From Acidimicrobiales bacterium (GTDB lineage Bacteria > Actinomycetota > Acidimicrobiia > Acidimicrobiales > JAUJNH01): a stretch of DNA of 64,000 nucleotides. The notes below the pieces were generated by a model. That model worked only from the letters and a program-made list of their open reading frames with translations, did no database searches and was not told the DNA's origin. The translations under genes were made by a program, and so were the position numbers. Of the stretch, positions 1-64,000 are shown piece by piece. The stretch covers positions 278,479-342,478 of the forward strand of contig JAUJNH010000003.1 in the NCBI GenBank assembly GCA_030448245.1, read 5' to 3'. Within the stretch, counting starts at the first letter, position 1. Each line of letters opens with the position of its first letter.

Positions 1-220
1 GCAGCGCCACCTCCCGCAGCGTCAGCTCCTCGACCCGGCGGTACAGCTCGTCGACCACGATGTCCTTCTGCACCACGGCTCGCCCCGCCTCCCGGTCACC
101 GGAGAGCAGGGCGTCGGTGGCCGCGGCGAGGCCTTCGGTGACCAGGGCGAACAGCTGGGTGACGTGCCCGTCGATCTCGTCGAGGCTCTGGTGGAAGGCG
201 ATGCGCAGCTCGGTCGTCAC
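1..220 (-). CDS. PhoU-like protein, N-terminal part
   Basis: The last ~73 codons visible on the minus strand start at a GTG (220-218) and run off the left edge of the window. The helical sequence begins TTELRIAFHQSLDEIDGHV and continues with LFALVTEG and VVQKDIVVDELYRRVEE, the pattern of the first PhoU repeat: an acidic three-helix bundle that binds metal and regulates phosphate uptake or PhoR signalling. The GTG overlaps the stop of the upstream FN3 membrane protein gene (GTGA), so the two are probably translationally coupled. Seeing only the N-terminus, I cannot tell a true PhoU from a PhoU-domain protein of other function. Confidence 0.75.
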   Translation of the reverse strand, partial: MTTELRIAFHQSLDEIDGHVTQLFALVTEGLAAATDALLSGDREAGRAVVQKDIVVDELYRRVEELTLREVAL

Positions 221-2180
221 ACCAGCGCCTCGACGTCGGCCTGGTCGTTCGGGGCCGGCCCGGGCGTGTCGGCTCGCACCGACGGGAGCGGCCGGAGGAC
301 GATCACCGGGTGGGGCTTGGCCGCCGGTGGTTCCGGCGGCACTTCGTCGGCGAGCGGGGCGACCGCCTCCACGGGCGGCGCCAGGTCGGGGACCTCCCCT
401 GACTCCACCGCCGCCGGCGCCGGCGCCGGCGCCGGCTCGGTTGGCGGCGCCACCTCGTCGGCTGACGCCGGCGACGCGACCGCGTCCGCGGGAAGGTCGA
501 CCTCCGGCGCCTCCACCGGAACCGCCACGCCCGAGGACAACGGCTCCCACCAGACCTGCGAAGACCCCTCACCCGCCGACGCCCCTGATCGACCGCGTCC
601 ACGGGAAGGTCGACCTCCGGCGCCTCCGCCGCAGGCGCAATCTCCGGGCCCTCCACCGGAACCGCCACCTCGGGCGCCTCCCGCAACCACGCCGCCGCCG
701 GCGGCATCGGCTCCGGCAGAGGCGGCTCCCCCTCGTCGGCGGAAGCCGACCACCCGACCGCCTCGTCCGGGCGTGGCACCCCCTCCGCCTCGACCCGAGG
801 CACCACGTCCGGCGCCTCCTTCAGCGACTCCATCACCGGGAGCGAAGGCTCGGGCGAAGCCTGCCGCTCCCCCTCGTCCGCCCAGGCCGTCGAGGGGGCC
901 GCCTCCGGAAGCGCCACCTCCGGCGCCTCCCCCAGCGACTCCGTCAGCGGGGGCGGAGGCTCCGGCGAGGCCCGCCGCTCCCCAGCAACCGCCGACGCCG
1001 CGCCCACCGCCTCCACCGGAAGGCCAGCCTCCGTCGCCTCCTCGTCCGGCTGCAGCGCCTGCCTCCGCAGCCAGAGGAAGTGGGCTGCGACGACGGCGCT
1101 CAGCAGCCCGGTAGCGACGTAGGCCAGCGCCGGCACTCCTCTGCGACCCGTGCCACCACCCCCGCCGACGGCTGGCTGATCGCCGCTCTCTTCGACCAGC
1201 TGGACCTGACCCTCCTCCCCGTCCGCCCACGGAGGCAGCGTGAACGGGCTGGCCTCATCTCCGGCCGGGGCCTCGGTCAGGTCGACGGGGTTGCCCGGGT
1301 CCGCTACCCCGGCTCTCGGGGCCGCTGCTCGGCCTGACCTGGCAGGGGTGACAGGGGTGGATGCGGTGGTGAGCGGGCCGGCGGCTGCGGTGCCAGGCGT
1401 GGGCCCACCCGTGGCTGGTTGGGTGGCGGGCCCCGCCGGTCCGGGCGTGGCCGGCGCGGGCACGTCGAGCGGTGCGGCCACCACCCAGACCGAGAGCGGC
1501 GAGCTGGACTGCGGGTTGATCCCGTTCCGGGCCGAGCTGACGGCGTAGGTGACGGTGGCGGCACCGGCCGGCAGGGAGGTGTCGGTCCAGCTGAGCGCGT
1601 CACGTGGCACCCGCGCCATCGGCTCGAAGGCACCACGCCCGACCCTGCGGATCACGCCGTAGTGGAGGGTGTCCGGGTCAGGGCTCCGCTCCCAGGTGAC
1701 GACCGCCGTGCGGGGCCCCGCCTCGAAGCGCGAGCGGACGTTGACGGGAGGTTGCGCCGGCACGTTGACCGCGAAGGTCACTTCGTCTTCCATCCTCGGC
1801 TCTCCGGGGCCACCGTCGCATCCCGCCTCGGAAGGGACGTCGTCGATGGCCACGACCTGAGCCGTGTAGGTGCCGTTGTGGGACAGCCCTGCGAGCGGCA
1901 CGCTGTAGCGCCCCGGCTCGGTGAGCTTCGCCTCGACCGGGGTGGCTTCGGGACGCCCCGGCCCGCTCAGGTACACCTCGAGCCTCGGGGCCGCCTCCGT
2001 CGTGACGAACGACCCTGTGAGCTCGATGCTGGTCGTTTCGACGACCCGGGGCTGCGGGGGATCGATGGTCAACGAGCAGACGGAGGCGGACGCGGGCCCC
2101 GCGCCAGGTCCGGCCCAGGCACCGCTCGCGGCAACGAGCGCGCATGCACCGACAATGGCGCGGACCCGCGCCGAGGTCAC
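217..2180 (-). CDS. Membrane-anchored FN3-domain protein with repetitive acidic Pro-rich tail (frame broken at 582-585)
   Basis: GTG start at 2180, overlapping the sortase stop by 4 bp. An N-terminal signal peptide (VGACALVAASGAWA) is followed by Ig/FN3-like extracytoplasmic domains (a WERSPDPDTLHYGV strand typical of FN3), a Pro/Thr/Ala linker, a transmembrane helix near residues 350-370 (ALAYVATGLLSAVVAAHFL) and a ~265-residue tail of degenerate repeats (APEVDLPVDAV, EGERQASPEP). The frame shifts at a C4 run (582-585). One added base joins PVDAVDQG to ASAGEGSSQV and gives 654 residues. No LPXTG motif is visible, so it is not an obvious sortase substrate. Its position after the sortase suggests a surface role in the Tad/sortase operon. 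Function unknown. Confidence 0.7.
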
Positions 2181-2836
2181 CCTGATCCCGCCTTGCCAGC
2201 GACCTTCCGGGCGCGGATGATCAGGCGCTCCTTGGCCGAACCCTTCGGGTGGCAGGTGGTCAGGGTCAGCTCGGCCTTCGAGGGGTCCTCGTCGATCACC
2301 CGGAGGTCGTTCGGCGCCACCACCCACGACGCCGCCATCCCCGCAGGGCTGCGGAAGGGCGCAGGCGCCTTTTCCACCTCGTAGTCGCAGCGGCCGATCG
2401 GGGTCTCCAGGGTGATGGTGTCACCGGGGCGCAGCTGGTCGATGTTGGCGAAGGGCTTGCCGTAGGTGGTGCGGTGCCCGGCGATGGACATGTTGCCGTT
2501 CTCGCAGGGCATGGCGGTCGTGGCGTAGTGGCCGGCACCGGCCCGCAGCGCTGTCTCGGTGGTGCCCTCGACGACGACCGTGTCGACGCCGAGCGCCGGG
2601 ATCTTGATCCTGGTCAGCGCATCGCCGACCCCGACCTTGCGGTCCCGAAAGGCCTGCTGCAGGCGGGGGCTGGCCAGCTCGGTGTCCAGCCGGCCCTGGA
2701 GCCGGTCGTGCTGGAAGTTGGTGTAGACCGGGTAGCCGAGGAAGGCGGCGGCGCCCACCAGGAGCAGGGCCGACAGGACCGAGAGGCCCCTCCTGGCACT
2801 TGGGTGTGAGCGCAGGAAGCGGATCAGGCCATCCAC
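2177..2836 (-). CDS. Class E sortase
   Basis: 219 residues with a GTG start. It has a short cytoplasmic N-terminus, one transmembrane helix (about residues 18-36, GLSVLSALLLVGAAAFLGY) and an extracytoplasmic sortase barrel. All three catalytic residues are visible: His in MSIAGHRTTYG, Cys in LTLTTCHPKG, and Arg in KERLIIRARK. The TLTTC-HP context and single N-terminal anchor fit class E sortases of high-GC Gram-positives, which cleave LPXTG/LAXTG-like signals and attach proteins to peptidoglycan or assemble pili. It lies 80 bp after the TadE gene and overlaps the FN3 protein gene by 4 bp, so it belongs to the Tad-like surface operon. No classical sorting-signal substrate is obvious in the window. 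Confidence 0.9.
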   Translation of the reverse strand: MDGLIRFLRSHPSARRGLSVLSALLLVGAAAFLGYPVYTNFQHDRLQGRLDTELASPRLQQAFRDRKVGVGDALTRIKIPALGVDTVVVEGTTETALRAGAGHYATTAMPCENGNMSIAGHRTTYGKPFANIDQLRPGDTITLETPIGRCDYEVEKAPAPFRSPAGMAASWVVAPNDLRVIDEDPSKAELTLTTCHPKGSAKERLIIRARKVAGKAGSG

Positions 2837-2916
2837 GGCGTGTGTTCTCCTTCGTCGGCACGCCCGGCGTCAACCGGACCCCCAGAGGCTACCGGTGGCC
2901 GACGAGAACCTGAGCG

Positions 2917-3354
2917 TCAGCGCTCCTCGACGGCCATGGTGGCCGCGCTGGCCAGCTCGACGTCGGGCAGGATCCCGCCCACCAGCGGCACCTCGGTGGC
3001 CGCCCGGTGGCGGACCGTGACGCGCGCCAACGGGGGCCGTCCGGCGAGCCGGTCCACACTCACCGTCGTCCGCCCCGGCACCAGCCGCCCTCCCAGCGCG
3101 GCGCGACGGGCAGCGGCCGGATCAGGATCGACGGTCGCCCGGCGGGCCCCTTCCCGGGCCGCCTGCACCACCGCCACCTGGTCGGCCACGACCAGTCCGG
3201 CCTGCACCACCACGAGCAGCAGGACGGCGACGACAGGCAGGCACAGCGCCAGCTCGACGCTGGCCTGCCCACGTTCCCCGCCATGGCTCGCCGGCCCGCT
3301 CGCGGTGCTCGCGCTGGTCGACCGGGTGGTGAGCAGGTGGTGGCTGGACGGCAC
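2917..3354 (-). CDS. TadE-family pseudopilin
   Basis: I choose the GTG at 3354 (145 residues), 7 bp after the stop of the Flp-like gene and preceded by GAAGAGG. An N-terminal leader ends in GERGQASVELALCL, the TadE/prepilin signature (Gly, then Glu at +5 of a hydrophobic helix), followed by LPVVAVLLLVVVQAGLVV. The helix ends in DQVAVVQAAREGARRA, also typical of TadE. The protein is a minor pilin-like component of the tight-adherence secretion system, inserted in the membrane and processed by a prepilin peptidase (none in this window). It sits between DUF4244 and the sortase as in other actinobacterial tad loci. Confidence 0.85.
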   Translation of the reverse strand: MPSSHHLLTTRSTSASTASGPASHGGERGQASVELALCLPVVAVLLLVVVQAGLVVADQVAVVQAAREGARRATVDPDPAAARRAALGGRLVPGRTTVSVDRLAGRPPLARVTVRHRAATEVPLVGGILPDVELASAATMAVEER

Positions 3355-3361
3355 GGCCTCT

Positions 3362-3544
3362 TCAGACCTTGCGCTTGATGCTGGCCAGGACGGCGTCGAG
3401 GAGTGAGCCCATGGCGCCGGTGCGGGTGGCCCAGGCAACCAGGAGGAGGGCGACGGCGGCGGCGCCCAGGAGGACCAGGGCGTACTCGGTGGTGGCCTGG
3501 CCACGCTGGCTGCGCAGCCAGCGGTGCGCGAGGAGGAGGGACAT
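3362..3544 (-). CDS. DUF4244 / Flp-like pilin subunit
   Basis: 60 residues starting at ATG 3544. The sequence MSLLLAHRWLRSQRGQATT is followed by EYALVLLGAAAVALLLVAWA: a basic leader, a processing site after Gly, Glu at +5 and a long hydrophobic helix, i.e. a type IVb (Flp) prepilin. In mycobacterial-type loci the DUF4244 protein occupies this exact position after TadC and before TadE and is the likely major pilin. The short hydrophilic C-terminus (LLDAVLASIKRKV) is normal for the family. It is co-transcribed with tadC upstream (24 bp gap) and tadE downstream. Confidence 0.88.
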   Translation of the reverse strand: MSLLLAHRWLRSQRGQATTEYALVLLGAAAVALLLVAWATRTGAMGSLLDAVLASIKRKV

Positions 3545-3568
3545 GGTGGACGCCTTTCGGTTGGGGGC

Positions 3569-4408
3569 TCAGGCCCGCAGGTCTCGGAGGGCCCCCACGG
3601 CGAGGGGGGCGATGGTCAGCAGGCCGAGGGCCGGCAGCGTGCAGGTGACGAGGGGGAAGAGCAGGAGGATCGGGACCCGACGGGCCCGCTCCTCGGCCCG
3701 GTGCCGCCTGGCCGTGCGCGCCTCGGTGGCCAACCGGTCGAGGCTGGGCCCGAGCGCGGTGCCGTGGCGGGCCGCGTCGGCGAGAGCGGCCAGCAGCGGG
3801 CGGACGCTGTCGCCCGCGCGGCCAAGGGTGGACGGCACCTCGTCCAGCACGTCCGGCAGGCGCCGGCCGTCCCTGGCCGCGGCGACGGCAGCCGCTCCCA
3901 GGGCGGCAGCCAGCGCACCGCGGCCACGGCGCCCGACCGCGGTTACGGCGAGCGACGCGGTCAGACCGGCGGCCACCCCCAGCCCGAGGAGGTCGATGAC
4001 CTCGGGCAGCTCGTCGAGGACGGCTCGCTCGGCCGCACCCCGGTCGCGGCCCCGCCTGGCCCGGAGGACCAGCGCCGGCAGGGCACCGAGGAGCAGGCCC
4101 AGCGGCCAGGCCGCCGGCAGGACGACCACCGCGACGCCGCCGACCACGAGTCCGGCGCCCAGCGCGCCCGGGTCGGCTGGCACCGGCACCGGGCGGCCAA
4201 GTGCCTGGGCTGCACCGCGAGCCGCGCCCGACCCGAGGCGGCGAAGCAGGCTCGAGCACCCGGCGCTGGCCCGCCCGGGCTTGGCGGGGATCGAGCGGCC
4301 GCGAGGCGGCCGACCGGCGTCTGCGGTCCCGCCCGTCGGCGGAAAGCCGAAGCCGGTGAAGCCCGCGACCAGCATCGCCCAGGCCACGGCGACAGCGGTC
4401 TGCTTCAT
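3569..4408 (-). CDS. tadC: TadC-like type II secretion F-domain protein
   Basis: 279 residues, ATG start overlapping the tadB stop (ATGA). Hydrophobic N-terminal segments (about residues 5-25 and 82-115) are followed by the T2SSF cytoplasmic helical domain (ELPEVIDLLGLGVAAGLTA, RPLLAALADAARHGTALG) and a C-terminal membrane helix (PILLLFPLVTCTLPALGLL). TadC and TadB form the inner-membrane platform on which TadA drives pilin extrusion. Family and position leave little doubt, although substrate and pilus type are inferred from context only. Confidence 0.88.
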   Translation of the reverse strand: MKQTAVAVAWAMLVAGFTGFGFPPTGGTADAGRPPRGRSIPAKPGRASAGCSSLLRRLGSGAARGAAQALGRPVPVPADPGALGAGLVVGGVAVVVLPAAWPLGLLLGALPALVLRARRGRDRGAAERAVLDELPEVIDLLGLGVAAGLTASLAVTAVGRRGRGALAAALGAAAVAAARDGRRLPDVLDEVPSTLGRAGDSVRPLLAALADAARHGTALGPSLDRLATEARTARRHRAEERARRVPILLLFPLVTCTLPALGLLTIAPLAVGALRDLRA

Positions 4409-5254
4409 GCCGCCCCCGCCCGGGTGATCCGGGCCATCCAGGCCGCACCGGCGGCGTCGAGGCCCAGCCCGATCGCCAGGCAGGCCTGGCCCAGTGGAGA
4501 GCGGAGCAGCACCTCCGCCGTCCGCGGGTCACCAGCTGCCGCGAGGGCTGCAAAGGCCAGCGGCGCCAGGGTCAGCACGACAGCCGAGAGGCGGGCCTGG
4601 GTGGCCAGCGCCCGCACCTCACCCGCAACCGCCTGACGTTGGCGGAGCGTGAGCGCGACGCCGTCCAGCGCTCTCGATCCGCCGCCTCCAACCTCGCTGG
4701 CCAGGGTCAGGGCGGCCGCGGCGAGGCGAACGCCTGGGAGCGGACGCTCGGCCGCCCACCCGTCGAGGGCGGTGACGAGACCTGCCTCGGCCGCACGGTT
4801 GGCCACCAGCGCCAGGTCGGAGGCGATCGTCGGAGCCGACCCCGACGCGGCGGCCGCGAGGGCCACCGGCAGCGAGGCGCCGGCCCGGAGGCCTCGGGCC
4901 GTGGCCTCGAGCACCGGAGGCAGCCCGGCCTCGACGGCCGCCGCAGCCCGGCCCCGCCGGGCCCCGAGCAGCAGCCACGGCCCGCCGCTGGCGACGCCCA
5001 GACCGAGCAGGGCGGTCACCGGGCCGCCCCCGAGCCAGCCGAGCACCACGGCCGCCGTCGCCACGCCGGCCCACGCGCCAGCCCAGTGGCCGGGACGCCC
5101 GGGCATCGCGGCATCCTCGAGCCTGACTCGGAGCCACAACGGTCCTCGGGCCGCCGGCGCCCGGCTGACGAGGGCAGCCGCCCGAGCCCGCGCCGGTGCG
5201 GCCCGGCGCCGCCACCGCCGCCCAGGCGGTGGCGGCGGCCAGCGCGCCGGCCAT
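4405..5254 (-). CDS. tadB: TadB-like type II secretion F-domain protein (probable 1-base insertion near 5205)
   Basis: The body (VLEATARGLRAGASLPVALA, ALTLASEVGGGGSRALDGVA, TAEVLLRSPLGQACLAIGLG) is a T2SSF platform protein paired with tadC. The reading frame that holds the domain has no good start. An ATG at 5254 with GGAG four bases upstream encodes a plausible first helix (MAGALAAATAWAAVAA) in another frame. Removing one base near 5200-5212 joins it to RAAPARARAAALVSRAP and gives 282 residues, the usual TadB size. Without that correction the start would be the TTG at 5139 or the ATG at 5106. The 157 bp between this gene and tadA shows no other feature. Confidence 0.75.
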
Positions 5255-5411
5255 CAGGCTCCGCACCGCGCCTCCGCTCCGATCCTGCGACGACACACCA
5301 CACGCCCGCCCTGCAGGCACCGCGTGCCCCGATGGATCAGCCCGGCCCCGGCTGCCTCCGGCCCGGGGCACGAGGACGTGGCACCGCCTGTGCGGGCTGG
5401 GCGCCTCGTCG

Positions 5412-6424
5412 TCATGCTGCGGCCGTCGGCACGGCGCGGCGAGCGCCTCGGCGGGCGCCGGCCAGGATCCGTCGGCCGTCGGCCAGCAGGCGGACGGGCA
5501 CCGAGTCGGCGTCGGCCGTGGCGGCGCCGACCTCGGCCACGGCCGTGACCCGGCGGGCACCGTCGGCGCCTCGAGCCACGTGGACGACGGCGTCGACGGC
5601 AGCCGCGAGCTGGGCCCGGACCGCGCCCAGGGGAGGCCGACGCCGGCCAGCAGGACCAGGGTCTCGAGCCGGCGCAGGGCGTCGGCCGGACCGTTGGCGT
5701 GCACGGTGGCCAGACAGCCGGCGTGGCCGGTGTTGAGGGCCTGGAGCAGGTCGAGGGCTTCGCCGCCCCGGACCTCGCCGACGATCAGCCGGTCGGGCCG
5801 CAGGCGCAGGGCGCTGCGCACGAGGTCGCGCAGAGCCACCTCACCGATGCCTTCGGCGTTGGGCGGGCGGGCCTCGAGGCGCACGACGTGGGGCTGGGGG
5901 AGCCGCAGCTCGGCCGCGTCCTCGACCGTCACGACCCGCTCACCGGCCGGGGCGCACCCGGCGAGTGCGTTGAGCAGCGTCGTCTTGCCGGCGCCGGTGC
6001 CGCCGGCCACCACCAGGTTCCAGCCTGCGGTGACGGCGTCGGCCAGCAGCTCGGCGACGGGCTCGGCGCACCAGGCGGCGAGCGGCAGCGGCCGCACCGA
6101 GAAGCGGCGGACCGCCAGGCAGGGCCCGTCGACCGACACCGGCGCGACCACGGCGTGGACGCGCGACCCGTCCGGCAGGCGGGCGTCGACGACGGGGCTC
6201 GACCGGTCGACCCGAAGGCCGAGGGGCGTCACGATCCGCTCGATCAGCAGCTCGACCTCGGACCGACTCAGCCGCCGCCCGGTGGCCACCAGCGCACCCT
6301 GCCGCTCGACCCACACGGACCCGTCCCCGTTCACCAGCAGGTCGGTGACCGCCGGATCCCCCGCCACCCCGCTGAGCGGCCCGAGATCAACCGGCCCCGG
6401 AACAGCATCCGCAGCCAGCGTCAT
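5412..6424 (-). CDS. tadA: TadA/CpaF-family secretion ATPase (frame broken at 5630-5633)
   Basis: ATG start at 6424 preceded by GAGGG. The order is: N-terminal domain (GDPAVTDLLVNGDGSVWVE), a conserved Arg-rich segment (LAVRRFSVRPL), Walker A GGTGAGKTTLLNAL, Asp box ERVVTVEDAAELRL, and Walker B/His box LRPDRLIVGEVRGGEALD with NTGHAGCLATVHANG. This cytoplasmic hexameric ATPase energises Tad pilus assembly. After LVLLAGVGLP the frame shifts at a G4 run (plus-strand 5630-5633). One added base continues as LGAVRAQLAAAVDAVVHVA, the normal CpaF C-terminus, to TGA at 5412, giving 337 residues. Confidence 0.88.
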
Positions 6425-6431
6425 GCCGCCC

Positions 6432-7228
6432 TCACGCTCCACCGCCGCGGACCGAGCGCCCGCCCGAAGGCCCACGAGGCGCGGCCGACCTGTCCCCCGA
6501 CGACGGCCCGCAGCCGGCTCCGCCGGCGAGGAGCCTGAAGCCGCCCCGAGGGCGCTCCACCGTCGGAGGCGGGTCGGCCGGGAGGAGCCGTGGCCCGCCC
6601 CGCGCGCGCCGCAGGGCACGGGCGAGTCCCCGGGGGAGGGTGGTGCCGAGGAGGCCGGCGTCGGCGCGGCGTGCCACGGCTGGGTCCCACGGCACGACGG
6701 CCACGACGGGTACGCCCAACGCGGCCTCGACGTCGGCCGGGCCAAGGGCCCGCTCGGGCTCTTCGACCAGCACCACCCCACTCGGCCGAAGCGGTGCCGC
6801 CACGGCCCGGCGCAGCGCCAGGAAGCAGGGCCGGAGGACCAGCAGTGGCGCGCTGGCTGCCATGGCCAGGTCGACGGCCACACCGCCCCGGGTCCCGCTG
6901 CCGATCAGGCCCGCGTCCACGACCACAGCACCGCGCCCGGCCAGCGCCGCCGCCAGCGGCGGGCCGGTCTCGGCGGCCAGGTCGCCAGCCCCCTGGGCAC
7001 GAGGCGGAGCCCGTGACCGGCCGCGACCTCGATCAGCTCCAGGCGGTCGCCCGCGACCCACTGGGTCAGGCCGACCGCAGGGTCAGGCAGGCCCAGCGCA
7101 GCCGGCAGGTCGCCGCCCAGGTCGACCAGCAGGGCCGAGCCGGCCTCGGCGGCCAGCAAGGTGGCCAAGGCGGCAGCCACGACGGTGGTGCCGCTTCCAC
7201 CCTTCGACGACCAGCAGGTGACGAGCAT
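6432..7228 (-). CDS. CpaE/Ssd-like ParA-type ATPase (frame broken at 6989-6993)
   Basis: ATG start at 7228. A P-loop of deviant form (WSSKGGSGTTVVAAALA), then LLVDLGGDLPAALG and, after a frame change, AVVVDAGLIGSGTRGGVAVD and SGVVLVEEPERALGP. Restoring one base in the C5 run at 6989-6993 joins LRLVPRG to AGDLAAETG and gives 265 residues, somewhat short. Ssd/CpaE proteins sit upstream of tadA in actinobacteria and place the pilus/septum machinery. The Walker A Thr-Thr replaces Lys-Thr/Ser after GSG, so ATP hydrolysis may be altered. Divergent from the HAD phosphatase gene, as in mycobacteria. Confidence 0.8.
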
Positions 7229-7306
7229 GGCGCTCCCCGGAGCAGGGGCGTCGAAGCCTCAAGAAGAGCCGTGACGCAACGAGACGCTGCACGGGGAGGT
7301 GAACAG

Positions 7307-8193
7307 ATGCGAAACTACCTCTCGGGCTTGAAGAGGTCAACCCCTAACCTCGTCGCGGTGGAGGCGGCCTTCTTCGACCTCGACAAGACGGTCATCGCCA
7401 GCGCGCCGATGGTGGCCTTCGGGCGGCGGTTCTACGACGCCGGCCTGATCTCCCGGCGCACCATCCTGCGCGGCCTGTGGGGCCAGCTCGTCTACCTCCA
7501 CCTGGGCGCCAGCGAGGAGAAGCTCACCCGCATGCGCGAGTCGGTCCTGGCCCTGAGCCGCGGCTGGGACCAGGGCAACATCAGCGCCATCGTCGAGGAC
7601 TCGCTGACCTCGGTGGTCGAGCCCATCATCTACGCCGAGGCCCTCGAGCTGATGGCCGAGCACCGCAGGAAGGCCGACTGATCGTCATCGTCTCGGCGTC
7701 ACCGGAGGAGATCGTCGCCCCGATCGGTCGCCTGCTCGACGCCGACGACGTCGTGGCCAGCCGGGCCGAGATCGACGGCGAGGGGCGCTACACCGGCAAC
7801 GTCGCCTTCTACGCCTACGGGCCGTTCAAGGTCGACGCCATGATCGACCTGGCCGCCGAGCGTGGCATCGACCTGGCAGCGTCGTGGGCCTACTCGGACT
7901 CGTACACCGACCTCCCGATGCTCGAGGCCGTGGGCCACCCCGTAGCCGTCAACCCCGACCGGCCGTTGGCCAAGGCGGCGCGAGAGCGGGGGTTCGAGGT
8001 TCGCACCTTCGTGCGGCCCGTGCGGCTGCGGGACCGCCTGCCCGCCCACACCGGCCAGGCCACGGGCGTCGTCGCCGGCGTGGCCGCCCTCAGCGTGGGT
8101 GCCGGGCTGTGGTGGCGTTCGGCCCGCCGGCTCAGCTCACTCGCAGCTTCTTCGCCGCCAGGGCGCCCAGGGCGACGAGCATGGCCAGGATGA
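7307..8193 (+). CDS. HAD superfamily subfamily IB phosphatase, SerB-like (frame broken near 7680)
   Basis: ATG at 7307 with a strong ribosome site (GGGGAGGTGA, 7293-7302). HAD motif I is AFFDLDKTVIA; motif II (SASPEE) and motif III/IV (AYSDSYTDLPML) are in the second half. The frame ends at TGA 7679 after AEHRRKAD. Adding one base there continues as LIVIVSASPEEIVAPIG, giving 295 residues with a C-terminal membrane helix (VVAGVAALSVGAGLWW). Membrane-anchored HAD-IB proteins of this type lie divergently next to ssd-tadA in mycobacteria. Substrate unknown (phosphoserine-like or lipid phosphate). The true C-terminus is uncertain because the last 20 codons overlap a possible small antisense gene. 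Confidence 0.8.
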
Positions 8194-8206
8194 GGAGCTT
8201 CTTCAC
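8132..8206 (-). CDS. Possible 24-residue membrane peptide
   Basis: GTG at 8206 followed by a Lys-Lys, hydrophobic, Lys-Lys-Leu-Arg layout (KKLLILAMLVALGALAAKK) and a TGA stop. It looks like the tiny single-helix proteins (DLW-39-like) that occur in actinobacteria, but lacks a clear ribosome site and overlaps the 3' end of the HAD gene on the other strand. It may be chance. Confidence 0.3.
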   Translation of the reverse strand: MKKLLILAMLVALGALAAKKLRVS

Positions 8207-8263
8207 GAGGAGCCGAGGGTAGCCGGTGCCCACAGGCCGGTCGGGGCCCCTACGATCCGGAGC

Positions 8264-8356
8264 GGAGGTGTCCGAGTACCTGGTGGGCTCCGCCGCCTTC
8301 AACGCGGTCGGGGCAGGCGATCCCTGCCCGGCGGGTTCGATTCCCGTCCACCTCCG
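8264..8356 (+). tRNA. selC: tRNA-Sec (anticodon TCA)
   Basis: Class II tRNA with a 7-bp acceptor stem GGAGGTG/CACCTCC and discriminator G. The extended D arm contains CCTGGTGGG. The anticodon loop is CTTCAAC (anticodon TCA) on a CCGC/GCGG stem. A long variable arm GGGCAGG/CCTGCCC is followed by the T arm CGGGTTCGATTCCCG. CCA is not encoded. The start GGAGGTGTCCGAG and end TCCACCTCCG match the actinobacterial selC pattern. The anticodon excludes tRNA-Ser, the other class II tRNA with this 5' end. It implies that the genome decodes UGA as selenocysteine. SelA, SelB and SelD are not in the window. Confidence 0.92.
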
Positions 8357-8799
8357 CAATGCCTCGGGGGAGGGCCAAAGCCCTCCCCCGAACCCCCCTC
8401 CGGCGCCCTCGCCGCGGCACGCAGCTGTCGGGCGGGCGAAGCCCGCCCTCAAGCGGCTCAGACGCCGTGCCGCGCAAGCCTCGGGGGGAGGGCCAAAGCC
8501 CCCCCCCCCCCCCCCCCGAACCCCCTCCGGCGCAGCGTCCGCGGCACTTGAGCTGTCGGGCGGGCGGAGCCCGCCCTCAAGCGGCTCAGACGCCGCGCCG
8601 CTCGAGCCCCTACGCGAACATGCGGCCGGGGTGGAGCCCAAGACGGGTGGCGGCCTCCTGACCCGGAGCGAGTTCTCTGTCTGAGCGAAGGGCAGGGGGC
8701 CGCCGCCCGTCCGCCGCGGCGGCCTGACCCGGAGCGAGTTCTCTGTCTGAGCGGAAACCGGGGGGCCGCGCCATCCGCCGCGGGGTGAAAGCGGTCGGC
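8357..8799. repeat. Gene-free repeat region after selC: tandem ~117-bp repeat with C19 tract, and a 30-bp direct repeat
   Basis: This gene-free stretch holds two layers of repeats. Two imperfect copies of a ~117-130 bp unit start at 8361 and 8478. Each contains a GGGGGAGGGCCAAAGCCC hairpin-like head, a CCCCCTCCGGCG block, GTCGGGCGGGC/GCCCGCCC and CAAGCGGCTCAGACGCCG. The second copy carries an uninterrupted run of about 19 C (8499-8517). Further on, the 30-mer beginning CTGACCCGGAGCGAG occurs twice, identically, at 8658-8687 and 8724-8753. The hairpins could terminate selC transcription. I see no coding potential. Confidence 0.8.
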
Positions 8800-9737
8800 T
8801 CAGACGGTCAGGAGGTCGCGGGCGCCGGTGTCGGAGCTCGGGTGGCGGAGCTTCGACATCGCCCTTGCCTCGATCTGGCGGATCCGCTCGCGGGTGAGGT
8901 TGAAGTGCTCGCCCACCTCTTCGAGCGTCCGGGGCTCGCCCCGGTCGAGCCCGAAGCGCAGGCGCAGGATCTCCCGTTCGCGCTCGTCGAGGGGCGAGAG
9001 GAGGCGGGTGATCTCGTCGGGAAGCAGGGCGGTGGCCGCCGTCTCGAACGGTGACTCGGCCGAGCGGTCCTGGACGACGTCGCCGAGCTCGGCGTCGCCG
9101 TCCTCCCGCAGGGGCTCCGACAGCGAAAGGGGCTCGAGGGCGAAGCGCAGGGCCTCGGTCACCTTCTCCTCGGGCATCTCGACCTCGATCGACAGCTCGT
9201 ACTGGGTCGGGGGCGCCCGAACTTCAGCTCGAGGCGGGACCGGGCCTTCTGCAGGCGGGCCAGGGTGTCGCCGGCGTGCACGGGCAGCCGGATGGTGCGG
9301 CCGGTGTTGGCGATGCCCCGGGTGATGGCCTGGCGGATCCACCACGTGGCGTAGGTCGAGAACTTGAAGCCCTTGCGCCAGTCGAACTTCTCGACGGCGT
9401 GCATCAGCCCCAGGTTCCCCTCCTGGATGAGGTCGAGGAGGGGCAGGCCCGAGGCCTGGTACTTCTTGGCGATCGAGACCACCAGGCGGAGGTTCGACTC
9501 GACGAAGGCGTCGGTGGCCTCGTCACCGGCCCGGATCTGGCGCTTCAGCTCGCGCTTGCGGGCCGAGGTCATGTCCCGGCCCTTCTCCTCCAGCTCCTTG
9601 CGTGCTGCGTCGCCGACCTCGATGGCCTGTGCGAGCCGCACCTCGTCGTCCTTGGTGAGGAGGTTGAACTGGCCGATGTCAGTGAGGTAGAGCCTGACGA
9701 GGTCTTCCTCGTCTCGCTCAACACGCTCCTTCGGCAT
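8800..9737 (-). CDS. RNA polymerase sigma factor, SigA/RpoD family (group 1/2; frame broken at 9209-9213)
   Basis: ATG at 9737. Region 1.2 ([17 protein letters not shown]), region 2 ([48 protein letters not shown]), region 3 and region 4 ([36 protein letters not shown]) are all canonical. A C5 run on the coding strand (G5 at 9209-9213) breaks the frame after LELKFGR. One more base restores [17 protein letters not shown] and a 312-residue protein. This size, with region 1.1 absent, suggests a group 2 (SigB/HrdB-like) or small primary sigma factor. A broken major sigma factor would be costly, so the break is probably a sequencing error. Confidence 0.9.
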
Positions 9738-9908
9738 GCCGTTCGGAACCTTCCTTCCTGCTGTTGCTGCGGTGCTGCTGGCGCCCGGTGCGGGGCAAGG
9801 TGCTCGTCGGGTGCGGGTGGGGCGGGATCGGGCCGCCTCGGCGGTAGCCCAACTGTACCGACGCGGTCAAGGGCCCCCCCGGACCGGTGCTCGCCACGAT
9901 GCCCCACC

Positions 9909-10463
9909 TCAGCCGAGCAGCCCGCCGGCGTCGACCAGGAGGCACTCGACCGACGCCTGGTGGGCCACCGCCCGCTCCACGTCGGCCCGGGTGCGCAGGA
10001 GTCGCTGGAGCAGGCGCTCACCGGCCTGCTGGTCGTCGGCCTCGTCCCGCAGCACCAGGCGCAGCGTCCGGATGGTCGGGCCGTCGCTCACCGGCGACGC
10101 CGTCTCGAGGTGGCTGGCGTGGGCGGCGGCCAGCCGGGGCAGCAGCGCACGGTGCACGCCGGCCAGCCGCTCGATCGTCCCGGTGGCGCCGGCGAGCACC
10201 TCGACGGCCTGCTCGACGCCGGCCGAGGCCGGCCCGACCCACCTTTCCGCGTCGACGTCGTGGAGCGTGGGCAGCCGCTCGCCCCACAGCGCGGCGTGCC
10301 AGCCGTGGTGCGAGGCCTGGGTGGCCAGGGCGATCTTCACCTCGGGCTCGGGCACGGTGGCCACCCACCCGCCCAGGATCTCGAAGAGCCGGGCGTCAAG
10401 CCACCGCGCTGCGCCCGCCCGCCGGGCCGTGCCGTGCAGGTCCAGCCGCCCCTCCTCCCCCAC
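9909..10463 (-). CDS. Conserved hypothetical helical protein (possibly ferritin-like)
   Basis: I choose the GTG at 10463 (GEEGRLDLHG...), 184 residues, 86 bp after the TetR gene. The body is helical: LDARLFEILGGWVATV, VKIALATQASHHGWHAALW, TIRTLRLVLRDEADDQQAG. His/Glu-rich helices in an E..HH..H arrangement recall ferritin-like four-helix proteins, but I cannot assign a family. It ends 171 bp upstream of the sigma factor start. Function unknown. Confidence 0.6.
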   Translation of the reverse strand: MGEEGRLDLHGTARRAGAARWLDARLFEILGGWVATVPEPEVKIALATQASHHGWHAALWGERLPTLHDVDAERWVGPASAGVEQAVEVLAGATGTIERLAGVHRALLPRLAAAHASHLETASPVSDGPTIRTLRLVLRDEADDQQAGERLLQRLLRTRADVERAVAHQASVECLLVDAGGLLG

Positions 10464-10549
10464 GGGCGGCGACCCTACCGACCGGGCCGGCCGCCACCGG
10501 GTGACGATCGCGCCGTCGGCTTCTGCGTGTGCGCCGGCCTCGGTGGCGC

Positions 10550-11182
10550 TCAGGTCGAGTCGGGGCCGAGGAGGCCTCTGGTGAGGTGATCGCACGCCTG
10601 GCCGAAGAGCACCTCGACCGGCGGGAGGCCGAGGTTCGGGTGGCTGATCAGCAACGACGTGCAGCCGTGCACGACGGCCCACAGCTCGAGGGCCACCGGG
10701 AACGGCTCGAGGCCCGGCTCCAGCAGGCCGGTGGCGATCAGGTCGGCCGCGTTCTGCAGCAGGTGGGCGAAGGCCGCCGACTCCATCAGCTGCTCCGGCC
10801 CGAAGCCCTTCGGCGCCGACTCCGGCTTCTGCATGAACAGCACCCGGTAGTGCTCGGGGTGCTCGACGCCGAACCGGGCGTAGGCCAGGCCCCGGGCCCG
10901 GATGCGGTCGAAAGGGTCTTCGAGACCGGCGGCGGCCGACTCGATGGCCTGGTCGAGGGCGGCGAACAGCTGCTGGCACACGTCGAAGATGAGCGTGTCC
11001 TTGTCCGGGAAGTGCAGGTAGACCGACGGCGGCGAGACCCCGACGTCGGCGGCCACCGCCCGGATGGTCACCTTCTCTACATCGCCGCTCTCCACCAGCA
11101 GCCGGGCGGCGGCGTCGAGGATGTCCTGGCGGAGCAGGCCGCCCTCGCCCCGCCGGGAGCGGGAGCGGGCGCGGGTGCTCAT
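10550..11182 (-). CDS. TetR/AcrR-family transcriptional regulator
   Basis: 210 residues, ATG start overlapping the stop of the MMPL exporter gene (ATGA). N-terminal helix-turn-helix: ILDAAARLLVESGDVEKV, then TIRAVAADVGVSPPSVYLHF with PDKDTLIF, the classical TetR DNA-binding signature. The C-terminal ligand domain (ALDQAIESAAAGLEDPFDR, HPEHYRVLFMQKPE) resembles TetR_C_33-type regulators. Being in one operon with the MMPL gene, it most likely represses its own exporter. A TGAAC-ATC-GTTCA palindrome lies just upstream of that operon. Confidence 0.9.
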   Translation of the reverse strand: MSTRARSRSRRGEGGLLRQDILDAAARLLVESGDVEKVTIRAVAADVGVSPPSVYLHFPDKDTLIFDVCQQLFAALDQAIESAAAGLEDPFDRIRARGLAYARFGVEHPEHYRVLFMQKPESAPKGFGPEQLMESAAFAHLLQNAADLIATGLLEPGLEPFPVALELWAVVHGCTSLLISHPNLGLPPVEVLFGQACDHLTRGLLGPDST

Positions 11183-13428
11183 CGGCTCCCCACGCCCACC
11201 GGCGGCGGAACCGGTGGAGCGAGCGGTGCCCCGTTCTCAGGGTCGTCCGGGAGGGATCCGCCCTCGGTGAACCCGAACCGGTCGTGGAGGCGCCGCAGCG
11301 GGCCCGGCGCCCACCAGTTCGCCTCGCCGGCCAGGCGCATGAAGGCGGGCACCAGGGCGGCCCGGATGAGCGTGGCGTCCATCAGGACGGCCAGGGTCAG
11401 GCCGATGCCGAACAGCTTGATGAACGTGATGCCCGAGGTGGCGAAGGCGAGGAAGACGATCGCCAGCAGGGCGGCGGCGGCCGTGACGATCCGGCCGGTG
11501 CGCTCGAGCCCCCGGGCCACCGACTCGACCGTGCCCGCCCCCTTGTCGTGCTCCTCCTTGATGCGGCTGAGGAGGAACACCTCGTAGTCCATCGACAGGC
11601 CGAAGGCCACGCAGAACATGAGGATGGGGGTGGTGGTGTCGAGGGCGCCGGTGGCGGTGAACCCCAGGAGGTCGGCGCCCCAGCCGTCCTGGAAGATGAC
11701 GACCATGGCCCCGAAGGTGGCGGTCAGCGACAGCAGGTTCAGCACGACGGCCTTGGCCGGCACCAGCAGACTGCCGAACATGAGGAACAGCACCAGGAAG
11801 GTGATCCCGGCGATGATCCCGGCGGCCAGCGGCAGCTTGGCCACGAGCGACGCCTTGGAGTCGACGAGCATGGCTGACTGACCGGTGACCAGCACGTCGG
11901 CGGGAGCGGGCACGGCCCGCACCGCCCGCACCAGCCGCTCGCCCTCGCCGGACAGCGGCTCGACCGAGGGGACGACGGCGAGGTAGACGCCGCCGGCGGG
12001 ACCGGCGAAGCGCTGGTAGAGCGGGTTGCCCTGGCCGGCGACGACCAGCTGGCCGCCGATGTAGCTGCCCTTCGGCCCGTCGACCCTGGCCACCCCGGGC
12101 AACCCCGAGAGGGCGGTGGCGTAGCCGTCGAGGTCGCCGGACGCGGTGGGCGCCACCACCGACAGGCTGGCGGTGTCGCGGCTGGGGAACTCGCGGCGCA
12201 GGACGTCGGACGCCTGGCGGGTGCTGGCCGTGGTGGGCAGCACCCGGTCGTCGGGGAGGCCGAAGCGGACCCCGGCGAACGGCAGCCCCAGCGCCACCAG
12301 CAGCGCTCCGACGCTGAGAGCCACCAGCACGGGCCGGCGCATCACCATCGTCGCCGTCCTGTGCCAGAACCCGGCGCCGTCGAGCTTGGGCTCTCGGTGC
12401 AGGATGCGGAACCGCTCGAGGTTGTCGCCGAGGGCGGCGAGCAGGGCCGGCAGCACGACGAGGGCGCCGACTGCCGCAGCCGCCACCACGGCGATGCCGG
12501 CGTAGGCGAAGGAGCGGAGGAAGTACAGGGGGAAGACCAGGAGGGCGGCCAGCGAGGCGGCCACGGTCAGGGCGCTGAACAGCACGGTGCGACCGGCGGT
12601 CAGGACGCTGCGGACGACGGCCTCGTCGTTCGAGTAGCCCTTGCGGCGCTCCTCCCGGACCCGGTTCACGATGAACAGCGAGTAGTCGATGGCCAGGCCG
12701 AGGCCGAGGCCGGTGGTCAGGTTGATCGAGAAGATCGACACGTCGGTGACCAGGGCGATGGCGTGGAGGACGGCGAAGGTCGAGATGATCGACAGGACGC
12801 CGACGGCCAAGGGCATCCCGGCGGCCACGACCGAGCCGAACACCAGCACGAGGGCGATGCCGGTGAGCGGGAAGGCCAGCGACTCGGCGCGGGCCAGGTC
12901 GGACTCGATCTGGGTGCCCACCTGGTTGAAGACGGCTGCGAAGCCGGTCACCTCGACCCTGAGGAGGCCGTCGCTGCGGGTGTACGGCCCGACCAGCTCG
13001 TGGACCCGCTCGTCGACGTGGTCGTCGTCGCCGGCGATGCGGGCCAGCACGAGGGCCCGGTCGCCTCCGCCCGAGCGCAGCGGTGGCGGGCTCCCGAGGG
13101 TCCAGTACGAGACCGACTGGACCACGTCGGCTTCCCGGCTCAGTTCGGCGGTGAGGGCCGCCCCAGCGGTGGCCACCGCGGGATCGTCGACCTTGCGGCC
13201 GTCCTTGGCGGTGACCAGCAGGACGAGGTCGGGATCGCCCTGCCCGAACTGCTCCTCCACCAGGCGGGCGGCCCGGGTCGACTCGGCTGCGGGGTCCTGG
13301 AAGCCACCAGCCTTGACGGCACCGAAGACGCCGGCGCCGAAGACCCCGGCGGCGACGAGCGTGAGCCCGCTGACCACCAGCACCGCTCGGCGGCGGCGGA
13401 CGACGAACCGGGCGAGACGTTCGAGCAC
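11179..13428 (-). CDS. MMPL-family RND transporter
   Basis: I choose the GTG at 13428 because GGAGGT lies six bases upstream, giving 749 residues. Two MMPL halves each have one helix, a large extracytoplasmic loop, then five helices. The signatures are GLGLGLAIDYSLFIVNRVREE in the first half and FGLSMDYEVFLLSRIKEEHD in the second, with the Asp-Tyr pairs that carry the proton relay in MmpL3-like pumps. Such proteins export lipids, siderophores or drugs across the actinobacterial membrane. The substrate cannot be read from sequence. The co-encoded TetR suggests induction by a ligand. Confidence 0.9.
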   Translation of the reverse strand: MLERLARFVVRRRRAVLVVSGLTLVAAGVFGAGVFGAVKAGGFQDPAAESTRAARLVEEQFGQGDPDLVLLVTAKDGRKVDDPAVATAGAALTAELSREADVVQSVSYWTLGSPPPLRSGGGDRALVLARIAGDDDHVDERVHELVGPYTRSDGLLRVEVTGFAAVFNQVGTQIESDLARAESLAFPLTGIALVLVFGSVVAAGMPLAVGVLSIISTFAVLHAIALVTDVSIFSINLTTGLGLGLAIDYSLFIVNRVREERRKGYSNDEAVVRSVLTAGRTVLFSALTVAASLAALLVFPLYFLRSFAYAGIAVVAAAAVGALVVLPALLAALGDNLERFRILHREPKLDGAGFWHRTATMVMRRPVLVALSVGALLVALGLPFAGVRFGLPDDRVLPTTASTRQASDVLRREFPSRDTASLSVVAPTASGDLDGYATALSGLPGVARVDGPKGSYIGGQLVVAGQGNPLYQRFAGPAGGVYLAVVPSVEPLSGEGERLVRAVRAVPAPADVLVTGQSAMLVDSKASLVAKLPLAAGIIAGITFLVLFLMFGSLLVPAKAVVLNLLSLTATFGAMVVIFQDGWGADLLGFTATGALDTTTPILMFCVAFGLSMDYEVFLLSRIKEEHDKGAGTVESVARGLERTGRIVTAAAALLAIVFLAFATSGITFIKLFGIGLTLAVLMDATLIRAALVPAFMRLAGEANWWAPGPLRRLHDRFGFTEGGSLPDDPENGAPLAPPVPPPVGVGSR

Positions 13429-13465
13429 GGGAGGACCTCCGGAACCTTGGGTGAACACCGATAGG

Positions 13466-13478
13466 TGAACATCGTTCA
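13466..13478. promoter_or_regulatory. Putative TetR operator (TGAAC-N3-GTTCA)
   Basis: The perfect inverted repeat TGAACATCGTTCA lies 38 bp upstream of the MMPL-tetR operon start. A related half site, GTGAACACC, repeats 15 bp away (GTGAAC at 13451 and at 13465). Symmetric TGAAC/GTTCA sites are typical for TetR-family repressors. Binding is inferred. Confidence 0.5.
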
Positions 13479-13520
13479 GCGACTTGGGCAAGGGGGTGTG
13501 ACCAACTTCACAGCTCGAGT

Positions 13521-13540
13521 GGGACCAAAACGTTGGTCCC
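13521..13540. promoter_or_regulatory. 8-bp inverted repeat, hairpin or operator
   Basis: GGGACCAA-AACG-TTGGTCCC is a perfect 8-bp inverted repeat in the 257-bp gap between the nadE 3' end and the MMPL start (both genes leftward). There is no T-run after it, so it could be a non-canonical terminator for nadE or a second operator. Confidence 0.45.
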
Positions 13541-13685
13541 GGTCGTTCAACCCGTCAGTCCCCCGCCGCCGACGTAGTGGCGGGAGGTTGTGCGGGAAAT
13601 CCCCCCCTTCCACGCGCAACCAGTGCCCGGCGCCGGTCCTCTCCACCCCCCTCCGGAGAGAGGCCGGCGCTGAGGCGCGCCCGGC

Positions 13686-15383
13686 TCAGCCCCGGTAGCG
13701 GTTGACGATGGGGACCCGGCGGTCCTTCCCGAACGACTTGGGTGTCACGCGGACGCCCAGCGGGCTCTGGCGGCGCTTGTACTCGGCCACGTCGACCAGC
13801 CGGGTGACCCGGTCCACCAGGTCCTGGTCGAAGCCGGCGGCCACCAGGTCGGCCTTGGTCATGTCGCGCTCGACGTAGGCCTCGAGCAGGGGGTCGAGCA
13901 CGTCGTAGGGCGGGAGGCTCTCGTCGTCGCGCTGATCGGGCCGCAGCTCGGCCGACGGCGGCTTGGTCAGCACGTCCGGCGGCACCACCGGGCGGCCGGC
14001 CCGTTCGTTGACCGCCGCCGTCAGCCGGAACACCAGCGTCTTCGGCACGTCCTTGATGACGGCGAAACCGCCGGCAGTGTCGCCGTAGAGCGTGGAGTAG
14101 CCGACGGCCAGCTCGCTCTTGTTCCCCGTCGTCAGCACGAGCCAGCCGTGCTGGTTGGAAAGCGCCATGAGGGTCACCCCCCGGATGCGGCTCTGCAGGT
14201 TCTCCTCGGCCAGGCCGTCGACCGAGGTCATGTCGAGCAGGGCGGCGTGGGCGGGCTCGATGGGGATGGTGCGGAGCTCGATCCCGAGGTTGCGGGCCAG
14301 GATGCCGGCGTCGCCCTCGGACGATGCCGACGAGTAGCGGCTCGGCATGGCCACCCCGTGCACGTGCTCGGGGCCCAGCGCCTCGACCGCGATGCACGCC
14401 ACGAGCGTCGAGTCGATCCCGCCCGACAGCCCGATGACCACGTCGGTGAAGCCGCTCTTGGTGACGTAGTCGCGGGTGCCGAGGACGAGCGCCCGGTGCA
14501 CCTCGTCGATCTCGTCCAAGGGCTGGCACACCGGGTGACCGTCCTCCAGCGGGGGGCGGGCGGGCCGCGGCGGCGCTGCGGTCACCAGCGGCAGGGCCGG
14601 CGCCGGCGCTCTGCCTCGGGGGTCGAGGAGCCGCTTGCGGAACACCGGCCGCACCTCGATGTCGACGACGGCGAAGGCCTCCTCCAGCACGGGGAGGCGG
14701 GCCACCAGCGTCCCGTCGGCGTCGAAGACGAGGCTGCCACCGTCGAACACCAGGTCGTCCTGGCCGCCGACGAGGTTGACGTAGACCAGGGCGCACGAGG
14801 CGTCGGTGCAGCGGGTGGCCAGCATGCGCTCGCGCTCGGCCCACCGACCCCGGTAGTACGGCGAGGCGCTGAGGTTCAGGACCACCTCCGCCCCGCCGGC
14901 CGCCTGCTCCCGCATCGGCCCGTGCGGCGACCACACGTCTTCGCAGATGGTGAGGCCGACATCGGCGTCGCCGAACCCGAACAGCTGGAGGGGCTCGGTG
15001 CCGGCCGCGAAGTAGCGCTGCTCGTCGAACACCGCATAGTTGGGCAGCAGCCGCTTGCGGTAGGTGCCGAGGACCCGGCCCCGGGCACAGACGGCAGCGG
15101 CGTTGTGCAGGTCTCGGCTCTGGTCGACGAACCCGACCACGGCCGCGCAGCGGCCGGTGGCGGCCGCCACCTTGTCGAGAACCTCGCGGTTGTCCCGCAC
15201 GAAGCCCGGCTTCAGCACCAGGTCCTCGGGTGGGTAGCCGGTGATGGCCAGCTCGGGGAAGACAGCGACGTCGCAGTCGGCTTCCTCGGCCCGCCCGTAC
15301 ATCTCGAGCACCCGCTGGGCGTTGCCTTCCAGGTCGCCGACGGTCTGGTTCAGCTGGCACAGGGCGGCGCGCAGGCGGGGCAT
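13686..15383 (-). CDS. nadE: Glutamine-dependent NAD+ synthetase
   Basis: I choose ATG 15383 (565 residues); a further upstream extension would overlap the divergent glnE. The N-terminal nitrilase-type glutaminase domain has catalytic Glu (FPELAITGYPPEDL), Lys (YRKRLLPNYAVFDE) and Cys (LTICEDVW). The C-terminal synthetase has the pyrophosphatase P-loop IGLSGGIDSTL and LTTGNKSELAVGYSTLYGD. It makes NAD+ from deamido-NAD+, ATP and glutamine in the cytoplasm. The length is near that of two-domain bacterial NadE (about 540-680). Divergent from glnE with only 60 bp between starts. Both enzymes bind glutamine metabolism, so a shared promoter region is plausible. Confidence 0.93.
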   Translation of the reverse strand: MPRLRAALCQLNQTVGDLEGNAQRVLEMYGRAEEADCDVAVFPELAITGYPPEDLVLKPGFVRDNREVLDKVAAATGRCAAVVGFVDQSRDLHNAAAVCARGRVLGTYRKRLLPNYAVFDEQRYFAAGTEPLQLFGFGDADVGLTICEDVWSPHGPMREQAAGGAEVVLNLSASPYYRGRWAERERMLATRCTDASCALVYVNLVGGQDDLVFDGGSLVFDADGTLVARLPVLEEAFAVVDIEVRPVFRKRLLDPRGRAPAPALPLVTAAPPRPARPPLEDGHPVCQPLDEIDEVHRALVLGTRDYVTKSGFTDVVIGLSGGIDSTLVACIAVEALGPEHVHGVAMPSRYSSASSEGDAGILARNLGIELRTIPIEPAHAALLDMTSVDGLAEENLQSRIRGVTLMALSNQHGWLVLTTGNKSELAVGYSTLYGDTAGGFAVIKDVPKTLVFRLTAAVNERAGRPVVPPDVLTKPPSAELRPDQRDDESLPPYDVLDPLLEAYVERDMTKADLVAAGFDQDLVDRVTRLVDVAEYKRRQSPLGVRVTPKSFGKDRRVPIVNRYRG

Positions 15384-15443
15384 CCCCGAGATTCTGCCCG
15401 CCGCCGGACGCCCCAGCCCGCACGCGCCGGGCAGACTCCTGCC

Positions 15444-18095
15444 GTGCTGGTGGCCGACGAGGAGGTGGACCGCTCGGCGGCGCCGGCCGCGGTGCGCACG
15501 GGGCTGGCGCAGCTGGGGGAGGCCGAGCCGTCCTCGGCCGTCCTCCTGGCCGAGCAGGCCGAGCTCCGACATGCCGTGGTGGCCGTGCTGGCCGCCAGCC
15601 GGTCCCTCGGCCGGGTGGTCGTGACCGACGGGATGGCCCTCGACGTGCTCGGCCACCTGGACCGCCGCCCGGCGCCCCCGGACGGGGACGCCGACGACCT
15701 GGCCCGCTGGAAGCGGCTCGAGCTGCTCCGCATCGCCGCCCGTGACCTCACCGGCGTCGACGACCTTCCCACCACCGGCCGCCTGCTGGCCCACCTGGCC
15801 GACGAGGTGCTGCGCCAGGCCCACCGCCTGGCCGGTGCCCGGGCCGAAGGTGTTGCCGTGGTGGCCATGGGCAAGGCCGGCGCCTGCGAGCTGAACTACG
15901 CCTCCGACGTCGACCTGCTGTTCGTCGGCGACGGTGACGCCCGTCCCATCCTCGAGGCCGGCCGGCGCTGCTTCCGCCTCGACGCCGACCTGCGTCCTGA
16001 GGGCCGGGACGGGCCGCTGGTGCGCTCGCTGGACTCCTACGAGGCCTACTGGGACCGGTGGGCCGACACCTGGGAGTTCCAGGCCCTGTTGAAGGCGCGC
16101 CCGGTGGCTGGGTCAGCCGATCTGCAGGAACGTTTCGCCCAGGCGGCCGAGCGGCGGGTGTGGGGGCAGCCCTTCGGGGCCGAGGAGCTGCGCAGCGTCC
16201 GCTCGATGAAGGCCCGGGCCGAGGCCGAGGTGGCCAGGAAGGGCCTGGCCACCAGGGAGCTGAAGCGGGGCCGAGGCGGCATTCGCGACATCGAGTTCGC
16301 GGTGCAGCTGCTGCAGCTGGTGCACGGGCGGGCGGACGAGGACCTGCGCACCCCTGCGACTCTGGACGCCCTGGCCGAGCTGGCCGGCGCCGGTTACGTG
16401 GGCGAGGAGGACGCCAGGCTCCTCGCCGAGGCGTACACCTTCCTGCGCATCGTCGAGCACCGGCTCCAGCTGGTCGACGAGGCGCAGGTCCACGCCGTCC
16501 CGACCCAGCCCGCGCCCCTCCAGCACCTGGCCCGCGTCCTCGGCTACCGCGACGACGAACGGACCACGGCGGTGGCCCGCTTCGAGGCCGAGCTCGTGCG
16601 CCACCAGACGGTGGCCCGGTCGATCCACGAGCGGCTGTTCTTCCGCCCCCTGCTGGAGGCGTTCACGACGAGCGACGGCCCGCTGACCATCGAAGCGGCG
16701 AGAGAACGCCTCAGCGCCCTGGGCTTCACCGACGCCGAGCGGACCCGCCAGGCCGTGCTCGAGCTGACCCGCGGCATGCGGCGGGCGAGCCGCCTCATGA
16801 ACGCCCTCCTCCCCCTCCTCCTCGAGTGGCTCTCGGAGTCGCCCGACCCCGACCTCGGCCTGCTCGGCCTGCGGACGCTGGCCACCGGCTCGCATCGGTC
16901 GGCCCGGCTGGCCGAGACGTTCCGCGAGTCGCCCGAGTCGGCCCGCCGCCTGTGCACCGTGGCCGGCACGTCACGCCTGCTCACCTCGCTGGTCGAGCGC
17001 CAGCCCGAGCTTCTCGGCTGGCTCGCCGACGACCGGGACCTCGCTCCGCTCGAGCGGGACGAGCTGCTCAGCCGGGCCCGGGCGGCCATGGCCGTGCGCG
17101 ACCCCGACGACCGGGCCGCCGCCCTCCAGCGGCTGCGCCAGGCCGAGCTGTTCCGCATCGCCGCAGCCGACCTCCTCGGGGTCCTGCCGTCGGGCTCGTC
17201 GGTCGGCAGCTCGCTGTCGGCGCTGGCCGAAGCGGTCCTCGAGGCCGCGCTCGAAGCGGCCGAGCCCCCCGTCCCGATGGCCGTGGTGGCCATGGGCCGG
17301 CTGGGTGGGCGCGAGCTGGGCTTCGCCAGCGACCTCGACGTCGTCCTGTTCCACGACGAGCGGGGCGGAGGTGCGGGGGCCGAGGCCGAGGCCGCCGTGA
17401 GCCGCTTCCTCAAGCTCCTCCGCGGCCAGACGCCGGCCCAGCAGGTGTGGGACGTCGACCTCGACCTGCGCCCCGAGGGCAAGCAGGGCCGCCTCGCCGC
17501 CTCGCTCACCGGCTTCGAGAGCTACCTCGACCGGTGGGCGGCGACCTGGGAGCGCCAGGCGCTGGTGCGGGGCCGGCCGTGCGCAGGCGACCGGGCCGTG
17601 CAGGCGTGGTGGCAGGAGATCGTCGACGGGTGGGTCTGGCGCCGGCCGTTCACCGAAGACGACGCCCGCGAGGTGCGGCGGATGAAGGCTCGGGTCGAGC
17701 GAGAGCGCATCCCCCCCGGCGAGGACCCGGCGTTCCACCTCAAGCTCGGCCGGGGATCGCTGGCCGATGTCGAGTGGACGGTCCAGCTCCTGCAGCTGCA
17801 GCACGGTGTCCCCGGGCCGGCCACCCTGCCCGCGCTGGCCGCCCTCGAAGCCGCAGACGCCATCGACGCCGAGGACGCGGCGGTGCTCGCGGCCGCCTGG
17901 CGCTTCTGCGAGGCCACCCGCAACCGCTGGTTCCTCGTGAAGGGTGCGCCGGGAAACAGCCTCCCCACCCAGGCCGACCAGCTGAGCCGCCTGGCCCGCA
18001 GCCTCGACACCACGGCCGCCGGCCTCCGCAACGACTACCGCCGCGTGACCCGCCGAGCCCGCACCGTGGTCGAGAGCCTCTTCTACGCCCGCTAG
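15444..18095 (+). CDS. glnE: Bifunctional glutamine synthetase adenylyltransferase/deadenylase
   Basis: GTG 15444, 883 residues, about 100 shorter than typical GlnE at the N-terminus. Two tandem nucleotidyltransferase-like halves: the N-terminal deadenylase with VVAMGKAGACELNYASDVDLLF and RPEGRDGPLVRSLDSYEAYW, and the C-terminal adenylyltransferase with VVAMGRLGGRELGFASDLDVV and LRPEGKQGRLAASLTGFESY. The D-x-D metal ligands are visible in both (SDVD, SDLD). It attaches AMP to, or removes it from, the Tyr of GSI-beta. The matching target motif (DKDLYDLP) is in the glnA at 60356-61784. The C-terminal GlnE/HEPN-like helical stretches follow each catalytic half. Confidence 0.93.
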   Translation: MLVADEEVDRSAAPAAVRTGLAQLGEAEPSSAVLLAEQAELRHAVVAVLAASRSLGRVVVTDGMALDVLGHLDRRPAPPDGDADDLARWKRLELLRIAARDLTGVDDLPTTGRLLAHLADEVLRQAHRLAGARAEGVAVVAMGKAGACELNYASDVDLLFVGDGDARPILEAGRRCFRLDADLRPEGRDGPLVRSLDSYEAYWDRWADTWEFQALLKARPVAGSADLQERFAQAAERRVWGQPFGAEELRSVRSMKARAEAEVARKGLATRELKRGRGGIRDIEFAVQLLQLVHGRADEDLRTPATLDALAELAGAGYVGEEDARLLAEAYTFLRIVEHRLQLVDEAQVHAVPTQPAPLQHLARVLGYRDDERTTAVARFEAELVRHQTVARSIHERLFFRPLLEAFTTSDGPLTIEAARERLSALGFTDAERTRQAVLELTRGMRRASRLMNALLPLLLEWLSESPDPDLGLLGLRTLATGSHRSARLAETFRESPESARRLCTVAGTSRLLTSLVERQPELLGWLADDRDLAPLERDELLSRARAAMAVRDPDDRAAALQRLRQAELFRIAAADLLGVLPSGSSVGSSLSALAEAVLEAALEAAEPPVPMAVVAMGRLGGRELGFASDLDVVLFHDERGGGAGAEAEAAVSRFLKLLRGQTPAQQVWDVDLDLRPEGKQGRLAASLTGFESYLDRWAATWERQALVRGRPCAGDRAVQAWWQEIVDGWVWRRPFTEDDAREVRRMKARVERERIPPGEDPAFHLKLGRGSLADVEWTVQLLQLQHGVPGPATLPALAALEAADAIDAEDAAVLAAAWRFCEATRNRWFLVKGAPGNSLPTQADQLSRLARSLDTTAAGLRNDYRRVTRRARTVVESLFYAR

Positions 18096-18142
18096 AACCC
18101 GCTGGTGCAGCCAAGGGAAGTGGCAGGGGGCAGGATCATGGT

Positions 18143-19417
18143 GTGAACGCCTCGACCAAGCTCTTCTCGGCCGGGGCCGTGGGAGCCCTCGCCACTGCGA
18201 ACGCCCTCCGGCCCGTCGAGCGGGGCCTGCTGTCGTTCCCCTCGTTCGCCGCCGGCGCGGTGACCTCGGAGATCCCCCTCGTCCACGCCGCGGGCCACGG
18301 CGCGGCGGCCGCCGGCCTGGCGGCCTGGGGCGGGCTCCGGACCCGCCGGGGCCGGATCGGCCTCGGTCTCACCGGCGCCGCCTGCGCCGGCGCGCTGGCC
18401 CTGCACCGTGAGGCGCAAGCCGCCGGCTCGCAGCTGGAACAGGCCCTGGTCGACGCGCTGGGAGCCGACTACCGCAGCGGGATCGTGCTCCCCCCGCACC
18501 CGGAGGACGGCCGCGAGAAGGTCAGCCGGGTGCCGGTCTTGGTGGCCACCTTCTCCTCGCGCCGGCGGTACCTGCGCGACGAGGACGTTCCCTTCGGCCC
18601 CTTCGGCCGGCGCAACCAGCTCGACGTGTGGGCCCGCCCCGACCTGCCCACCGACACCGTGGCGCCCGTGGTGCTGCAGGTGCACGGCGGGGCGTGGGTG
18701 TGGGGCGGCAAGACCGGCCAGGCCTACCCGCTGCTGTCCCACCTGGTCGAGCGGGGCTGGATCTGCGTGGCCGTGAACTACCGCCTGTCCCCCCGCTCCA
18801 CCTGGCCCGACCAGCTGGTCGACGTGAAGCGGGCGCTGGCCTGGGTGAAGGACAACATCGGCGGCTACGGCGGTGATCCCGGGTTCGTGGCCGTCACCGG
18901 CGGCTCGGCCGGTGGCCACCTCAGCTCGCTCGTGGCCCTCACGGCCGGCGACCCCGCCTTCCAGCCGGGCTTCGAGGACGTCGACACGGCGGTGCAGGCC
19001 GCTGTCCCCTTCTACGGCGTCTACGACTGGACCGGCAGCCACCCAGGCCACCCGGGCATGGTCCCCTTCCTCCAGCGAGACGTCGTGAAGCGGGCTCTCG
19101 GCGACCATCCGGAGGCCTTCGCGCAGGCATCGCCGATCGAGCGGGTGCACGCCGGCGCACCGCCCTTCTTCCTCCTCCACGGCGACCGCGACGTGCTGGT
19201 CCCCGTCGAGCAGGCCCGAGCCTTCGCCGGCCGGCTGCGGGCGGTGTCGCGGGCGCCGGTCGCCTACGCCGAGCTGCACGGCGCCCACCACGCCTTCGAC
19301 GTCCTGTCGTCGACCAGGACGGCCCACGCCGTGCAGGCGGTCGAGCGCTTCCTGGGAGCTGCCTACGGCCGCCACCTCGCCGGACGCGTCAGGGGGGCGC
19401 CCACGGCGCCCCCCTGA
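18143..19417 (+). CDS. Membrane-associated alpha/beta hydrolase (carboxylesterase/BD-FAE type)
   Basis: GTG 18143, 424 residues. About 100 N-terminal residues contain hydrophobic segments (GAVGALATANAL, AAGLAAWGGL, GLGLTGAACAGALALH). The hydrolase domain follows, with oxyanion motif LQVHGGAWVWGGK, nucleophile elbow VTGGSAGGHLSSL, acid in LLHGDRDVLVPV and His in LHGAHHAFDVL. The HGG and GxSxG layout is that of the hormone-sensitive-lipase/carboxylesterase group, like the mycobacterial LipN/LipW-type esterases. Substrate unknown. The last codons and stop lie inside a perfect terminator hairpin. Confidence 0.85.
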   Translation: MNASTKLFSAGAVGALATANALRPVERGLLSFPSFAAGAVTSEIPLVHAAGHGAAAAGLAAWGGLRTRRGRIGLGLTGAACAGALALHREAQAAGSQLEQALVDALGADYRSGIVLPPHPEDGREKVSRVPVLVATFSSRRRYLRDEDVPFGPFGRRNQLDVWARPDLPTDTVAPVVLQVHGGAWVWGGKTGQAYPLLSHLVERGWICVAVNYRLSPRSTWPDQLVDVKRALAWVKDNIGGYGGDPGFVAVTGGSAGGHLSSLVALTAGDPAFQPGFEDVDTAVQAAVPFYGVYDWTGSHPGHPGMVPFLQRDVVKRALGDHPEAFAQASPIERVHAGAPPFFLLHGDRDVLVPVEQARAFAGRLRAVSRAPVAYAELHGAHHAFDVLSSTRTAHAVQAVERFLGAAYGRHLAGRVRGAPTAPP

Positions 19418-19419
19418 CG
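19387..19419. terminator. Perfect 15-bp stem-loop at convergent gene ends
   Basis: Left arm 19387-19401, loop CAC, right arm 19405-19419; the arms CGTCAGGGGGGCGCC and GGCGCCCCCCTGACG are perfectly complementary. The stop codon of the esterase (19415-19417) is inside the right arm. It lies between convergent genes and lacks a T-run, so it is best read as a bidirectional or Rho-assisted terminator. Confidence 0.75.
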
Positions 19420-19435
19420 AGATGGTGCGACTGGA

Positions 19436-19732
19436 TCAGGCGTAGCCGCGAGTCCTGCGACCCCGGCGGCCGCTGACGGCCCGCCACACCAGGAGGGCGA
19501 TCACGGCGCCGATCAGCGAGCCGATGAACTGGGCCGGCTGGAACGCACCCTCGGCCGCGTCCTTCTTGAACAGGATGTAGCCCAGGAAGCCGCCGATGAA
19601 GGAGCCGACGATCCCCAGGGCCGCGGTGCCCAGCAGGCCCATGGGGTCCCGGCCCGGGACGATCAGTCGGGCGATCGCACCAACGATCAGACCCACGACG
19701 AACAGGACGATCAAAAACCAGACCAGATCCAC
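19436..19732 (-). CDS. GlsB/YeaQ/YmgE-family stress membrane protein
   Basis: 98 residues with three hydrophobic helices: LVWFLIVLFVVGLIVGAIARL, GLLGTAALGIVGSFIGGFLG and FIGSLIGAVIALLVW. The GxxGARLIVPGRDPMGLLGT core with a Gly-rich second helix is the transglycosylase-associated protein family (GlsB/YeaQ), small inner-membrane proteins induced by general or acid stress in many bacteria. The basic tail (GRRGRRTRGYA) is cytoplasmic or periplasmic. Convergent with the esterase gene. Confidence 0.9.
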   Translation of the reverse strand: MDLVWFLIVLFVVGLIVGAIARLIVPGRDPMGLLGTAALGIVGSFIGGFLGYILFKKDAAEGAFQPAQFIGSLIGAVIALLVWRAVSGRRGRRTRGYA

Positions 19733-19869
19733 GGAACTCCTCCTCTGCTTGGCGTGCTTGTGCTCCTCTTCTTCCCGTGAGGAGCCCGGCTCGAACCACG
19801 CCCAACGCGAACCGAGCGAACGGGACAGCCCGGCCAGCGGGAGCGCCTCCCCAGCGGCAGGCTAGGCAC

Positions 19870-20508
19870 GTGCACGACCCCGCGGCGTCGACCGGCGAGC
19901 TCCCCCGCCCGCTCGATCCCACCGTGGCCGTGCCCGTCGTCCCGCTGCCCCCCAGGCCCCGGGTGGCCCCGACCGCGGCACGCCGTGCCCGGCCGCCCGC
20001 TCGCCGATGGCGCACGTGGTGGCTCGTGGCCGGGCTGGTCGGCCTCGTCCTCGGCGTCGCCGGCTGGCGACTGGTCGCGGGCCCCCACGAGCAGCGCGGA
20101 GCGTGGGGCGGGCACGAGAACGGCCGCATCCCGGCCGCCGAGCTCTGCCCGCTGGCCGGCGCCCCCGCCCACCGGCTCCGCTGCGACGCCGCCGAGGCCT
20201 ACGGGAAGATGGCGGTGGCCTACCGGGCCCGGTTCCGAACCCGCCTGTGCATCACCGACTCGTACCGGCCCTACGAGGCCCAGGTGGCGGCGCAGCGCGA
20301 GAAGCCGGACCTCGCCGCCAAGCCCGGCACCAGCAACCACGGTTGGGCTCTGGCCATCGACCTCTGCGGCGGCGCCAACGACTTCGGCACCCGCCAGCAC
20401 CGCTGGCTCCAGGCCAACGCCCTTGGCTTCGGCTGGCGCCAGCCCCCCTGGGCCACCAAGGCCGGCGACCGCCCCGAGCCCTGGCACCGGGAGTTCGGCA
20501 AGCTGTAG
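19870..20508 (+). CDS. Membrane-anchored D-Ala-D-Ala carboxypeptidase-like protein (peptidase M15, VanY type)
   Basis: GTG 19870, 212 residues. A Pro/Arg-rich cytoplasmic N-terminus, one transmembrane helix (TWWLVAGLVGLVLGVAGWRL) and an extracytoplasmic VanY domain. The signatures are ITDSYRPYEAQV, KPGTSNHGWALAIDLCGG (zinc ligands His and Asp) and EPWHREF (third ligand His with catalytic Glu nearby). Two Cys in CPLAGAPAHRLRC may form a disulfide. It probably trims peptidoglycan stem peptides or acts as an LD/DD-peptidase. Alone on the plus strand, followed by a dispersed repeat. Confidence 0.87.
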   Translation: MHDPAASTGELPRPLDPTVAVPVVPLPPRPRVAPTAARRARPPARRWRTWWLVAGLVGLVLGVAGWRLVAGPHEQRGAWGGHENGRIPAAELCPLAGAPAHRLRCDAAEAYGKMAVAYRARFRTRLCITDSYRPYEAQVAAQREKPDLAAKPGTSNHGWALAIDLCGGANDFGTRQHRWLQANALGFGWRQPPWATKAGDRPEPWHREFGKL

Positions 20509-20531
20509 TTGCCGCCGGCGCACGGGGAACA

Positions 20532-20560
20532 CCGCGAGCGCAGCGAGCGAGCCGGCGAGG
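20532..20560 (+). repeat. Dispersed GC-rich repeat, copy 1
   Basis: 29 bases beginning CCGCGAGCGCAGCGAGCGAG are identical, in inverted orientation, to 36333-36361. About 40-75 bases beyond the core, both copies also share a GAGGAGGCGAGCC/CAGGCGAGCCGGGGG-like stretch. It fills the 169-bp gap after the M15 peptidase gene. Confidence 0.75.
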
Positions 20561-20677
20561 CGGCCCCGACGCCTGGCTGGACCGACGAGTGGAGGAGGCG
20601 AGCCGCAGGCGAGCCGGGGGAAGGAGGATCCAAGCCTGGTGGTGAAGGGCCCGCCGACGCACCGGCGGGGAACACCC

Positions 20678-21418
20678 CTACATGGCGTCGGCGAGGAACT
20701 CCTCGATGACGGCGGGCCAGGCCTTCACGTCGGACAGGTCGCGGGCGATCCGCAGGTCCGACTGGAGCATGGCATCGGCCAGCGCCTGCGCCGTGGCCAC
20801 CGGGCGGGCGGGATCGCCCTCCCACGCCAGGAGCAGGGTTGGGACGATGATCGAGCGCACCTCGTCGGGCCGGGGGAGATCGGAGCGGGCGGCGGCCCGC
20901 AGCACCGGCGCCAGCAGCTTCGGGTCCATGGTCTGGAGGTGGCGGGCGTCGACCTCCCGAGCATCGGGTCGGACCTGGGCCAGGAGCGGCGACAGCGGCC
21001 GCCGCCGCACCTCCTCGGCCAGGCGCCTCGCCGGGCTCGTCTCCGCCAGGTCGGCGTCGGCCTCGTAGGTCGCCGAAGCTGACGCCCGGCCGTCCCAGGC
21101 CGCCGGCGGCAGGACCAGCACCAGGGCGGCAACCCGCCGAGGAGCCCGCAGTGCTGCGTAGAGCGCAGTGGCCACCCCCATCCCGGTGCCGCCAGCCACG
21201 AACGTGCCCTCATGAGCGCGGAGCATGTCGTCGACCATGGCCGACCAGCGGTAGGTCCGCTCCTCGTAGCCGCCGATGCTGCTGCCGTGGCCGCGGGCGT
21301 CGTAGCGAACGACCGGCATCACCTCGGTCAGCGCCGAGCTCGGCAGGAACCCCAGCTCATCCTCGTGAGCGACCGAGCTGCACAGGTCGTGCGCCCAGAC
21401 GAGGGGGTACTCCTCCAC
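20678..21418 (-). CDS. Alpha/beta-fold hydrolase-like protein with degenerate nucleophile
   Basis: 246 residues. The fold is recognisable: VVRYDARGHGSSIGGYEE (oxyanion-side HGSS strand), then the elbow FVAGGTGMGVATALYAALR, cap region and IVPTLLLAWEGDPARPV (acid strand). The usual G-H-S-M-G-G elbow reads G-G-T-G-M-G, so the nucleophile Ser is missing (Thr or Gly instead), and no clear catalytic His is seen near the C-terminus. It may be a non-catalytic fold or use Thr. It starts 9 bp after hypC in the same direction, so it probably belongs with hydrogenase maturation genes. Confidence 0.7.
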   Translation of the reverse strand: MEEYPLVWAHDLCSSVAHEDELGFLPSSALTEVMPVVRYDARGHGSSIGGYEERTYRWSAMVDDMLRAHEGTFVAGGTGMGVATALYAALRAPRRVAALVLVLPPAAWDGRASASATYEADADLAETSPARRLAEEVRRRPLSPLLAQVRPDAREVDARHLQTMDPKLLAPVLRAAARSDLPRPDEVRSIIVPTLLLAWEGDPARPVATAQALADAMLQSDLRIARDLSDVKAWPAVIEEFLADAM

Positions 21419-21426
21419 GACCGAAC

Positions 21427-21708
21427 TCAGATCGGACGGGTCTCGACGAAGCTCTCCAGCTCCTCGTCGAAGAGGCTTCCCATCTCCTTGATGTAGCCGA
21501 GGTGGCGGTTGGCCTCCTCCTCGTCGATCTTCTCCATGGCGAAGCCGACGTGGACCAGCACCCAGTCGCCGACGTCGATGCGCAGCTTCGCGTCGCTCAT
21601 CAGCAAGCCGACGTTCACCTCACGCCGCACGCCGTCGACCGAGACCGTTGCCCGATGCTGGGCGGGGTCGATGATCTCCACGATCTGTCCCGGGATCCCC
21701 AAGCACAT
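21427..21708 (-). CDS. hypC: Hydrogenase maturation chaperone HypC/HybG
   Basis: 93 residues, ATG preceded by GGAGG at seven bases. It starts MCLGIPGQIVEI; the Cys after Met is the residue that binds the Fe(CN)2CO unit with HypD and hands it to the hydrogenase large subunit precursor. The following VSVDGVRREVNVGLL and VGDWVLVHVGFAMEKID are family-typical. It is the only hyp gene visible: HypA, B, D, E and F must be elsewhere. It lies 18.6 kb from hhyL in the same strand orientation, with the intervening genes plausibly part of the same functional island. Confidence 0.95.
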   Translation of the reverse strand: MCLGIPGQIVEIIDPAQHRATVSVDGVRREVNVGLLMSDAKLRIDVGDWVLVHVGFAMEKIDEEEANRHLGYIKEMGSLFDEELESFVETRPI

Positions 21709-21828
21709 GGCACAGCCTCCAAAGGTTCACGACGGTGACGGAACCGTCCGTCCGGGAAGGAGGCTACAGCCAGGCCGCCGATTACACCTGACGTGGCCGA
21801 AACCGCCCGGCTCGCCGTCCACGAACGG

Positions 21829-23412
21829 TCACCCGTCGTCGGACCCGGCTTCTGCCGCGTCCGGGGTCGCCCGCACGGGCCTCGGCATCCGGGACCTCGT
21901 CGTCACCACCGGCCGCTCCGACCGTGCCGTCCTGGCGACCCGGCCAGCCCTCGGCGACGTGGTGGCCGGCCGCGGGCTCTCCTCCGGCGTGGCTGCCGGC
22001 TCGTCCACCACCGGCGCGACCTCAGGCCCGGACCCACCGTCGGCTGCGTCGGTCGCCCTGGAGACGGGCTCAGGCGCAGTCGGGGGAGCCAGAGCGGGCT
22101 CGCCCGACTCGACCACCGGTACCGCAGCGAGACCGGCTGACTCGATCACCGGCGCCGCCCGAGGTGCCGCAGCGGGACCGGCTGACTCGACCACCGGCGC
22201 CGCCGGAGGTGCCGCAGCGGGCTCGTCCGGCTCAACCACCGGCACGGCAGGGACCGGTCGCATCCTGGCCCTCTTCGACGTGCCCACCTTCGCCGCGGCG
22301 CCTCCCCTGCGGGGCTGTGTGGCTGCCGCCGCCGGGGTCGGTGGGACTACCGGCACCGCCTCCGCCGGCACGGGCGCGACCGCGTCGACCGCGTTCACCT
22401 CGGCGCCCGTGGCTGCCTCCGCAGGCCTCGCTCGCCCGGCGGTACCCGATCGCTTCACCGCCCTGCTCCCGACCACCGGTGACGCACCCGCCGTGGCCGC
22501 CTTCCCGGCCTTCGCCGTCGGCGCCCCTGCTCGACCTCCCGTTCTGGTCCCCGCTGCCTTCGCCGTGACCAGTGCCTTCTTCGGTGCGGCCGCCTTGGCC
22601 CTCGCCGTGCCCTTGGCCCCCTTGGCCGCCTTGGTCGCGGCGACCGCCGTGGCCGCCGCAGCCGCCGTGGCCGCGGCGGCCGTCGCCGCCTTTGTGCCCT
22701 TCGCCTTGGCCGCCTTGGCCGCGGTCGCCTTGGTCGCCTTCGCCGCCTTGGTCGACCGGGGTTCCGAGGTCTTGACGGCCTTGGCTGCCTTGCCCGCCTT
22801 GGCCGGCCCCTTCACCACCTTCCTCGGCGCGCGGGCGGGCCGCGCCGGGGCGATCGCCGCCACCTCCTCGTCGGCGGCGGCGGCGTCCGCACCAGCCCCG
22901 AGCTCGCCGACGGTGACCGGCTCGGTGACCTCGGCCTCGCGTGCCCGCCGTTCCCGGGCCTCTGCCGCAGCGCGCTCCTCGGCGGCCCGCCGCTCCCGGG
23001 CGGCCGCTTCCCGAGCGGCATCAATTCGCTGCCGCTCCTCCCAGCGCTCGTCGTCGTCGTCCCGACGCCCCGCCAACGCCATCTCGAGCCGATCCGGGGG
23101 GGCCAGGACGGCGCCCATCCCGACGAGCAGGGCAAGGCCGCCGACCCCGAGGAGGACCAGCCGCCGCCCTGACGCCGCATCAGCGCACAGCTGGTCGGCG
23201 TTGACGGCGATCCTGGGGGACAGCCGTGGATCCAGGCGGGGCTCACCTCCCCGCAGCAACGCGTCGCACTTGAGGTCAGCGATCGAGTTGACCGGCAGCA
23301 GGCCGAGCCCCAGGACCAGGAGCAGGTCGAAGGCCAGCACGAGGGGGAGCAGCAGGACGATCCGGCGAGCGGGAGAAGCAGCCATCCACCGATCCATCCT
23401 GGCTCTGGCCAT
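21829..23412 (-). CDS. Membrane protein with histone H1-like Lys/Ala-rich tail
   Basis: ATG 23412 with GAGGGGGCAGGG upstream, 527 residues. Two transmembrane helices (about residues 17-40, LLLPLVLAFDLLLVLGLGLLP, and 88-106, LVLLGVGGLALLVGMGAVL) enclose a ~45-residue outer loop with two Cys. After an Arg/Glu-rich coiled-coil stretch (EERQRIDAAREAAARERRAA) comes a long tail rich in TKAAKATKATAAKAAKA repeats, then Pro/Val/Glu repeats (PVVESAGPAAAP). Such AKA-type tails bind nucleic acid in histone H1-like proteins. Here the tail would be cytoplasmic and membrane-tethered. No family assigned. Its neighbours are hypC and a CooC-type ATPase. Confidence 0.65.
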   Translation of the reverse strand: MARARMDRWMAASPARRIVLLLPLVLAFDLLLVLGLGLLPVNSIADLKCDALLRGGEPRLDPRLSPRIAVNADQLCADAASGRRLVLLGVGGLALLVGMGAVLAPPDRLEMALAGRRDDDDERWEERQRIDAAREAAARERRAAEERAAAEARERRAREAEVTEPVTVGELGAGADAAAADEEVAAIAPARPARAPRKVVKGPAKAGKAAKAVKTSEPRSTKAAKATKATAAKAAKAKGTKAATAAAATAAAAATAVAATKAAKGAKGTARAKAAAPKKALVTAKAAGTRTGGRAGAPTAKAGKAATAGASPVVGSRAVKRSGTAGRARPAEAATGAEVNAVDAVAPVPAEAVPVVPPTPAAAATQPRRGGAAAKVGTSKRARMRPVPAVPVVEPDEPAAAPPAAPVVESAGPAAAPRAAPVIESAGLAAVPVVESGEPALAPPTAPEPVSRATDAADGGSGPEVAPVVDEPAATPEESPRPATTSPRAGRVARTARSERPVVTTRSRMPRPVRATPDAAEAGSDDG

Positions 23413-23633
23413 CCCTGCCCCCTCGTAGGAAAACGGTCGTCCCGGCGCACGATCCTCGTGGCCGGCTCCCCTGCACTGCTGGTCGTAGCACACCGCTCCG
23501 GCCGGGTCGAAGACGGATAGCATTCGGACCCTCGCGGAAACAGCCAGGCTAGGGCTTTGCCCCCCTCGCCGCCCCGTCCCTCTCACTGGAAGGCCCACCG
23601 CATGCTTGCCCCCACCTCGCAGGTGACCCGGCC

Positions 23634-24401
23634 ATGACCCTCCTGCGCGTCGCCTTTGTCGGGAAAGGCGGCGTCGGGAAGTCCGCCGTCGCCGGCACGT
23701 TCGCCCGCACGCTGGCCCGGCAGGGCAACCCCGTGCTGGCCCTCGACTCCGACCCCATGCCTGGCCTCGCCTTCTCCCTGGGCATCGAGCGCACCGACGT
23801 CGGGATTCCGGACGACGCGGTCCGAGAGCGGGCCAAGGGCGAGGAAGGGCCCCGCTTCCGGTTGCGCGAGGGCCTCAGCGCCGTCGAGGCGGTCGAGAGC
23901 TACTCGGTCGAAGGTCCCGACGGGGTCCGCTTCCTGCAGTTCGCCAAGCTGCGGGGCCAGCTGAGCGCCACGATCAAGTCACAGATGGCGTTCCGGCAGA
24001 TCCTCGAGCACCTGCCCGAGGATCGGTGGGCGCTGGTGGGCGACCTGCCGGGGGGGATGCGCCAGCCCTTCTTCGGGTGGGGCGACTACGCCCACACGAT
24101 CTTCGTCGTCGTCGAGCCGACGGTGAAGTCGATGCGGGCCGGTCGGCGCCTCGCCCGGCTGGCCCTGACGGAGAAGCCACCGGCCTCGATCGTCGTCGTC
24201 GCCAACAAGGTGCGCGAGGACGGTGACGCGGCCCGGATCGAAGCGGCCACCGGGCTGCCCGTGGTGGCCTCGGTGCCGTGGGACGAGGCGCTGGCCGACG
24301 CCGAGCAGGCCGGGCTGGCACCGATCGACGCCGCGCCCGAGTCGCCCTCGGTGAAAGCCGTCGCCGCCCTCGTCGACCAGGTGATGGCTACCGCCGGTTG
24401 A
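23634..24401 (+). CDS. CooC/MinD-type P-loop ATPase lacking the CxC motif
   Basis: 255 residues, ATG 23634. Deviant Walker A FVGKGGVGKSAVAGTFA with signature Lys, then VLALDSDPMPGLAFSLG (switch I), GDLPGGMRQPFFGWGDYA and VVVANKVREDGDAAR. The SIMIBI-class dimeric ATPases of this group insert nickel (CooC) or position proteins. Unlike its two paralogues in the window, it has no Cys-x-Cys pair (KLRGQLSATIK occupies that place). It is the only plus-strand gene between 20.5 and 29.3 kb and is divergent from the Lys/Ala-rich membrane protein gene (221-bp gap, nothing else seen). Confidence 0.8.
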   Translation: MTLLRVAFVGKGGVGKSAVAGTFARTLARQGNPVLALDSDPMPGLAFSLGIERTDVGIPDDAVRERAKGEEGPRFRLREGLSAVEAVESYSVEGPDGVRFLQFAKLRGQLSATIKSQMAFRQILEHLPEDRWALVGDLPGGMRQPFFGWGDYAHTIFVVVEPTVKSMRAGRRLARLALTEKPPASIVVVANKVREDGDAARIEAATGLPVVASVPWDEALADAEQAGLAPIDAAPESPSVKAVAALVDQVMATAG

Positions 24402-24453
24402 GGCGACGCGAGGCCTGGCCGGCGGTTCGCCGGAACCGGGCCTGCCCGCTGGA

Positions 24454-26334
24454 TCAGGAGCCGCCTCGTCGGCGCGTCGACACCGCGGCCCTGGCTCGCG
24501 TGCCCACCCTGGACGCCTTGACCGCAGTCGCCGGCGGCGTGTCGGGCGGTGCGGGCTGAACGTCCTCGGCAGCCGGCGGGGCCGGTGCCACCACCTCGGG
24601 CTCGGTCCTCCCGCGCCTCGTGCCCACCCTCGACGCCTTGGCCGCGATCACCGGTGGCGTGTCCAGCATGGCGGGCCGGACGTCCTCGGCGGGCTGGGCC
24701 GGTGCCACCACGTCGCGCCCGGTCGTCCCGCTCCTCGTGCCCACCCCTCGAGTCCCTCCTGCCCTGGTCCCGGCACGCTTGGTCCCGGCGGCCGTGGCCC
24801 CGGGAGCTTTCGTGGCCGCAGCTCCGGTTGCCGCAGCCTTGGCGGCCGCACCCTTGGTCTCCGCACCTTTGGAAGCCGACGGGGCCTTGGCGGCCGCACC
24901 CTTGGAGGCCGACCCGGCCTTGGTCGCCGCACCCTTGGAGGCCGACGCGGCGGTCTTGGCGGCCGCACCCTTGGAGGCCGACGGGGCCTTGGCGGCCGCG
25001 CCCTTGGAGGCCGACGCGGCCTTGGCGGCCGCACCCTTGGTGGCCGACGCGGCCTTGGCGGCCGCACGCTTGGTCGCCGCGGCTTTGACCCCACCGCCCT
25101 CGGCCACTCTGCCCGGGCGGGCCCGCCCCTTCGCCGCCGCGCCCTTCGCCGCCGCGCCCTTCGCCGCCGCTCCCTTCGGCCCAGCCTTGATCTCGGCGGC
25201 CTCGCCCGGCGCCGCCGCGAGCCGTGCCGGCCCCGCCGGGGCGGCGTCGGTTCCCGCCTCCGCGGCCTCGGCCGCAGCGCTGCGAGCCCGTCTGGTCCCG
25301 GCCGCCTTCGACGCTCCCGGCCTGGTCCTGGTCCCCGCCCGCCGCGTGCCGGCCGCCGGCTCGGACGCGGGCTCTGTGGGGTCGGCATCGGGCACCTCGG
25401 TCCGGACCCGCTTCCGTGCCGCCACGGACTTGACCACCGGCCTTGACGAAGCCGGGTCGGCAGGCTCGGTCACCTTCTTCCTGGCGACCGCCCGCTTGGT
25501 GAGCGCCTTCTTCGGCGCCGGTGCCTGGGCCTCTCCCTCCGGGTCCGCCGACGGTGCGCCCGCGGCCCCCCTCCTGGATGGCCCCCCGGTCACCGGCTCG
25601 GTGTCGCTCGCCTCAGGAGAGGCGGTCTCCGACGCTTGCTGCCGGTTCAGCGGTGGCGGTGTAACGGGCTGCATCACCAGCGACTTCGCCGACAGGCCGG
25701 GGGAGAGGGGCGGAAATGGGGCCCGCTTCTGCGGCTGGGGCGCGTCCGGGGACGCCGCCTCCCGGGCGGCTGCGAGCTCGGCGTCGTTCTGGGCGCGGGC
25801 CTTCTGGCGCTCGAGGAACTGGGCTATCGCCCGGTCCCGGGCGCGCTCCGCCTCGGTGGCGGTGACGCCGGCCAGCGACCCGATCGGCTGGCGGACGTTG
25901 GCTCGCTCGGCCAGCTGCTGCAGGGCGATGGCCGTGGCGTCGTAGTCGAGGGGGATGCCCAGCAGCTGGACGCGGCCGTCCTGGGCGTCAGAACCGTCGT
26001 CCTCGTCCCACTCCTCCTCCTCCCACTCGCCGTCCTCCCACTCGTCCTCGACCTCCGCGTCCTCCCCACCGTCCACAGGGTCGGGCTCGCGGCCGGACGG
26101 TGGCTCCGGGCGTGACACCGGCCCCCGCGAACGCCATGCCGGCTCGGCCTCGGGCTCGGGCCGGCTCGCCGGTGGCGCGCTCGCACCCCAGGCCGGCGGC
26201 GCGCTGGCACCCGAGGCCGGCCGGCTCCCACGCGAGCCACCCGACGGGCGGGGCCCACTCGTTTGGCGCTGGAGCTCGGCCATGGCCTCGCGCTCGAGCC
26301 GGGCTCGTTCCTCGTCGTTGGTACGACGCTTCAT
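24454..26334 (-). CDS. Low-complexity acidic/Lys-Ala repeat protein, histone-like tail
   Basis: ATG 26334 overlaps the upstream stop (ATGA), 626 residues, no membrane helix. N-terminal Arg/Glu-rich segment (RRTNDEERARLEREAMAEL), an acidic stretch (about residues 95-125, EVEDEWEDGEWEEEEWDEDD), a short folded-looking part (VQLLGIPLDYDATAIALQQL, SLAGVTATEAERARDRAIAQF) and a long basic tail. The tail has eight or more near-repeats of SASKGAAAKA and a ~36-residue unit repeated twice at the end (VVAPA...VKASRVGTR). The composition is that of H1-like/AlgP-like proteins. Function unknown. Position in the hydrogenase island and coupling to the next gene suggest a scaffold or nucleic-acid-binding role (inference). 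Confidence 0.65.
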   Translation of the reverse strand: MKRRTNDEERARLEREAMAELQRQTSGPRPSGGSRGSRPASGASAPPAWGASAPPASRPEPEAEPAWRSRGPVSRPEPPSGREPDPVDGGEDAEVEDEWEDGEWEEEEWDEDDGSDAQDGRVQLLGIPLDYDATAIALQQLAERANVRQPIGSLAGVTATEAERARDRAIAQFLERQKARAQNDAELAAAREAASPDAPQPQKRAPFPPLSPGLSAKSLVMQPVTPPPLNRQQASETASPEASDTEPVTGGPSRRGAAGAPSADPEGEAQAPAPKKALTKRAVARKKVTEPADPASSRPVVKSVAARKRVRTEVPDADPTEPASEPAAGTRRAGTRTRPGASKAAGTRRARSAAAEAAEAGTDAAPAGPARLAAAPGEAAEIKAGPKGAAAKGAAAKGAAAKGRARPGRVAEGGGVKAAATKRAAAKAASATKGAAAKAASASKGAAAKAPSASKGAAAKTAASASKGAATKAGSASKGAAAKAPSASKGAETKGAAAKAAATGAAATKAPGATAAGTKRAGTRAGGTRGVGTRSGTTGRDVVAPAQPAEDVRPAMLDTPPVIAAKASRVGTRRGRTEPEVVAPAPPAAEDVQPAPPDTPPATAVKASRVGTRARAAVSTRRRGGS

Positions 26335-27209
26335 GTGCTGTCCCCTTCTGTGGGCAGGTCCGCAGCGGCCCGGGCGGCCGCCGGGACCCGGAGGCCATGC
26401 TTGTTCCGGGTGCGGCGAAGCCGGAGCCCGTCCCAATGACCGAACTCGTTCTCGGGCAGCCACTCGTTGGTCCAGCTCGACTCGGGCCACCGGGCCAGGA
26501 CCTCAGCCAGCGGAGACGAGTCGAGGAAGCCGCGGGCGCCAGCCGCTCCTGCCCACACCGTGAGCAGGTACGCGTCACCCGAGCGCCCGAAGCCGGCGAC
26601 GGCCCGCAGTAGCTGGTCGTCGCCGTCGAGGCTCGCCCGCAGCCGCCGCAGCGCCCGCAGGCCGGTCCGGCGCCGGATCCCGTCGGAGTGGACGAACACC
26701 ACCACGGCCCGAGCGCCGGCGACCTCGGCCCGCTGGCGTCGGACGGCCGGGCTGGCCTCGTAGGTGGCGCGGCCCCAGGCGTCGGTGGACGCCTTCAGCT
26801 GCGGCAGGTACTCCAACGCCTCCTGCAGCTGCGGCCGACCCGCGGCCTTGCCCCGCACCCGCGTGGGCTCGGGCTGGGCCAGCGAGAGCCCGTCCCACGC
26901 ACCCGCCTCCAATGGCCCAGGTCGCCACCGCATCAGCCAGAACGACTCGAGCCACTTCGAGAAGCGCCACATGATCTCGTCGTGGGCCCCCGACTGGGCG
27001 AACTCGTGCATGTCGTGGCGGGAGCGCCAGACCGTGATCGTCCAGAACTCGGTCGGGGCGGCGATCACGCTCGCCCAGCGGACGACGTCAGGGGAGTCCT
27101 GCAGCTGCCGGCGGACGCGCCTCGTCGCGAGCATCATGGCCGGGAAGAACCACGGGCCCTTCAGCCGGGAACGGGTGGTGACCGCGAACAGCTGCCCGTC
27201 TTCGGGCAT
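26331..27209 (-). CDS. Two-domain ABM/DUF3291-like hypothetical protein
   Basis: 292 residues, ATG 27209. The first half (LKGPWFFPAMMLATRRVRRQL, FWTITVWRSRHDMHEFAQSG, DEIMWRFSKWLESFWLMRW) looks like a dimeric alpha/beta-barrel (antibiotic-biosynthesis-monooxygenase or DUF3291 type). The second half (LLRAVAGFGRSGDAYLLTVWA, EVLARWPESSWTNEWLPEN) repeats the pattern. These folds bind haem or small aromatic ligands in some families, but no catalytic residues are clear. It sits between a CooC ATPase and the histone-like-tailed protein in one minus-strand operon. Confidence 0.55.
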   Translation of the reverse strand: MPEDGQLFAVTTRSRLKGPWFFPAMMLATRRVRRQLQDSPDVVRWASVIAAPTEFWTITVWRSRHDMHEFAQSGAHDEIMWRFSKWLESFWLMRWRPGPLEAGAWDGLSLAQPEPTRVRGKAAGRPQLQEALEYLPQLKASTDAWGRATYEASPAVRRQRAEVAGARAVVVFVHSDGIRRRTGLRALRRLRASLDGDDQLLRAVAGFGRSGDAYLLTVWAGAAGARGFLDSSPLAEVLARWPESSWTNEWLPENEFGHWDGLRLRRTRNKHGLRVPAAARAAADLPTEGDST

Positions 27210-27214
27210 CAGCC

Positions 27215-27970
27215 TTACCCGACCGGCACCCCGTCGAGGAAGTCGAGCAGGCGCTCGACCGCCTCTCGGACCTCAGCCCCGTTGCCCGAGGCCAGGCCGC
27301 TGCCGGCCCGGTCCGCCTCGACCACGTCTGCGTGGTAGGGGATCACCGCGGCCAGCTCCACCCCGTGCTCCGCGCACTGCTTCTCGAAGAACTCGGCATC
27401 GGCCGGCAGCCGAGCCTTGTTGCCCACCCCGACCGTCCGCGGGATCCCGAGCTCGTCGGCCAAGGCCACGGTGCGGGCCACGGTGATGACCGACTTGCGG
27501 CTCGGCTCCATGATCGCCACCAGGACGTCGGCGTAGGCCAGCGTCCCGCCCGAGCGGCTCAGGTGCTCGAGCCCGGCCTCCATGTCGACGAGCGTCACGT
27601 CGGCCTCCTCCTCGAGCGCGGCGCCGAGGATGCTGCGGACCGAGGCGTGGCTGCTGCAGGTGCAGCCGGCCCCGGCCTGGTCGACCCGCATGGCGGACAG
27701 GATGCGGACCCCGGACTCGGTGGTGCGCCCGTACTCGGCCAGCAGCTCCGTGGGACTCGTCCCGGCGTCGGTGCCGAGCACGAGGCGCCGGGGGATCACG
27801 GGTATGGCCTCGGCCTCTTCGAGCGTGAGGCCGAGCGAGATGCCGAGGTTGGGGTTCGAGTCGGTGTCGATGGCCACCACTCGCTTCCCGCGCTCGGCGT
27901 ACGCCTTGGAGATCAAGGCTGAGAGGGTGGTCTTGCCTACTCCGCCCTTGCCGACGATGCCGATCTTCAT
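27215..27970 (-). CDS. CooC-type ATPase with CxC motif (Ni-insertion-like)
   Basis: 251 residues. ATG 27970 overlaps the upstream stop (ATGA). Deviant Walker A GIVGKGGVGKTTLSALIS with signature Lys, AIDTDSNPNLGISLGL, VTLVDMEAGLEHLSRSGG (Walker B) and VGVGNKARLP. The Cys-x-Cys pair in GAGCTCSSHASVRSIL matches the metal-binding CxC of CooC1, which bridges the dimer and delivers nickel to CO dehydrogenase. No CODH is in the window, so here it may serve the hydrogenase or another Ni enzyme. A close paralogue with the same G-C-x-C-S-x-H motif is at 44183-44971. Confidence 0.88.
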   Translation of the reverse strand: MKIGIVGKGGVGKTTLSALISKAYAERGKRVVAIDTDSNPNLGISLGLTLEEAEAIPVIPRRLVLGTDAGTSPTELLAEYGRTTESGVRILSAMRVDQAGAGCTCSSHASVRSILGAALEEEADVTLVDMEAGLEHLSRSGGTLAYADVLVAIMEPSRKSVITVARTVALADELGIPRTVGVGNKARLPADAEFFEKQCAEHGVELAAVIPYHADVVEADRAGSGLASGNGAEVREAVERLLDFLDGVPVG

Positions 27971-28416
27971 GGTTCGCTCCCCGGGTTGAACGTAATGCTT
28001 GCTAGCACAGGGTCCCACGCTTCGCCTGCAGCTGCCATCCGCAGGGTGTTGAACGCCTCGTCGAGGTCGAAGCCCCAGAGGTCGAACTCCGAGTAGGTGA
28101 GCCCGAGGACCTGCAGCGCCACCGGGGTGGCGTACAGGGTGTTCTCGTCGCACAGCAGGTAGCCCGCGGCCTGCAGGGCGTCGGCCACCCGGGGCCGGGC
28201 CCAGGCGACGTCGTCGGGGAGGTCACGGCGGTGCAGCACCGTGCGCGGGTCGAGGCGGAGGGCGGCCGGCACATCGCCGTCCACCATCAGCACCGGGCCC
28301 TCGATGCCGAACGAGGCCGACCGCCCACTCGGAAGGCCAGCGGCGTACGCGGCGAGGACGGCGTCGTCCTCCTCCGGTGGCTGCTGGGCGCCCTCCGAGT
28401 AGAGCGGCAGGCCCAT
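27967..28416 (-). CDS. Hypothetical acidic protein co-transcribed with a CooC ATPase
   Basis: 149 residues, ATG 28416. Coupled to the CooC gene by a 4-bp overlap. Sequence features: acidic N-terminus (EEDDAVLAAYAAGLPSG), a strand-rich middle (FGIEGPVLMVDGDVPAALRL), and AGYLLCDENTLYATPVALQVL with GLTYSEFDLWGFDLDEAFN. No transmembrane segment. I do not recognise the family. Its coupling to a CooC ATPase suggests a partner or substrate adaptor (inference). Confidence 0.6.
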   Translation of the reverse strand: MGLPLYSEGAQQPPEEDDAVLAAYAAGLPSGRSASFGIEGPVLMVDGDVPAALRLDPRTVLHRRDLPDDVAWARPRVADALQAAGYLLCDENTLYATPVALQVLGLTYSEFDLWGFDLDEAFNTLRMAAAGEAWDPVLASITFNPGSEP

Positions 28417-28420
28417 GGAA

Positions 28421-28678
28421 CTAGCGAGCCAGGCGCTCGGCCAGGACTGCGGCCTTCTCGAGGCCGCCAGCGGCCTCTTTCAGGTTCGCGTTGACGCGGT
28501 CGGCGGCAGGGCCGATGACCGCGCACTGGGTCTCGACGGCACGTACACCGAAGGTGACCTTGGCGAGCGTGGCGACGATGTGGTTGAGCTGGTTGGCGAC
28601 CCGGTTCAGGAAGAAGGCCAGGGTGGCGACCACCAAGGCGATCTCGAAGACGGTGAAGAAGACGTAGAGGCGGATCAT
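28421..28678 (-). CDS. Small single-pass membrane protein, paralogue of 34869-35156
   Basis: 85 residues; ATG 28678 overlaps the upstream stop by 4 bp. An N-terminal transmembrane helix (LYVFFTVFEIALVVATLAFFL) is followed by an amphipathic tail with TFGVRAVETQCAVIGPAADR. The same helix/tail layout and the near-identical core IGVRAIAYQCEPVGDVL occur in the protein at 34869-35156, so the two are paralogues, with the Cys conserved. Function unknown; last gene of a three-gene cassette of small membrane proteins. Confidence 0.7.
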   Translation of the reverse strand: MIRLYVFFTVFEIALVVATLAFFLNRVANQLNHIVATLAKVTFGVRAVETQCAVIGPAADRVNANLKEAAGGLEKAAVLAERLAR

Positions 28679-28959
28679 CGGCCCCGCCCCTTCGACTCGA
28701 GGAGCTGGGCGTGGAGCGAGACCTCGTTGCCGAGGTCGGCGGTGGCGACGGCCGTCTGGCCGAGCATCCAGGTGGTGGCCGTGTTGCGGGCCACCAGGAT
28801 GGCGGTCGACCACACGTCGTCGACGTTGGTCTCGATGTCTTTGACCAGGCTGACCAGCATCGAGAGCAGGACGATGACCGCCGCCTCGACGACGATCCCC
28901 ATGCCCAAGGCGATGGTCCAGAAGCTCATCTGGGCATCGGTGTACTCAGCGAGAACCAT
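28675..28959 (-). CDS. Small single-pass membrane protein
   Basis: 94 residues; ATG 28959 shares a base with the upstream TGA (TGATG). N-terminal helix (SFWTIALGMGIVVEAAVIVLLSML) and a soluble helical tail (VKDIETNVDDVWSTAILVARN, TADLGNEVSLHAQLLES). Middle gene of the three-gene cassette. No known family. The tail is short and likely forms helices packing against its neighbours (inference). Confidence 0.65.
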   Translation of the reverse strand: MVLAEYTDAQMSFWTIALGMGIVVEAAVIVLLSMLVSLVKDIETNVDDVWSTAILVARNTATTWMLGQTAVATADLGNEVSLHAQLLESKGRGR

Positions 28960-29222
28960 CAGAGCTTCCCCTCCAGCGCGGAGCGAGCCTTGGCTGCGTT
29001 CCGGTTGATCCCGACGATCGACTTGTTGACGAGGTCAACGTCCCAGAGAGCCAGCGTGTTCAGCCTGCTCTGCTCCAGCCCGGCGGTGATCTCGACCGCC
29101 TGCCTCCCGATGATCCGGGCCAGACCCAGGATGATCCCCACCAGCACCACAACCGCGGTGATCGTCACCCCCGCGATCGCGAAGCCCACATACCACCCCG
29201 TAAGGCTGACTGCGACACCCAT
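28959..29222 (-). CDS. Small single-pass membrane protein, first gene of cassette
   Basis: 87 residues from ATG 29222, preceded by AAGGGGAGGGG. The helix WYVGFAIAGVTITAVVVLVGIILGLA is followed by an amphipathic region (GLEQSRLNTLALWDVDLVNKS) and INRNAAKARSALEGKL. Asn/Ser/Ala spacing in the tail resembles the start of the repeats in the four larger proteins at 31312-33974. Divergent from the plus-strand gene at 29352 over a 129-bp gap. Confidence 0.65.
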   Translation of the reverse strand: MGVAVSLTGWYVGFAIAGVTITAVVVLVGIILGLARIIGRQAVEITAGLEQSRLNTLALWDVDLVNKSIVGINRNAAKARSALEGKL

Positions 29223-29351
29223 CCCCTCCCCTTCCCGTTTACAGTGTTGGTGCACACTAGACTCTCGACACCTACCTCGGCAATGCCGCGTTTGGGTAGA
29301 AACCGGAGGGGCCGGACATGCGCCGAACGACCATCATCTCGGAGACGCTGC

Positions 29352-30551
29352 GTGCCTGATCCGTCTAGCCCGACTCCTGTTGAGGGCGACGAGCCGCACA
29401 AGCCGCCGGGATCCGACGCCAACGGTCGTCCCGCATCAGCCGGGCCAAGGGCAGACGCAGTCGAGGGCCCCGCTGAGCCGGCATCGGCTGCGCAGGAGGC
29501 CACCAGCACCACTCCGGTGCCCGCAGGCGCCTCCGCGGCCGACGACGTCGAACCTCCGGCCAGTCACGCCGCCGCCACCCCGGCCCTTGGCGACGGCACC
29601 GGCCCGACCGAGGTCGACGACGATGCGGCTACCACCGAGCCGACCCACCGTGCCGATGCTGCCACACCGACGGAGGCGGGCACCGATCAGCGGGTGACCA
29701 CGGCAGCGGTGGCACCGGACCGGGTCGACGCGGCCCAGCAGGCCCCGACCGACACACCCCCCGCGGCCGATGGCGACGAGACCGTCAGCGACCCCGAGCC
29801 GGACGAGGCCGGCCAGCGCAGGAGCAGCAAGAAGGTCGAGATCGACCTTCGCTTCCTGGTGGCCACCCTCGTCTTGGTTGCCTTGGCCGCCGGCGCCTAC
29901 GCCTTTGGCACCTACCAGGGCAACAAGGGTCGAGCGGCCGTGGACGGGCCCAACAGCACGGGAACCACCGTCTTCAAGCCACCCAAGGAGTTCGTCCCGT
30001 TGGCCGACCCGGCTACCGGGGTGAAGCTCTCGGTGCCGAAGGACTGGGTGCGGTACTCGACCAGGGACCTGCCCGACAAGGCGCTCCGCCTCTCGGTCGG
30101 GATCCCCAATACGGGCGACACCGTCGTCGTGCGGGTCAGCCCGTACTCGACCGAGATCACCGAAGCCAACCTCGGCGACCAGAAGAACCTGTTCGACGAG
30201 CTCCTCGGGGGCGAGAAGATCCAGATCTTCGTGAACCAGCCCACGAAGCTCGCCGGCCTGCCCGCCCTGTTCTACGTCTACCGCTTCACCGACGAGGCCA
30301 CCGGCAAGGCTGGGATCCACGCCCACTACTTCGTCTTCCAGGGCCGGAAGATGGTGTCGCTGATCTTCCAGGCCTTGCCGGAGAGCCGCTACGAGACGCT
30401 GGCCGCGACGTTCGACACGATCGCCAACAGCCTCGAGGTTGCGCCGGGGCCGCCCCCCGACTTCCTCCAGCCGGTGGACCCAGGCTCGAGCCCCGCCACC
30501 ACGGCGGCGCCCGGCGCCCCTTCCCCGCCGGCTCCCCCCACGACCGGCTGA
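29352..30551 (+). CDS. Membrane-anchored protein with extracytoplasmic PsbP/DUF1795-like domain
   Basis: GTG 29352, 399 residues. A ~165-residue disordered Pro/Thr/Ala/Asp-rich cytoplasmic N-terminus, one helix (DLRFLVATLVLVALAAGAYAFG), then a globular outer domain: FVPLADPATGVKLSVPKDWVRY, VVVRVSPYSTEITEANLGD and MVSLIFQALPESRYETLAATFD. The closing AATFDTIANSLEV is typical of PsbP/MOG1-like lipoprotein domains. The C-terminus is Pro/Ala rich. Role unknown. Alone on the plus strand inside the island. Confidence 0.7.
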   Translation: MPDPSSPTPVEGDEPHKPPGSDANGRPASAGPRADAVEGPAEPASAAQEATSTTPVPAGASAADDVEPPASHAAATPALGDGTGPTEVDDDAATTEPTHRADAATPTEAGTDQRVTTAAVAPDRVDAAQQAPTDTPPAADGDETVSDPEPDEAGQRRSSKKVEIDLRFLVATLVLVALAAGAYAFGTYQGNKGRAAVDGPNSTGTTVFKPPKEFVPLADPATGVKLSVPKDWVRYSTRDLPDKALRLSVGIPNTGDTVVVRVSPYSTEITEANLGDQKNLFDELLGGEKIQIFVNQPTKLAGLPALFYVYRFTDEATGKAGIHAHYFVFQGRKMVSLIFQALPESRYETLAATFDTIANSLEVAPGPPPDFLQPVDPGSSPATTAAPGAPSPPAPPTTG

Positions 30552-30570
30552 GCCGGCCGAGGGGGCCCGG

Positions 30571-30653
30571 CGGCCTCAACCAGCACGGCCCGCGCCGCCA
30601 CCGGTCCCGCTCGGCCTCAACCAGCAGGGCCCCGCGCCAACACCGGTCCCGCT
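30571..30653. repeat. Tandem duplication of a ~41-bp unit
   Basis: Two adjacent copies (30571-30611 and 30612-30653), both starting CGGCCTCAACCAGCA and ending ACCGGTCCCGCT, lie between convergent genes. GC-rich and self-complementary in part (CGGCC...GGCC), so it may act at transcription ends. Confidence 0.75.
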
Positions 30654-30670
30654 CGGCCGCCGAGCTGGGG

Positions 30671-31276
30671 CTAGCGGAGGGCGCGGGCCAGGATGATGCG
30701 GTCGCAGATCGAGCAGAAGAAGGCGCTGTCGTCCAGCATCTCCCGCCACCCGGGGGGCAGCCACTGCACGCTGTCGCAGCCGACGCACACGATGTTGTTC
30801 GTGACCCGGGCGAGTCCCAGCCCGTTGAGAAACGAGTTCCTCGACGGCTCCACCGACCGGGACCTGATCACGGCCTGACCGTTGCGCTTGGCTCGCACGG
30901 TCGCCGCCTTGGCTTCGTTGTCCTTGGTCATGGCTGCGGCTCGCGCCTTTTGCGCGTCGGTCCAGGACACTCCGTCCCAGCGGCGGGCGCCCGCTGAGGA
31001 GCCTGCGTCCCATGCCCCCGTCGGGCGTGAGTGACGGGCGTTGGTGGAGGACGCCTGGTGCGACAGCCGGCCCCGCTTGGCGGCCGAGTAGGCGTCGTTG
31101 AGCGTCCTCATGCGGCTCTCTGCCTCGCGCCGGACCGCTTCCGAGCTGTCTCGGAAGCGGTCCGGGTGATAGATCTGCGCCAGGATCTTGTAGGCCGTGA
31201 CGACCTCCTGCGGCGAGGCCGCAGGAGAGACGCCGAGCACCTCATAGGGTGCGAGCTCTACCCGCTTCGCCGACAC
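30671..31276 (-). CDS. J-domain protein with C-terminal zinc ribbon
   Basis: 201 residues. J domain at residues ~9-70: APYEVLGVSPAASPQEVVTAY, then IYHPDRFRDSSE with the essential HPD. A linker rich in Ser/Arg/Ala is followed by a C-terminal treble-clef/zinc-ribbon: VCVGCDSVQWLPPGW and FFCSICDRIILA, two CxxC pairs spaced ~22 residues. No Gly/Phe or DnaJ Cys-rich repeats, so it is a specialised (type III) Hsp40 that would recruit DnaK to a particular client. It is the last minus-strand gene after the four repeat proteins (35-bp gap), so those are candidate clients. Confidence 0.85.
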   Translation of the reverse strand: MSAKRVELAPYEVLGVSPAASPQEVVTAYKILAQIYHPDRFRDSSEAVRREAESRMRTLNDAYSAAKRGRLSHQASSTNARHSRPTGAWDAGSSAGARRWDGVSWTDAQKARAAAMTKDNEAKAATVRAKRNGQAVIRSRSVEPSRNSFLNGLGLARVTNNIVCVGCDSVQWLPPGWREMLDDSAFFCSICDRIILARALR

Positions 31277-31311
31277 GACCTAGATCATAGCGGCGCGACA
31301 GGCGGATCTGG

Positions 31312-31944
31312 TCAGCCCCCCAGAGGCCGACAGTCCGGCTCGAGCTGCGGATTGAGGAGGCTCCCGACGGGCAGCTTCCCGTCGATGCAGGCGGCCCGGA
31401 CGTCGGCCAGGTTGGCTGCCCTCCGGATGTTCCCGGTGTCACCCCTGACCTGGCTGACGATTGCGATGGTGCCGTCAAGGTTGGTGTTGATCTGCATGAC
31501 GCCGCGGTTGATCGACTGGGCCAGCGAGAGGATTCTGGCCACCGAGTTGTCGATGCCACCTGCCGTGCCACCGACCGTCCCTGCTGTGCCACCGATGTCA
31601 CTGGCGGTGCCACTGACGGTCGCAGCCGAGCCGTTGATCGACTTGGCCTTGACGTCGATGGACCGGGCCAGCGAGACGATCTGCTTCAGCTTCTCGTCGA
31701 GCGGGTCGGCCGACACCAGGATGCTGCTGGCCGACGCGTTGGTGGCGTCGAGGTCGAGCACGGCGGTGCTGTCGGCCTGGATGCCGATGGCCGACTGCTT
31801 GATGGTCTCGGCCTTCTTGTTGATCGCCTCCGCCGTCCACGCCACCCGGTTGACCAGCACGCCGGCGAGCAGGACGCTCACCAGCGTGATGACTGCCGTG
31901 TAGGCGGGGGCGGCGGCGCCCCGTTCGTCGCGCCTCATCGGCAT
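31312..31944 (-). CDS. Membrane-anchored Ile/Asn/Gly/Ser-repeat protein 4
   Basis: 210 residues; overlaps the upstream gene by 10 bp. Short charged N-terminus (MPMRRDERGAAAP), a transmembrane helix (AVITLVSVLLAGVLVNRVAW) and a ~150-residue helical or beta-solenoid-like region of ~7-residue steps with small residues (SINGSAATVSGTASDIGGT, AGTVGGTAGGIDNSVARI). The C-terminus carries two Cys (RAACIDGKLPVG...PDCRPLGG). Three similar proteins precede it in the same operon. The N-in orientation puts the repeats outside (inference). No known family. Confidence 0.75.
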   Translation of the reverse strand: MPMRRDERGAAAPAYTAVITLVSVLLAGVLVNRVAWTAEAINKKAETIKQSAIGIQADSTAVLDLDATNASASSILVSADPLDEKLKQIVSLARSIDVKAKSINGSAATVSGTASDIGGTAGTVGGTAGGIDNSVARILSLAQSINRGVMQINTNLDGTIAIVSQVRGDTGNIRRAANLADVRAACIDGKLPVGSLLNPQLEPDCRPLGG

Positions 31945-32591
31945 GGCCCAGCGTTGAGGTCCAGGCAGATCTGCCTGGCGTGCCCGTTGATCGTCTCGGA
32001 GCCGTTGAAGCTCAGAGCGTTGCTGCCACCCACCACGGAGTTGACGTTGCCCAGGTCATCCCGGATGGGGTTGGCCAGGCCGATGACGATGTCAACCCGG
32101 TTGTTGATGCCGGCCACGCCCACGCCTGGACTGCCTGATCTGCCCCGGATCTCGTCAGTAACCCCGGTCAGCGCGTTCACGTTGCTGCCGATGCTGCGGA
32201 CGCTGCCGGCGATGCCGCCGACACTGCCACCGATCCCCTTGACCGTCCCGTTGATCGCCTCCGCGTTGCGGTTGATCTCGGAGACCGTCCCATCGATGCT
32301 CTTGGCGGCGTCGAGGATGTTGCCGGCCTCAGCGCTGAGGTTCTCGGCGGCGACCCGGATCTTGCCGGCCGTCTCGTTGGTGAGGTCGAGCTTCGGCACC
32401 TCGTTGAGGTTCTGGTCGATCGGTGCCACCTCCTTGGTGATCACGACTACCCGCTCGTCGATCTGCTGCGCCGCAAGTGTCGTGCGGGTCAGCTGGACCA
32501 CGGCGAAGAGGGCGAAGCCCAGGAACAGGACGAGGTTGACGGCGACGATGCCGCCCTCGTCCTCCCGGCGGGGGTGCGGGCTCAGAAGCAT
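31935..32591 (-). CDS. Membrane-anchored Ile/Asn/Gly/Ser-repeat protein 3
   Basis: 218 residues, ATG 32591 overlapping the previous stop by 10 bp. N-terminal helix (IVAVNLVLFLGFALFAVVQL), then heptad-like repeats: KSIDGTVSEINRNAEAINGT, VKGIGGSVGGIAGSVRSIGS. It ends with a two-Cys segment (RQICLDLNAGPCR). The period of I-x-G-S/T units every ~7 residues resembles a coiled coil of trimeric-adhesin or MCP type rather than a globular domain. Third of four tandem paralogues. Confidence 0.75.
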   Translation of the reverse strand: MLLSPHPRREDEGGIVAVNLVLFLGFALFAVVQLTRTTLAAQQIDERVVVITKEVAPIDQNLNEVPKLDLTNETAGKIRVAAENLSAEAGNILDAAKSIDGTVSEINRNAEAINGTVKGIGGSVGGIAGSVRSIGSNVNALTGVTDEIRGRSGSPGVGVAGINNRVDIVIGLANPIRDDLGNVNSVVGGSNALSFNGSETINGHARQICLDLNAGPCR

Positions 32592-33313
32592 CCCGACCCC
32601 GGGGTGATGCCAACGGCGAGGGTGCCGGTGCTGCAGATGTTGAACAGGTTCTGGTTCACCTGGGCCAAGCCGGCGAGGATGCTGCGGGCGTCGGCCTCGG
32701 CCGGGGCGAGGATCCGGTTGGCGTTGTCCACTCGCTGGTGGATGTTCTGGACGCCGAGCTGGTTCGGATTACAAGGAGTGCCACCCCCGCAGTCACCTGC
32801 AGGCCGGTCGGCGGCCTCCAGGGTGCCACGGATCTGGGCTGCCTGGTTGTTGATCTGCTGCAGGACGCCCGAGGTGCCACCCAGCATGCCCGAGGTGCCC
32901 TGCAGGCTGGCCGAGGTGTCCTTGAGGGAGCCGTCGGTCGTGTTCAGCTTGTTGTCGATGTCGGTCAGTGCCGCGATGATCTGGTCGGCCTGCCCGGGAA
33001 TCGGCTTCAGTGCCGGGTCGATGGCGGCCAGGCTGGCGTTGATCCCCTGCACCTGGTCGGGCAGCGTCTTGGTGTCGCCGCCGGCGCCGGTGACGGCACG
33101 GTCGGCCACGCCGAGGTTGCCGTTGATCGACGCCAGCGAGTTGGTGATGGCGATGAGGTAGACGACCACGACGAGGGTCACCACGACGAGCAGGGCGATC
33201 CAGACCTTGAGCCAGCGGTCAAGGAATCGGCTGGTGTCCTCGGACGAGCTCCCGCCCCGTGCTGCGAATCCCGCCTCGTTGGCCGAGGGCCGGGTCCTGG
33301 TGGCTGTTGCCAT
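32582..33313 (-). CDS. Membrane-anchored Ile/Asn/Gly/Ser-repeat protein 2
   Basis: ATG 33313 with GGGGAG nine bases upstream, 243 residues. ~40 charged N-terminal residues, helix (VWIALLVVVTLVVVVYLIAI), repeats (SLASINGNLGVADRAVTGAG, QVQGINASLAAIDPALKPI, SASLQGTSGMLGGTSGVLQ) and a Cys pair in DCGGGTPCNPN besides the terminal pair (FNICSTGTLAVG...GSGCF). It differs from its siblings in the longer cytoplasmic part and the extra Cys loop. Same operon and family. Confidence 0.75.
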   Translation of the reverse strand: MATATRTRPSANEAGFAARGGSSSEDTSRFLDRWLKVWIALLVVVTLVVVVYLIAITNSLASINGNLGVADRAVTGAGGDTKTLPDQVQGINASLAAIDPALKPIPGQADQIIAALTDIDNKLNTTDGSLKDTSASLQGTSGMLGGTSGVLQQINNQAAQIRGTLEAADRPAGDCGGGTPCNPNQLGVQNIHQRVDNANRILAPAEADARSILAGLAQVNQNLFNICSTGTLAVGITPGSGCF

Positions 33314-33347
33314 TACTTGTTGCTCCCCTGTGTGATGTGCGGCTGGT

Positions 33348-33974
33348 TCATGGTCTGCAATCCGGGTCGGTCGGACCGTTGCCAACCGTCGCGGTCTTGT
33401 TCTGGATGCAGGCAGCGTTCTGAACGGCGTCGGCGGCTTGGCCGAGGATGTTGCGCACGTCGGTACGGACCGCCTCCGCGATGCCGATGGTGCCATCGAC
33501 GTTCCGGTCGATCTGAGCGACCCCGGCCCGGATCGACTCGACTCGCGGCACGATGGCCGAGGTGCTGCGTTCGATTCCGACAGCCGAGCCGTTGATGCTG
33601 CTCCCGCTGCCACCGATGGCCTTGGCCGAGCCGTTGATGGTGACGGCGCTCTCGGTGATCGACGTTGCCTTGTTGTTGATCGAGTTGGCCAGCCCGACGA
33701 TGACGTTCAGCTGGCCCTCGAGGGGCTTCGCCGTCTCCTCGATCGAGTTGCCGAGGTCGTTGGTCGAGTTCAGCTGGATGATCGCATCGGTCGACGCGTT
33801 GATCCCTCGACCCGTCTGGGCGATGTTCGACGCCTTGGCGTTGATGTTCCGGAGGTTGACCCAGGTCCTCGTCAGCAAGGCCACCGCAACGACCGTCACG
33901 ATCAAGACGAGGACGAGGAGGGCGACGTAGCCCTGGCCCCGCTCATCCTGTTGACGTAACTCCCGCACAGGCAT
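33348..33974 (-). CDS. Membrane-anchored Ile/Asn/Gly/Ser-repeat protein 1
   Basis: 208 residues, ATG 33974 preceded by GGGGGA. N-terminus RQQDERGQGYVALLVLVLIV recalls the GQ-type start of TadE/pilin-like helices, followed by helix to VALLTRTWV. Repeats: SNIAQTGRGINASTDAI, SINNKATSITESAVTINGS and IGGSGSSINGSAVGIERS. Terminal Cys pair (NAACIQNKTATVG...DPDCRP). It is the first of the four-gene run and lies 117 bp downstream of the ECF sigma gene, in the same direction. Confidence 0.75.
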   Translation of the reverse strand: MPVRELRQQDERGQGYVALLVLVLIVTVVAVALLTRTWVNLRNINAKASNIAQTGRGINASTDAIIQLNSTNDLGNSIEETAKPLEGQLNVIVGLANSINNKATSITESAVTINGSAKAIGGSGSSINGSAVGIERSTSAIVPRVESIRAGVAQIDRNVDGTIGIAEAVRTDVRNILGQAADAVQNAACIQNKTATVGNGPTDPDCRP

Positions 33975-34091
33975 CAGTCCCCCATCACTCGGTCAGTTCA
34001 GAGCCGGCGGGCGCCGGCCATGCCACAACAGATCGTCCGGGAACCTGGAATATTCGGTCGATCTCCGGACAACGGGTACAACGTACTCGTC

Positions 34092-34610
34092 TCACCCTGC
34101 CACTGCTGACCGCAGTCTGCGAGCCTGCACGCGCGCAGCGTGAAGCCGAGACATGACCGTCCCCACCGGGATGCCCTGTCGGCGGGCGATCTCGGCGTAC
34201 GGCAGCGACTCGACCTCGCGCAGCCACAGCGTCTCGCGCAGCACGGGCGAGAGGCGCTCGAGACCCGCCCACAGGGCGGTGAGCTCGAGCGACGCCAGCG
34301 CGGCGTCTTCCGGCGCCGCAGCGGGATCCGGCGGGAGGTCGGGCAGAGCTTCCTGCGCCCGACCCCGCCGTTGAACATCGAAGCAGCAGTTCCGGATGAT
34401 CGTGCGCAGCCAGGGTTCGGCCTTGCTCGGATCCGCTGCTCCCCACGCTCGCCACGCCCGCAACCACGCTTCCTGACACGCGTCCTCCGCCGTGTCCGGG
34501 CCGACGATGGCCCGGGCGTAGCGGAGCGCGTCACCGGAGAAGCGCCGGTGGAAGTGCTCGAACGTCGACGACACCGCCGGGCTCTCCGGCGAGGTCGGAA
34601 TCACTGGCAT
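34092..34610 (-). CDS. ECF-type sigma factor
   Basis: 172 residues, ATG 34610 preceded by AGGGGG. Region 2 (FEHFHRRFSGDALRYARAIVG, DTAEDACQEAWLRAWRAW, WLRTIIRNCCFDVQRR) and region 4 (LSPVLRETLWLREVESLPYA, EIARRQGIPVGTVMSRLHAAR) are clear. No anti-sigma factor gene is adjacent: the following genes encode repeat membrane proteins, the preceding one a putative selenoprotein. It may therefore be controlled by expression, or one of the neighbouring membrane proteins may act as its sensor (inference). Two adjacent Cys (NCC) lie in region 2. Confidence 0.92.
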   Translation of the reverse strand: MPVIPTSPESPAVSSTFEHFHRRFSGDALRYARAIVGPDTAEDACQEAWLRAWRAWGAADPSKAEPWLRTIIRNCCFDVQRRGRAQEALPDLPPDPAAAPEDAALASLELTALWAGLERLSPVLRETLWLREVESLPYAEIARRQGIPVGTVMSRLHAARVQARRLRSAVAG

Positions 34611-34646
34611 TCGTCCCCCTCCAGAAGAAGCCCAGCTTCTTCCCCG

Positions 34647-34823
34647 TTAGGTGTGCCGCACCTTCGTCTTGACGAAGTTGACGATCGTGTCAGTCGGCGT
34701 TGCGACCTTGTGCTTGGCCTTGACGTGATCCGCCACCTTGGCGATCAGTGCCTCTTCTGTACCGGCTTCGCCCTGCCAACGGCAGGCGTGGTCGGCATCC
34801 CTTCACCGAAACTGATAACCCAT
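34647..34823 (-). CDS. Candidate DUF1059-type selenoprotein (in-frame TGA = Sec at codon 7)
   Basis: 58 codons: ATG 34823, TGA at 34805-34803, TAA at 34649-34647. Translation is MGYQFR, Sec(TGA), RDADHACRWQGEAGTEE, then ALIAKVADHVKAKHKVATP and a basic end. Apart from the TGA this is a normal DUF1059-like small protein: the family has a Cys at this place, a second Cys seven residues later (C14 here) and an H-x4-H pair (H33, H38), probably a metal-binding site. AAAGGA lies upstream of the ATG. The frame stays open and similar to the family on both sides of the TGA, so it is not a frameshift. A SECIS-like hairpin follows, and a tRNA-Sec gene exists 26 kb away. A TGC-to-TGA mutation remains possible. 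Confidence 0.7.
34769..34788 (-). promoter_or_regulatory. Putative bacterial SECIS hairpin
   Basis: On the coding strand the stem CG-CCTGCC pairs with GGCAGG-(bulged G)-CG around the loop GTT. The apical loop begins with G 22 nucleotides after the TGA. Bacterial SECIS elements need a small stem-loop just downstream of the UGA with a G among the first loop bases and a spacing of roughly 16-37 nt; this one complies. Confidence 0.6.
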
Positions 34824-34868
34824 GATCCTTTGGTTCCCTTCTCCCGCGGAGGCTCCGCGAGTGCTTGG

Positions 34869-35156
34869 TCAGCGCCCGCGAGCGCTCAAGGGGCGACGGG
34901 CGGGCGGCGCCGGGCGTCCGGCGCCAGCGACGACATCACCTAACGCGCCTTCGATGGCCTTGACGTCGCCGGCGATGCCGGTGAGCACGTCTCCGACCGG
35001 TTCGCACTGGTAGGCGATGGCACGCACCCCGATGAGCACGGTGCCCAGGGTGAAGCTCACGTCCTTCAACGTGTAGGCGATGATGATCAGGTACGCGGCG
35101 ATCGCGCCCACGAGGACGGCGACCAGCACCAGCGTGACGATGGCGGCGGCGGGCAT
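34869..35156 (-). CDS. Small single-pass membrane protein, paralogue of 28421-28678
   Basis: 95 residues, ATG 35156 with AAGGAGAG eight bases upstream. N-terminal helix (IVTLVLVAVLVGAIAAYLIII), then LKDVSFTLGTVLIGVRAIAYQC and VLTGIAGDVKAIEGALGDVV, with a basic/Pro tail. The GVRA-x-x-x-QC core is shared with 28421-28678. The segment GDVLTGIAGDVKAIEGAL has the same I-x-G spacing as the four repeat proteins, hinting at a common helical packing. Function unknown. Confidence 0.7.
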   Translation of the reverse strand: MPAAAIVTLVLVAVLVGAIAAYLIIIAYTLKDVSFTLGTVLIGVRAIAYQCEPVGDVLTGIAGDVKAIEGALGDVVAGAGRPAPPARRPLSARGR

Positions 35157-35190
35157 CAGCGAACTCTCCTTGACGTGGAAGTGGTTGTGG

Positions 35191-35451
35191 TCACAGGAGG
35201 CGCTTCAGCGCTGCCCCGTAGCGGCCGACGAGCCCGAGGGCGGTGCCGGTGAGCTCCTTGGTCGTGACGAGCTTGGGAACGGCATCCAGCGTGCCGGTCA
35301 ATCCGACGCCGTGGACGAGGATGTCGTCGGCGTACTCCTTGATGAGCATGGTCGGGCGGAGCACCCGATTGGCGAACAAGAGCACTACCGGGATGACGAC
35401 GAACGCCAACACCGCGTTACCTAGCCACCATAGGACCACGTCCACCCCCAT
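35191..35451 (-). CDS. Small single-pass membrane protein
   Basis: 86 residues, ATG 35451. Helix LWWLGNAVLAFVVIPVVLLFA near the N-terminus, then basic and amphipathic segments (NRVLRPTMLIKEYADDILVHG, TLDAVPKLVTTKELTGTALG). Starts a probable operon with 34869-35156, 34 bp apart. No family recognised. Confidence 0.65.
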   Translation of the reverse strand: MGVDVVLWWLGNAVLAFVVIPVVLLFANRVLRPTMLIKEYADDILVHGVGLTGTLDAVPKLVTTKELTGTALGLVGRYGAALKRLL

Positions 35452-35516
35452 GCTTCGGACCTGCTGTCGGACTGGGATTATAGGTCACGGACATCTACCG
35501 TGCGCAACCGGACATC

Positions 35517-36380
35517 TTACGCAAGCACCTCAACCCCGCGGACCTGGTTGACCGAGACGTGCTCGACCATGCCGGTGGACGATCGCAGCTCGAGCCGGCC
35601 CAGCGGGTCGACGGCGGCGGCGTGGGCACGCATCTCCCCGCGGGGCACCAGGCGCAGCTTCAGGTTGTGGCCCAGGGTGCTGCAGCGCTTCTCGTAGACG
35701 GCGAGCGGACCAGCGACGCCCTCGCTCAGCTCATCCGTCCGCTGGTCGAGCTGCGCAGCGATGGCGTGGAGGAGCTCGTCGCGCCGCGCCGGGTCGGTCT
35801 CTCCTGTCACGTCGAGGCGGACGGTGACCACCGCGACCCGGACCTTGCCCGGCCCGAGCTGGACGTCGGCCCGCACCGACGCCCTGGTGGAGCCGTCCTG
35901 GGCGTCGACGACCCGGTCCGGCCACGCCGTGCGGACGGCCGAGCCTCCCGCCGCCTCGATCCCGTCGGCCACGGCGAGCGCGCCCACCAGCCACGGCACG
36001 TCGGCCTCCTCGGCTCGCAGCGCCGGCCGCAGCACCACGGCGAAGGCCAGGGTCGACGACGAAGGCACCGTCCAGAGCTGGCCGAGCCGCCCGATCGGGC
36101 TGACCTCGTGGTTCACGACGACGGTCGCTCCGCTGGGTGCCTGCTCCAGGTTGGCCCAGCCGAGCGCCATGGCTCCGGCCGAGACCGCCGCCTCGTAGCG
36201 CCGGATGGGCCGGGCCGTGTCTCCCGCCGGTGCATCGGGACTCGCTTGACCCCCGTCTTCCCTCGTCGGCTCCCCCGGCTCGCCTGACGGCGCGCCTCCC
36301 CCGCTCCTCAGTCCAGACGGCGGCCGCTCGCCCCTCGCCGGCTCGCTCGCTGCGCTCGCGGGGTCGACTGGATCGCTCAC
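35517..36380 (-). CDS. Biotin/lipoate-ligase-fold protein of the hydrogenase operon
   Basis: GTG 36380 overlaps the previous stop (GTGA), 287 residues. After a ~60-residue disordered Pro/Gly-rich start (part of it encoded by a dispersed repeat) comes a domain with the BirA/LplA pattern: TVVVNHEVSPIGRLGQLWTV, PSSSTLAFAVVLRPALR, LVGALAVADGIEAAG and WPDRVV. The GRxGRxW-type biotin-loop is reduced to GRLGQLW and the catalytic Lys of the WPND-like strand is not evident, so activity is doubtful. C-terminal part (VSVNQVRGVEVLA) resembles the small BirA C-domain. Last gene of the hhyS operon. Role unknown. Confidence 0.6.
   Translation of the reverse strand: MSDPVDPASAASEPARGERPPSGLRSGGGAPSGEPGEPTREDGGQASPDAPAGDTARPIRRYEAAVSAGAMALGWANLEQAPSGATVVVNHEVSPIGRLGQLWTVPSSSTLAFAVVLRPALRAEEADVPWLVGALAVADGIEAAGGSAVRTAWPDRVVDAQDGSTRASVRADVQLGPGKVRVAVVTVRLDVTGETDPARRDELLHAIAAQLDQRTDELSEGVAGPLAVYEKRCSTLGHNLKLRLVPRGEMRAHAAAVDPLGRLELRSSTGMVEHVSVNQVRGVEVLA
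36333..36361 (-). repeat. Dispersed GC-rich repeat, copy 2 (inverted, inside a gene)
   Basis: Exact reverse complement of 20532-20560 over 29 bases. Here it lies in the 5' coding part of the ligase-like gene and encodes part of its disordered linker (ASAASEPARGE). Confidence 0.75.
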
Positions 36381-36805
36381 TTGGCCAGCCTCGAGACGAG
36401 GCGGTCGATCCGCCAGTCCCCGGCCTCCTGGCTGAGCTCCACCGATGCAGCCGGCAGCCCCGCCCCCAGGAGCGGATCCGGCACCGGGACCATCAGGACG
36501 ACGCGGGCCGTGCTGTCCTCGAGGCCGTCCAGGACGACGTCGTACTCGAGGGTGTCGACATCGACGGTGAGGAGGTCGGCTCGGAAGCCGTTGACCAGGT
36601 CGCTCCGGAACTGGTCGAGCTCGGCCTGGGTGGCCGTGCCGTCCCGCAGCCTGGCGGCCAGGGCCTCGGGCATCCCCCGCGAGGTGGCGATGCCCATCAC
36701 CACCCGGTGCGCCTCGGTGCTCAGCAGGTCCCACACCAGGTGGTGCTCCCCCCACGCCACCGCCTGCACGAAGGTGCGGGCCGCCTCCTCCGGGCTCGCC
36801 GCCAT
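36377..36805 (-). CDS. Hypothetical protein of the hydrogenase operon (NTF2/DUF-like)
   Basis: 142 residues; ATG 36805 shares its A with the upstream TGA. Sequence SPEEAARTFVQAVAWGEHHLV, WDLLSTEAHRVVMGIATSRG, DVDTLEYDVVLDGLEDSTARV and SVELSQEAGDWRIDRLVSRL. The closing W-R-I-D-R-L strand with an early helix resembles NTF2-like or DUF4878-type accessory domains. Cytoplasmic. Coupled to the TPR gene before and the ligase-like gene after it. Confidence 0.6.
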   Translation of the reverse strand: MAASPEEAARTFVQAVAWGEHHLVWDLLSTEAHRVVMGIATSRGMPEALAARLRDGTATQAELDQFRSDLVNGFRADLLTVDVDTLEYDVVLDGLEDSTARVVLMVPVPDPLLGAGLPAASVELSQEAGDWRIDRLVSRLAK

Positions 36806-38175
36806 CAGGGCCGCTCCCAACCCCGGGCGTAGAGGAAGTCGCGCACGAACATGCGCTGTGGCAACCCGAGCTGCGCGCCCACGGCGTCGTCGAGGGCCCG
36901 GTCGGCCACCTCGGCGTCCTCCGGACTCAGCTGGCGGAGCGCGGCCAGGCGGGCCTCCAGCGAGACCTGGAGGAACTCGTTCGGCAGGTGCACGAGGACC
37001 CCCAGCTCGGCCTCGATGAGGACCCGCGCTCGTTCCGGGCCGGTCCAGTACTCGGCCAGGGCGAGCTCGAGGAGGGCCTTGTGGCGCGTGGGCTCGGGGA
37101 GGGCGAGGTAGCGAAGCAGCCGGTCGCGCATCAGGGGGACCCGGTCCTCAGGGAGGGCGTCGGCGACCAGCGAGACGAAGTGATGGGCCCGCCCGGGTGT
37201 CGGCGCCCATGACGTGAGGCGTTCCTCCACCCGCATCAGGCTGACGAACGCCTGCTCGCGCTGGGCCTGGTGGAGGCGGGTGTCGAGGGCGGCCAAGGCA
37301 TCTTCGTAGCATGCCAGCGCCAGGCGGAGGTTGGTGACCCCGTCGAGGCGCTCGACGGCGTGGCCCAGGTTGTACTTGGCCAGGGCGTGCTGGAACGGGA
37401 ACCCCGTCCTGGTGAAGACGGTGAGCGACTCGCCGAACGAGTCGGCCGCCTCCTCGAGCAGCGGGGTGGCCGCCTCCGGCTGGAGCGTCGCCAGCGTCAT
37501 GTTGGCGACGCCGATGCTGAAGTACAGCAGGCCGTAGTGGTAGGCCGTCTCGCCGGGGTCCACCTCGGGCAGCGCCAGGCTGTAGTCGTCCAGGGCAGCC
37601 CGGAGCTGCTCCTCTCCGCCCGCCGCCACCCGGGCCTGACCACGGTTGAGCAGCGCAGCCACCCACCCGCGCTGCCCGTCCGGCGTCGTCGTGTCGAACA
37701 GCTCGATCGCCTTTGTGAACTGCTCGATCGCCTCGAGCGACGCCCCCTGCGCCGCCCGGGCCAGCCCGAGGTTGTTCAGCGCGGCCGCCCGCTCGTCCGG
37801 CCGTCCGTGAGGCTCGAGCAGGGTGACCGCCCTCTCGAACAGCCGGACGGCCTGGTCGATGTTGCCGAGGCTGCGGTGGGCGGCGCCGGCTGCGTTGACG
37901 ACCCGGGCGTGCTCGATCGGGTCGAAGCGGGGATCGAACAGGCTGGCGGCGACGTCGTAGCTGGCCAGGGCCCGGCGGAGACTCTCGTCCAGCGGCCCCG
38001 TGGGGTACTCGGCGTAGGCCAGCCCCAACCGGTAGGCCAGGGTGGCGTGCTGGAAGGGCTGGGACGCCTTGCTGGTGGCGGCCAGCTGCGACTCGAGCGC
38101 TCGGATGACCGCCTCCCGATCGACGTCGGCGGCCTCCGTCGGCTGGGACTGCGTCTGGGGCTCGGATTGGGACAC
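36805..38175 (-). CDS. TPR-repeat protein of the hydrogenase operon
   Basis: I choose GTG 38175 (GGGGAG seven bases upstream), 456 residues. About seven tetratricopeptide helices pairs: ATLAYRLGLAYAEYPTG, ARVVNAAGAAHRSLGNIDQAV, ERAAALNNLGLARAAQGASL, EAIEQFTKAIELFD, and KYNLGHAVERLDGVTNLRLA. Such proteins occur in actinobacterial group 1h hydrogenase operons, where they may hold subunits or maturation factors (inference from context). No transmembrane part. Five bp after the protease stop. Confidence 0.8.
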   Translation of the reverse strand: MSQSEPQTQSQPTEAADVDREAVIRALESQLAATSKASQPFQHATLAYRLGLAYAEYPTGPLDESLRRALASYDVAASLFDPRFDPIEHARVVNAAGAAHRSLGNIDQAVRLFERAVTLLEPHGRPDERAAALNNLGLARAAQGASLEAIEQFTKAIELFDTTTPDGQRGWVAALLNRGQARVAAGGEEQLRAALDDYSLALPEVDPGETAYHYGLLYFSIGVANMTLATLQPEAATPLLEEAADSFGESLTVFTRTGFPFQHALAKYNLGHAVERLDGVTNLRLALACYEDALAALDTRLHQAQREQAFVSLMRVEERLTSWAPTPGRAHHFVSLVADALPEDRVPLMRDRLLRYLALPEPTRHKALLELALAEYWTGPERARVLIEAELGVLVHLPNEFLQVSLEARLAALRQLSPEDAEVADRALDDAVGAQLGLPQRMFVRDFLYARGWERP

Positions 38176-38179
38176 GGCG

Positions 38180-38683
38180 CTACTCCCCGCTTCCGACGGG
38201 CGCACACAGTCGTTCGAGCTGGGCGCCCACCTCGGTGATCGCCACGTCGACGGCTGCCGCGACCTCGGGTGACAGGTCCATGCCCAGGGCCTCGGCGTCG
38301 ACGGGCTGGCAGCCGACCAGGAGCACCTGGTCGGGCAGGGCGCCCATGGCCTTGGCCATCATCATCACCCGAGACGGGGTGGCGAGGTGGGTGTCGGCGA
38401 TCAGCTGGTGCCGCTGGTCGTGGCTCATCAGGTGGGCGTCCGGGATGTCGGGCTCGATGAGCATGATGGTGCCCGGCGGGCGACCCCGGTCGACGGTGTC
38501 CATCACGATCAGCGCGTCGTAGCCCTCCATCAGCTCCTGCACCAGGGTCATGCCGCTGATGCCGGTCTCCATCACCCGAACCCCGTCGGGCAGGTCCATG
38601 GCCTCGAGCCGCCGGGCCACGACCACGCCGAAGCCGTCGTCCGACCGCAGGGTGTTGCCCACGCCGGCCACCAGGACCCTCAC
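38180..38683 (-). CDS. Hydrogenase maturation protease (HycI/HupD family)
   Basis: GTG 38683 (GTGA overlap with the gene before), 167 residues. Opening VLVAGVGNTLRSDDGFGVVV is the family signature with the metal-binding Asp/Glu region, followed by METGISGMTLVQELMEGYDA, LIVMDTVDRGRPPGTI and PDAHLMSHDQRHQL (second and third Ni ligands, Asp and His). It removes the C-terminal peptide after the last active-site His of the large subunit once nickel is in place. The substrate HhyL (40345-42225) ends with a 20-residue extension after that His. Confidence 0.92.
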   Translation of the reverse strand: MRVLVAGVGNTLRSDDGFGVVVARRLEAMDLPDGVRVMETGISGMTLVQELMEGYDALIVMDTVDRGRPPGTIMLIEPDIPDAHLMSHDQRHQLIADTHLATPSRVMMMAKAMGALPDQVLLVGCQPVDAEALGMDLSPEVAAAVDVAITEVGAQLERLCAPVGSGE

Positions 38684-39180
38684 GGGTGGGCGCCCTGAGC
38701 AGCCTCGGCGGCCCGCAGGGCGTACCCCCGCACGGTCCACCAGGCGATGTACTCCTCGAACTGGCGCCAGCCGGCGACGTCGACGGCCTCGCGGTAGTTG
38801 TCGGCCCGGTTCGACAGCTCGGACGTGATGATCCGGTCCAGCGCCTCGAAGGTGAGGTCGGCAGCCCCGAGCAGGTGGGGAGCCGGGTCGCCCCCACGCA
38901 GCTCGGCTGCGATCTCGCTGGTCCTGGTCTCGAGCTCGTCGAGGTCGATGCCCTCGTCAGCCGGATCACTGGCGACGCCAGCGGCCTGCTCCTCGACCCG
39001 GCGGAGGCAGTAGCCCTTGAGCAGCGCCTCGCCCGCCCAGCGGGCGAGCTCCACCATTGGCTGGTCGGCCTCCTCCTGGGCGACGGCCCGGGTCCGGATG
39101 CGGGTGGCCGTCCTGGTGAGCGGGTGGGCCTGGGCCAGGGCCCGGGCCTTGTACGCCCGTTCGGCGGCGTCGCCCGCCAT
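38680..39180 (-). CDS. Hypothetical protein of the hydrogenase operon
   Basis: 166 residues from ATG 39180, which shares its A with the NifU-like stop (TGATG). Mainly helical: RAYKARALAQAHPLTRTAT, PMVELARWAGEALLKGYCLRR, TFEALDRIITSELSNRADNY and WRQFEEYIAWWTVRGYALRA. No signal or membrane segment. I do not know the family; being between nfu-like and protease genes with overlaps on both sides, it is likely a maturation accessory. Confidence 0.65.
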   Translation of the reverse strand: MAGDAAERAYKARALAQAHPLTRTATRIRTRAVAQEEADQPMVELARWAGEALLKGYCLRRVEEQAAGVASDPADEGIDLDELETRTSEIAAELRGGDPAPHLLGAADLTFEALDRIITSELSNRADNYREAVDVAGWRQFEEYIAWWTVRGYALRAAEAAQGAHP

Positions 39181-39809
39181 CAGGTCTTGCGGCGGATCTG
39201 CAGCAGCGGGCCCTGCGGCGCGGGTGGCGGCTCGGGGACGCCCCCGGGCACGGTCACGCACTCGAGGTCGGCGGCGTCGGGGTTGATCGACGTGGCGTCA
39301 CCCTCGAGCACCTCCATGCGCCGGAAGTTCGGCCACCCCTCGCGCAGCGCCGCCTCGACCCCGTAGGTGAGGGTGGCCGACGAGCTGGGGCACCCGTCGC
39401 AGGTCCCCTTCAGCCGCAACGTGACGACGCCGTCGACCACGGACTCGACCTCGATGGCGCCGCCGTGGGACTCGACCAGCGGCCGCACCGACTCGAGGGC
39501 GGCGAGCACGGCGCTCTCGGCCTCGTCGGTGGCCTCGGGCCCCTCGCCGAGGCCATAGGCGCCCAACAGCGTGCCGGTGATGGGGTCGCCAGCGGCCGAC
39601 TCGAGGAAGATCTCACCGCGCCACTGCCTGGTCATCTCGATCAGGCGGCCGAGGCCGTCGCGGTGGAAGGCGTCGACCCAGTCGAGCAGTTCGGTCACCT
39701 TGTCGGCCACGGCCGGGTCGGGGTGCTCCGAGAGCTCCTCGGCCAGCTCGCCGATGCGGTGCAGCACCTGGTCGTAGCCCAGCGTCTGCTCGTCGTCCTG
39801 CGCGCTCAT
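39180..39809 (-). CDS. NifU/NfuA-like Fe-S scaffold protein
   Basis: 209 residues. N-terminal helical part (LHRIGELAEELSEHPDPAVA), then the NifU C-terminal domain: VLAALESVRPLVESHGGAIEV, VDGVVTLRLKGTCDGCPSSS and TLTYGVEAALREGWPNF. The Cys-x-x-Cys (C-D-G-C) binds the transient 4Fe-4S cluster between two subunits. Probably supplies clusters for the hydrogenase small subunit. Coupled by 4 bp to the HycI-like gene upstream. Confidence 0.9.
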   Translation of the reverse strand: MSAQDDEQTLGYDQVLHRIGELAEELSEHPDPAVADKVTELLDWVDAFHRDGLGRLIEMTRQWRGEIFLESAAGDPITGTLLGAYGLGEGPEATDEAESAVLAALESVRPLVESHGGAIEVESVVDGVVTLRLKGTCDGCPSSSATLTYGVEAALREGWPNFRRMEVLEGDATSINPDAADLECVTVPGGVPEPPPAPQGPLLQIRRKT

Positions 39810-40348
39810 GGGGTCACCTCGCTCGGTGGCTTGGCCACCTCCTCTTGGACCATGGCCAACACCGTATCCACCACGCCGTCGACCTCGGGGCTGAAGCCGA
39901 GGCCGAAGGAGCGGTCACCGGGTTCGATCTCGATGACCACGGTCCCTTCGGGGAAGCCCTTCCAGTACCGCACGACGGCCAACGTGTGGTCGAGGTCGAT
40001 GATGCCGCCCGCCGCCTCACCGAGGCGCTCGTGCACCTCTGCGTCCGGCGGCGGGGTGAGGTCGAGCACGTACCTCCGAATGGTGCCCGGCGGGTCGACC
40101 TCGCGGGGCATGCACCCCACGAGGACGACCTTCGACGGGCCGATCTCGACGATCCGGTCCAGCACGCGGTGCGCCGCGAACGACAGGTCCTCGACCAGCA
40201 CGTGCTCCGGCCAGTCGAGGCCCTCGACCCGGCGCACGAACTGCGTGCCGAAGTCGAGGTCTCGAAGCCAGGGCAGCCCGACGCCCCCAACGAGCACCGG
40301 GCCGCCTGTTGTCTGCCTCTCAGTCGGGCCGCCGGGGCCCGGGATCAC
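39806..40348 (-). CDS. Degenerate HycI-like protein
   Basis: GTG 40348 overlaps the hhyL stop, 180 residues. The fold follows the hydrogenase endopeptidase (VLVGGVGLPWLRDLDFGTQF, VEDLSFAAHRVLDRI, VVLVGCMPREVDPPGTI, RYVLDLTPPPDAEVHERLGEA and FGLGFSPEVDGVVD). The signature G-N-x-L-x-x-D-D reads G-L-P-W-L-R-D-L-D, and the Asp/His ligands expected in HybD are only partly kept. It may be a non-catalytic partner of the canonical protease at 38180-38683 or a chaperone of HhyL. Confidence 0.75.
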   Translation of the reverse strand: MIPGPGGPTERQTTGGPVLVGGVGLPWLRDLDFGTQFVRRVEGLDWPEHVLVEDLSFAAHRVLDRIVEIGPSKVVLVGCMPREVDPPGTIRRYVLDLTPPPDAEVHERLGEAAGGIIDLDHTLAVVRYWKGFPEGTVVIEIEPGDRSFGLGFSPEVDGVVDTVLAMVQEEVAKPPSEVTP

Positions 40349-42225
40349 TCGAGGGTGCAGCCGCAGCTGTTGACCTCACGCACGATCGTGCCGATACCCG
40401 TGTCGATGTGGGTCGTGCACGGCATGCAGGGGTCGAAGCTGCGGATGGTCCGGAGGATGTCGATCCCCTTGATGTCCTCGTCCCTGACGCTCTCGAGGAT
40501 CGGGGTGCCGACGACGGCCTCCTCGTAGGGGCCGGGGGTGCCGAACGGGTCGCGAGGAGCGGCGTTCAGCGTCGACGGCGTGGTGATCTGGTAGTTGAGG
40601 AGCTTGCCCTTGTCGATGTGCATGTGGTGCACGAGCCAACCGCGGCTCGCCTCCCAGAACCCGACACCGATGCGCTCGTCCTTCGGCACCTTGAACGGGG
40701 TGGAGATGGCCGTCTCACCCCGGCGCCAGTACTCGAGGGCCTTGAGCATGATGTTCATGCCGACTGCGGCCGAGTTGGCCATGGCGTAGGCACGGGCCCG
40801 GTTGCGCTCCATGGCGTTGAGGGTGCGGGGCACCTTCCAGTACAGCTCGTCCTCGGGCAGCTCGTGGCGGGGCATCACCATGCGCATGCCGTCGCCGGTC
40901 GACTCCATGAACGGGTTGTCGACCGTCTGCCCAGCCAGGGACGTCACCCACACGCTGCCGTAGGCACCGGTCTCGATCGACTGGCGGTCCCACCGGGGAG
41001 CGGTGTCCCAGGTGTACTTCTCCTTGAAGTTCTTGCCCGTCGGCCGGGGCAGGGTCCGCTTGTTCCACGGGTGGTGGGGCGACAGCGGGTTGCCCAGCGG
41101 GTCGGTCTTGAACCGCTGCGGAGCGCCCTTGGTCCAGTCGTCGTAGAACGAGTGCTCGATGAACTCCTCGAAGCCGACGTTGATGTCGGTCAGGTTCGTG
41201 GTGACCAGCTTGCCCTCGATCACCATGCCAGGCACGTTCCAGCGAGCGTTGCCCCACTCGTTCATGTTGGCGTAGGTGGCGTCGTAGACCTCGGAGTTGT
41301 CGAACACGCCGGTCTGGGCGATGTTCGTCGGCCGGGCCCCGACCTGCTCGTACTCGGGGTTGGCCTCGAGGAAGAAGTCCATGAGGTCGTCCCAGATCCG
41401 GGTGATGACCTTGCAGAAGTCGAAGATCTTGCCCAGCTGGGTGTAGAACTCGTTGAAGCTCGACACGCTGATCGTGCAGGACATGCCGCCCGGGACGATG
41501 GTCGACGGGTGCGGGTACTTGCCCAACATGATCTGACACATCACGCGGCCCACCCGGGTCCACTCGAGCGCCTCGAGGTAGATCCGCCCCGTCAGGGGGT
41601 TCAGGGCATCCATGATGTCCTTGATGGTCCGGTAGCCGTGGATGTCACCGTGGCGGCACAGGGTCTTCTCGGCCAGGGTCACCAGCTCGGGGTTGGTGAT
41701 CGACACCAGCGAGGTCGAGTAGTCGGGCCCGGCCAAGAGGCCGAGGTGCAGCGGGCGGTCGTAGAAGTACTCGCCGACCTCACCCAGGTTCCGGCACTCG
41801 ACGCCCAGCGGCGGCGGGCAGATGCCGAAGGTCATCTCGGTGGCCAGGGCCGACACGGTGGCGTGCACGCCGCCGCACACGCCACAGGCCCGGGAGCTGA
41901 TGTCGATGGCGTCCCGGGGGTCGCGACCCTCGAGGATGATCTCGTAGCCCCGGAAGAGGGAGGCGATCGAGTGGCAGTCGACCGCCTTCTTCTCCTCGAG
42001 GTCGAGGACGGTGTGGACGGCGAGGGAGCCGGCCACCCGGGTCATCGGGTCGATGTTCCAGTCACGCAGCTTGGGCGGGGCGCCGAGCTTGGCGCCGGGG
42101 CCGTCGGCCGGGCGGGCGTAGCTCTTCAGCTCGACGGGCTCAAAGGCGTAGGGGTCCTTGACCCCCTCCTTCAGCTGGGCCTTGCCCGCGCTGTCGAACT
42201 CGATGGGAAGGTTCTTGAAGCACAT
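40345..42225 (-). CDS. hhyL: [NiFe]-hydrogenase large subunit, actinobacterial (group 1h-like)
   Basis: 626 residues, ATG 42225. The NiFe site Cys pairs are both present: L1 SSRACGVCGGVHATVSA (C114, C117) and L2 RSFDPCMPCTTH (C600, C603, His 606). Twenty residues follow the His (to SCGCTLE) and would be cut by the protease. All four ligands are Cys, not Sec. Sequence style (PMTRVAGSLAVHTVLDLEEK, LYWKVPRTLNAMERNRARA) and the absence of Tat or membrane partner genes fit high-affinity, O2-insensitive uptake enzymes of group 1h that burn trace H2. Lies 35 bp after hhyS. Confidence 0.93.
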   Translation of the reverse strand: MCFKNLPIEFDSAGKAQLKEGVKDPYAFEPVELKSYARPADGPGAKLGAPPKLRDWNIDPMTRVAGSLAVHTVLDLEEKKAVDCHSIASLFRGYEIILEGRDPRDAIDISSRACGVCGGVHATVSALATEMTFGICPPPLGVECRNLGEVGEYFYDRPLHLGLLAGPDYSTSLVSITNPELVTLAEKTLCRHGDIHGYRTIKDIMDALNPLTGRIYLEALEWTRVGRVMCQIMLGKYPHPSTIVPGGMSCTISVSSFNEFYTQLGKIFDFCKVITRIWDDLMDFFLEANPEYEQVGARPTNIAQTGVFDNSEVYDATYANMNEWGNARWNVPGMVIEGKLVTTNLTDINVGFEEFIEHSFYDDWTKGAPQRFKTDPLGNPLSPHHPWNKRTLPRPTGKNFKEKYTWDTAPRWDRQSIETGAYGSVWVTSLAGQTVDNPFMESTGDGMRMVMPRHELPEDELYWKVPRTLNAMERNRARAYAMANSAAVGMNIMLKALEYWRRGETAISTPFKVPKDERIGVGFWEASRGWLVHHMHIDKGKLLNYQITTPSTLNAAPRDPFGTPGPYEEAVVGTPILESVRDEDIKGIDILRTIRSFDPCMPCTTHIDTGIGTIVREVNSCGCTLE

Positions 42226-42260
42226 GGATGTCGTAGCCTCTCGTGAGTCTCTGTCGAGTC

Positions 42261-43616
42261 TTAGTTGTAGGACTCGTTGCGGTGCTGCATCTTCGAGTAG
42301 AACTTGTGCACGACCTTCATCGACCCCTTGGGGGTCGTCCGTCCACGGGCCCAGCCGCTCGGGATTTCTCCGTCCCAGCGGGGGGTCAGGTTCTTGTCGA
42401 CCCGGGTCACGTTGCGCATGCGCCGGATCATGCCGCCAGCCACCCGGCTGGTGTTGCTCGAGACCATCGAGCCGGGGGACACCCCGTAGAAGGGCGAGAA
42501 CTTGTCGGGGAAGCCCGGCATCGTGCAGCCGATGCAGATGCCGCCGATGTTCATGCAGCCGCCGTGACCGTCGACGTTGCCGCGCTCGGCGATGTTGCAC
42601 TGGACCACGGGGCCCCAGCAGCCCAGCTCGACGAGGCACTCCTTGTCGCCGTACTGCTCGGCGAACACGCCTTCCTCGTAGTACCCGGCTCGGGGGCAGT
42701 GGCGGTGGACGGTCTCGCCGAACAGCCAGGCCGGACGGCCGAGGTCGTCGAACTCGGGCAGCGGGGCGAGGCCGTTGAGGAACAGCAGGACGGCGGTGGC
42801 GGTCTCGATGTAGTTGTCGCCGATGGGGGCGCAACCAGGGACGTTGACCACGGGGACGCCAAAGGCCGACCGGTAGTCCTTGCCCAGGTAGTCCATGACG
42901 GCCATGGCGTTGGTGACGTTGTTCTTGGCGGCGGGGATCCCGCCCCAGGAGGCGCAGGTGCCGATGGCCACGACGGCGGCGGCGCCAGGCGACAGCCGGT
43001 CGAGCCACTCGAGGCTGGTGATCTGGCGCCCCGTGTTGGGGTCGTCGCCCAGGCCCATCCAGAACCCGTCACCGGAGATCGACTCGTCCATGATCGAGCC
43101 CTCCCACGTGATGACGTAGGGGGCGTCGAGCTCGCCGCGCTCGGCCATGAAGAGGTTGTGCATCCAGTCGGGGCCGACCTCGGTCGACACGACCGTGTGG
43201 ATCAGCTCGACCCGGGGCAGCCCGGGGAGGATGCCGGCGAGCAGGTGCTCGACCCGCGGGTGGGTGGCGGCGGTGACGGCGACGGTGCAGCCGTCGCAGG
43301 AGGCGCCCACCAACCAGATGAGGTAGATCTTCTTGAGCGGCCCGATGTTCAGCGTGTCGTCAGGCTCGACGAGCGCCCGGCTGCGGATGCCGATGGGCGC
43401 CATCGGGTCGAGCGGGTCGTACCCGTCGATGAGGCCGACGCCAGACTTCTTCGTGCCGTTGAACGGCTCGAGGGTGCCGTGCGGGTACACGGACGGCACG
43501 TTCTCCTCGTGGAAGGTGGCTTGGACCCGCTTGGTGTACTCCTGCGGTTCTGCGGTGATCGTCGGACGCCCAGGCGCCCGGCGGGCCACTCGCCTGGAAG
43601 GTTCGTCAACTGCCAT
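42261..43616 (-). CDS. hhyS: [NiFe]-hydrogenase small subunit, actinobacterial (group 1h-like)
   Basis: 451 residues, ATG 43616 with AAGGGGG upstream. First proximal-cluster pair LVGASCDGCTVAVT (C107, C110), then VAIGTCASWGGIPAAKN, VPGCAPIGDNYIE, further Cys in HRHCPRAGYYEEG, LVELGCWGPVVQCN, GGCMNIGGICIGCTMPGFPD. An Asp directly follows C107; group 1h enzymes are known for an Asp among their proximal ligands, though I cannot tell which residue. About 100 residues precede the first Cys, longer than usual. No Tat signal with a hydrophobic segment, so the enzyme is cytoplasmic or membrane-facing. First gene of the operon. Confidence 0.93.
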   Translation of the reverse strand: MAVDEPSRRVARRAPGRPTITAEPQEYTKRVQATFHEENVPSVYPHGTLEPFNGTKKSGVGLIDGYDPLDPMAPIGIRSRALVEPDDTLNIGPLKKIYLIWLVGASCDGCTVAVTAATHPRVEHLLAGILPGLPRVELIHTVVSTEVGPDWMHNLFMAERGELDAPYVITWEGSIMDESISGDGFWMGLGDDPNTGRQITSLEWLDRLSPGAAAVVAIGTCASWGGIPAAKNNVTNAMAVMDYLGKDYRSAFGVPVVNVPGCAPIGDNYIETATAVLLFLNGLAPLPEFDDLGRPAWLFGETVHRHCPRAGYYEEGVFAEQYGDKECLVELGCWGPVVQCNIAERGNVDGHGGCMNIGGICIGCTMPGFPDKFSPFYGVSPGSMVSSNTSRVAGGMIRRMRNVTRVDKNLTPRWDGEIPSGWARGRTTPKGSMKVVHKFYSKMQHRNESYN

Positions 43617-43694
43617 GTCATCCCCCTTGGCTCGGTAGGTGCACCGTACACTTATCTGCGGTCCTATGTCATCATGCTTGGGCCACTTATACCA

Positions 43695-43707
43695 ACCCGG
43701 ACCGGGT
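43695..43707. promoter_or_regulatory. Palindrome in the hhyS-padR divergent region
   Basis: ACCCGG-A-CCGGGT in the 147-bp intergenic region, 78 bp upstream of hhyS and 57 bp upstream of the padR-like gene. A suitable site for a dimeric regulator controlling both directions. No footprint can be claimed. Confidence 0.4.
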
Positions 43708-43763
43708 CGTACGGCCCACGGCAGGCCTCACGACCGGGTCAGCGACAGGGAAGAGGACGCCCC

Positions 43764-44186
43764 GTGCCCACGCACACGACTGACGAGCCTCAGGGCGGCC
43801 TCCCGCGCAACTACCTGCGGGCCACGCTGCTCCTCCTCATCGGCGAGGCGCCGGCCCACGGCTACGACCTGCTCGAGCAGGTCGCCCAGCTCGGGCTGGG
43901 CAAGGTCGACCCGGGCGGGCTCTACCGGGCCCTGCGGGTGATGGAGCGCGACGGCCTGGTCGGCTCCACGTGGGAGCACTCGTCGGCGGGTCCGGCCCGC
44001 CGCACCTACACCCTGCTGCCCGATGGAACCGACTGGCTGCACGCCTGGGCGGGTGCCCTGCGGGAGAGCCACCGGTACCTCTCTATCTACCTCAGCCGGT
44101 ACGATGCCATCATCGAACGCCAGAACCACCCCCCTGTCGCGCCCGTCGAGAACGTCCCGCCCGGCCCGCCGGGCCCCACCCCGTGA
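43764..44186 (+). CDS. PadR-family transcriptional regulator
   Basis: GTG 43764, 140 residues. Winged helix at residues ~14-90: YLRATLLLLIGEAPAHGYDL, LEQVAQLGLGKVDPGGLYRA, LRVMERDGLVGSTWEH and ARRTYTLLPDGTDWLHAWA, the PadR signature. It is divergent from hhyS and overlaps a CooC ATPase gene by 4 bp, so it probably controls hydrogenase and the Ni-processing ATPase. C-terminal dimerisation part is short and Pro-rich. Confidence 0.9.
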   Translation: MPTHTTDEPQGGLPRNYLRATLLLLIGEAPAHGYDLLEQVAQLGLGKVDPGGLYRALRVMERDGLVGSTWEHSSAGPARRTYTLLPDGTDWLHAWAGALRESHRYLSIYLSRYDAIIERQNHPPVAPVENVPPGPPGPTP

Positions 44187-44971
44187 GCGGGGCGCTGCGC
44201 ATCGCCCTGGCGGGCAAGGGCGGCGCCGGCAAGACGACGATCTCGTCCACGCTGGCCCGCCTCCTGGCCCGCCGCGGCAAGCGGGTGCTGGTGATCGACG
44301 GCGACAGCAACCCGAACGTGGCCGTGGCCCTCGGCATTGAGCGAGAGCGGGCCGCGGCCCTCTCCACCCTCCCCGTCACGCTCACCAACCGCCGCCTCAA
44401 CGGCTCGGGCCTGGTCATGCCGGTCACCGACGTCGTGCGCGAGCACGGCATCGCCGGCCCCGACGGGGTCGAGGTCGTGCAGATGTGCATGCCGGCCCAC
44501 GCCGACGAGGGCTGCATGTGCTCGGCCCACGCCACGGTCAGCGGGCTGCTGGCCGACGCCGCCTCCGAGGACGACCTGGTCACCATCCTCGACCTCGAGG
44601 CGTCGCCCGAGCACCTCAGCCGGGGCACCACCCGCCACGTCGACGCCCTCCTCCTCATCACCGAGCCCTACTACCGCTCGCTGGAGACGACTCGCCGGAT
44701 GGCTGCCCTGGCAGCCGAGCTGCCCATCCCCTACCTCGGGGTGGTGGCCAACAAGGTCCGGTCCAGCGACGACACCGCAGCGATCCTGGAGTTCTGCCAG
44801 CGCCACGGCCTGCCCCAGGCCGGCGAGGTGCCGTGGAGCGACGCCGTGACGATGGCCGACAAGCTGGGCGTGCCCGTGATCGACGGCGATCCAGACGGGC
44901 CGATCGTGGCGGCGATCACCGCCGTGGCCGACCACCTGGTCTCCCTGCCGCCCCGAGAGAGCGCGGCGTAG
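44183..44971 (+). CDS. CooC-type ATPase with CxC motif (paralogue 2)
   Basis: GTG 44183 (GTGA overlap with padR), 262 residues. Deviant Walker A IALAGKGGAGKTTISSTLA, VIDGDSNPNVAVALG, CxC motif DEGCMCSAHATVSGLL, Walker B VTILDLEASPEHLSRGTT and VVANKVRSSDD. Very like the ATPase at 27215-27970, including G-C-x-C-S-x-H. Coupling to padR and closeness to hhySL suggest it handles nickel or another metal for this hydrogenase, a role that CooC fills for CODH (inference). Confidence 0.9.
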   Translation: MSGALRIALAGKGGAGKTTISSTLARLLARRGKRVLVIDGDSNPNVAVALGIERERAAALSTLPVTLTNRRLNGSGLVMPVTDVVREHGIAGPDGVEVVQMCMPAHADEGCMCSAHATVSGLLADAASEDDLVTILDLEASPEHLSRGTTRHVDALLLITEPYYRSLETTRRMAALAAELPIPYLGVVANKVRSSDDTAAILEFCQRHGLPQAGEVPWSDAVTMADKLGVPVIDGDPDGPIVAAITAVADHLVSLPPRESAA

Positions 44972-44976
44972 CTTCA

Positions 44977-44996
44977 CCCCGACGGTTCCGTCGGGG
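44977..44996. terminator. Stem-loop between convergent genes
   Basis: CCCCGACGG-TT-CCGTCGGGG directly after the CooC-type gene stop and before the converging ftsH-like gene end. No T-run; likely bidirectional terminator. Confidence 0.65.
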
Positions 44997-45046
44997 AGCT
45001 GGTGACGCGCAGCGCACCGTCGCCGGACAGAAGAGGACGGTGTCGG

Positions 45047-46639
45047 TCAGGCCTGGTGGGCGCCCGCCGGCACGTCGACGGCGCCGAGGCGGCGGCCGGT
45101 GACGCGCTCGTGGACGCCGGCCAGCTCGGCCGCTGACAGCGTCTCGCGCTGGGCCAGGGCGTCGGCCACGGCCCGGAGGCTGACCTCGTGGTCGGCGAGG
45201 ATCGAGCGGGCGGCGGCTTCCGCGCCCGAGACCAGGGTCCGCACCTCCTCGCCGCCGGCGCTGCCCTCCATGTAGGGGACCTTGTCCCGCCCGACCGCCA
45301 GCTCGTAGCGCCCGGTCATCGCCCAGTGCTCCACCATGCGCCGGGCCAGGCTGGCCGCGTCCTTCAGGTCGTCGGCCGCCTCGGTGGTGGGCTGACCGAA
45401 GATCTGCAGCTCGGCGGCCCGCCCGCCCAGCAGGATGATCAGGCGGGTCATCAGCTCGCGCTTGCTCAGCGTCTCGTCCTCGTCGCGCCCCGACCAGGTC
45501 GAGCTGCTGAAGCCGGCCCGGCGGTTGAGGATCGAGACCCGCGGCGGCGGCTCGACGTCGCGGAGCAGCAGGGTCAGCAGGGCGTGCCCGGCCTCGTGCA
45601 CGCCGAGGAGGCGCTTCTCGTCGGGGGTGAGGCGCCGCGAGCTCGGGAGGCCGGAGACGTGGCGGTCGAGCGCCTCGTCCAGGTCCTCGGGGCTGATGGT
45701 CGTCTGGTGGCGGCGGGCCGCGAGCAGCGACGCCTCGTTGACCGCCGTGGCCAGCTCGGCAGCCGTCAGGCCGGCCGTGGCGGCGGCCACCTTGTCCCAC
45801 TGGACGTGCTCGGAGAAGGGCCGGCTGGCGGCGTGGAGCTTCAGGATCTGCTCGCGGCCGCGGAGGTCAGGCCGCTCGATGCGGATGCGGCGGTCGAACC
45901 GGCCGGGCCGCAGCAGCGCCGGGTCGATGAGCTCCGGCCGGTTGGTGGCCGCCAGGATCAGCACGTTCGACGACGCCTCGAACCCGTCCAGCTCGACCAG
46001 CAGCTGGTTGAGGGTGTTGTCGAACTCGCGGGAGCCGGCGCCGCCCTCCTCCCGGCTGCGGCCCACGGCGTCGAGCTCGTCGATGAACACGATCGACGGG
46101 GCGTCCTTGCGGGCCTGCTCGAACAGCTCGCGCACCCGGGCCGCGCCGAGGCCGACGAACTGCTCGACGAAGCTGGCCGCCGAGACCGGGAAGAAGGTGA
46201 CGCCGGCCTCGCCCGCCAACGCCTTGGCCAGGAGGGTCTTGCCGCACCCGGGCGGCCCGTGGAGCAGGACGCCGCCGGGCATCCTGGCGCCGACGGCTTC
46301 ATAGCGCTCGGGGTTGGCGAGGTACTCCCGGATCTCCTGCAGCTCGGCCACGGCCTGGTCCAGCCCGGCCACGTCGGCGAAGCTGAGCGTCGGCACGGTG
46401 GCCGCCACGGGAGCCGTGACCGGCACCGGCACCGACCCCTGCGCCGGCACCGTGGCCACCATGGCGCTCGACGACGGAGTGAACGTCTGGCTGGGCGGGG
46501 GGTGGGGCGCCTCCGGCGGCTCCTCCACCCGCCGGCGCCGCCAGGGCTGGGTGATCCACAGGACGGCGATGGTGGCCAAGGTGATGACGGCGACGGCCGC
46601 GAGGAACTCCGGGCGCCTGAGGATCTCACCAAAGCTCAT
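45047..46639 (-). CDS. FtsH-like AAA+ zinc metalloprotease
   Basis: 530 residues, ATG 46639. One N-terminal helix (FLAAVAVITLATIAVLWI) replaces the two helices and periplasmic domain of classical FtsH. Then AAA: GGVLLHGPPGCGKTLLAKAL (Walker A), SIVFIDELDAVGRSREEGG (Walker B), SRH NRPELIDPALLRPGRFDRRI. The protease has zinc motif LLGVHEAGHALLTLL and third ligand region TTEAADDLKDAASLARRMVEHW. Likely a secondary membrane protease, possibly removing damaged membrane proteins or immature hydrogenase (inference). Convergent with the padR-cooC pair. Confidence 0.9.
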   Translation of the reverse strand: MSFGEILRRPEFLAAVAVITLATIAVLWITQPWRRRRVEEPPEAPHPPPSQTFTPSSSAMVATVPAQGSVPVPVTAPVAATVPTLSFADVAGLDQAVAELQEIREYLANPERYEAVGARMPGGVLLHGPPGCGKTLLAKALAGEAGVTFFPVSAASFVEQFVGLGAARVRELFEQARKDAPSIVFIDELDAVGRSREEGGAGSREFDNTLNQLLVELDGFEASSNVLILAATNRPELIDPALLRPGRFDRRIRIERPDLRGREQILKLHAASRPFSEHVQWDKVAAATAGLTAAELATAVNEASLLAARRHQTTISPEDLDEALDRHVSGLPSSRRLTPDEKRLLGVHEAGHALLTLLLRDVEPPPRVSILNRRAGFSSSTWSGRDEDETLSKRELMTRLIILLGGRAAELQIFGQPTTEAADDLKDAASLARRMVEHWAMTGRYELAVGRDKVPYMEGSAGGEEVRTLVSGAEAAARSILADHEVSLRAVADALAQRETLSAAELAGVHERVTGRRLGAVDVPAGAHQA

Positions 46640-46782
46640 GCAGCCCTGAACCTCCCGGAACGGCCTCGTCGTCCACTACCTGTCGCCTGACACTAGCGGC
46701 CGGACCTCCCCGGGCTCAGTGATGAAACCCGTTCAGACGAGGGTCGGAGCGGCCCTTCGCCACGCCGATCCGGCGCCCCCGG

Positions 46783-48690
46783 TCACAGCGCGCAGGAGGC
46801 AGCCTCCATGAACAGGCCCGTGTTCTGCTGGTTCAGCCCCTTGCACACCGACCGGCTCACCCGGGAGTTGGAGCTCTCGGCCAGCCACGCCATGGGCAGC
46901 AGGTCGACCGCCTTGGTCTGGATCTTGCCGTAGAGGGAGGCGGCTTCCGCCCCCGTGGCCTGCACCGCCCGGTCCCACAGGTCGTCCATCGACTCGTCGC
47001 CGACGGAGGCCTTCGGCTCTCGGATCCCCGAGGTGTTCGTGAACGCCACGGGGCTGATCTGGGTCGAGTGGTACTGGCGTCGGGCGCCGATGGTGGGGTC
47101 GTCGCCTGCGCAGTAGGACACGAAGGTGGTGTCGTAGTTCCGGTCCTTCATCGCCGTCTGGGTGGCGGCGCTGTCCAGCGGCCGGTCGTTCAGGTCGATG
47201 CCGACCTGGCGCAGGTTGTTGTCGAGCTGCACGCCGTAGGCGGCCTGGTTGCCGGTGTTGAAGTGGATGGCGTCGAGGACGAGCGGGGTGCCTGCCGGCG
47301 GCAGCCCCGGCCTGCCGTCCGAGGTGCGGGTGTCGGTGACGGCCGGTCCCGCGATCCAGCCGGCAGCCTGGAGTCCGTCGCGAGCCTGCGCCACGTCGAA
47401 GCTCGGGAGGTTCCGCTGGGGGGCGTGCGCCCCCGTCAGGCCGCTGTGGAACGGCGAGTCGGCAACCCGGCCCTGTCCGTAATCGATGTTGGTGAAGGCG
47501 GCCTGGCGGTCGAAGGCCTGGTAGATCGCCTTCCGGACGGCGAGGTTCTTCAGGATCGGGTGGTTGTAGCTGCCCGGGTCGGCCGAGACCGCCGGCGCCG
47601 GCTGGCCCTTGGCCCAGAGGTTGAACGACAGGGTGGTGATGCAGTTGCCGCCGCCGGTGCCCCGGGGGACCGAGGCGATCTCGTAGTCGGGGCCCGCGAA
47701 CGTCGGCGCCGTCGGGGGCAGGAGGTTGCCGGCCGGGCTGCCGACGTCCACGCTGCCGGCGGTGCCGCGGGCGGCCTGGAGCGACGGGGCCACCGACGCC
47801 GCCGCGGTGTTCTGGAGCACGACCCGGGCGAGGTAGGGCAGGTCGCGCTTGAAGTAGGTGGGGTTCCGCTCGAGTGTGATCGCGTTCGGGTTGACCGATG
47901 CGAACTTGAAGGGGCCGCTGCCGACCGGTGCCAGGTTCTTGGCGCACGTGGGCGTCGGGTCGATGAGGGTGCCGTCGCCGCCCGTCACCGCACACGACGC
48001 AAAGTAGTTCTTCGGGATGATCGGTGCCTCGGTGACGTTCATCTGCTTCACCAGCGGTGCGTACTTGTAACGGAAGCGGAACTTCACTGTGAGCCCGTTG
48101 GGCCCGTCGGGCAGGGTGATGGCGTCGGGCGGGGTCTTGGCGCTGTTCCCGGACCCGGTGACGCCGAGCGCCGGCCCCATCGAGGCGGCCGTGCGGCTGT
48201 GGCCCCGCAGGAGCGCCTCCTCGAAGCTGAACTTCACGTCGTCGGCGATGATCGGCGTGCCGTTGTGCCACTGCATCCCGGGCCGCAGGGTGAAGACGAC
48301 GTCCTGGGAGCCATCCGGGTTGTCGGTGGTGACCGGCGTGGCGCTGGCCAGGTCCGGCACCACCTTGTTCGAGGGATCGAAGGCCATGAGGCCGTTGAAC
48401 ATCGCCTCCGAGTTGGTGTGGACCCCGCCGTTCGAGGTGGTGGCAGGGTTCAGCGAGCCGCTCGTGCCCTGGATGGCGACCACCATGGTGCCGCCCCGCG
48501 GAAGTGACTCGGCGGCGCCGGTCCCGGCCGGGCTCGCAGCCTCGTCGTCCTGGCGCTGGACGGCGAAGACCACGACTGCGGCCAGCACGGCCAGGACGGC
48601 CACCAGGACGAGGACCTTGGCCAGCGAGAAGCCGTTGTCGCCAGACCGGCCGGTTCGCCCTCGCGCCGACATCGATGCGTTCTCGTGCAC
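46783..48690 (-). CDS. ABC transporter substrate-binding protein, family 5 (peptide/nickel type)
   Basis: I choose GTG 48690 with AGGGGG seven bases upstream, 635 residues. N-terminal anchor helix (LAKVLVLVAVLAVLAAVVVFA) without a lipobox, then the SBP_bac_5 domain: SEAMFNGLMAFDPSNKVVPDL, LRPGMQWHNGTPIIADDVKFS, NLAVRKAIYQAFDRQ. Extra Cys pairs are present. It binds oligopeptides or nickel chelates outside the membrane. Divergent from the permease genes starting at 48812 (121-bp region), which it presumably serves. Confidence 0.88.
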   Translation of the reverse strand: MHENASMSARGRTGRSGDNGFSLAKVLVLVAVLAVLAAVVVFAVQRQDDEAASPAGTGAAESLPRGGTMVVAIQGTSGSLNPATTSNGGVHTNSEAMFNGLMAFDPSNKVVPDLASATPVTTDNPDGSQDVVFTLRPGMQWHNGTPIIADDVKFSFEEALLRGHSRTAASMGPALGVTGSGNSAKTPPDAITLPDGPNGLTVKFRFRYKYAPLVKQMNVTEAPIIPKNYFASCAVTGGDGTLIDPTPTCAKNLAPVGSGPFKFASVNPNAITLERNPTYFKRDLPYLARVVLQNTAAASVAPSLQAARGTAGSVDVGSPAGNLLPPTAPTFAGPDYEIASVPRGTGGGNCITTLSFNLWAKGQPAPAVSADPGSYNHPILKNLAVRKAIYQAFDRQAAFTNIDYGQGRVADSPFHSGLTGAHAPQRNLPSFDVAQARDGLQAAGWIAGPAVTDTRTSDGRPGLPPAGTPLVLDAIHFNTGNQAAYGVQLDNNLRQVGIDLNDRPLDSAATQTAMKDRNYDTTFVSYCAGDDPTIGARRQYHSTQISPVAFTNTSGIREPKASVGDESMDDLWDRAVQATGAEAASLYGKIQTKAVDLLPMAWLAESSNSRVSRSVCKGLNQQNTGLFMEAASCAL

Positions 48691-48788
48691 AGCTGTTCCC
48701 CCTGGTCTCATGCTCTCCACAGCGCGGTGTCGCCGCCGCCAGCCACGCGATCTCCTCGGTTGGCCGACCCGGAGCATACTTCCTCGTA

Positions 48789-48798
48789 CAACCGGTTG
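48789..48798. promoter_or_regulatory. Palindrome CAACCGGTTG upstream of the ABC operon
   Basis: A 10-bp perfect palindrome 14 bp before the start of the first permease gene in the divergent 121-bp region. Position fits an operator; the regulator is unknown. Confidence 0.35.
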
Positions 48799-48811
48799 GT
48801 AGGTTGCCGAC

Positions 48812-49777
48812 GTGAGTGCTGGCTACCTGGCCCGACGGCTCCTCGGGGTCGTGCCCGCCCTCTTCGGGGTCCTGGCGGTGACCTTCGTGCTCGTCCACGC
48901 CGTCCCGGGTGACCCGGCGGTGCTGCTGGCCGGCGAGGCGGCGACGCCGGACCGGCTGGAGGAGATCCGGCGCGACCTCGGGCTCGACCGGCCGCTGCCC
49001 CAGCAGTTCGTCACCTACGCCGCCAACGTGGCTCGGGGCGATCTGGGCGTGTCGATCAGCCAGGGCCGGCCGGTCAACGCGATCATCGCCGAGCGGATCG
49101 GCCCGACCCTGCTGCTGAGCGGCACGGCGCTGGGCATCTCCTCGTTCCTCGGCCTGCTGTTGGGGCTCGTCGGCGCCCGGCGCCCGTACGGTCGCTTCGA
49201 CTTGGTGGTGAACACGGCGTCGCTGGTGGGCTACGCCCTCCCCGCCTTCTGGCTGGCCCAGATGGCGGTGCTCGTCTTCGCCGTCCACCTCGGGTGGTTC
49301 CCCCTCCTCGGCTACACCGACATCCGCCGGGAACTCACGGGGTTCGACCACCTCAGTGACGTCGGCTACCACCTGGCGCTGCCCGCGCTGGTGCTGGCCG
49401 CGTCGGAGGTCGCCCTCCTGGCCCGGGTCACCCGCACGGGGCTGCTCCAGGAGCTGGGCCGGGACTACGTGCGCACGGCCCGGGCCAAGGGGGCGGCTGA
49501 GGACGAGGTGCTGAACAACCACGCCCTACGCAACGCGCTCCTGCCGGTGGTGACCCTTCTCGGCACCAGGGTGGGGTTCCTGGTCTCGGGCGCGGTGGTC
49601 ATCGAAGCCGTGTTCAGCTGGCCCGGCCTCGGCTCGGTGATCGTCACCGCCGCCCAGCAGGCCGACCGGATCACCATGCTCGGGCTGGTGCTGGTGGTCG
49701 CCGTCGGCGTCATCTTCGCCAACCTGCTCACGGACCTCCTCTATGGCTGGGTCGATCCTCGCGTCCGCCACCGCTGA
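48812..49777 (+). CDS. ABC permease, DppB/NikB-like (set A)
   Basis: GTG 48812, 321 residues. Six helices; N-terminal RRLLGVVPALFGVLAVTFVLV and HAVPGDPAVLLAGE, the DppB signature. EAA loop: RTGLLQELGRDYVRTARAKGA followed by HALRNALLPVVTLLG. Partner permease overlaps by 35 bp. Imports peptides or a nickel complex with the ATPases at 50774 and 51829. Confidence 0.9.
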   Translation: MSAGYLARRLLGVVPALFGVLAVTFVLVHAVPGDPAVLLAGEAATPDRLEEIRRDLGLDRPLPQQFVTYAANVARGDLGVSISQGRPVNAIIAERIGPTLLLSGTALGISSFLGLLLGLVGARRPYGRFDLVVNTASLVGYALPAFWLAQMAVLVFAVHLGWFPLLGYTDIRRELTGFDHLSDVGYHLALPALVLAASEVALLARVTRTGLLQELGRDYVRTARAKGAAEDEVLNNHALRNALLPVVTLLGTRVGFLVSGAVVIEAVFSWPGLGSVIVTAAQQADRITMLGLVLVVAVGVIFANLLTDLLYGWVDPRVRHR

Positions 49778-50693
49778 GGCCGGCGACCTCGCTGCCCCCG
49801 CCCTCGACGGGGGGCAGCGGGATGGGGTCCTGCAACGTGTCGCCCGCCGCCCTTCCGGTGTGGTCGGACTGCTGCTGACCACGTTCGTCGGCGTGGTGTC
49901 GTCGTTCTCGGGGTGGATCGCCCCGGGGGACCCGTTCCTGCTGGGCAACCCGGCGCTCCTCCCACCGTCGGGCGGTCACCGCTTCGGCACCGACAACCTC
50001 GGCAGGGACCTCTTCAGGGCGGTCGTGCACGGCATGCGCACGTCGATGACGGTCGTCGTCTGGGTGACCGTGATCTCGGCGGTCATCGGGATCACGATCG
50101 GCGCGGTCGCTGGCTACCGGGCGGGCGTGGTCGACCGGGCGCTGATGCGGGTGACCGAGCTGTTCCAGACGATCCCCCGCTTCTTCCTGGCGCTGCTGGC
50201 CATGTCGCTGTTCGAGCCCACCCTGCGGACCCTGATCATCGTGCTCGGCCTCACGTCGTGGACGCTCCTAGCCCGGGTCGTGCGCGCCGAGACGCTGTCC
50301 ATCCGGACGAGGGAGTACGTCGAGAGCGCCCGGGCGGCGGGAGGCAACGACGTGCACATCCTGGTGCACCACGTGCTCCCGAACATCCTGCCGACCGCCA
50401 TCGTGGTGATCTCGCTGGGTGCCTCCCGGGTGATCCTGCTCGAGGCCGGCCTGGCCTTCCTCGGCCTGAGCGACCAGGACCGGATGAGCCTCGGGTTCCT
50501 CATCAACAACGCCCAGCAGTTCCTCGAGCAGGCGTGGTGGATGTCGGTCTTCCCCGGCGTCGCCATCGTGCTCGCGGTGCTGGGCATCAACCTGCTGGCC
50601 GACACCTTCAACGACGTGCTCAACCCGCTGCTGCGGCGCGAGCCGGCAGGGGCCCGGGGATCGATCCTTCGCATGCCGGGCGGCGAGGTCTGA
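49743..50693 (+). CDS. ABC permease, DppC/NikC-like (set A)
   Basis: ATG 49743, inside the end of the DppB gene, 316 residues. RFGTDNLGRDLFRAVVHGMRT is the DppC signature. EAA loop TREYVESARAAGGNDVHILVH with HVLPNILPTAIVV. Last helix and LLADTFNDVLNPLLRRE typical. An upstream extension is impossible because of overlap; this start has no strong ribosome site, consistent with coupling. Confidence 0.9.
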   Translation: MAGSILASATAEAGDLAAPALDGGQRDGVLQRVARRPSGVVGLLLTTFVGVVSSFSGWIAPGDPFLLGNPALLPPSGGHRFGTDNLGRDLFRAVVHGMRTSMTVVVWVTVISAVIGITIGAVAGYRAGVVDRALMRVTELFQTIPRFFLALLAMSLFEPTLRTLIIVLGLTSWTLLARVVRAETLSIRTREYVESARAAGGNDVHILVHHVLPNILPTAIVVISLGASRVILLEAGLAFLGLSDQDRMSLGFLINNAQQFLEQAWWMSVFPGVAIVLAVLGINLLADTFNDVLNPLLRREPAGARGSILRMPGGEV

Positions 50694-50773
50694 CGGCTGG
50701 CATATATCGAAGTACCATCCCGCCGGATGCACCCATTCCCGGGCTGCCGAGGCACGGCGCCTGCGCTGCGCTG

Positions 50774-51832
50774 ATGGAGGCTCCTGGGCAGGCGCTGCTG
50801 TCGGTGCGAGACCTGCACGCCTCGTTCCACACCGATGCAGGGGTGGTGAAGGCGGTCGACGGCGTGTCGTTCGACCTGCGCCGGGGCGAGGTCCTGGCGG
50901 TGGTCGGCGAGTCGGGCTCGGGCAAGTCGGTGACGGCCATGAGCCTGCTGGGCCTGCTCCCGAGCCCACCCGCCCGAGTCAGCGGGCAGGTGCTGTGGAA
51001 GGGCCGCGACCTCGTCGGCCTGGCCGAGCCCGAGATGCGCAAGGTGCGCGGCGCCGAGATCGCCATGGTGTTCCAGGACCCCATGAGCTCGCTCAACCCG
51101 CTCCACACGGTGGGCCGCCAGATCGCCGAGGTGGTCCGCCTCCACACCACGTCCTCGAAGCGGCAGGCGTGGGAGCGGGCAATCGAGATGATGGACCTGG
51201 TCGGCATCCCCCAGGCCAGGCGCCGGGCGAAGAGCTACCCGCACGAGTTCTCGGGCGGCATGCGCCAGCGGGTGATGATCGCGATCGCCCTCGCCTGCGA
51301 CCCCGACCTGCTGATCGCCGACGAACCCACCACGGCCCTCGACGTCACCATCCAGGCGCAGGTCCTCGAGCTGCTCCAGGAGACGAAGGAGCGCACCAGC
51401 TCGGCCATCCTGCTCATCACCCACGATCTCGGGATCGTGGCCGGGATGGCCGACGAGGTGCTGGTCATGTACGCGGGCAAGGTGGTCGAGCGCGGGCCCG
51501 CCCGCGACGTCTTCTACCGCTCGCGCCACCCCTACACCCTCGGCCTGCTGGCTGCCCTGCCCCGTGTCGACGACGAGGCCGCCGACAACAGGCTGCGGCC
51601 CATCGAGGGGACCCCCCCGTCACTGATCCACGTCCCCTCCGGCTGCTCGTTCCATCCCCGCTGCTCCTTCCGCCGCCTCGAGACCTGCTCGGTCGACGAG
51701 CCGCCACTGGCGGCGCACGGAGGTGAGGCCCACCGGGCCGCGTGCCACTTCGCCGAGGACGTGGTGAGCGTGGCCCCCGCCGACCTGCAGCGGTCGGTGC
51801 CCTCGGCGGCCGCAGCGGCGCCGGGCCCGTGA
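50774..51832 (+). CDS. ABC ATPase, DppD/OppD-like
   Basis: ATG 50774, 352 residues. Walker [21 protein letters not shown]-loop [21 protein letters not shown] signature [17 protein letters not shown], Walker [13 protein letters not shown] and H-loop [10 protein letters not shown]. The oligopeptide C-terminal extension has Cys in [17 protein letters not shown], possibly an Fe-S cluster site as in DppD. 80 bp after permease C. Shared between the two permease sets, because set B carries no ATPases. Confidence 0.92.
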
Positions 51833-52908
51833 GCGCGCCGGCAGCCATCGAACCCAAGGGAGGGCCGGGCCCCGCCGCGACAGCGGGAGCCGAGCCGCTG
51901 CTCCAGGTCCGCGACCTGGTCAAGCACTTCCCCGTCCGGGGTTCGTTGCTCCGCAAGGACGAGGTCCACGCCGTGTGCGGCGTGTCGTTCGACCTGGACC
52001 GGGGCCAGACCCTCGGCCTCGTGGGCGAGTCGGGGTGCGGGAAGTCGACCACCGGCCGGTTGGTGCTGCGCCTCCTCGAGGCCACGTCGGGGTCGGTCCG
52101 CTTCGACGGGGCCGACGTGCTCGGGGCGTCCAAACGGGAGCTGCGGTCGATGCGCCGGCGGATGCAGATGGTGTTCCAGGACCCGTTCGGCTCGCTGAAC
52201 CCGCGGATGACCGTGCGCAAGATCGTGGCCGAGCCGCTCCGCATCCACGGCCGCTTCCGGAACGGGGGCCAGGCCCGGGTCAACGAGCTGATCGAACGGG
52301 TGGGGCTCAGCGTCGAGCAGGCGTCCCGGTACCCGCACGAGTTCTCCGGGGGCCAGCGCCAGCGCATCGGCATCGCTCGCGCCCTCGCCCTCGACCCCGA
52401 CCTCCTGGTCCTCGACGAGCCGGTGTCGGCCCTCGACGTCTCCATCCAGGCCGGCGTGGTGAACCTGCTCGAGGACCTGCAGGCCCAGCTGGGGCTGACC
52501 TACGTGTTCATCGCCCACGACCTGTCGGTGGTGCGCCACATCTCCGACCAGGTGGCGGTGATGTACCTGGGCCGGATCGTCGAGCGCGGCACCCGCGACG
52601 ACGTCTACAAGCGGGCCGCCCACCCGTACACCCAGGCCCTGCTTTCGGCGGTGCCGGTGCCGGATCCGGACCGGGAGCGTGCCCGCCGCCGCCTCGTGCT
52701 CAAGGGCGACGTGCCCAGCCCGATCGACCCGCCCTCGGGGTGTCGCTTCCGCACCCGCTGCCCGAAGGCCCAGGAGGTGTGCGCCACCGAGGACCCTGCC
52801 CTCGTGAACCGCGGTCAGGGCCATCCGGTGGCCTGCCACTTCGCCGAGGTGCTCGACGTGGTGAACCCGGTCCCCCACGATCGACTCGAGACCCGACCCA
52901 CCCCCTGA
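51829..52908 (+). CDS. ABC ATPase, DppF/OppF-like
   Basis: GTG 51829 overlaps the previous stop (GTGA), 359 residues. [20 protein letters not shown] (Walker A), [58 protein letters not shown] and [11 protein letters not shown]. The C-terminal Cys cluster ([16 protein letters not shown]) is the oligopeptide ATPase hallmark. Pairs with the DppD-like ATPase. Confidence 0.92.
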
Positions 52909-52939
52909 TCGCGCTAACGCCATCGAAGGAGCATCCACC

Positions 52940-53577
52940 ATGGTTCCCCAGCCCACCCTCGACCGGATCGTCGAGTTCCACGGCCACATGTGCGCCGGCC
53001 TGGCCCTGGGGTCCGGGCCGCTGAGGTCGCCCTCGCGGAGGTCGGTGCCCACTCGGCCGACGAGGAGGTGGTGGCCATCGTCGAGACGGACATGTGCGGC
53101 GTCGACGCCATCCAGTTCCTGACCGGCTGCACCTTCGGCAAGGGCAACCTCATCCACCGCGACTACGGCAAGAACGCCTACACCTTCATCCGCCGCTCCG
53201 ACGGCAAGGCGGTCCGGCTGAGCCCCGCCCCCGGATCAGCCCTGCGTGACCCGGGCTGGCTCGACCTGTTCGCCAAGATGCGCTCGGGTTCGGCCACCGC
53301 AGAGGAGCGCCAGCGGTTCCGGACGATGCAGCAGGAACGGTCGCAACAGGTGCTCGAGGCACCGCTGGAGGAGCTGTACCAGGTGCGCGAGGTCGACGTC
53401 GAGGCGCCGCCGCACGCCCGCATCCTGGTGTCGGTCGACTGCGCGGCGTGCGGCGAGCCCACCATGGAGACCCGCGTCACCCGCCTCGACGGCCGCGAGC
53501 TGTGCCGGCCCTGCTACGACCGGTCGATGGCCGGAGAGGCACCGGTCGCCAGCCCGATGCGGAGGACACCTGCATAA
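52940..53577 (+). CDS. FmdE-like protein with zinc ribbon (frame broken at 53008-53011)
   Basis: ATG 52940 preceded by GAAGGAGC. N-terminal FmdE domain: IVEFHGHMCAGLALG, then in the other frame VRAAEVALAEVGAHS, ETDMCGVDAIQFLTGCTFGKG and YGKNAYTFIRRSDGKA. C-terminal zinc ribbon: DCAACGEPTMETRVT...LCRPCYD. One more G in the G4 run (53008-53011) joins the frames and gives 212 residues. FmdE-like proteins bind metals and occur with molybdo/tungsto formylmethanofuran dehydrogenases and with metal or peptide ABC transporters. Here it sits between set A and set B of the transporter. Confidence 0.85.
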
Positions 53578-53720
53578 GGAAGGACGCCTTGCCGCTGGAG
53601 TGATCGACCGGGTGTCGGAGGCACCCGAGTACCCGTTCGCGGATCTCGCGGAAGGGGCGGCGGAAAGCCGGTAGTATGCTTGGGCGGCTGGTACTCGGTC
53701 TCGTGCAGACCGGCACCTGA

Positions 53721-54779
53721 TTGGAGCCACGCTTGGGAGGGGAGCCAGGGCGGAAAGCGCTCGATGCAGCGCTTGAGGACGCGCCCGGGGCGCGCGGTCG
53801 TGCGCCCCGGCGGCGGTGGCCGCAGGCGCTCGGCTCGTACGCCCTCACCCTGCTCGCCCTGGTCACGCTCAACTTCCTCCTCCCGAGGGCGATGCCCGGT
53901 GACCCCATCGAGGCCCTGGCTGCCGAAGGCTCCGGCGGCTTCACCTTCGGCGAGCAGAGCCGCCAGGCGCTGGAGGAGTACTACGGACTCGACGGGTCTC
54001 TGCTGGAGCAGTACGGCAGCTACCTCGGCCGCCTGGCCCGAGGCGACCTCGGGCGTTCGATCGCCACGCTGGCACCGGTGCGCGACGAGATCAGCCGGCG
54101 GCTGCCCTGGACCATCCTGCTCGTCGGCGGGTCGTTGCTCCTCGCTACCGGCATCGGCCTCCTCACCGGCGTCCACGCAGGGTGGCGCCGCGATCGACCC
54201 CTGGACCGGACGCTGCTGACCGTCCTGCTCGCCGTGCGGGAGCTGCCCACCTTCCTCCTGGGCTCACTGCTGCTGTTCCTGTTCGCCGTGAAGCTCGAGT
54301 GGCTCCCGCTGGCCGGAGCTCAGGACACCTTCGGCTCGTTCGGCCCCGTCGGCAAGGTGGTCGACATCGGCCGCCACCTCCTGCTGCCCCTCGTGGTCCT
54401 GGGGCTGGGCCTGGCGGTCGGCACCTACCTGGTGATGCGGGCGGGGATGGTCACCCAGCTCGGCTCCGATCACCTGCTCCTCGGCCAGGCCAAGGGTTTG
54501 GGCCAACGGCGGCTGAAGTACCGCTACGCCGCTCGCAACGCCCTGCTGCCCGTCGTGAGCCTCGCCGCCCTCCAGCTCGGCTTCGCCATCACCGGGGACG
54601 TCCTGGTCGAGCGGGTCTTCACCTACCCCGGGCTGGGCCGCCTGCTCTTCGACTCGCTCACCGCCCGCGACTACCCGGTGATCCAAGGCGTCTTCCTCGT
54701 CGTCAGCGTCACGGTCGTGACCGTAAACGCCCTGGCTGACGGGCTCTACCGGCGCCTCGACCCCCGGACGGTCGCGTGA
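53721..54779 (+). CDS. ABC permease, DppB/NikB-like (set B)
   Basis: TTG 53721 or a later TTG (53733); no ATG/GTG before the first helix, so the start is uncertain. Up to 352 residues. ALGSYALTLLALVTLNFLLPR and MPGDPIEALAAEG, then loop RAGMVTQLGSDHLLLGQAKGL and RNALLPVVSLAALQLG. A Ser/Arg-rich N-terminal extension precedes the DppB domain. A TAGTAT at 53672 could be a -10 element. Overlaps the next gene (GTGA). Confidence 0.85.
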   Translation: MEPRLGGEPGRKALDAALEDAPGARGRAPRRRWPQALGSYALTLLALVTLNFLLPRAMPGDPIEALAAEGSGGFTFGEQSRQALEEYYGLDGSLLEQYGSYLGRLARGDLGRSIATLAPVRDEISRRLPWTILLVGGSLLLATGIGLLTGVHAGWRRDRPLDRTLLTVLLAVRELPTFLLGSLLLFLFAVKLEWLPLAGAQDTFGSFGPVGKVVDIGRHLLLPLVVLGLGLAVGTYLVMRAGMVTQLGSDHLLLGQAKGLGQRRLKYRYAARNALLPVVSLAALQLGFAITGDVLVERVFTYPGLGRLLFDSLTARDYPVIQGVFLVVSVTVVTVNALADGLYRRLDPRTVA

Positions 54780-55624
54780 CCCCGCGCCGCGCTGGCCAGC
54801 TGCGCTCGCCGCTGGTGGTGGCCGGTCTCGCTCTCCTCGGGCTGATGGTGCTGGTGGCCCTCTTCGCTCCGCTCCTCGCGTCTCACGACCCGAGAAGCAT
54901 CTCGGGGAACGTCCTCGAGTCCCCCTCGTCCCGTCATTGGCTGGGAACGGACGTGCCCGGGCGCGACATCTTCGCCCAGCTCGTCTACGGGACCCGGGCC
55001 TCGCTCGTCGTCGCCTTGCTCGGTGGCTCGCTGGCCATGGTGGCCGCCGTGGCACTCGGGGTCCTCCCCGCCCTGCTCGGCGGGTTCGTCGACACGCTCG
55101 TCAACCGCGTGATGGTCTTCCTGCTCGCGCTGCCCACCCTGCCGTTGGTGGTGGTGATCGGGTCGCTCGCCGGGAGCAGCCACCTGACGCTCATCGTGGT
55201 GATCGGGTTCCTGGGTGCCGCCCCCAACGCCCGGATCCTCCGCAGCCAGGCGCTCGCCTTGCGCCAGCGCGGCTTCATCGGGGCCGCTCGGGGGTTCGGG
55301 GGCGGCCCGCTCTACGTCCTCCGCCGGCACCTGGTGCCAGGGCTGGCTCCCCTGCTGACCGTCGGCTTCGTCAACTGGGCCGGGGTGGCGATCGGCCTCG
55401 AGGCGGCCCTCTCCTTCCTCGGCCTGGGCGACCCCAGCCGCGTGAGCTGGGGGCTGATGCTCAACCGGGCGCTCGAGCCAGAGATCCGGATCTACTTCAG
55501 CGCGATGTGGACGTGGTGGGTGCTGCCGGCCGGAATGGGCATCGCCGCCACCGTCATCGGTTTCACGTTCGTCGGAGTCGGGCTCGAGCCGTCGTTCAAC
55601 CCGCGCTGGCTGCGGTCGTCATGA
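54776..55624 (+). CDS. ABC permease, DppC/NikC-like (set B)
   Basis: GTG 54776, 282 residues. HWLGTDVPGRDIFAQLVYGTR, loop LALRQRGFIGAARGFGGGPL, RHLVPGLAPLLTVGF and GLEAALSFLGLGDPSRVSW are classic DppC features. GTGA overlap with the DppB gene and ATGA overlap with the binding protein gene. No ATPase of its own in the operon. Confidence 0.9.
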   Translation: MTPRRAGQLRSPLVVAGLALLGLMVLVALFAPLLASHDPRSISGNVLESPSSRHWLGTDVPGRDIFAQLVYGTRASLVVALLGGSLAMVAAVALGVLPALLGGFVDTLVNRVMVFLLALPTLPLVVVIGSLAGSSHLTLIVVIGFLGAAPNARILRSQALALRQRGFIGAARGFGGGPLYVLRRHLVPGLAPLLTVGFVNWAGVAIGLEAALSFLGLGDPSRVSWGLMLNRALEPEIRIYFSAMWTWWVLPAGMGIAATVIGFTFVGVGLEPSFNPRWLRSS

Positions 55625-57267
55625 CCGGGATCGACCGCAGACGCCTGCTGCTCGGTGCCCTCGGTGGCGCCGGCGCCCTGGCCCTCGGGGCCTGCCGTGG
55701 GTCCGGTGGCGGCACGAACACAGCGCGGACCAGGGTGCGGCTCCCCCACGGGGCTCTGGGGTTCCCGTCGCCGTTCGCGGCCAACGGTGGCCTCGGCTAC
55801 AACCAGATGAGCCTCGTCTACGACACCCTCCTCTGGAAGGACGGCAGCGGTCGGCTCCTGCCCTGGCTGGCCTCCAGCACCACCTCGTCGCCCGACAACC
55901 TCACCCACACCTTCGAGCTCCGTGAGGCCGCGAGGTGGAGCGACGGCCGGCCGGTGACCCCAGCCGACGTCGTGTTCACCTTCGACTACTACGCCAAGCA
56001 GATCCTGCCGCCTCCGGTCACCATCCAGGGCCCGGAGGGGATCGCCAAGGTCGCTGCGACCGGCCCGCGGACGGTCGAGATCACCCTGGAGCGGCCGAAC
56101 GTCACCTTCGCCGAGCAGGTGGCCGGGGCGCTGCCGATCGTCCCTGAGCACGTGTGGTCCCCCATCCGCCGGGCGGCCGAGGAACAGGACCTCAAGGTGC
56201 TGGTCGGGTCCGGCGCCTACCGCCTCGAGTCGTACCGGGGCGACAGCGAGGCGCTGTCGTACGTGGCGAAGGACGACTACCACTTCGGTCGGCCGTACGT
56301 CGCCCGGATCCAGAGCGCAGAGGTCGACGACGAGCTCACCGGCCTGCTCTCCGGCACCACCGACGTGGCTCGTGGGGTCGGGGTCCGGCCGGACACCCTG
56401 GCCCGCTTCACCGGGGACACCCGGTTCGGCATGGTCGCCCAGCAGGGCAACTCGACCAGCGCCCTCTACTTCAACCTGGCCAAGCCAGGCCCGCTGGCCG
56501 ACCCGAAGGTCCGCCGGGCCTTTGCTCTCGCCATCGACCGCAAGGACCTCGTCACGCGGCTCGCCTTTGGCAGCGGCCGACCCGGGAACCCAGGGTTCCT
56601 GGGCCCCGACAACCCCTTCACGACCGAGGTCCCCCAGCACGACCTGGACGTCGCGGGGGCCGGTCTCCTCCTCGACGGAGCCGGCTACCGGCTGGCCGGC
56701 AACGGCATCCGGCAGGGACCGAGCGGCCCGCTCTCCTTCGAGCTGCTCGTCGGGACCCTCGACGTCCCGCTGGCCGAGATCCTGGTGGGGGCCCTGCGAC
56801 GGGTCGGTGTCGAGCTGCGACCCAAGCCGGTGGAGATCGGCCCGCAGCTGTTCGGCACCAAGCTGTTCGGCAGCTACGACCTGGCCGTGCTCGGCTATCC
56901 GGGCCCCAGCGCCAGCGGGCCGAACGGCGACCCCGACGTGTTGCGCCAGGTGTTCTCGTCGACGTTGCCACCCTCCCTCACAGGGGCCAGCGGGTACGCC
57001 AACCCCGAGTTCGACCGGCTGGCCGAGGAGCAGAGGTCGACCTTCGACGAGAACCAGCGACGGGGTCTGGTGGGGCGTATGCAGAGGATCCTCGCCGAGG
57101 ACCTGCCGATCGTGCCGCTCTTCTACCCCGAGACCGTTCTGCTGTTCCGCAAGAACGTCCTGGACGAGTGGTACTTCACGCCCGGGCAGTATCCGACCTC
57201 CGAGAGCAACAAGCAGCTGTTCATCACCGGCCGGAAGACCGGCACCGAGATCCGCCCGCCCAGATAG
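55621..57267 (+). CDS. ABC substrate-binding lipoprotein, family 5 (set B)
   Basis: ATG 55621 (ATGA overlap), 548 residues. Twin-arginine plus lipobox: DRRRLLLGALGGAGALALGAC (Cys at 25), so exported by Tat and lipid-anchored. SBP_bac_5 body: LVYDTLLWKDGSGRLLPWLA, FELREAARWSDGRPVTPADV, VRRAFALAIDRKDLVTRLA, AEDLPIVPLFYPETVLLF. The Tat route suits a cofactor- or metal-loaded protein such as a Ni-chelate binder (inference). Delivers to set B permeases. Confidence 0.9.
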   Translation: MTGIDRRRLLLGALGGAGALALGACRGSGGGTNTARTRVRLPHGALGFPSPFAANGGLGYNQMSLVYDTLLWKDGSGRLLPWLASSTTSSPDNLTHTFELREAARWSDGRPVTPADVVFTFDYYAKQILPPPVTIQGPEGIAKVAATGPRTVEITLERPNVTFAEQVAGALPIVPEHVWSPIRRAAEEQDLKVLVGSGAYRLESYRGDSEALSYVAKDDYHFGRPYVARIQSAEVDDELTGLLSGTTDVARGVGVRPDTLARFTGDTRFGMVAQQGNSTSALYFNLAKPGPLADPKVRRAFALAIDRKDLVTRLAFGSGRPGNPGFLGPDNPFTTEVPQHDLDVAGAGLLLDGAGYRLAGNGIRQGPSGPLSFELLVGTLDVPLAEILVGALRRVGVELRPKPVEIGPQLFGTKLFGSYDLAVLGYPGPSASGPNGDPDVLRQVFSSTLPPSLTGASGYANPEFDRLAEEQRSTFDENQRRGLVGRMQRILAEDLPIVPLFYPETVLLFRKNVLDEWYFTPGQYPTSESNKQLFITGRKTGTEIRPPR

Positions 57268-57334
57268 CTCGCGCCCCGAACCACATGATCCGTCTCCGTT
57301 TGTGTCCATCCGCGAACCATGGGAGTATCTTGAT

Positions 57335-58078
57335 ATGAAAACCCGTTCGCTCGTCGCGTGTGGTGGCGTTGCCGTGCTGCTCGCAGGATGCGGAGGCGAC
57401 GCTGACACCTCGACAGCGGCATCCACGACGATGGGCGACATGCCGAACATGACGACGACGTCGGCGTCGGCAACTGGGGGCACGGCCACCACGTCTGCGC
57501 AGGACCAGGCCAAGACGGCCTCCGCCAAGGCGGCCGTCGTGCAGCTCACCGACCTGCCACCGGGCTTCAAGGAGCAGCTGCCAGAGGACGGCTTGGATCA
57601 GGAGGCCACCTTCCAGGCGCTCACCACCTGCCTCGGCGTGAGCGCCCGGGGCGTCGGCAGCGCCTCGTCGCCCACCTACGTCCGCGGCATCGCCACCCAG
57701 GTGGCGTCGACGGTCGAGTACGTCCCCATGCCGGCGGTGCAGGCGATGGCCATGGCCTTCGCGGGGAGCGACAAGCTGACCAGCTGCTCGAAGGAGGTGT
57801 TCACGGCCGGCGTCAAGCGGAATGCACCTGAGGGGGCGACGCCCGGCCCGGTCGAGGTGGCTCCCCTCGAGTTCCCGCAGCTGGGTCAGCTGACCTCGGC
57901 GTCCAGGACCACGACGACGATGCAGCTTCCCGGAGGTCCAGCGATCCCGATCACGCAGGACCTCATCATCGTGTTCAAGGGAGAAGCCGTCAGCCGGCTG
58001 ACCTTCCTCAACCCCGGCGCCCCCTTCCCGGCCGACCTGCAGCGCGCCCTCGTGGAGAAGGTCGTCTCCCGCACCTGA
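57335..58078 (+). CDS. Hypothetical lipoprotein
   Basis: ATG 57335 with GGGAG upstream, 247 residues. Sec lipoprotein signal with LLAGCGG (Cys 19), a Thr/Ser/Ala/Met-rich linker (STTMGDMPNMTTTSA) and a compact domain: VQLTDLPPGFKEQLPEDG, TCLGVSARGVGSASSPTYV and KLTSCSKEVFTAGV, two Cys likely disulfide-bonded. The DLPPGF start is seen in many actinobacterial cell-surface lipoproteins of unknown function. Follows the ABC operon by 67 bp. Confidence 0.7.
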   Translation: MKTRSLVACGGVAVLLAGCGGDADTSTAASTTMGDMPNMTTTSASATGGTATTSAQDQAKTASAKAAVVQLTDLPPGFKEQLPEDGLDQEATFQALTTCLGVSARGVGSASSPTYVRGIATQVASTVEYVPMPAVQAMAMAFAGSDKLTSCSKEVFTAGVKRNAPEGATPGPVEVAPLEFPQLGQLTSASRTTTTMQLPGGPAIPITQDLIIVFKGEAVSRLTFLNPGAPFPADLQRALVEKVVSRT

Positions 58079-58154
58079 GCCGAGGTGACCCAGCAGCGGC
58101 CCCGCCCCAGGAGCCCAGGTCATCTGCCCGTGCCTGCTGCGCCGAAGAAGCGAG

Positions 58155-58658
58155 GTGGCCTCCACCGCGGCAACCGGCCGCTCCGTCGGCCGGCTCCTGG
58201 CCAGGTGGCGCCAGACGGCCCTCCCGCCGGTGCAGGAGGACGGTGAGGCGGCGCCCAAGCTCATCGAGGCGCTCGAGGCCAGCACGCGCTTCCGGCGGGA
58301 CGGCCGCCTGGGCCGGATCTTCCACCCTGGGAAGGTCTCCTACCGCGAGGTCTCGCCAACCAACAGCCTTCACGTCATCGTCGGCGGGGGGCGGATCTCG
58401 GCGCACGTCGACGACGTCTCCCCCCTCCGCTGCGCCCCCGACGGGTCGGCCCGCTACTCGTGGGTGCCGGTGGTCCGCCACAACATCGCCGGGATGGCGG
58501 CCGACGCCGGGCGCAGGGTCCGCGGCCTCCACGGCCAGGAGCGCTGCAACCTCGAGTGCGAGACGGTCTGGGTCGACGACGAAGGCATCGCCGGCCTCAT
58601 CGCCGCCGCTGGGTCGCCGTCACCCTGCCCCACGGGCTGCGCCGCAGACCACGCCTGA
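58155..58658 (+). CDS. Conserved hypothetical protein
   Basis: GTG 58155, 167 residues. Features: RLLARWRQTALPPVQEDGE, FRRDGRLGRIFHPGKVSYRE, SLHVIVGGGRISAHVDDVS and FVGRVRG-like RRVRGLHGQERCNLECETV, with Cys near the end (SPCPTGCAADHA). No membrane segment. I do not recognise it. Convergent with the MoaD-like gene. Confidence 0.55.
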   Translation: MASTAATGRSVGRLLARWRQTALPPVQEDGEAAPKLIEALEASTRFRRDGRLGRIFHPGKVSYREVSPTNSLHVIVGGGRISAHVDDVSPLRCAPDGSARYSWVPVVRHNIAGMAADAGRRVRGLHGQERCNLECETVWVDDEGIAGLIAAAGSPSPCPTGCAADHA

Positions 58659-58679
58659 GCCCGAGCACTCACCACCCCG

Positions 58680-58964
58680 TCAGCCTCCCGAGATGGCGGC
58701 CAGGACCGACACCTGGTCATCGGTGCCGAGCACCGTGCCCGAGCCCGAGAGGCTGCGCACGTCCTCGTTGCCGACGAAGAGGTTGACGTGCGCCCGCAGC
58801 GTCCCCTGCTCGTCGCGGATGCGCCGCTCCAGGGCCGGGTGGCTGGCCGCGACGACGTCGAGGAGGTCGCCGACCGTTGCTCCGTCGGCCAGGTGACAGG
58901 TGAGCACCGGCTGCCCGCCCGCCACCTCCCGCAGCGCCGCCGGCACTCGGACCCGGATCTCCAT
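58680..58964 (-). CDS. MoaD/ThiS-like ubiquitin-fold sulfur carrier
   Basis: 94 residues, ATG 58964. Starts MEIRVRVPAALREVAGG and ends in the required Gly-Gly (SVLAAISGG) with beta-grasp features VGDLLDVVAASHPALERRI and HVNLFVGNEDVRSLSG. MoaD carries sulfur for molybdopterin; similar free-standing carriers work in other sulfur transfers. It lies 10 bp after the BNR-repeat gene in the same direction, not near moa genes. Confidence 0.85.
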   Translation of the reverse strand: MEIRVRVPAALREVAGGQPVLTCHLADGATVGDLLDVVAASHPALERRIRDEQGTLRAHVNLFVGNEDVRSLSGSGTVLGTDDQVSVLAAISGG

Positions 58965-58974
58965 GGGGCGCCGG

Positions 58975-60069
58975 TCAGCCGACGGGGGCGGCCCGCACCG
59001 ACAGGACCGGGGGCAGGTGGGCGGCCAGCAGCCGCCACGAGTCGCCGTCGTCGGCCGACCCGTAGACCTCGCCGCTGCGGGTCCCGAAGTAGAGGCCGGC
59101 CGGCTCGTCGCCGTCGGTGGAAAAGGCGTCGCGCAGGACCGTCAGGTGCGCATCGGCCTGGGGCAGCCCATCGGTGAGCGGTGACCACGAGGCGCCGGCG
59201 TCGGTGGTCCGCCACACGGTGCAGCGCCCGCCCGGGGTGCAGCGGTACTCGGCGCCCTGCAAGGGGATGAGGTAGGCGGTGTCGGGCCTGGTCGGGTGGG
59301 CCACCGCGGGGAACCCGAAGTCCACGCCGGCGATCGACGCCATCGGCGACCACGACCCTCCACCGTCGTCGCTGCGGTAGATGCCGTCGTGGTGCTGCAG
59401 GTAGAGCCGTTCGGGGTTCCCGGGGTCGCGGGCCACCTTGTGGACGCACTGACCGAACTCGGGGACCGGGGCGTCGGGCAGGAAGGTGGCGACGATCCCT
59501 GCGTTGCTGGCCCGCCAGCTGTCGCCTGCGTCGTCGCTGAGGTAGACCCCGCCGGCCGAGATGGCGACGAGGAGGCGGGCAGGGTCGTCAGGGTGGACGA
59601 GCACCGTGTGCAGGCACAGGCCGCCGCCCCCCGGGTTCCACTGGGGCCGGTGCGGGTGGTCCCACAGGCCGCGGACCAGCGAGAAGTGGCGGCCGCCGTC
59701 GTCGCTGCGGAACAGGGCCGCAGGCTCCACGCCGGCGTAGACGACGTCGGGCTGCTCGGGGCCGGAGGCAGCCAGCTGCCAGATGCGGGCCAGGGCGGCT
59801 CCGGCGTCGCCGGGGAAGGCCAGCGCGGCATGGTCCTGCTCGTTCCACGTCCGGCCGAGGTCATCGGACCGCCGCACGATCGGCCCCCAGTGCATGCTGG
59901 CCGAACCGGCGAGGAGCCGAGGCGTCGCTTCACGGGAGTCGATGCAGGTGGCGTACACCTCCTCGCCGACCAGGGTCGGGCCCTCCACGTCGAACCTGCG
60001 CCGACCGTCGGTCGAGCGCAACGAGAACAGCCCCTTGGCCGTCCCCACCAGCACCAACGTCTCCGGCAT
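58975..60069 (-). CDS. BNR/Asp-box beta-propeller protein
   Basis: 364 residues. Six Asp-box repeats: RSDDLGRTWNE, RSDDGGRHFSL, LSDDAGDSWRA, RSDDGGGSWSP, RTTDAGASWSP, GSADDGDSWRL, the sialidase/YCF48-like propeller. No signal peptide and no catalytic Tyr/Glu/Arg set of sialidases is evident, so it is probably a scaffold or sensor rather than a glycosidase. Paired with the MoaD-like gene; such pairs exist in actinobacteria with unknown role. Confidence 0.8.
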   Translation of the reverse strand: MPETLVLVGTAKGLFSLRSTDGRRRFDVEGPTLVGEEVYATCIDSREATPRLLAGSASMHWGPIVRRSDDLGRTWNEQDHAALAFPGDAGAALARIWQLAASGPEQPDVVYAGVEPAALFRSDDGGRHFSLVRGLWDHPHRPQWNPGGGGLCLHTVLVHPDDPARLLVAISAGGVYLSDDAGDSWRASNAGIVATFLPDAPVPEFGQCVHKVARDPGNPERLYLQHHDGIYRSDDGGGSWSPMASIAGVDFGFPAVAHPTRPDTAYLIPLQGAEYRCTPGGRCTVWRTTDAGASWSPLTDGLPQADAHLTVLRDAFSTDGDEPAGLYFGTRSGEVYGSADDGDSWRLLAAHLPPVLSVRAAPVG

Positions 60070-60158
60070 CTCTCCTCCTCACACTGATCCTCTCGCCCCA
60101 CCCGCGCCCCGCGGATGGTGGTGTGGAGACGGAGCGGCAGGGTCGAACTCATCGCTCT

Positions 60159-60170
60159 CCAAGCGCTTGG
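60159..60170. promoter_or_regulatory. 12-bp palindrome CCAAGCGCTTGG
   Basis: A perfect palindrome about 90 bp upstream of the BNR gene in the 286-bp gap before the glutamine synthetase 3' end. No other feature is visible in the gap. Candidate operator of the BNR-MoaD pair. Confidence 0.4.
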
Positions 60171-60355
60171 CGTTGCAGCACGGCGAACCCGGCAACCGTG
60201 ACGCTGTGTCGGGATGGCGAGGGGAACGATGCGCTGGTCGACCTCCGAAAGCGATCACCCGGCAGGTACGCGGCGCCGCCAGGGTGTGGTGGCCGAAGCC
60301 AAGGTGTCTGTCGGCGTCACCGGCTGCTCACCGCTTCTTTCCCGGCCGCACTCGA

Positions 60356-61784
60356 TCAGATGTCGTAGTAGAGGGCGAACTCGTAGGGGTGGGGGCGGAG
60401 GCGGAGGGCGTCGATCTCCTTCGAGCGCTTGTAGGTGATGTGGGTCTCGATGATGTCGTCGGTGAAGACGCCACCGGCCCGGAGGAAGTCACCGTCGGCC
60501 TCGAGAGCCAGCAGGGCCTCGTCGAGGCTGCTCGGCACCTGCGGGACCATGGCCAGCTCCTCGGGCGGCAGGTCGTACAGGTCCTTGTCGACCGGGGCCG
60601 GCGGCTCGATCCGATTCAGGACCCCGTCGACGCCGGCCATCATCATCACGGCGAAGGCCAGGAACGGGTTGGACGACGCGTCGGGGCACCGGAACTCGAC
60701 CCGCTTGGCCTTGGGGCTCTTCTGGGCCAGCGGGATGCGGCACGAGGCCGACCGGTTGCGCTGGCTGTAGACCAGGTTGACCGGCGCCTCGTAGCCCGGC
60801 ACCAGCCGCTTGTAGGAGTTGGTGGTCGGGTTGGTGAAGGCGCAGATGGCGCCGGCGTGCTTCAGCAGCCCGCCGATATACCAGCGGCCGATGTCGCTGA
60901 GGCCGGCGTAGCCGGTCTCGAGTAGAAGAGCGGGTCGTCGCCCTTCCACAGCGACTGGTGGGTGTGCATGCCCGAGCCGTTGTCCTCGAACAGGGGCTTC
61001 GGCATGAAGGTGACCGACTTGTTGAAGGCGTAGCCCACGTTCTTCACCACGTACTTGAACGTGACGAGCTTGTCGGCCATGGCCAGCAGCGTGTCGAAGC
61101 GCATGCCGATCTCACCCTGGCCACCCGACGCCACCTCGTGGTGGTGCAGCTCCACCGGGATGTTCAGCTGGATGAGGGTGTGGGCGATCTCCGAGCGCAG
61201 GTCCTGGTAGTGGTCCATGGGCGGGACCGGGAAGTACCCCTCCTTCGTCCGCGGCTTGTAGCCCAGGTTCGGCTGCTCGTCGCGTCCGGTGTTCCAGACG
61301 CCCTCGACCGAGTCGACCGAGTGGAACGACGAGTGGCCCGTGTAGCTGAAGCGCACGTCGTCGAAGATGAAGAACTCCGGCTCGGGCCCGAAGAACGCCC
61401 GATCGGCCACGCCCGTGGAGCTGAGGTACGCCTCGGCCTTCTTGGCCACGTACCGCGGGTCCCGGGTGTAGGGGTCGCCGGTGATCGGGTCGTGCACGAA
61501 GCAGTGCACGTTCAGGGTCTTCCTGGCCCGGAAGGGATCGACGTAGGCGGTGTTCGCGTCGGGGAGCAGGATCATGTCCGACTCCTGGATCTGCTGGAAG
61601 CCCCGGACCGACGAGCCGTCGAAGCCGTGGCCCTCGGTGAAGTGAAGACGTCCTCGCTCAGCTGGCTGGCCGGGACCGACACGTGCTGCATGAGCCCGGG
61701 CAGGTCGCAGAAGCGGTAGTCGATGAACTCGATGCCCTCGTCCGTGACCAGCTTGAGGACCTCATCGGGGGTACGGGGCTGCAC
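60356..61784 (-). CDS. glnA: Glutamine synthetase GSI-beta (frame broken twice, 61637-61646 and near 60919)
   Basis: Three in-frame pieces together spell a complete GSI. Piece 1: [21 protein letters not shown] to SEDVFT. A 5-bp tandem duplication (GTGAA twice, 61637-61646) then breaks the frame before [20 protein letters not shown]. Piece 2 runs [34 protein letters not shown] to DDPLFYS, where one base is missing. Piece 3: [51 protein letters not shown]. Corrected length is 474 residues, normal for GSI-beta. [11 protein letters not shown] carries the Tyr adenylylated by GlnE. GTG start at 61784. Either assembly errors or a damaged gene. Confidence 0.85.
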
Positions 61785-61858
61785 CGGGTCTCCTTCGTCT
61801 TCGTTGGTGGTGGCCGGCGCACCCTAGGCGCGAGGCCGGCGCAGGCTCCCAGCCGGCG

Positions 61859-61874
61859 GTTTCCCTCCCGTTGC
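61859..61874. promoter_or_regulatory. GlnR-box-like site between the two glnA genes
   Basis: On the minus strand GCAAC-GGGAGG-GAAAC, i.e. GTNAC-N6-GAAAC with one mismatch, in the 151-bp divergent region, and TTCAC stands 11 bp further upstream in the same phase. GlnR-type regulators bind such 11-bp-phased boxes. A GlnR-like gene lies 1.4 kb away. Confidence 0.4.
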
Positions 61875-61935
61875 CTGTTTGTGAACTGAGTGTGAAGCGC
61901 CGGGTCTGGTCGTTGGCGGGTGCGATAGTGCAGGG

Positions 61936-63264
61936 GTGGAACGCCAACAGGACTACGTGCTGCGCACCGTGGAGGAGCGCGGCGTCCGCACGGTTCAGCT
62001 GTGGTTCACCGACGTGCTCGGGGTGCCGAAGGTGTACGACATCACGCCGGCCGAGCTGGAGAACGCCCTCGAGGAGGGCATGACCTTCGACGGGTCGGCC
62101 ATCGACGGGTTCTCCCGCACCCAGGAGTCGGACGTCCTGGGCAAGCCCGACCCCACCACGTTCTCGCTGCTGCCCTGGCGCATGGGTGAGACGGCCGTGG
62201 CCCGCATCTTCTGCGACGTGAAGAACCTCGACGGCAGCCCGTTCGAGGGCGACCCCCGCCAGGTGCTGCGCCGGGCCCTCGACCGGGCCCACGCCAAGGG
62301 CTTCCAGTTCTACGCCGCGCCCGAGCTCGAGTGGTTCTACTTCGAGAGCGGTGACCCCACCCTGCCGCTGCGCCCGCTCGACGCCGGCTCGTACTTCGAC
62401 CTGACCGTCGCCGACAAGGGCTGGGAGCTGCGGCGCCGCACCGTCCACGCCCTCGAGGACATGGGCATCCCCGTGGAGTACAGCCACCACGAGGACGCCC
62501 TCAGCCAGCACGAGATCGACCTGCGCTACACCGACGCCCTGTCCATGGCCGACACCGTGATGACCGTCCGCCAGGTGACCAAGGAGATCGCCCAGCGCGA
62601 GGGCGTGTACGCCAGCTTCATGCCCAAGCCGCTGGTCGGCGTGCAGGGCTCGGGGATGCACACCCACTTCAGCCTCTTCGAGGGTGACACCAACGCCTTT
62701 GTCGACAAGGGCGACGACTCAGGGCTGTCCAAGGTGGCCAAGTCGTTCATCGCCGGCCTGCTGCGCCACGCCCCCGAGATCACCGCGGTGACCAACCAGA
62801 CGGTGAACAGCTACAAGCGCCTGATCCAGGGCTACGAGGCTCCCACCTACGTGTGCTGGGCTCGAAACAACCGGTCGGCGCTCGTGCGGGTGCCGTTGGC
62901 CAAGCGCGACGAGAGCACCCGGATCGAGTACCGGTCGCCCGACCCGGCCTGCAACCCGTACCTGGCCTTCGCCTGTGTGCTGGGTGCCGGCCTCAAGGGG
63001 ATCGAGGAGGGCTACGAGCTGCCCGCCGAGTCGGCGTCGAACATCTACGAGATGACCAACGAGGAGCGGGCCGCCGAAGGCATCCGCTCGCTCCCGTCCA
63101 GCCTGGCCGAGGCCGTCGACCTCATGGAGGAGAGCGAGCTGGTGGCCGAGATCCTCGGCGAGCACGTCTTCGAGTGGTTCCTGCGGAACAAGCGCGACGA
63201 GTTCGCCGCCTACAAGTCGGCGATCTCGCAGTTCGAGCTCGATCGCTACCTGCCACGGCTGTGA
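61936..63264 (+). CDS. glnA2: Glutamine synthetase (GSI-alpha/GlnA2-like)
   Basis: GTG 61936, 442 residues. Active-site blocks: EEGMTFDGSAIDGFSR, APELEWFYFE, YSHHEDALSQHEIDLRYTDA, GSGMHTHFSLFEG, NSYKRLIQGYEAPTYVCWA, RIEYRSPDPACNPYLAFA. The adenylylation region reads SASNIYEMTNEER, lacking the NLYDLP-type Tyr site, so it is not a GlnE target and belongs with shorter GSI-alpha or GlnA2 proteins. GATAGT seven bases before the GTG could be a -10 element, so the mRNA may be leaderless. Confidence 0.92.
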   Translation: MERQQDYVLRTVEERGVRTVQLWFTDVLGVPKVYDITPAELENALEEGMTFDGSAIDGFSRTQESDVLGKPDPTTFSLLPWRMGETAVARIFCDVKNLDGSPFEGDPRQVLRRALDRAHAKGFQFYAAPELEWFYFESGDPTLPLRPLDAGSYFDLTVADKGWELRRRTVHALEDMGIPVEYSHHEDALSQHEIDLRYTDALSMADTVMTVRQVTKEIAQREGVYASFMPKPLVGVQGSGMHTHFSLFEGDTNAFVDKGDDSGLSKVAKSFIAGLLRHAPEITAVTNQTVNSYKRLIQGYEAPTYVCWARNNRSALVRVPLAKRDESTRIEYRSPDPACNPYLAFACVLGAGLKGIEEGYELPAESASNIYEMTNEERAAEGIRSLPSSLAEAVDLMEESELVAEILGEHVFEWFLRNKRDEFAAYKSAISQFELDRYLPRL

Positions 63265-63275
63265 GGGAGCCGATC

Positions 63276-63956
63276 ATGGAGCCGCTCCTGGTCTACCCGG
63301 ACCCGCCGCCCCCGGCCCTGGTGCAGGCGCTCGAGCTGTCCGGCTACCCGTGGAAGGCCGTCACGACGTCGAGCCAAGCCCAGCAGCAGGAGCCGGATGA
63401 CGGCTGGTCCGGCGCCGTCGTCATCGCCGACGGCGACCCGGAAGCTGCGTTCGCCCTGTGCCGTGCGCTGCGCAAGCGCGACCTCCCCCTCGAGCCGCTG
63501 ATGCTGCTGATCGGCCCGTCGCAGATGCGTGACCTCGAGCTGCGCGAGGACGTCTTCGACGACTTCTGCCTCCAGCCCTTCCAGCCCGGCGAGCTGGATG
63601 CGCGCCTCAAGCACCTCTTCTGGCGGGCCGGTCGCGGCACCCGCCCCGAGCTGGTCGAGTACGGGCCGCTGGTGCTCAACCTCGAGACCTACCAGGCCGC
63701 CATCGACGGCAACCCCCTCGACCTCACCTACATGGAGTACGAGCTGCTGAAGTTCCTCAGCTCGCACCCCGGCAAGGTCTTCACCCGCGAGGTGCTGCTG
63801 AGCCGGGTGTGGGGCTACGAGTACTACGGCGGCGCCCGCACCGTCGACGTCCACATCCGGCGCCTCCGCGCCAAGCTGGGCGAGGAGCACGCCAACCTGA
63901 TCCACACCGTCCGCTCGGTCGGCTACCGCTTCGGCCAGTCGAGGTGGACGATCTAA
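63276..63956 (+). CDS. glnR: GlnR-like OmpR-family nitrogen regulator
   Basis: ATG 63276, GGGAG upstream, 226 residues, 11 bp after glnA2. The N-terminal receiver-like domain is atypical: no DD pair and no clear phosphoacceptor Asp (WSGAVVIADGDPEAAFALCRA). C-terminal winged helix: LTYMEYELLKFLSSHPGKVF, TREVLLSRVWGYEYYGGART and VDVHIRRLRAKLGEEHANLI. This orphan, phosphorylation-independent layout and the wing sequence match actinobacterial GlnR, which controls glnA, amt and related nitrogen genes. The 44 bp after it hold only a GC-rich CGCTCGCTTCGCTCG repeat-like stretch. Confidence 0.85.
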   Translation: MEPLLVYPDPPPPALVQALELSGYPWKAVTTSSQAQQQEPDDGWSGAVVIADGDPEAAFALCRALRKRDLPLEPLMLLIGPSQMRDLELREDVFDDFCLQPFQPGELDARLKHLFWRAGRGTRPELVEYGPLVLNLETYQAAIDGNPLDLTYMEYELLKFLSSHPGKVFTREVLLSRVWGYEYYGGARTVDVHIRRLRAKLGEEHANLIHTVRSVGYRFGQSRWTI

Positions 63957-64000
63957 GTCCGCGCCTCACTCGCTCGCTTCGCTCGCTCCGTTCGGGCGGG

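Follow-up and report, generated by a model that had tools for sequence, protein, structure and literature searches.

A DUF1059 gene with a predicted selenocysteine codon in a [NiFe]-hydrogenase gene cluster of an Acidimicrobiales bacterium

In the 64,000-nucleotide stretch of Acidimicrobiales DNA that we analyzed (the window), a [NiFe]-hydrogenase gene cluster includes a DUF1059 gene with an in-frame UGA. With good confidence, we read this UGA as a selenocysteine codon and the gene as the source of a small protein with a likely metal site and a likely function in support of the hydrogenase. The first element of this reading, translation of the UGA at codon 7 as selenocysteine, is very probable on comparative sequence evidence. 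Membership of the gene in the hydrogenase cluster is an addition to the original prediction, which had proposed a new small selenoprotein.

A DUF1059 frame with a recurrent UGA

The gene lies on the minus strand at 34647..34823 and comprises 58 codons, from an ATG at 34823-34821 to a TAA at 34649-34647. The original prediction named no strand; otherwise the frame is as originally described, with a single TGA at codon 7 (34803..34805, minus strand) and with Cys14, His33, and His38 all present. Alignment places the UGA at the first conserved cysteine of the family. With UGA read as U, the product is MGYQFRURDADHACRWQGEAGTEEALIAKVADHVKAKHKVATPTDTIVNFVKTKVRHT; with UGA read as Cys, it scores 47.5 bits with PF06348 (DUF1059), for which the cut-off is 21.1 (E 2e-12). 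Because of this score and the recurrence of the UGA in 35 genes, the frame and its UGA are beyond chance.

Recurrence was seen at several taxonomic scales. The source genome contains three DUF1059 genes on three contigs, each with one TGA at the same codon. Surveys found DUF1059 matches in 62 of 395 genomes of the class and in 75 of 396 genomes of the phylum, and the interior stop was TGA in every row that had one (8/8 and 20/20, respectively). No interior TAA or TAG occurred in the DUF1059 matches listed for these 395 class and 396 phylum genomes. A scan of 84,980 species, each represented by one genome, used patterns that were built from eight UGA genes and so favored near kin; it gave 13 loci, three of them the G330 and G225 loci again, with TGA at codon 7 in 13/13. 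Altogether, UGA stands at the same codon in 35 distinct DUF1059 genes from about 25 genomes. A first clade, that of the window gene, has 18 distinct genes in 13 genomes, and a second, divergent clade has 17 genes in 12 genomes. The UGA-containing homologs that were to be sought in related genomes are therefore present and recurrent.

The protein encoded around the UGA is also conserved. Cys14 is kept in all 35 UGA genes (displaced by one residue in two of them), the U-x6-C spacing is constant except that two genes have one residue more, and both histidines are kept in 34, the exception being G610b, with Cys in place of His33. Past the UGA, from codon 23 to the end, pN was lower than pS in all of the nine hand-chosen pairs of UGA genes (ratio, 0.12-0.30), which marks a constrained protein and not a pseudogene. 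These results bear on the possibility that the UGA is a nonsense mutation in a broken gene or an assembly miscall of TGC or TGT. Such an origin might be suggested by the mere six residues ahead of the UGA and by seven relatives with other residues at the site, yet it would have to account for UGA at one codon in 35 distinct genes and on three separate contigs of a single genome, for the lack of TAA and TAG in the listed matches, and for purifying selection on the downstream protein. We consider it exceedingly unlikely.

Most relatives have cysteine where the window gene has UGA. In the tree set of 115 rows, 80 of which were non-UGA, both cysteines were present in 73 of the 80; six had Gly, Arg, or Trp at the site and one lacked the second cysteine. 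Homologs with cysteine at residue 7 had been named as a check on the selenoprotein reading; they form the large majority of these rows, and the six other residues are the part that does not conform. The only invariant columns among 58 aligned rows were 7, 14, 33, and 38, in an alignment whose rows were hand-chosen and omitted P0005, P0015, P0038, P0039, P0040, P0047, P0081 (Gly), P0058 (no Cys14), and others. The first six of these omitted rows are full-length metagenomic DUF1059 proteins that are near the UGA forms and carry the Gly, Arg, or Trp at the selenocysteine site. They group among the UGA rows in the tree. Gly, Arg, and Trp codons are each one base change from TGA, a pattern that fits decay of the UGA. 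Glycine is also found at the site in P0081, a relative of the Cys kind, and P0058, which groups among the Cys rows, has Cys7 and lacks Cys14. In some relatives, namely the six near the UGA forms and P0081, the site so appears to be dispensable or decaying. As to whether the UGA form arose once, the tree (115 rows, 58 columns) needs at least four changes between Cys and Sec, with many weak forks and 55 of its 112 inner branches drawn open. In two genomes, G508 and G489, a UGA gene is followed in tandem by a Cys-DUF1059 copy (loci L105 2420-2808 and L109 5515-5892).

The UGA could instead be a real stop, be read through with an ordinary amino acid, or be bypassed by a downstream restart. A leader of six codons is compatible with this, and short database proteins of relatives begin at codon 26-27. 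Such tails, 31 to 33 amino acids long and starting at about codon 26-27, made up 36 of the 120 matches listed (159 in total); one of them, P0093, named DUF1059 domain-containing protein, is identical to the tail of a UGA gene in L047. In the window gene, however, the first in-frame start codon past the UGA is a GTG at codon 30, and a product restarted there therefore loses Cys14. The UGA always falls at the Cys position, and orthologs at the same operon place have cysteine there. UGA ends nine of the 12 window genes checked and is therefore not a reassigned codon, and the genome has tRNA-Sec, selA, and selD. Taken together, these points make termination, ordinary readthrough, or restart very unlikely, and we retain selenocysteine as the reading of codon 7.

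Selenocysteine machinery and the RNA sequence past the UGA

The tRNA-Sec that the original prediction had placed on the same contig was found within the window at 8264..8357 on the plus strand, with anticodon UCA. The presence of selA, selB, and selD in the genome had also been left to be checked. Matches to selD and selA exceeded the family cut-offs in all four genomes considered (the source genome, G138, G330, and G225), and SelB in the source genome is supported by a match at E 2.8e-80. A similar E value for SelB in G138, 2.8e-83, corresponds to 280.1 bits against a cut-off of 242.25, which 221 of 395 class genomes passed. A formate-dehydrogenase-like frame with one TGA occurred in the same four genomes (4/4). 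That of the source genome (G000:C4:324894-325634; L079, L097) has codons for HSATV after the in-frame TGA. Cysteine homologs, recurring UGA homologs, and selenocysteine machinery genes in the genome thus all support the selenoprotein reading, under which SelB and tRNA-Sec would insert selenocysteine at codon 7, possibly assisted by mRNA signals within roughly 70 nt past the UGA.

Among the 12 second-clade genomes, selA was matched in 11 and exceeded the cut-off in 10. The genome with a UGA gene and no selA match was G750 (78% complete), and G625 had a selA fragment only. We considered SelA as a marker of UGA forms and set it aside. Besides the 11 of 12 second-clade genomes, 23 of 30 picked genomes that have DUF1059 without the UGA form also gave a match, a contrast that is not sharp because the selenocysteine trait is common in the phylum. 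As a separate observation (L043 970-1146 and L062; G225:C36), a DUF1059 gene of the Cys type lies about 100 nt upstream of a same-strand selD match, which itself contains one TGA.

The original prediction had drawn attention to a SECIS-like hairpin downstream of the UGA. This candidate (34769..34788, minus strand) has the stem CGCCUGCC/GGCAGGGCG with one bulged G and a GUU loop, whose first G is 23 nt past the UGA. The stem, loop, and spacing are present and lie within published rules for bacterial SECIS elements, which place a G at the opening of the loop 16-37 nt away (PMC13188914, in its available text), but the structure is no better than that of synonymous sequences. In 38% of the synonymous variants of the window gene, a strict hairpin of equal or better quality arose, and the 45 nt past the UGA showed no folding advantage over such variants (z +0.37), so the folding proposed as a check revealed no excess stability. 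The clades gave a similar picture. All 18 first-clade genes fit a loose version of the published SECIS model. The strict hairpin was found in 13 of these 18 against 10.3 expected from synonymous sequences, and in one of the 17 second-clade genes against 1.0 expected. The five first-clade genes with Ser17 lacked the strict hairpin. Folding energy was not below that of synonymous sequences in 18 UGA genes (mean z +0.82) or in 31 Cys genes (+0.86). The second-clade sequences that lie on the plus strand at their loci (nine of 17) gave no common hairpin and shared two pairs only. With the strict test at chance and folding energy no lower than that of synonymous sequences, we dropped the hairpin as proof of a SECIS element.

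Codon choice past the UGA is a better RNA sign than the hairpin. Measured against a reference of 12 hand-chosen frames pooled (4,611 codons), the 18 first-clade UGA genes avoid preferred codons just past the UGA, with mean log ratios of -0.80 in codons 8-19, -0.54 in codons 20-31, and -0.07 downstream. Six Cys paralogs show no such avoidance (-0.11, +0.05, and +0.10). Among arginine codons of the 18 UGA genes, the share of CGC and CGG was 0/36 in codons 8-22 versus 37/43 downstream, in genes that are kin, so that a Fisher test overstates the contrast.

Predicted metal site and hydrogenase cluster

The predicted model of the protein (pLDDT, 86.4; 58-row alignment) has a strand at 3-6, a short turn, a strand at 17-20, and helices at 23-38 and 45-54. 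In this model, residues 7 and 14 fall between the strands and His33 and His38 lie on a helix, so that the fold would run from a strand through a knuckle with residues 7 and 14 to a second strand and a helix with the two histidines. We take this layout to be that of a beta-beta-alpha zinc finger. A search of the PDB gave no significant fold match and none that backs a named metal-binding fold. The four conserved positions (7, 14, 33, and 38) present a C2H2-type ligand pattern, and "predicted small metal-binding protein" is the name that some DUF1059 database records bear. From the pattern and the model, we consider it fairly likely that Sec7, Cys14, His33, and His38 hold a metal ion. Hydrogenases and formate dehydrogenases already provide examples of selenium that ligates a metal, according to the available text of PMC13188914.

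Sec7 might, alternatively, be a redox center, for example, in a Sec7-Cys14 selenenylsulfide, and not a metal ligand. That most uncharacterized selenoproteins are likely redox proteins (PMC13188914, available text) speaks for this, as does the U-x6-C spacing kept throughout the 35 genes, with one extra residue in two. However, the two histidines are as strictly kept as the two cysteines, and a plain thiol pair needs none. We give a purely redox role an appreciable but minority chance and continue to favor a metal site.

The gene is preceded by two small genes and, farther upstream, by those of the hydrogenase, all on the minus strand. SMP2 (34869..35156; 95 amino acids) ends 45 nt upstream of the DUF1059 gene, and SMP1 (35191..35451; 86 amino acids) lies 34 nt upstream of SMP2. 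Both have a hydrophobic stretch near the N terminus, belong to no Pfam family, and are conserved partners. Next are a frame with a biotin/lipoate ligase (BirA-like) match that is weak and below the Pfam cut-off (35517..36755), a TPR protein (36805..38205), a hydrogenase maturation protease of the HycI/HybD type (38180..38740), and a NifU-domain Fe-S protein (39180..39809). A second maturation-protease-like protein (39806..40348) scored 46.7 bits, just under the cut-off of 47.45, and had no Pfam match. The hydrogenase large subunit (40345..42291) has no in-frame UGA, and the small subunit follows at 42261..43616. P-loop ATPases of the CbiA/ParA kind (CooC-like) are encoded at 43970..44971 (plus strand) and 27215..28090 (minus strand). 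We looked at UGA codons in the large-subunit matches of G640 and G499 as well and rejected them, since none fell at a ligand position; they lay ahead of the start or where the alignment was faulty.

Directly downstream of the DUF1059 gene is a sigma-70-family sigma factor, ECF-like by its domains (34092..34610, minus strand), which stands between it and four genes for repetitive coil-like proteins (31312..33974, minus strand: 33348-33974, 32582-33460, 31935-32591, and 31312-31944), with an N-terminal hydrophobic stretch judged by eye. None of the other mapped hydrogenase-cluster loci showed a sigma factor. A distant one (28%; L098 3971-4456) occurs in G658, some 300 nt downstream from a UGA-DUF1059 gene that is not part of the triplet described below. 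Runs of coil-like proteins, none with a Pfam family over the cut-off, are found beside the UGA-DUF1059 triplet in several genomes (L047, L049, L051-L053, and L131-L133).

Published group 1m [NiFe]-hydrogenase clusters list HybD, an Fe-S protein, CooC, TPR, a BirA homolog, and a DUF1059 domain, and they typically hold two one-helix membrane proteins of 82-92 amino acids (PMC9561532, available text). By gene content alone, the window cluster matches this description.

SMP1, SMP2, and DUF1059, with DUF1059 last, form a triplet at 16 of the UGA loci examined, nine in the first clade and seven in the second. The same triplet with Cys-DUF1059 was found at eight loci among those examined, which included only G582 of the Cys-type loci from the phylum search. 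A TGC or TGT codon was seen in six of the eight (G314, G058, G247, G257, G582, and G388), and cysteine was identified by translation in G288 and G197. On the G212 contig, only the second of the two small proteins (SMP2) is present. A search of 80 chosen genomes matched the hydrogenase large subunit in 27. The match was on the contig of a UGA gene, about 2.5 to 20 kb away, in seven genomes (G000, which is the source genome, and G138, G330, G658, G610, G523, and G499) and on the contig of a Cys gene in six (G314, G058, G247, G257, and G582 at 4-6 kb; G388 at 20 kb).

The neighborhood might nevertheless be inherited linkage without function, with the protein having a general metal or stress role. 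The two other UGA copies of the source genome (L045 and L046) are away from hydrogenase genes, and G225 and G547 have UGA copies, none of them on a contig with this hydrogenase. Because such copies stand outside the cluster, they show that the DUF1059 protein is not hydrogenase-only. Against linkage alone, the triplet turns up in different classes amid flanking genes that have been rearranged (in G247 it has the opposite orientation to the remaining genes), and the published account of group 1m independently lists DUF1059 with the two one-helix proteins. We think linkage alone rather unlikely and lean, by a little, toward a role tied to the hydrogenase. In that role, the protein may work beside SMP1 and SMP2 during hydrogenase maturation or electron transfer, as an accessory that handles metal or redox state: it may load or guard a metal, or it may pass on redox state together with the two membrane proteins. 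In the clusters with Cys forms, sulfur would take the place of selenium in the same task. More speculatively, UGA-DUF1059 could depend on selenium to act as a metallochaperone for a high-affinity hydrogenase or as its redox guard, with a Sec-Cys-His-His "seleno zinc finger" that loads or protects the enzyme. Many Actinomycetota of soil and groundwater would then need selenium to take up H2. We hold this extension to be doubtful; if it is true, H2 uptake relies on selenium via a protein that gene-finding programs truncate.

Comparison with known systems

A 2026 inventory of prokaryotic selenoproteins comprises 119 families (PMC13188914, Table 1), and DUF1059/PF06348 is absent from that table, in keeping with the novelty originally claimed. 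No NCBIfam model matched the window protein. A selenocysteine form of DUF1059 was not found in the literature searched, though a report may have escaped us, and none is mentioned in the available text of publications naming DUF1059 (PMC9561532 among them). The same literature gave no match for a small metal-binding protein with selenocysteine, for a selenocysteine zinc finger or zinc-ligand selenoprotein, or for an Acidimicrobi- selenoprotein with a UGA codon. On group 1m hydrogenases it yielded PMC9561532 alone. A search for selenocysteine together with high-affinity atmospheric hydrogenase returned only PMC4378227, whose topic is formate dehydrogenase.

The gene adds a predicted selenoprotein family missing from the current inventory, with up to three copies per genome and a spread beyond one class of Actinomycetota. 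Part of the annotation of DUF1059 is explained as well, in that some short database stubs are the tails of UGA genes. The finding sets selenium next to a hydrogenase cluster of a type that has been proposed to use atmospheric H2. Furthermore, this family of unknown function offers a natural exchange of selenocysteine and cysteine at one operon position, through which the role of the residue can be tested directly.

With the 119 known families, as far as the available text describes them, the window gene shares the exchange of cysteine and selenocysteine, the UGA, and the selenocysteine machinery. SaoB, SaoC, and UXX-star are discussed there as having selenocysteine in presumed metal sites, and MbdU is so named (PMC13188914). 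The RNA signal was compared with the SECIS element of Escherichia coli fdhF. The heptamer UGCAGGU, at +15 in fdhF, occurs at +19 in 10 of the 18 first-clade genes, five of which lack the strict hairpin; unlike fdhF, the other eight have UGCCGUU, and the stems differ. Among the listed selenoprotein families, FmdB is, we presume, a zinc ribbon. With group 1m hydrogenase clusters, the window shares adjacent small- and large-subunit genes, a HybD-type protease, an Fe-S protein, a CooC-like ATPase, TPR and BirA-like frames, two small hydrophobic proteins, and DUF1059, but the available text of PMC9561532 has no mention of selenium (0 occurrences of "selen"). With the DUF1059 family itself (PF06348), the window protein shares its length, the C7/C14/H33/H38 pattern, and a Pfam score well above the cut-off; it differs in that most relatives found have Cys7, whereas the window group has UGA.
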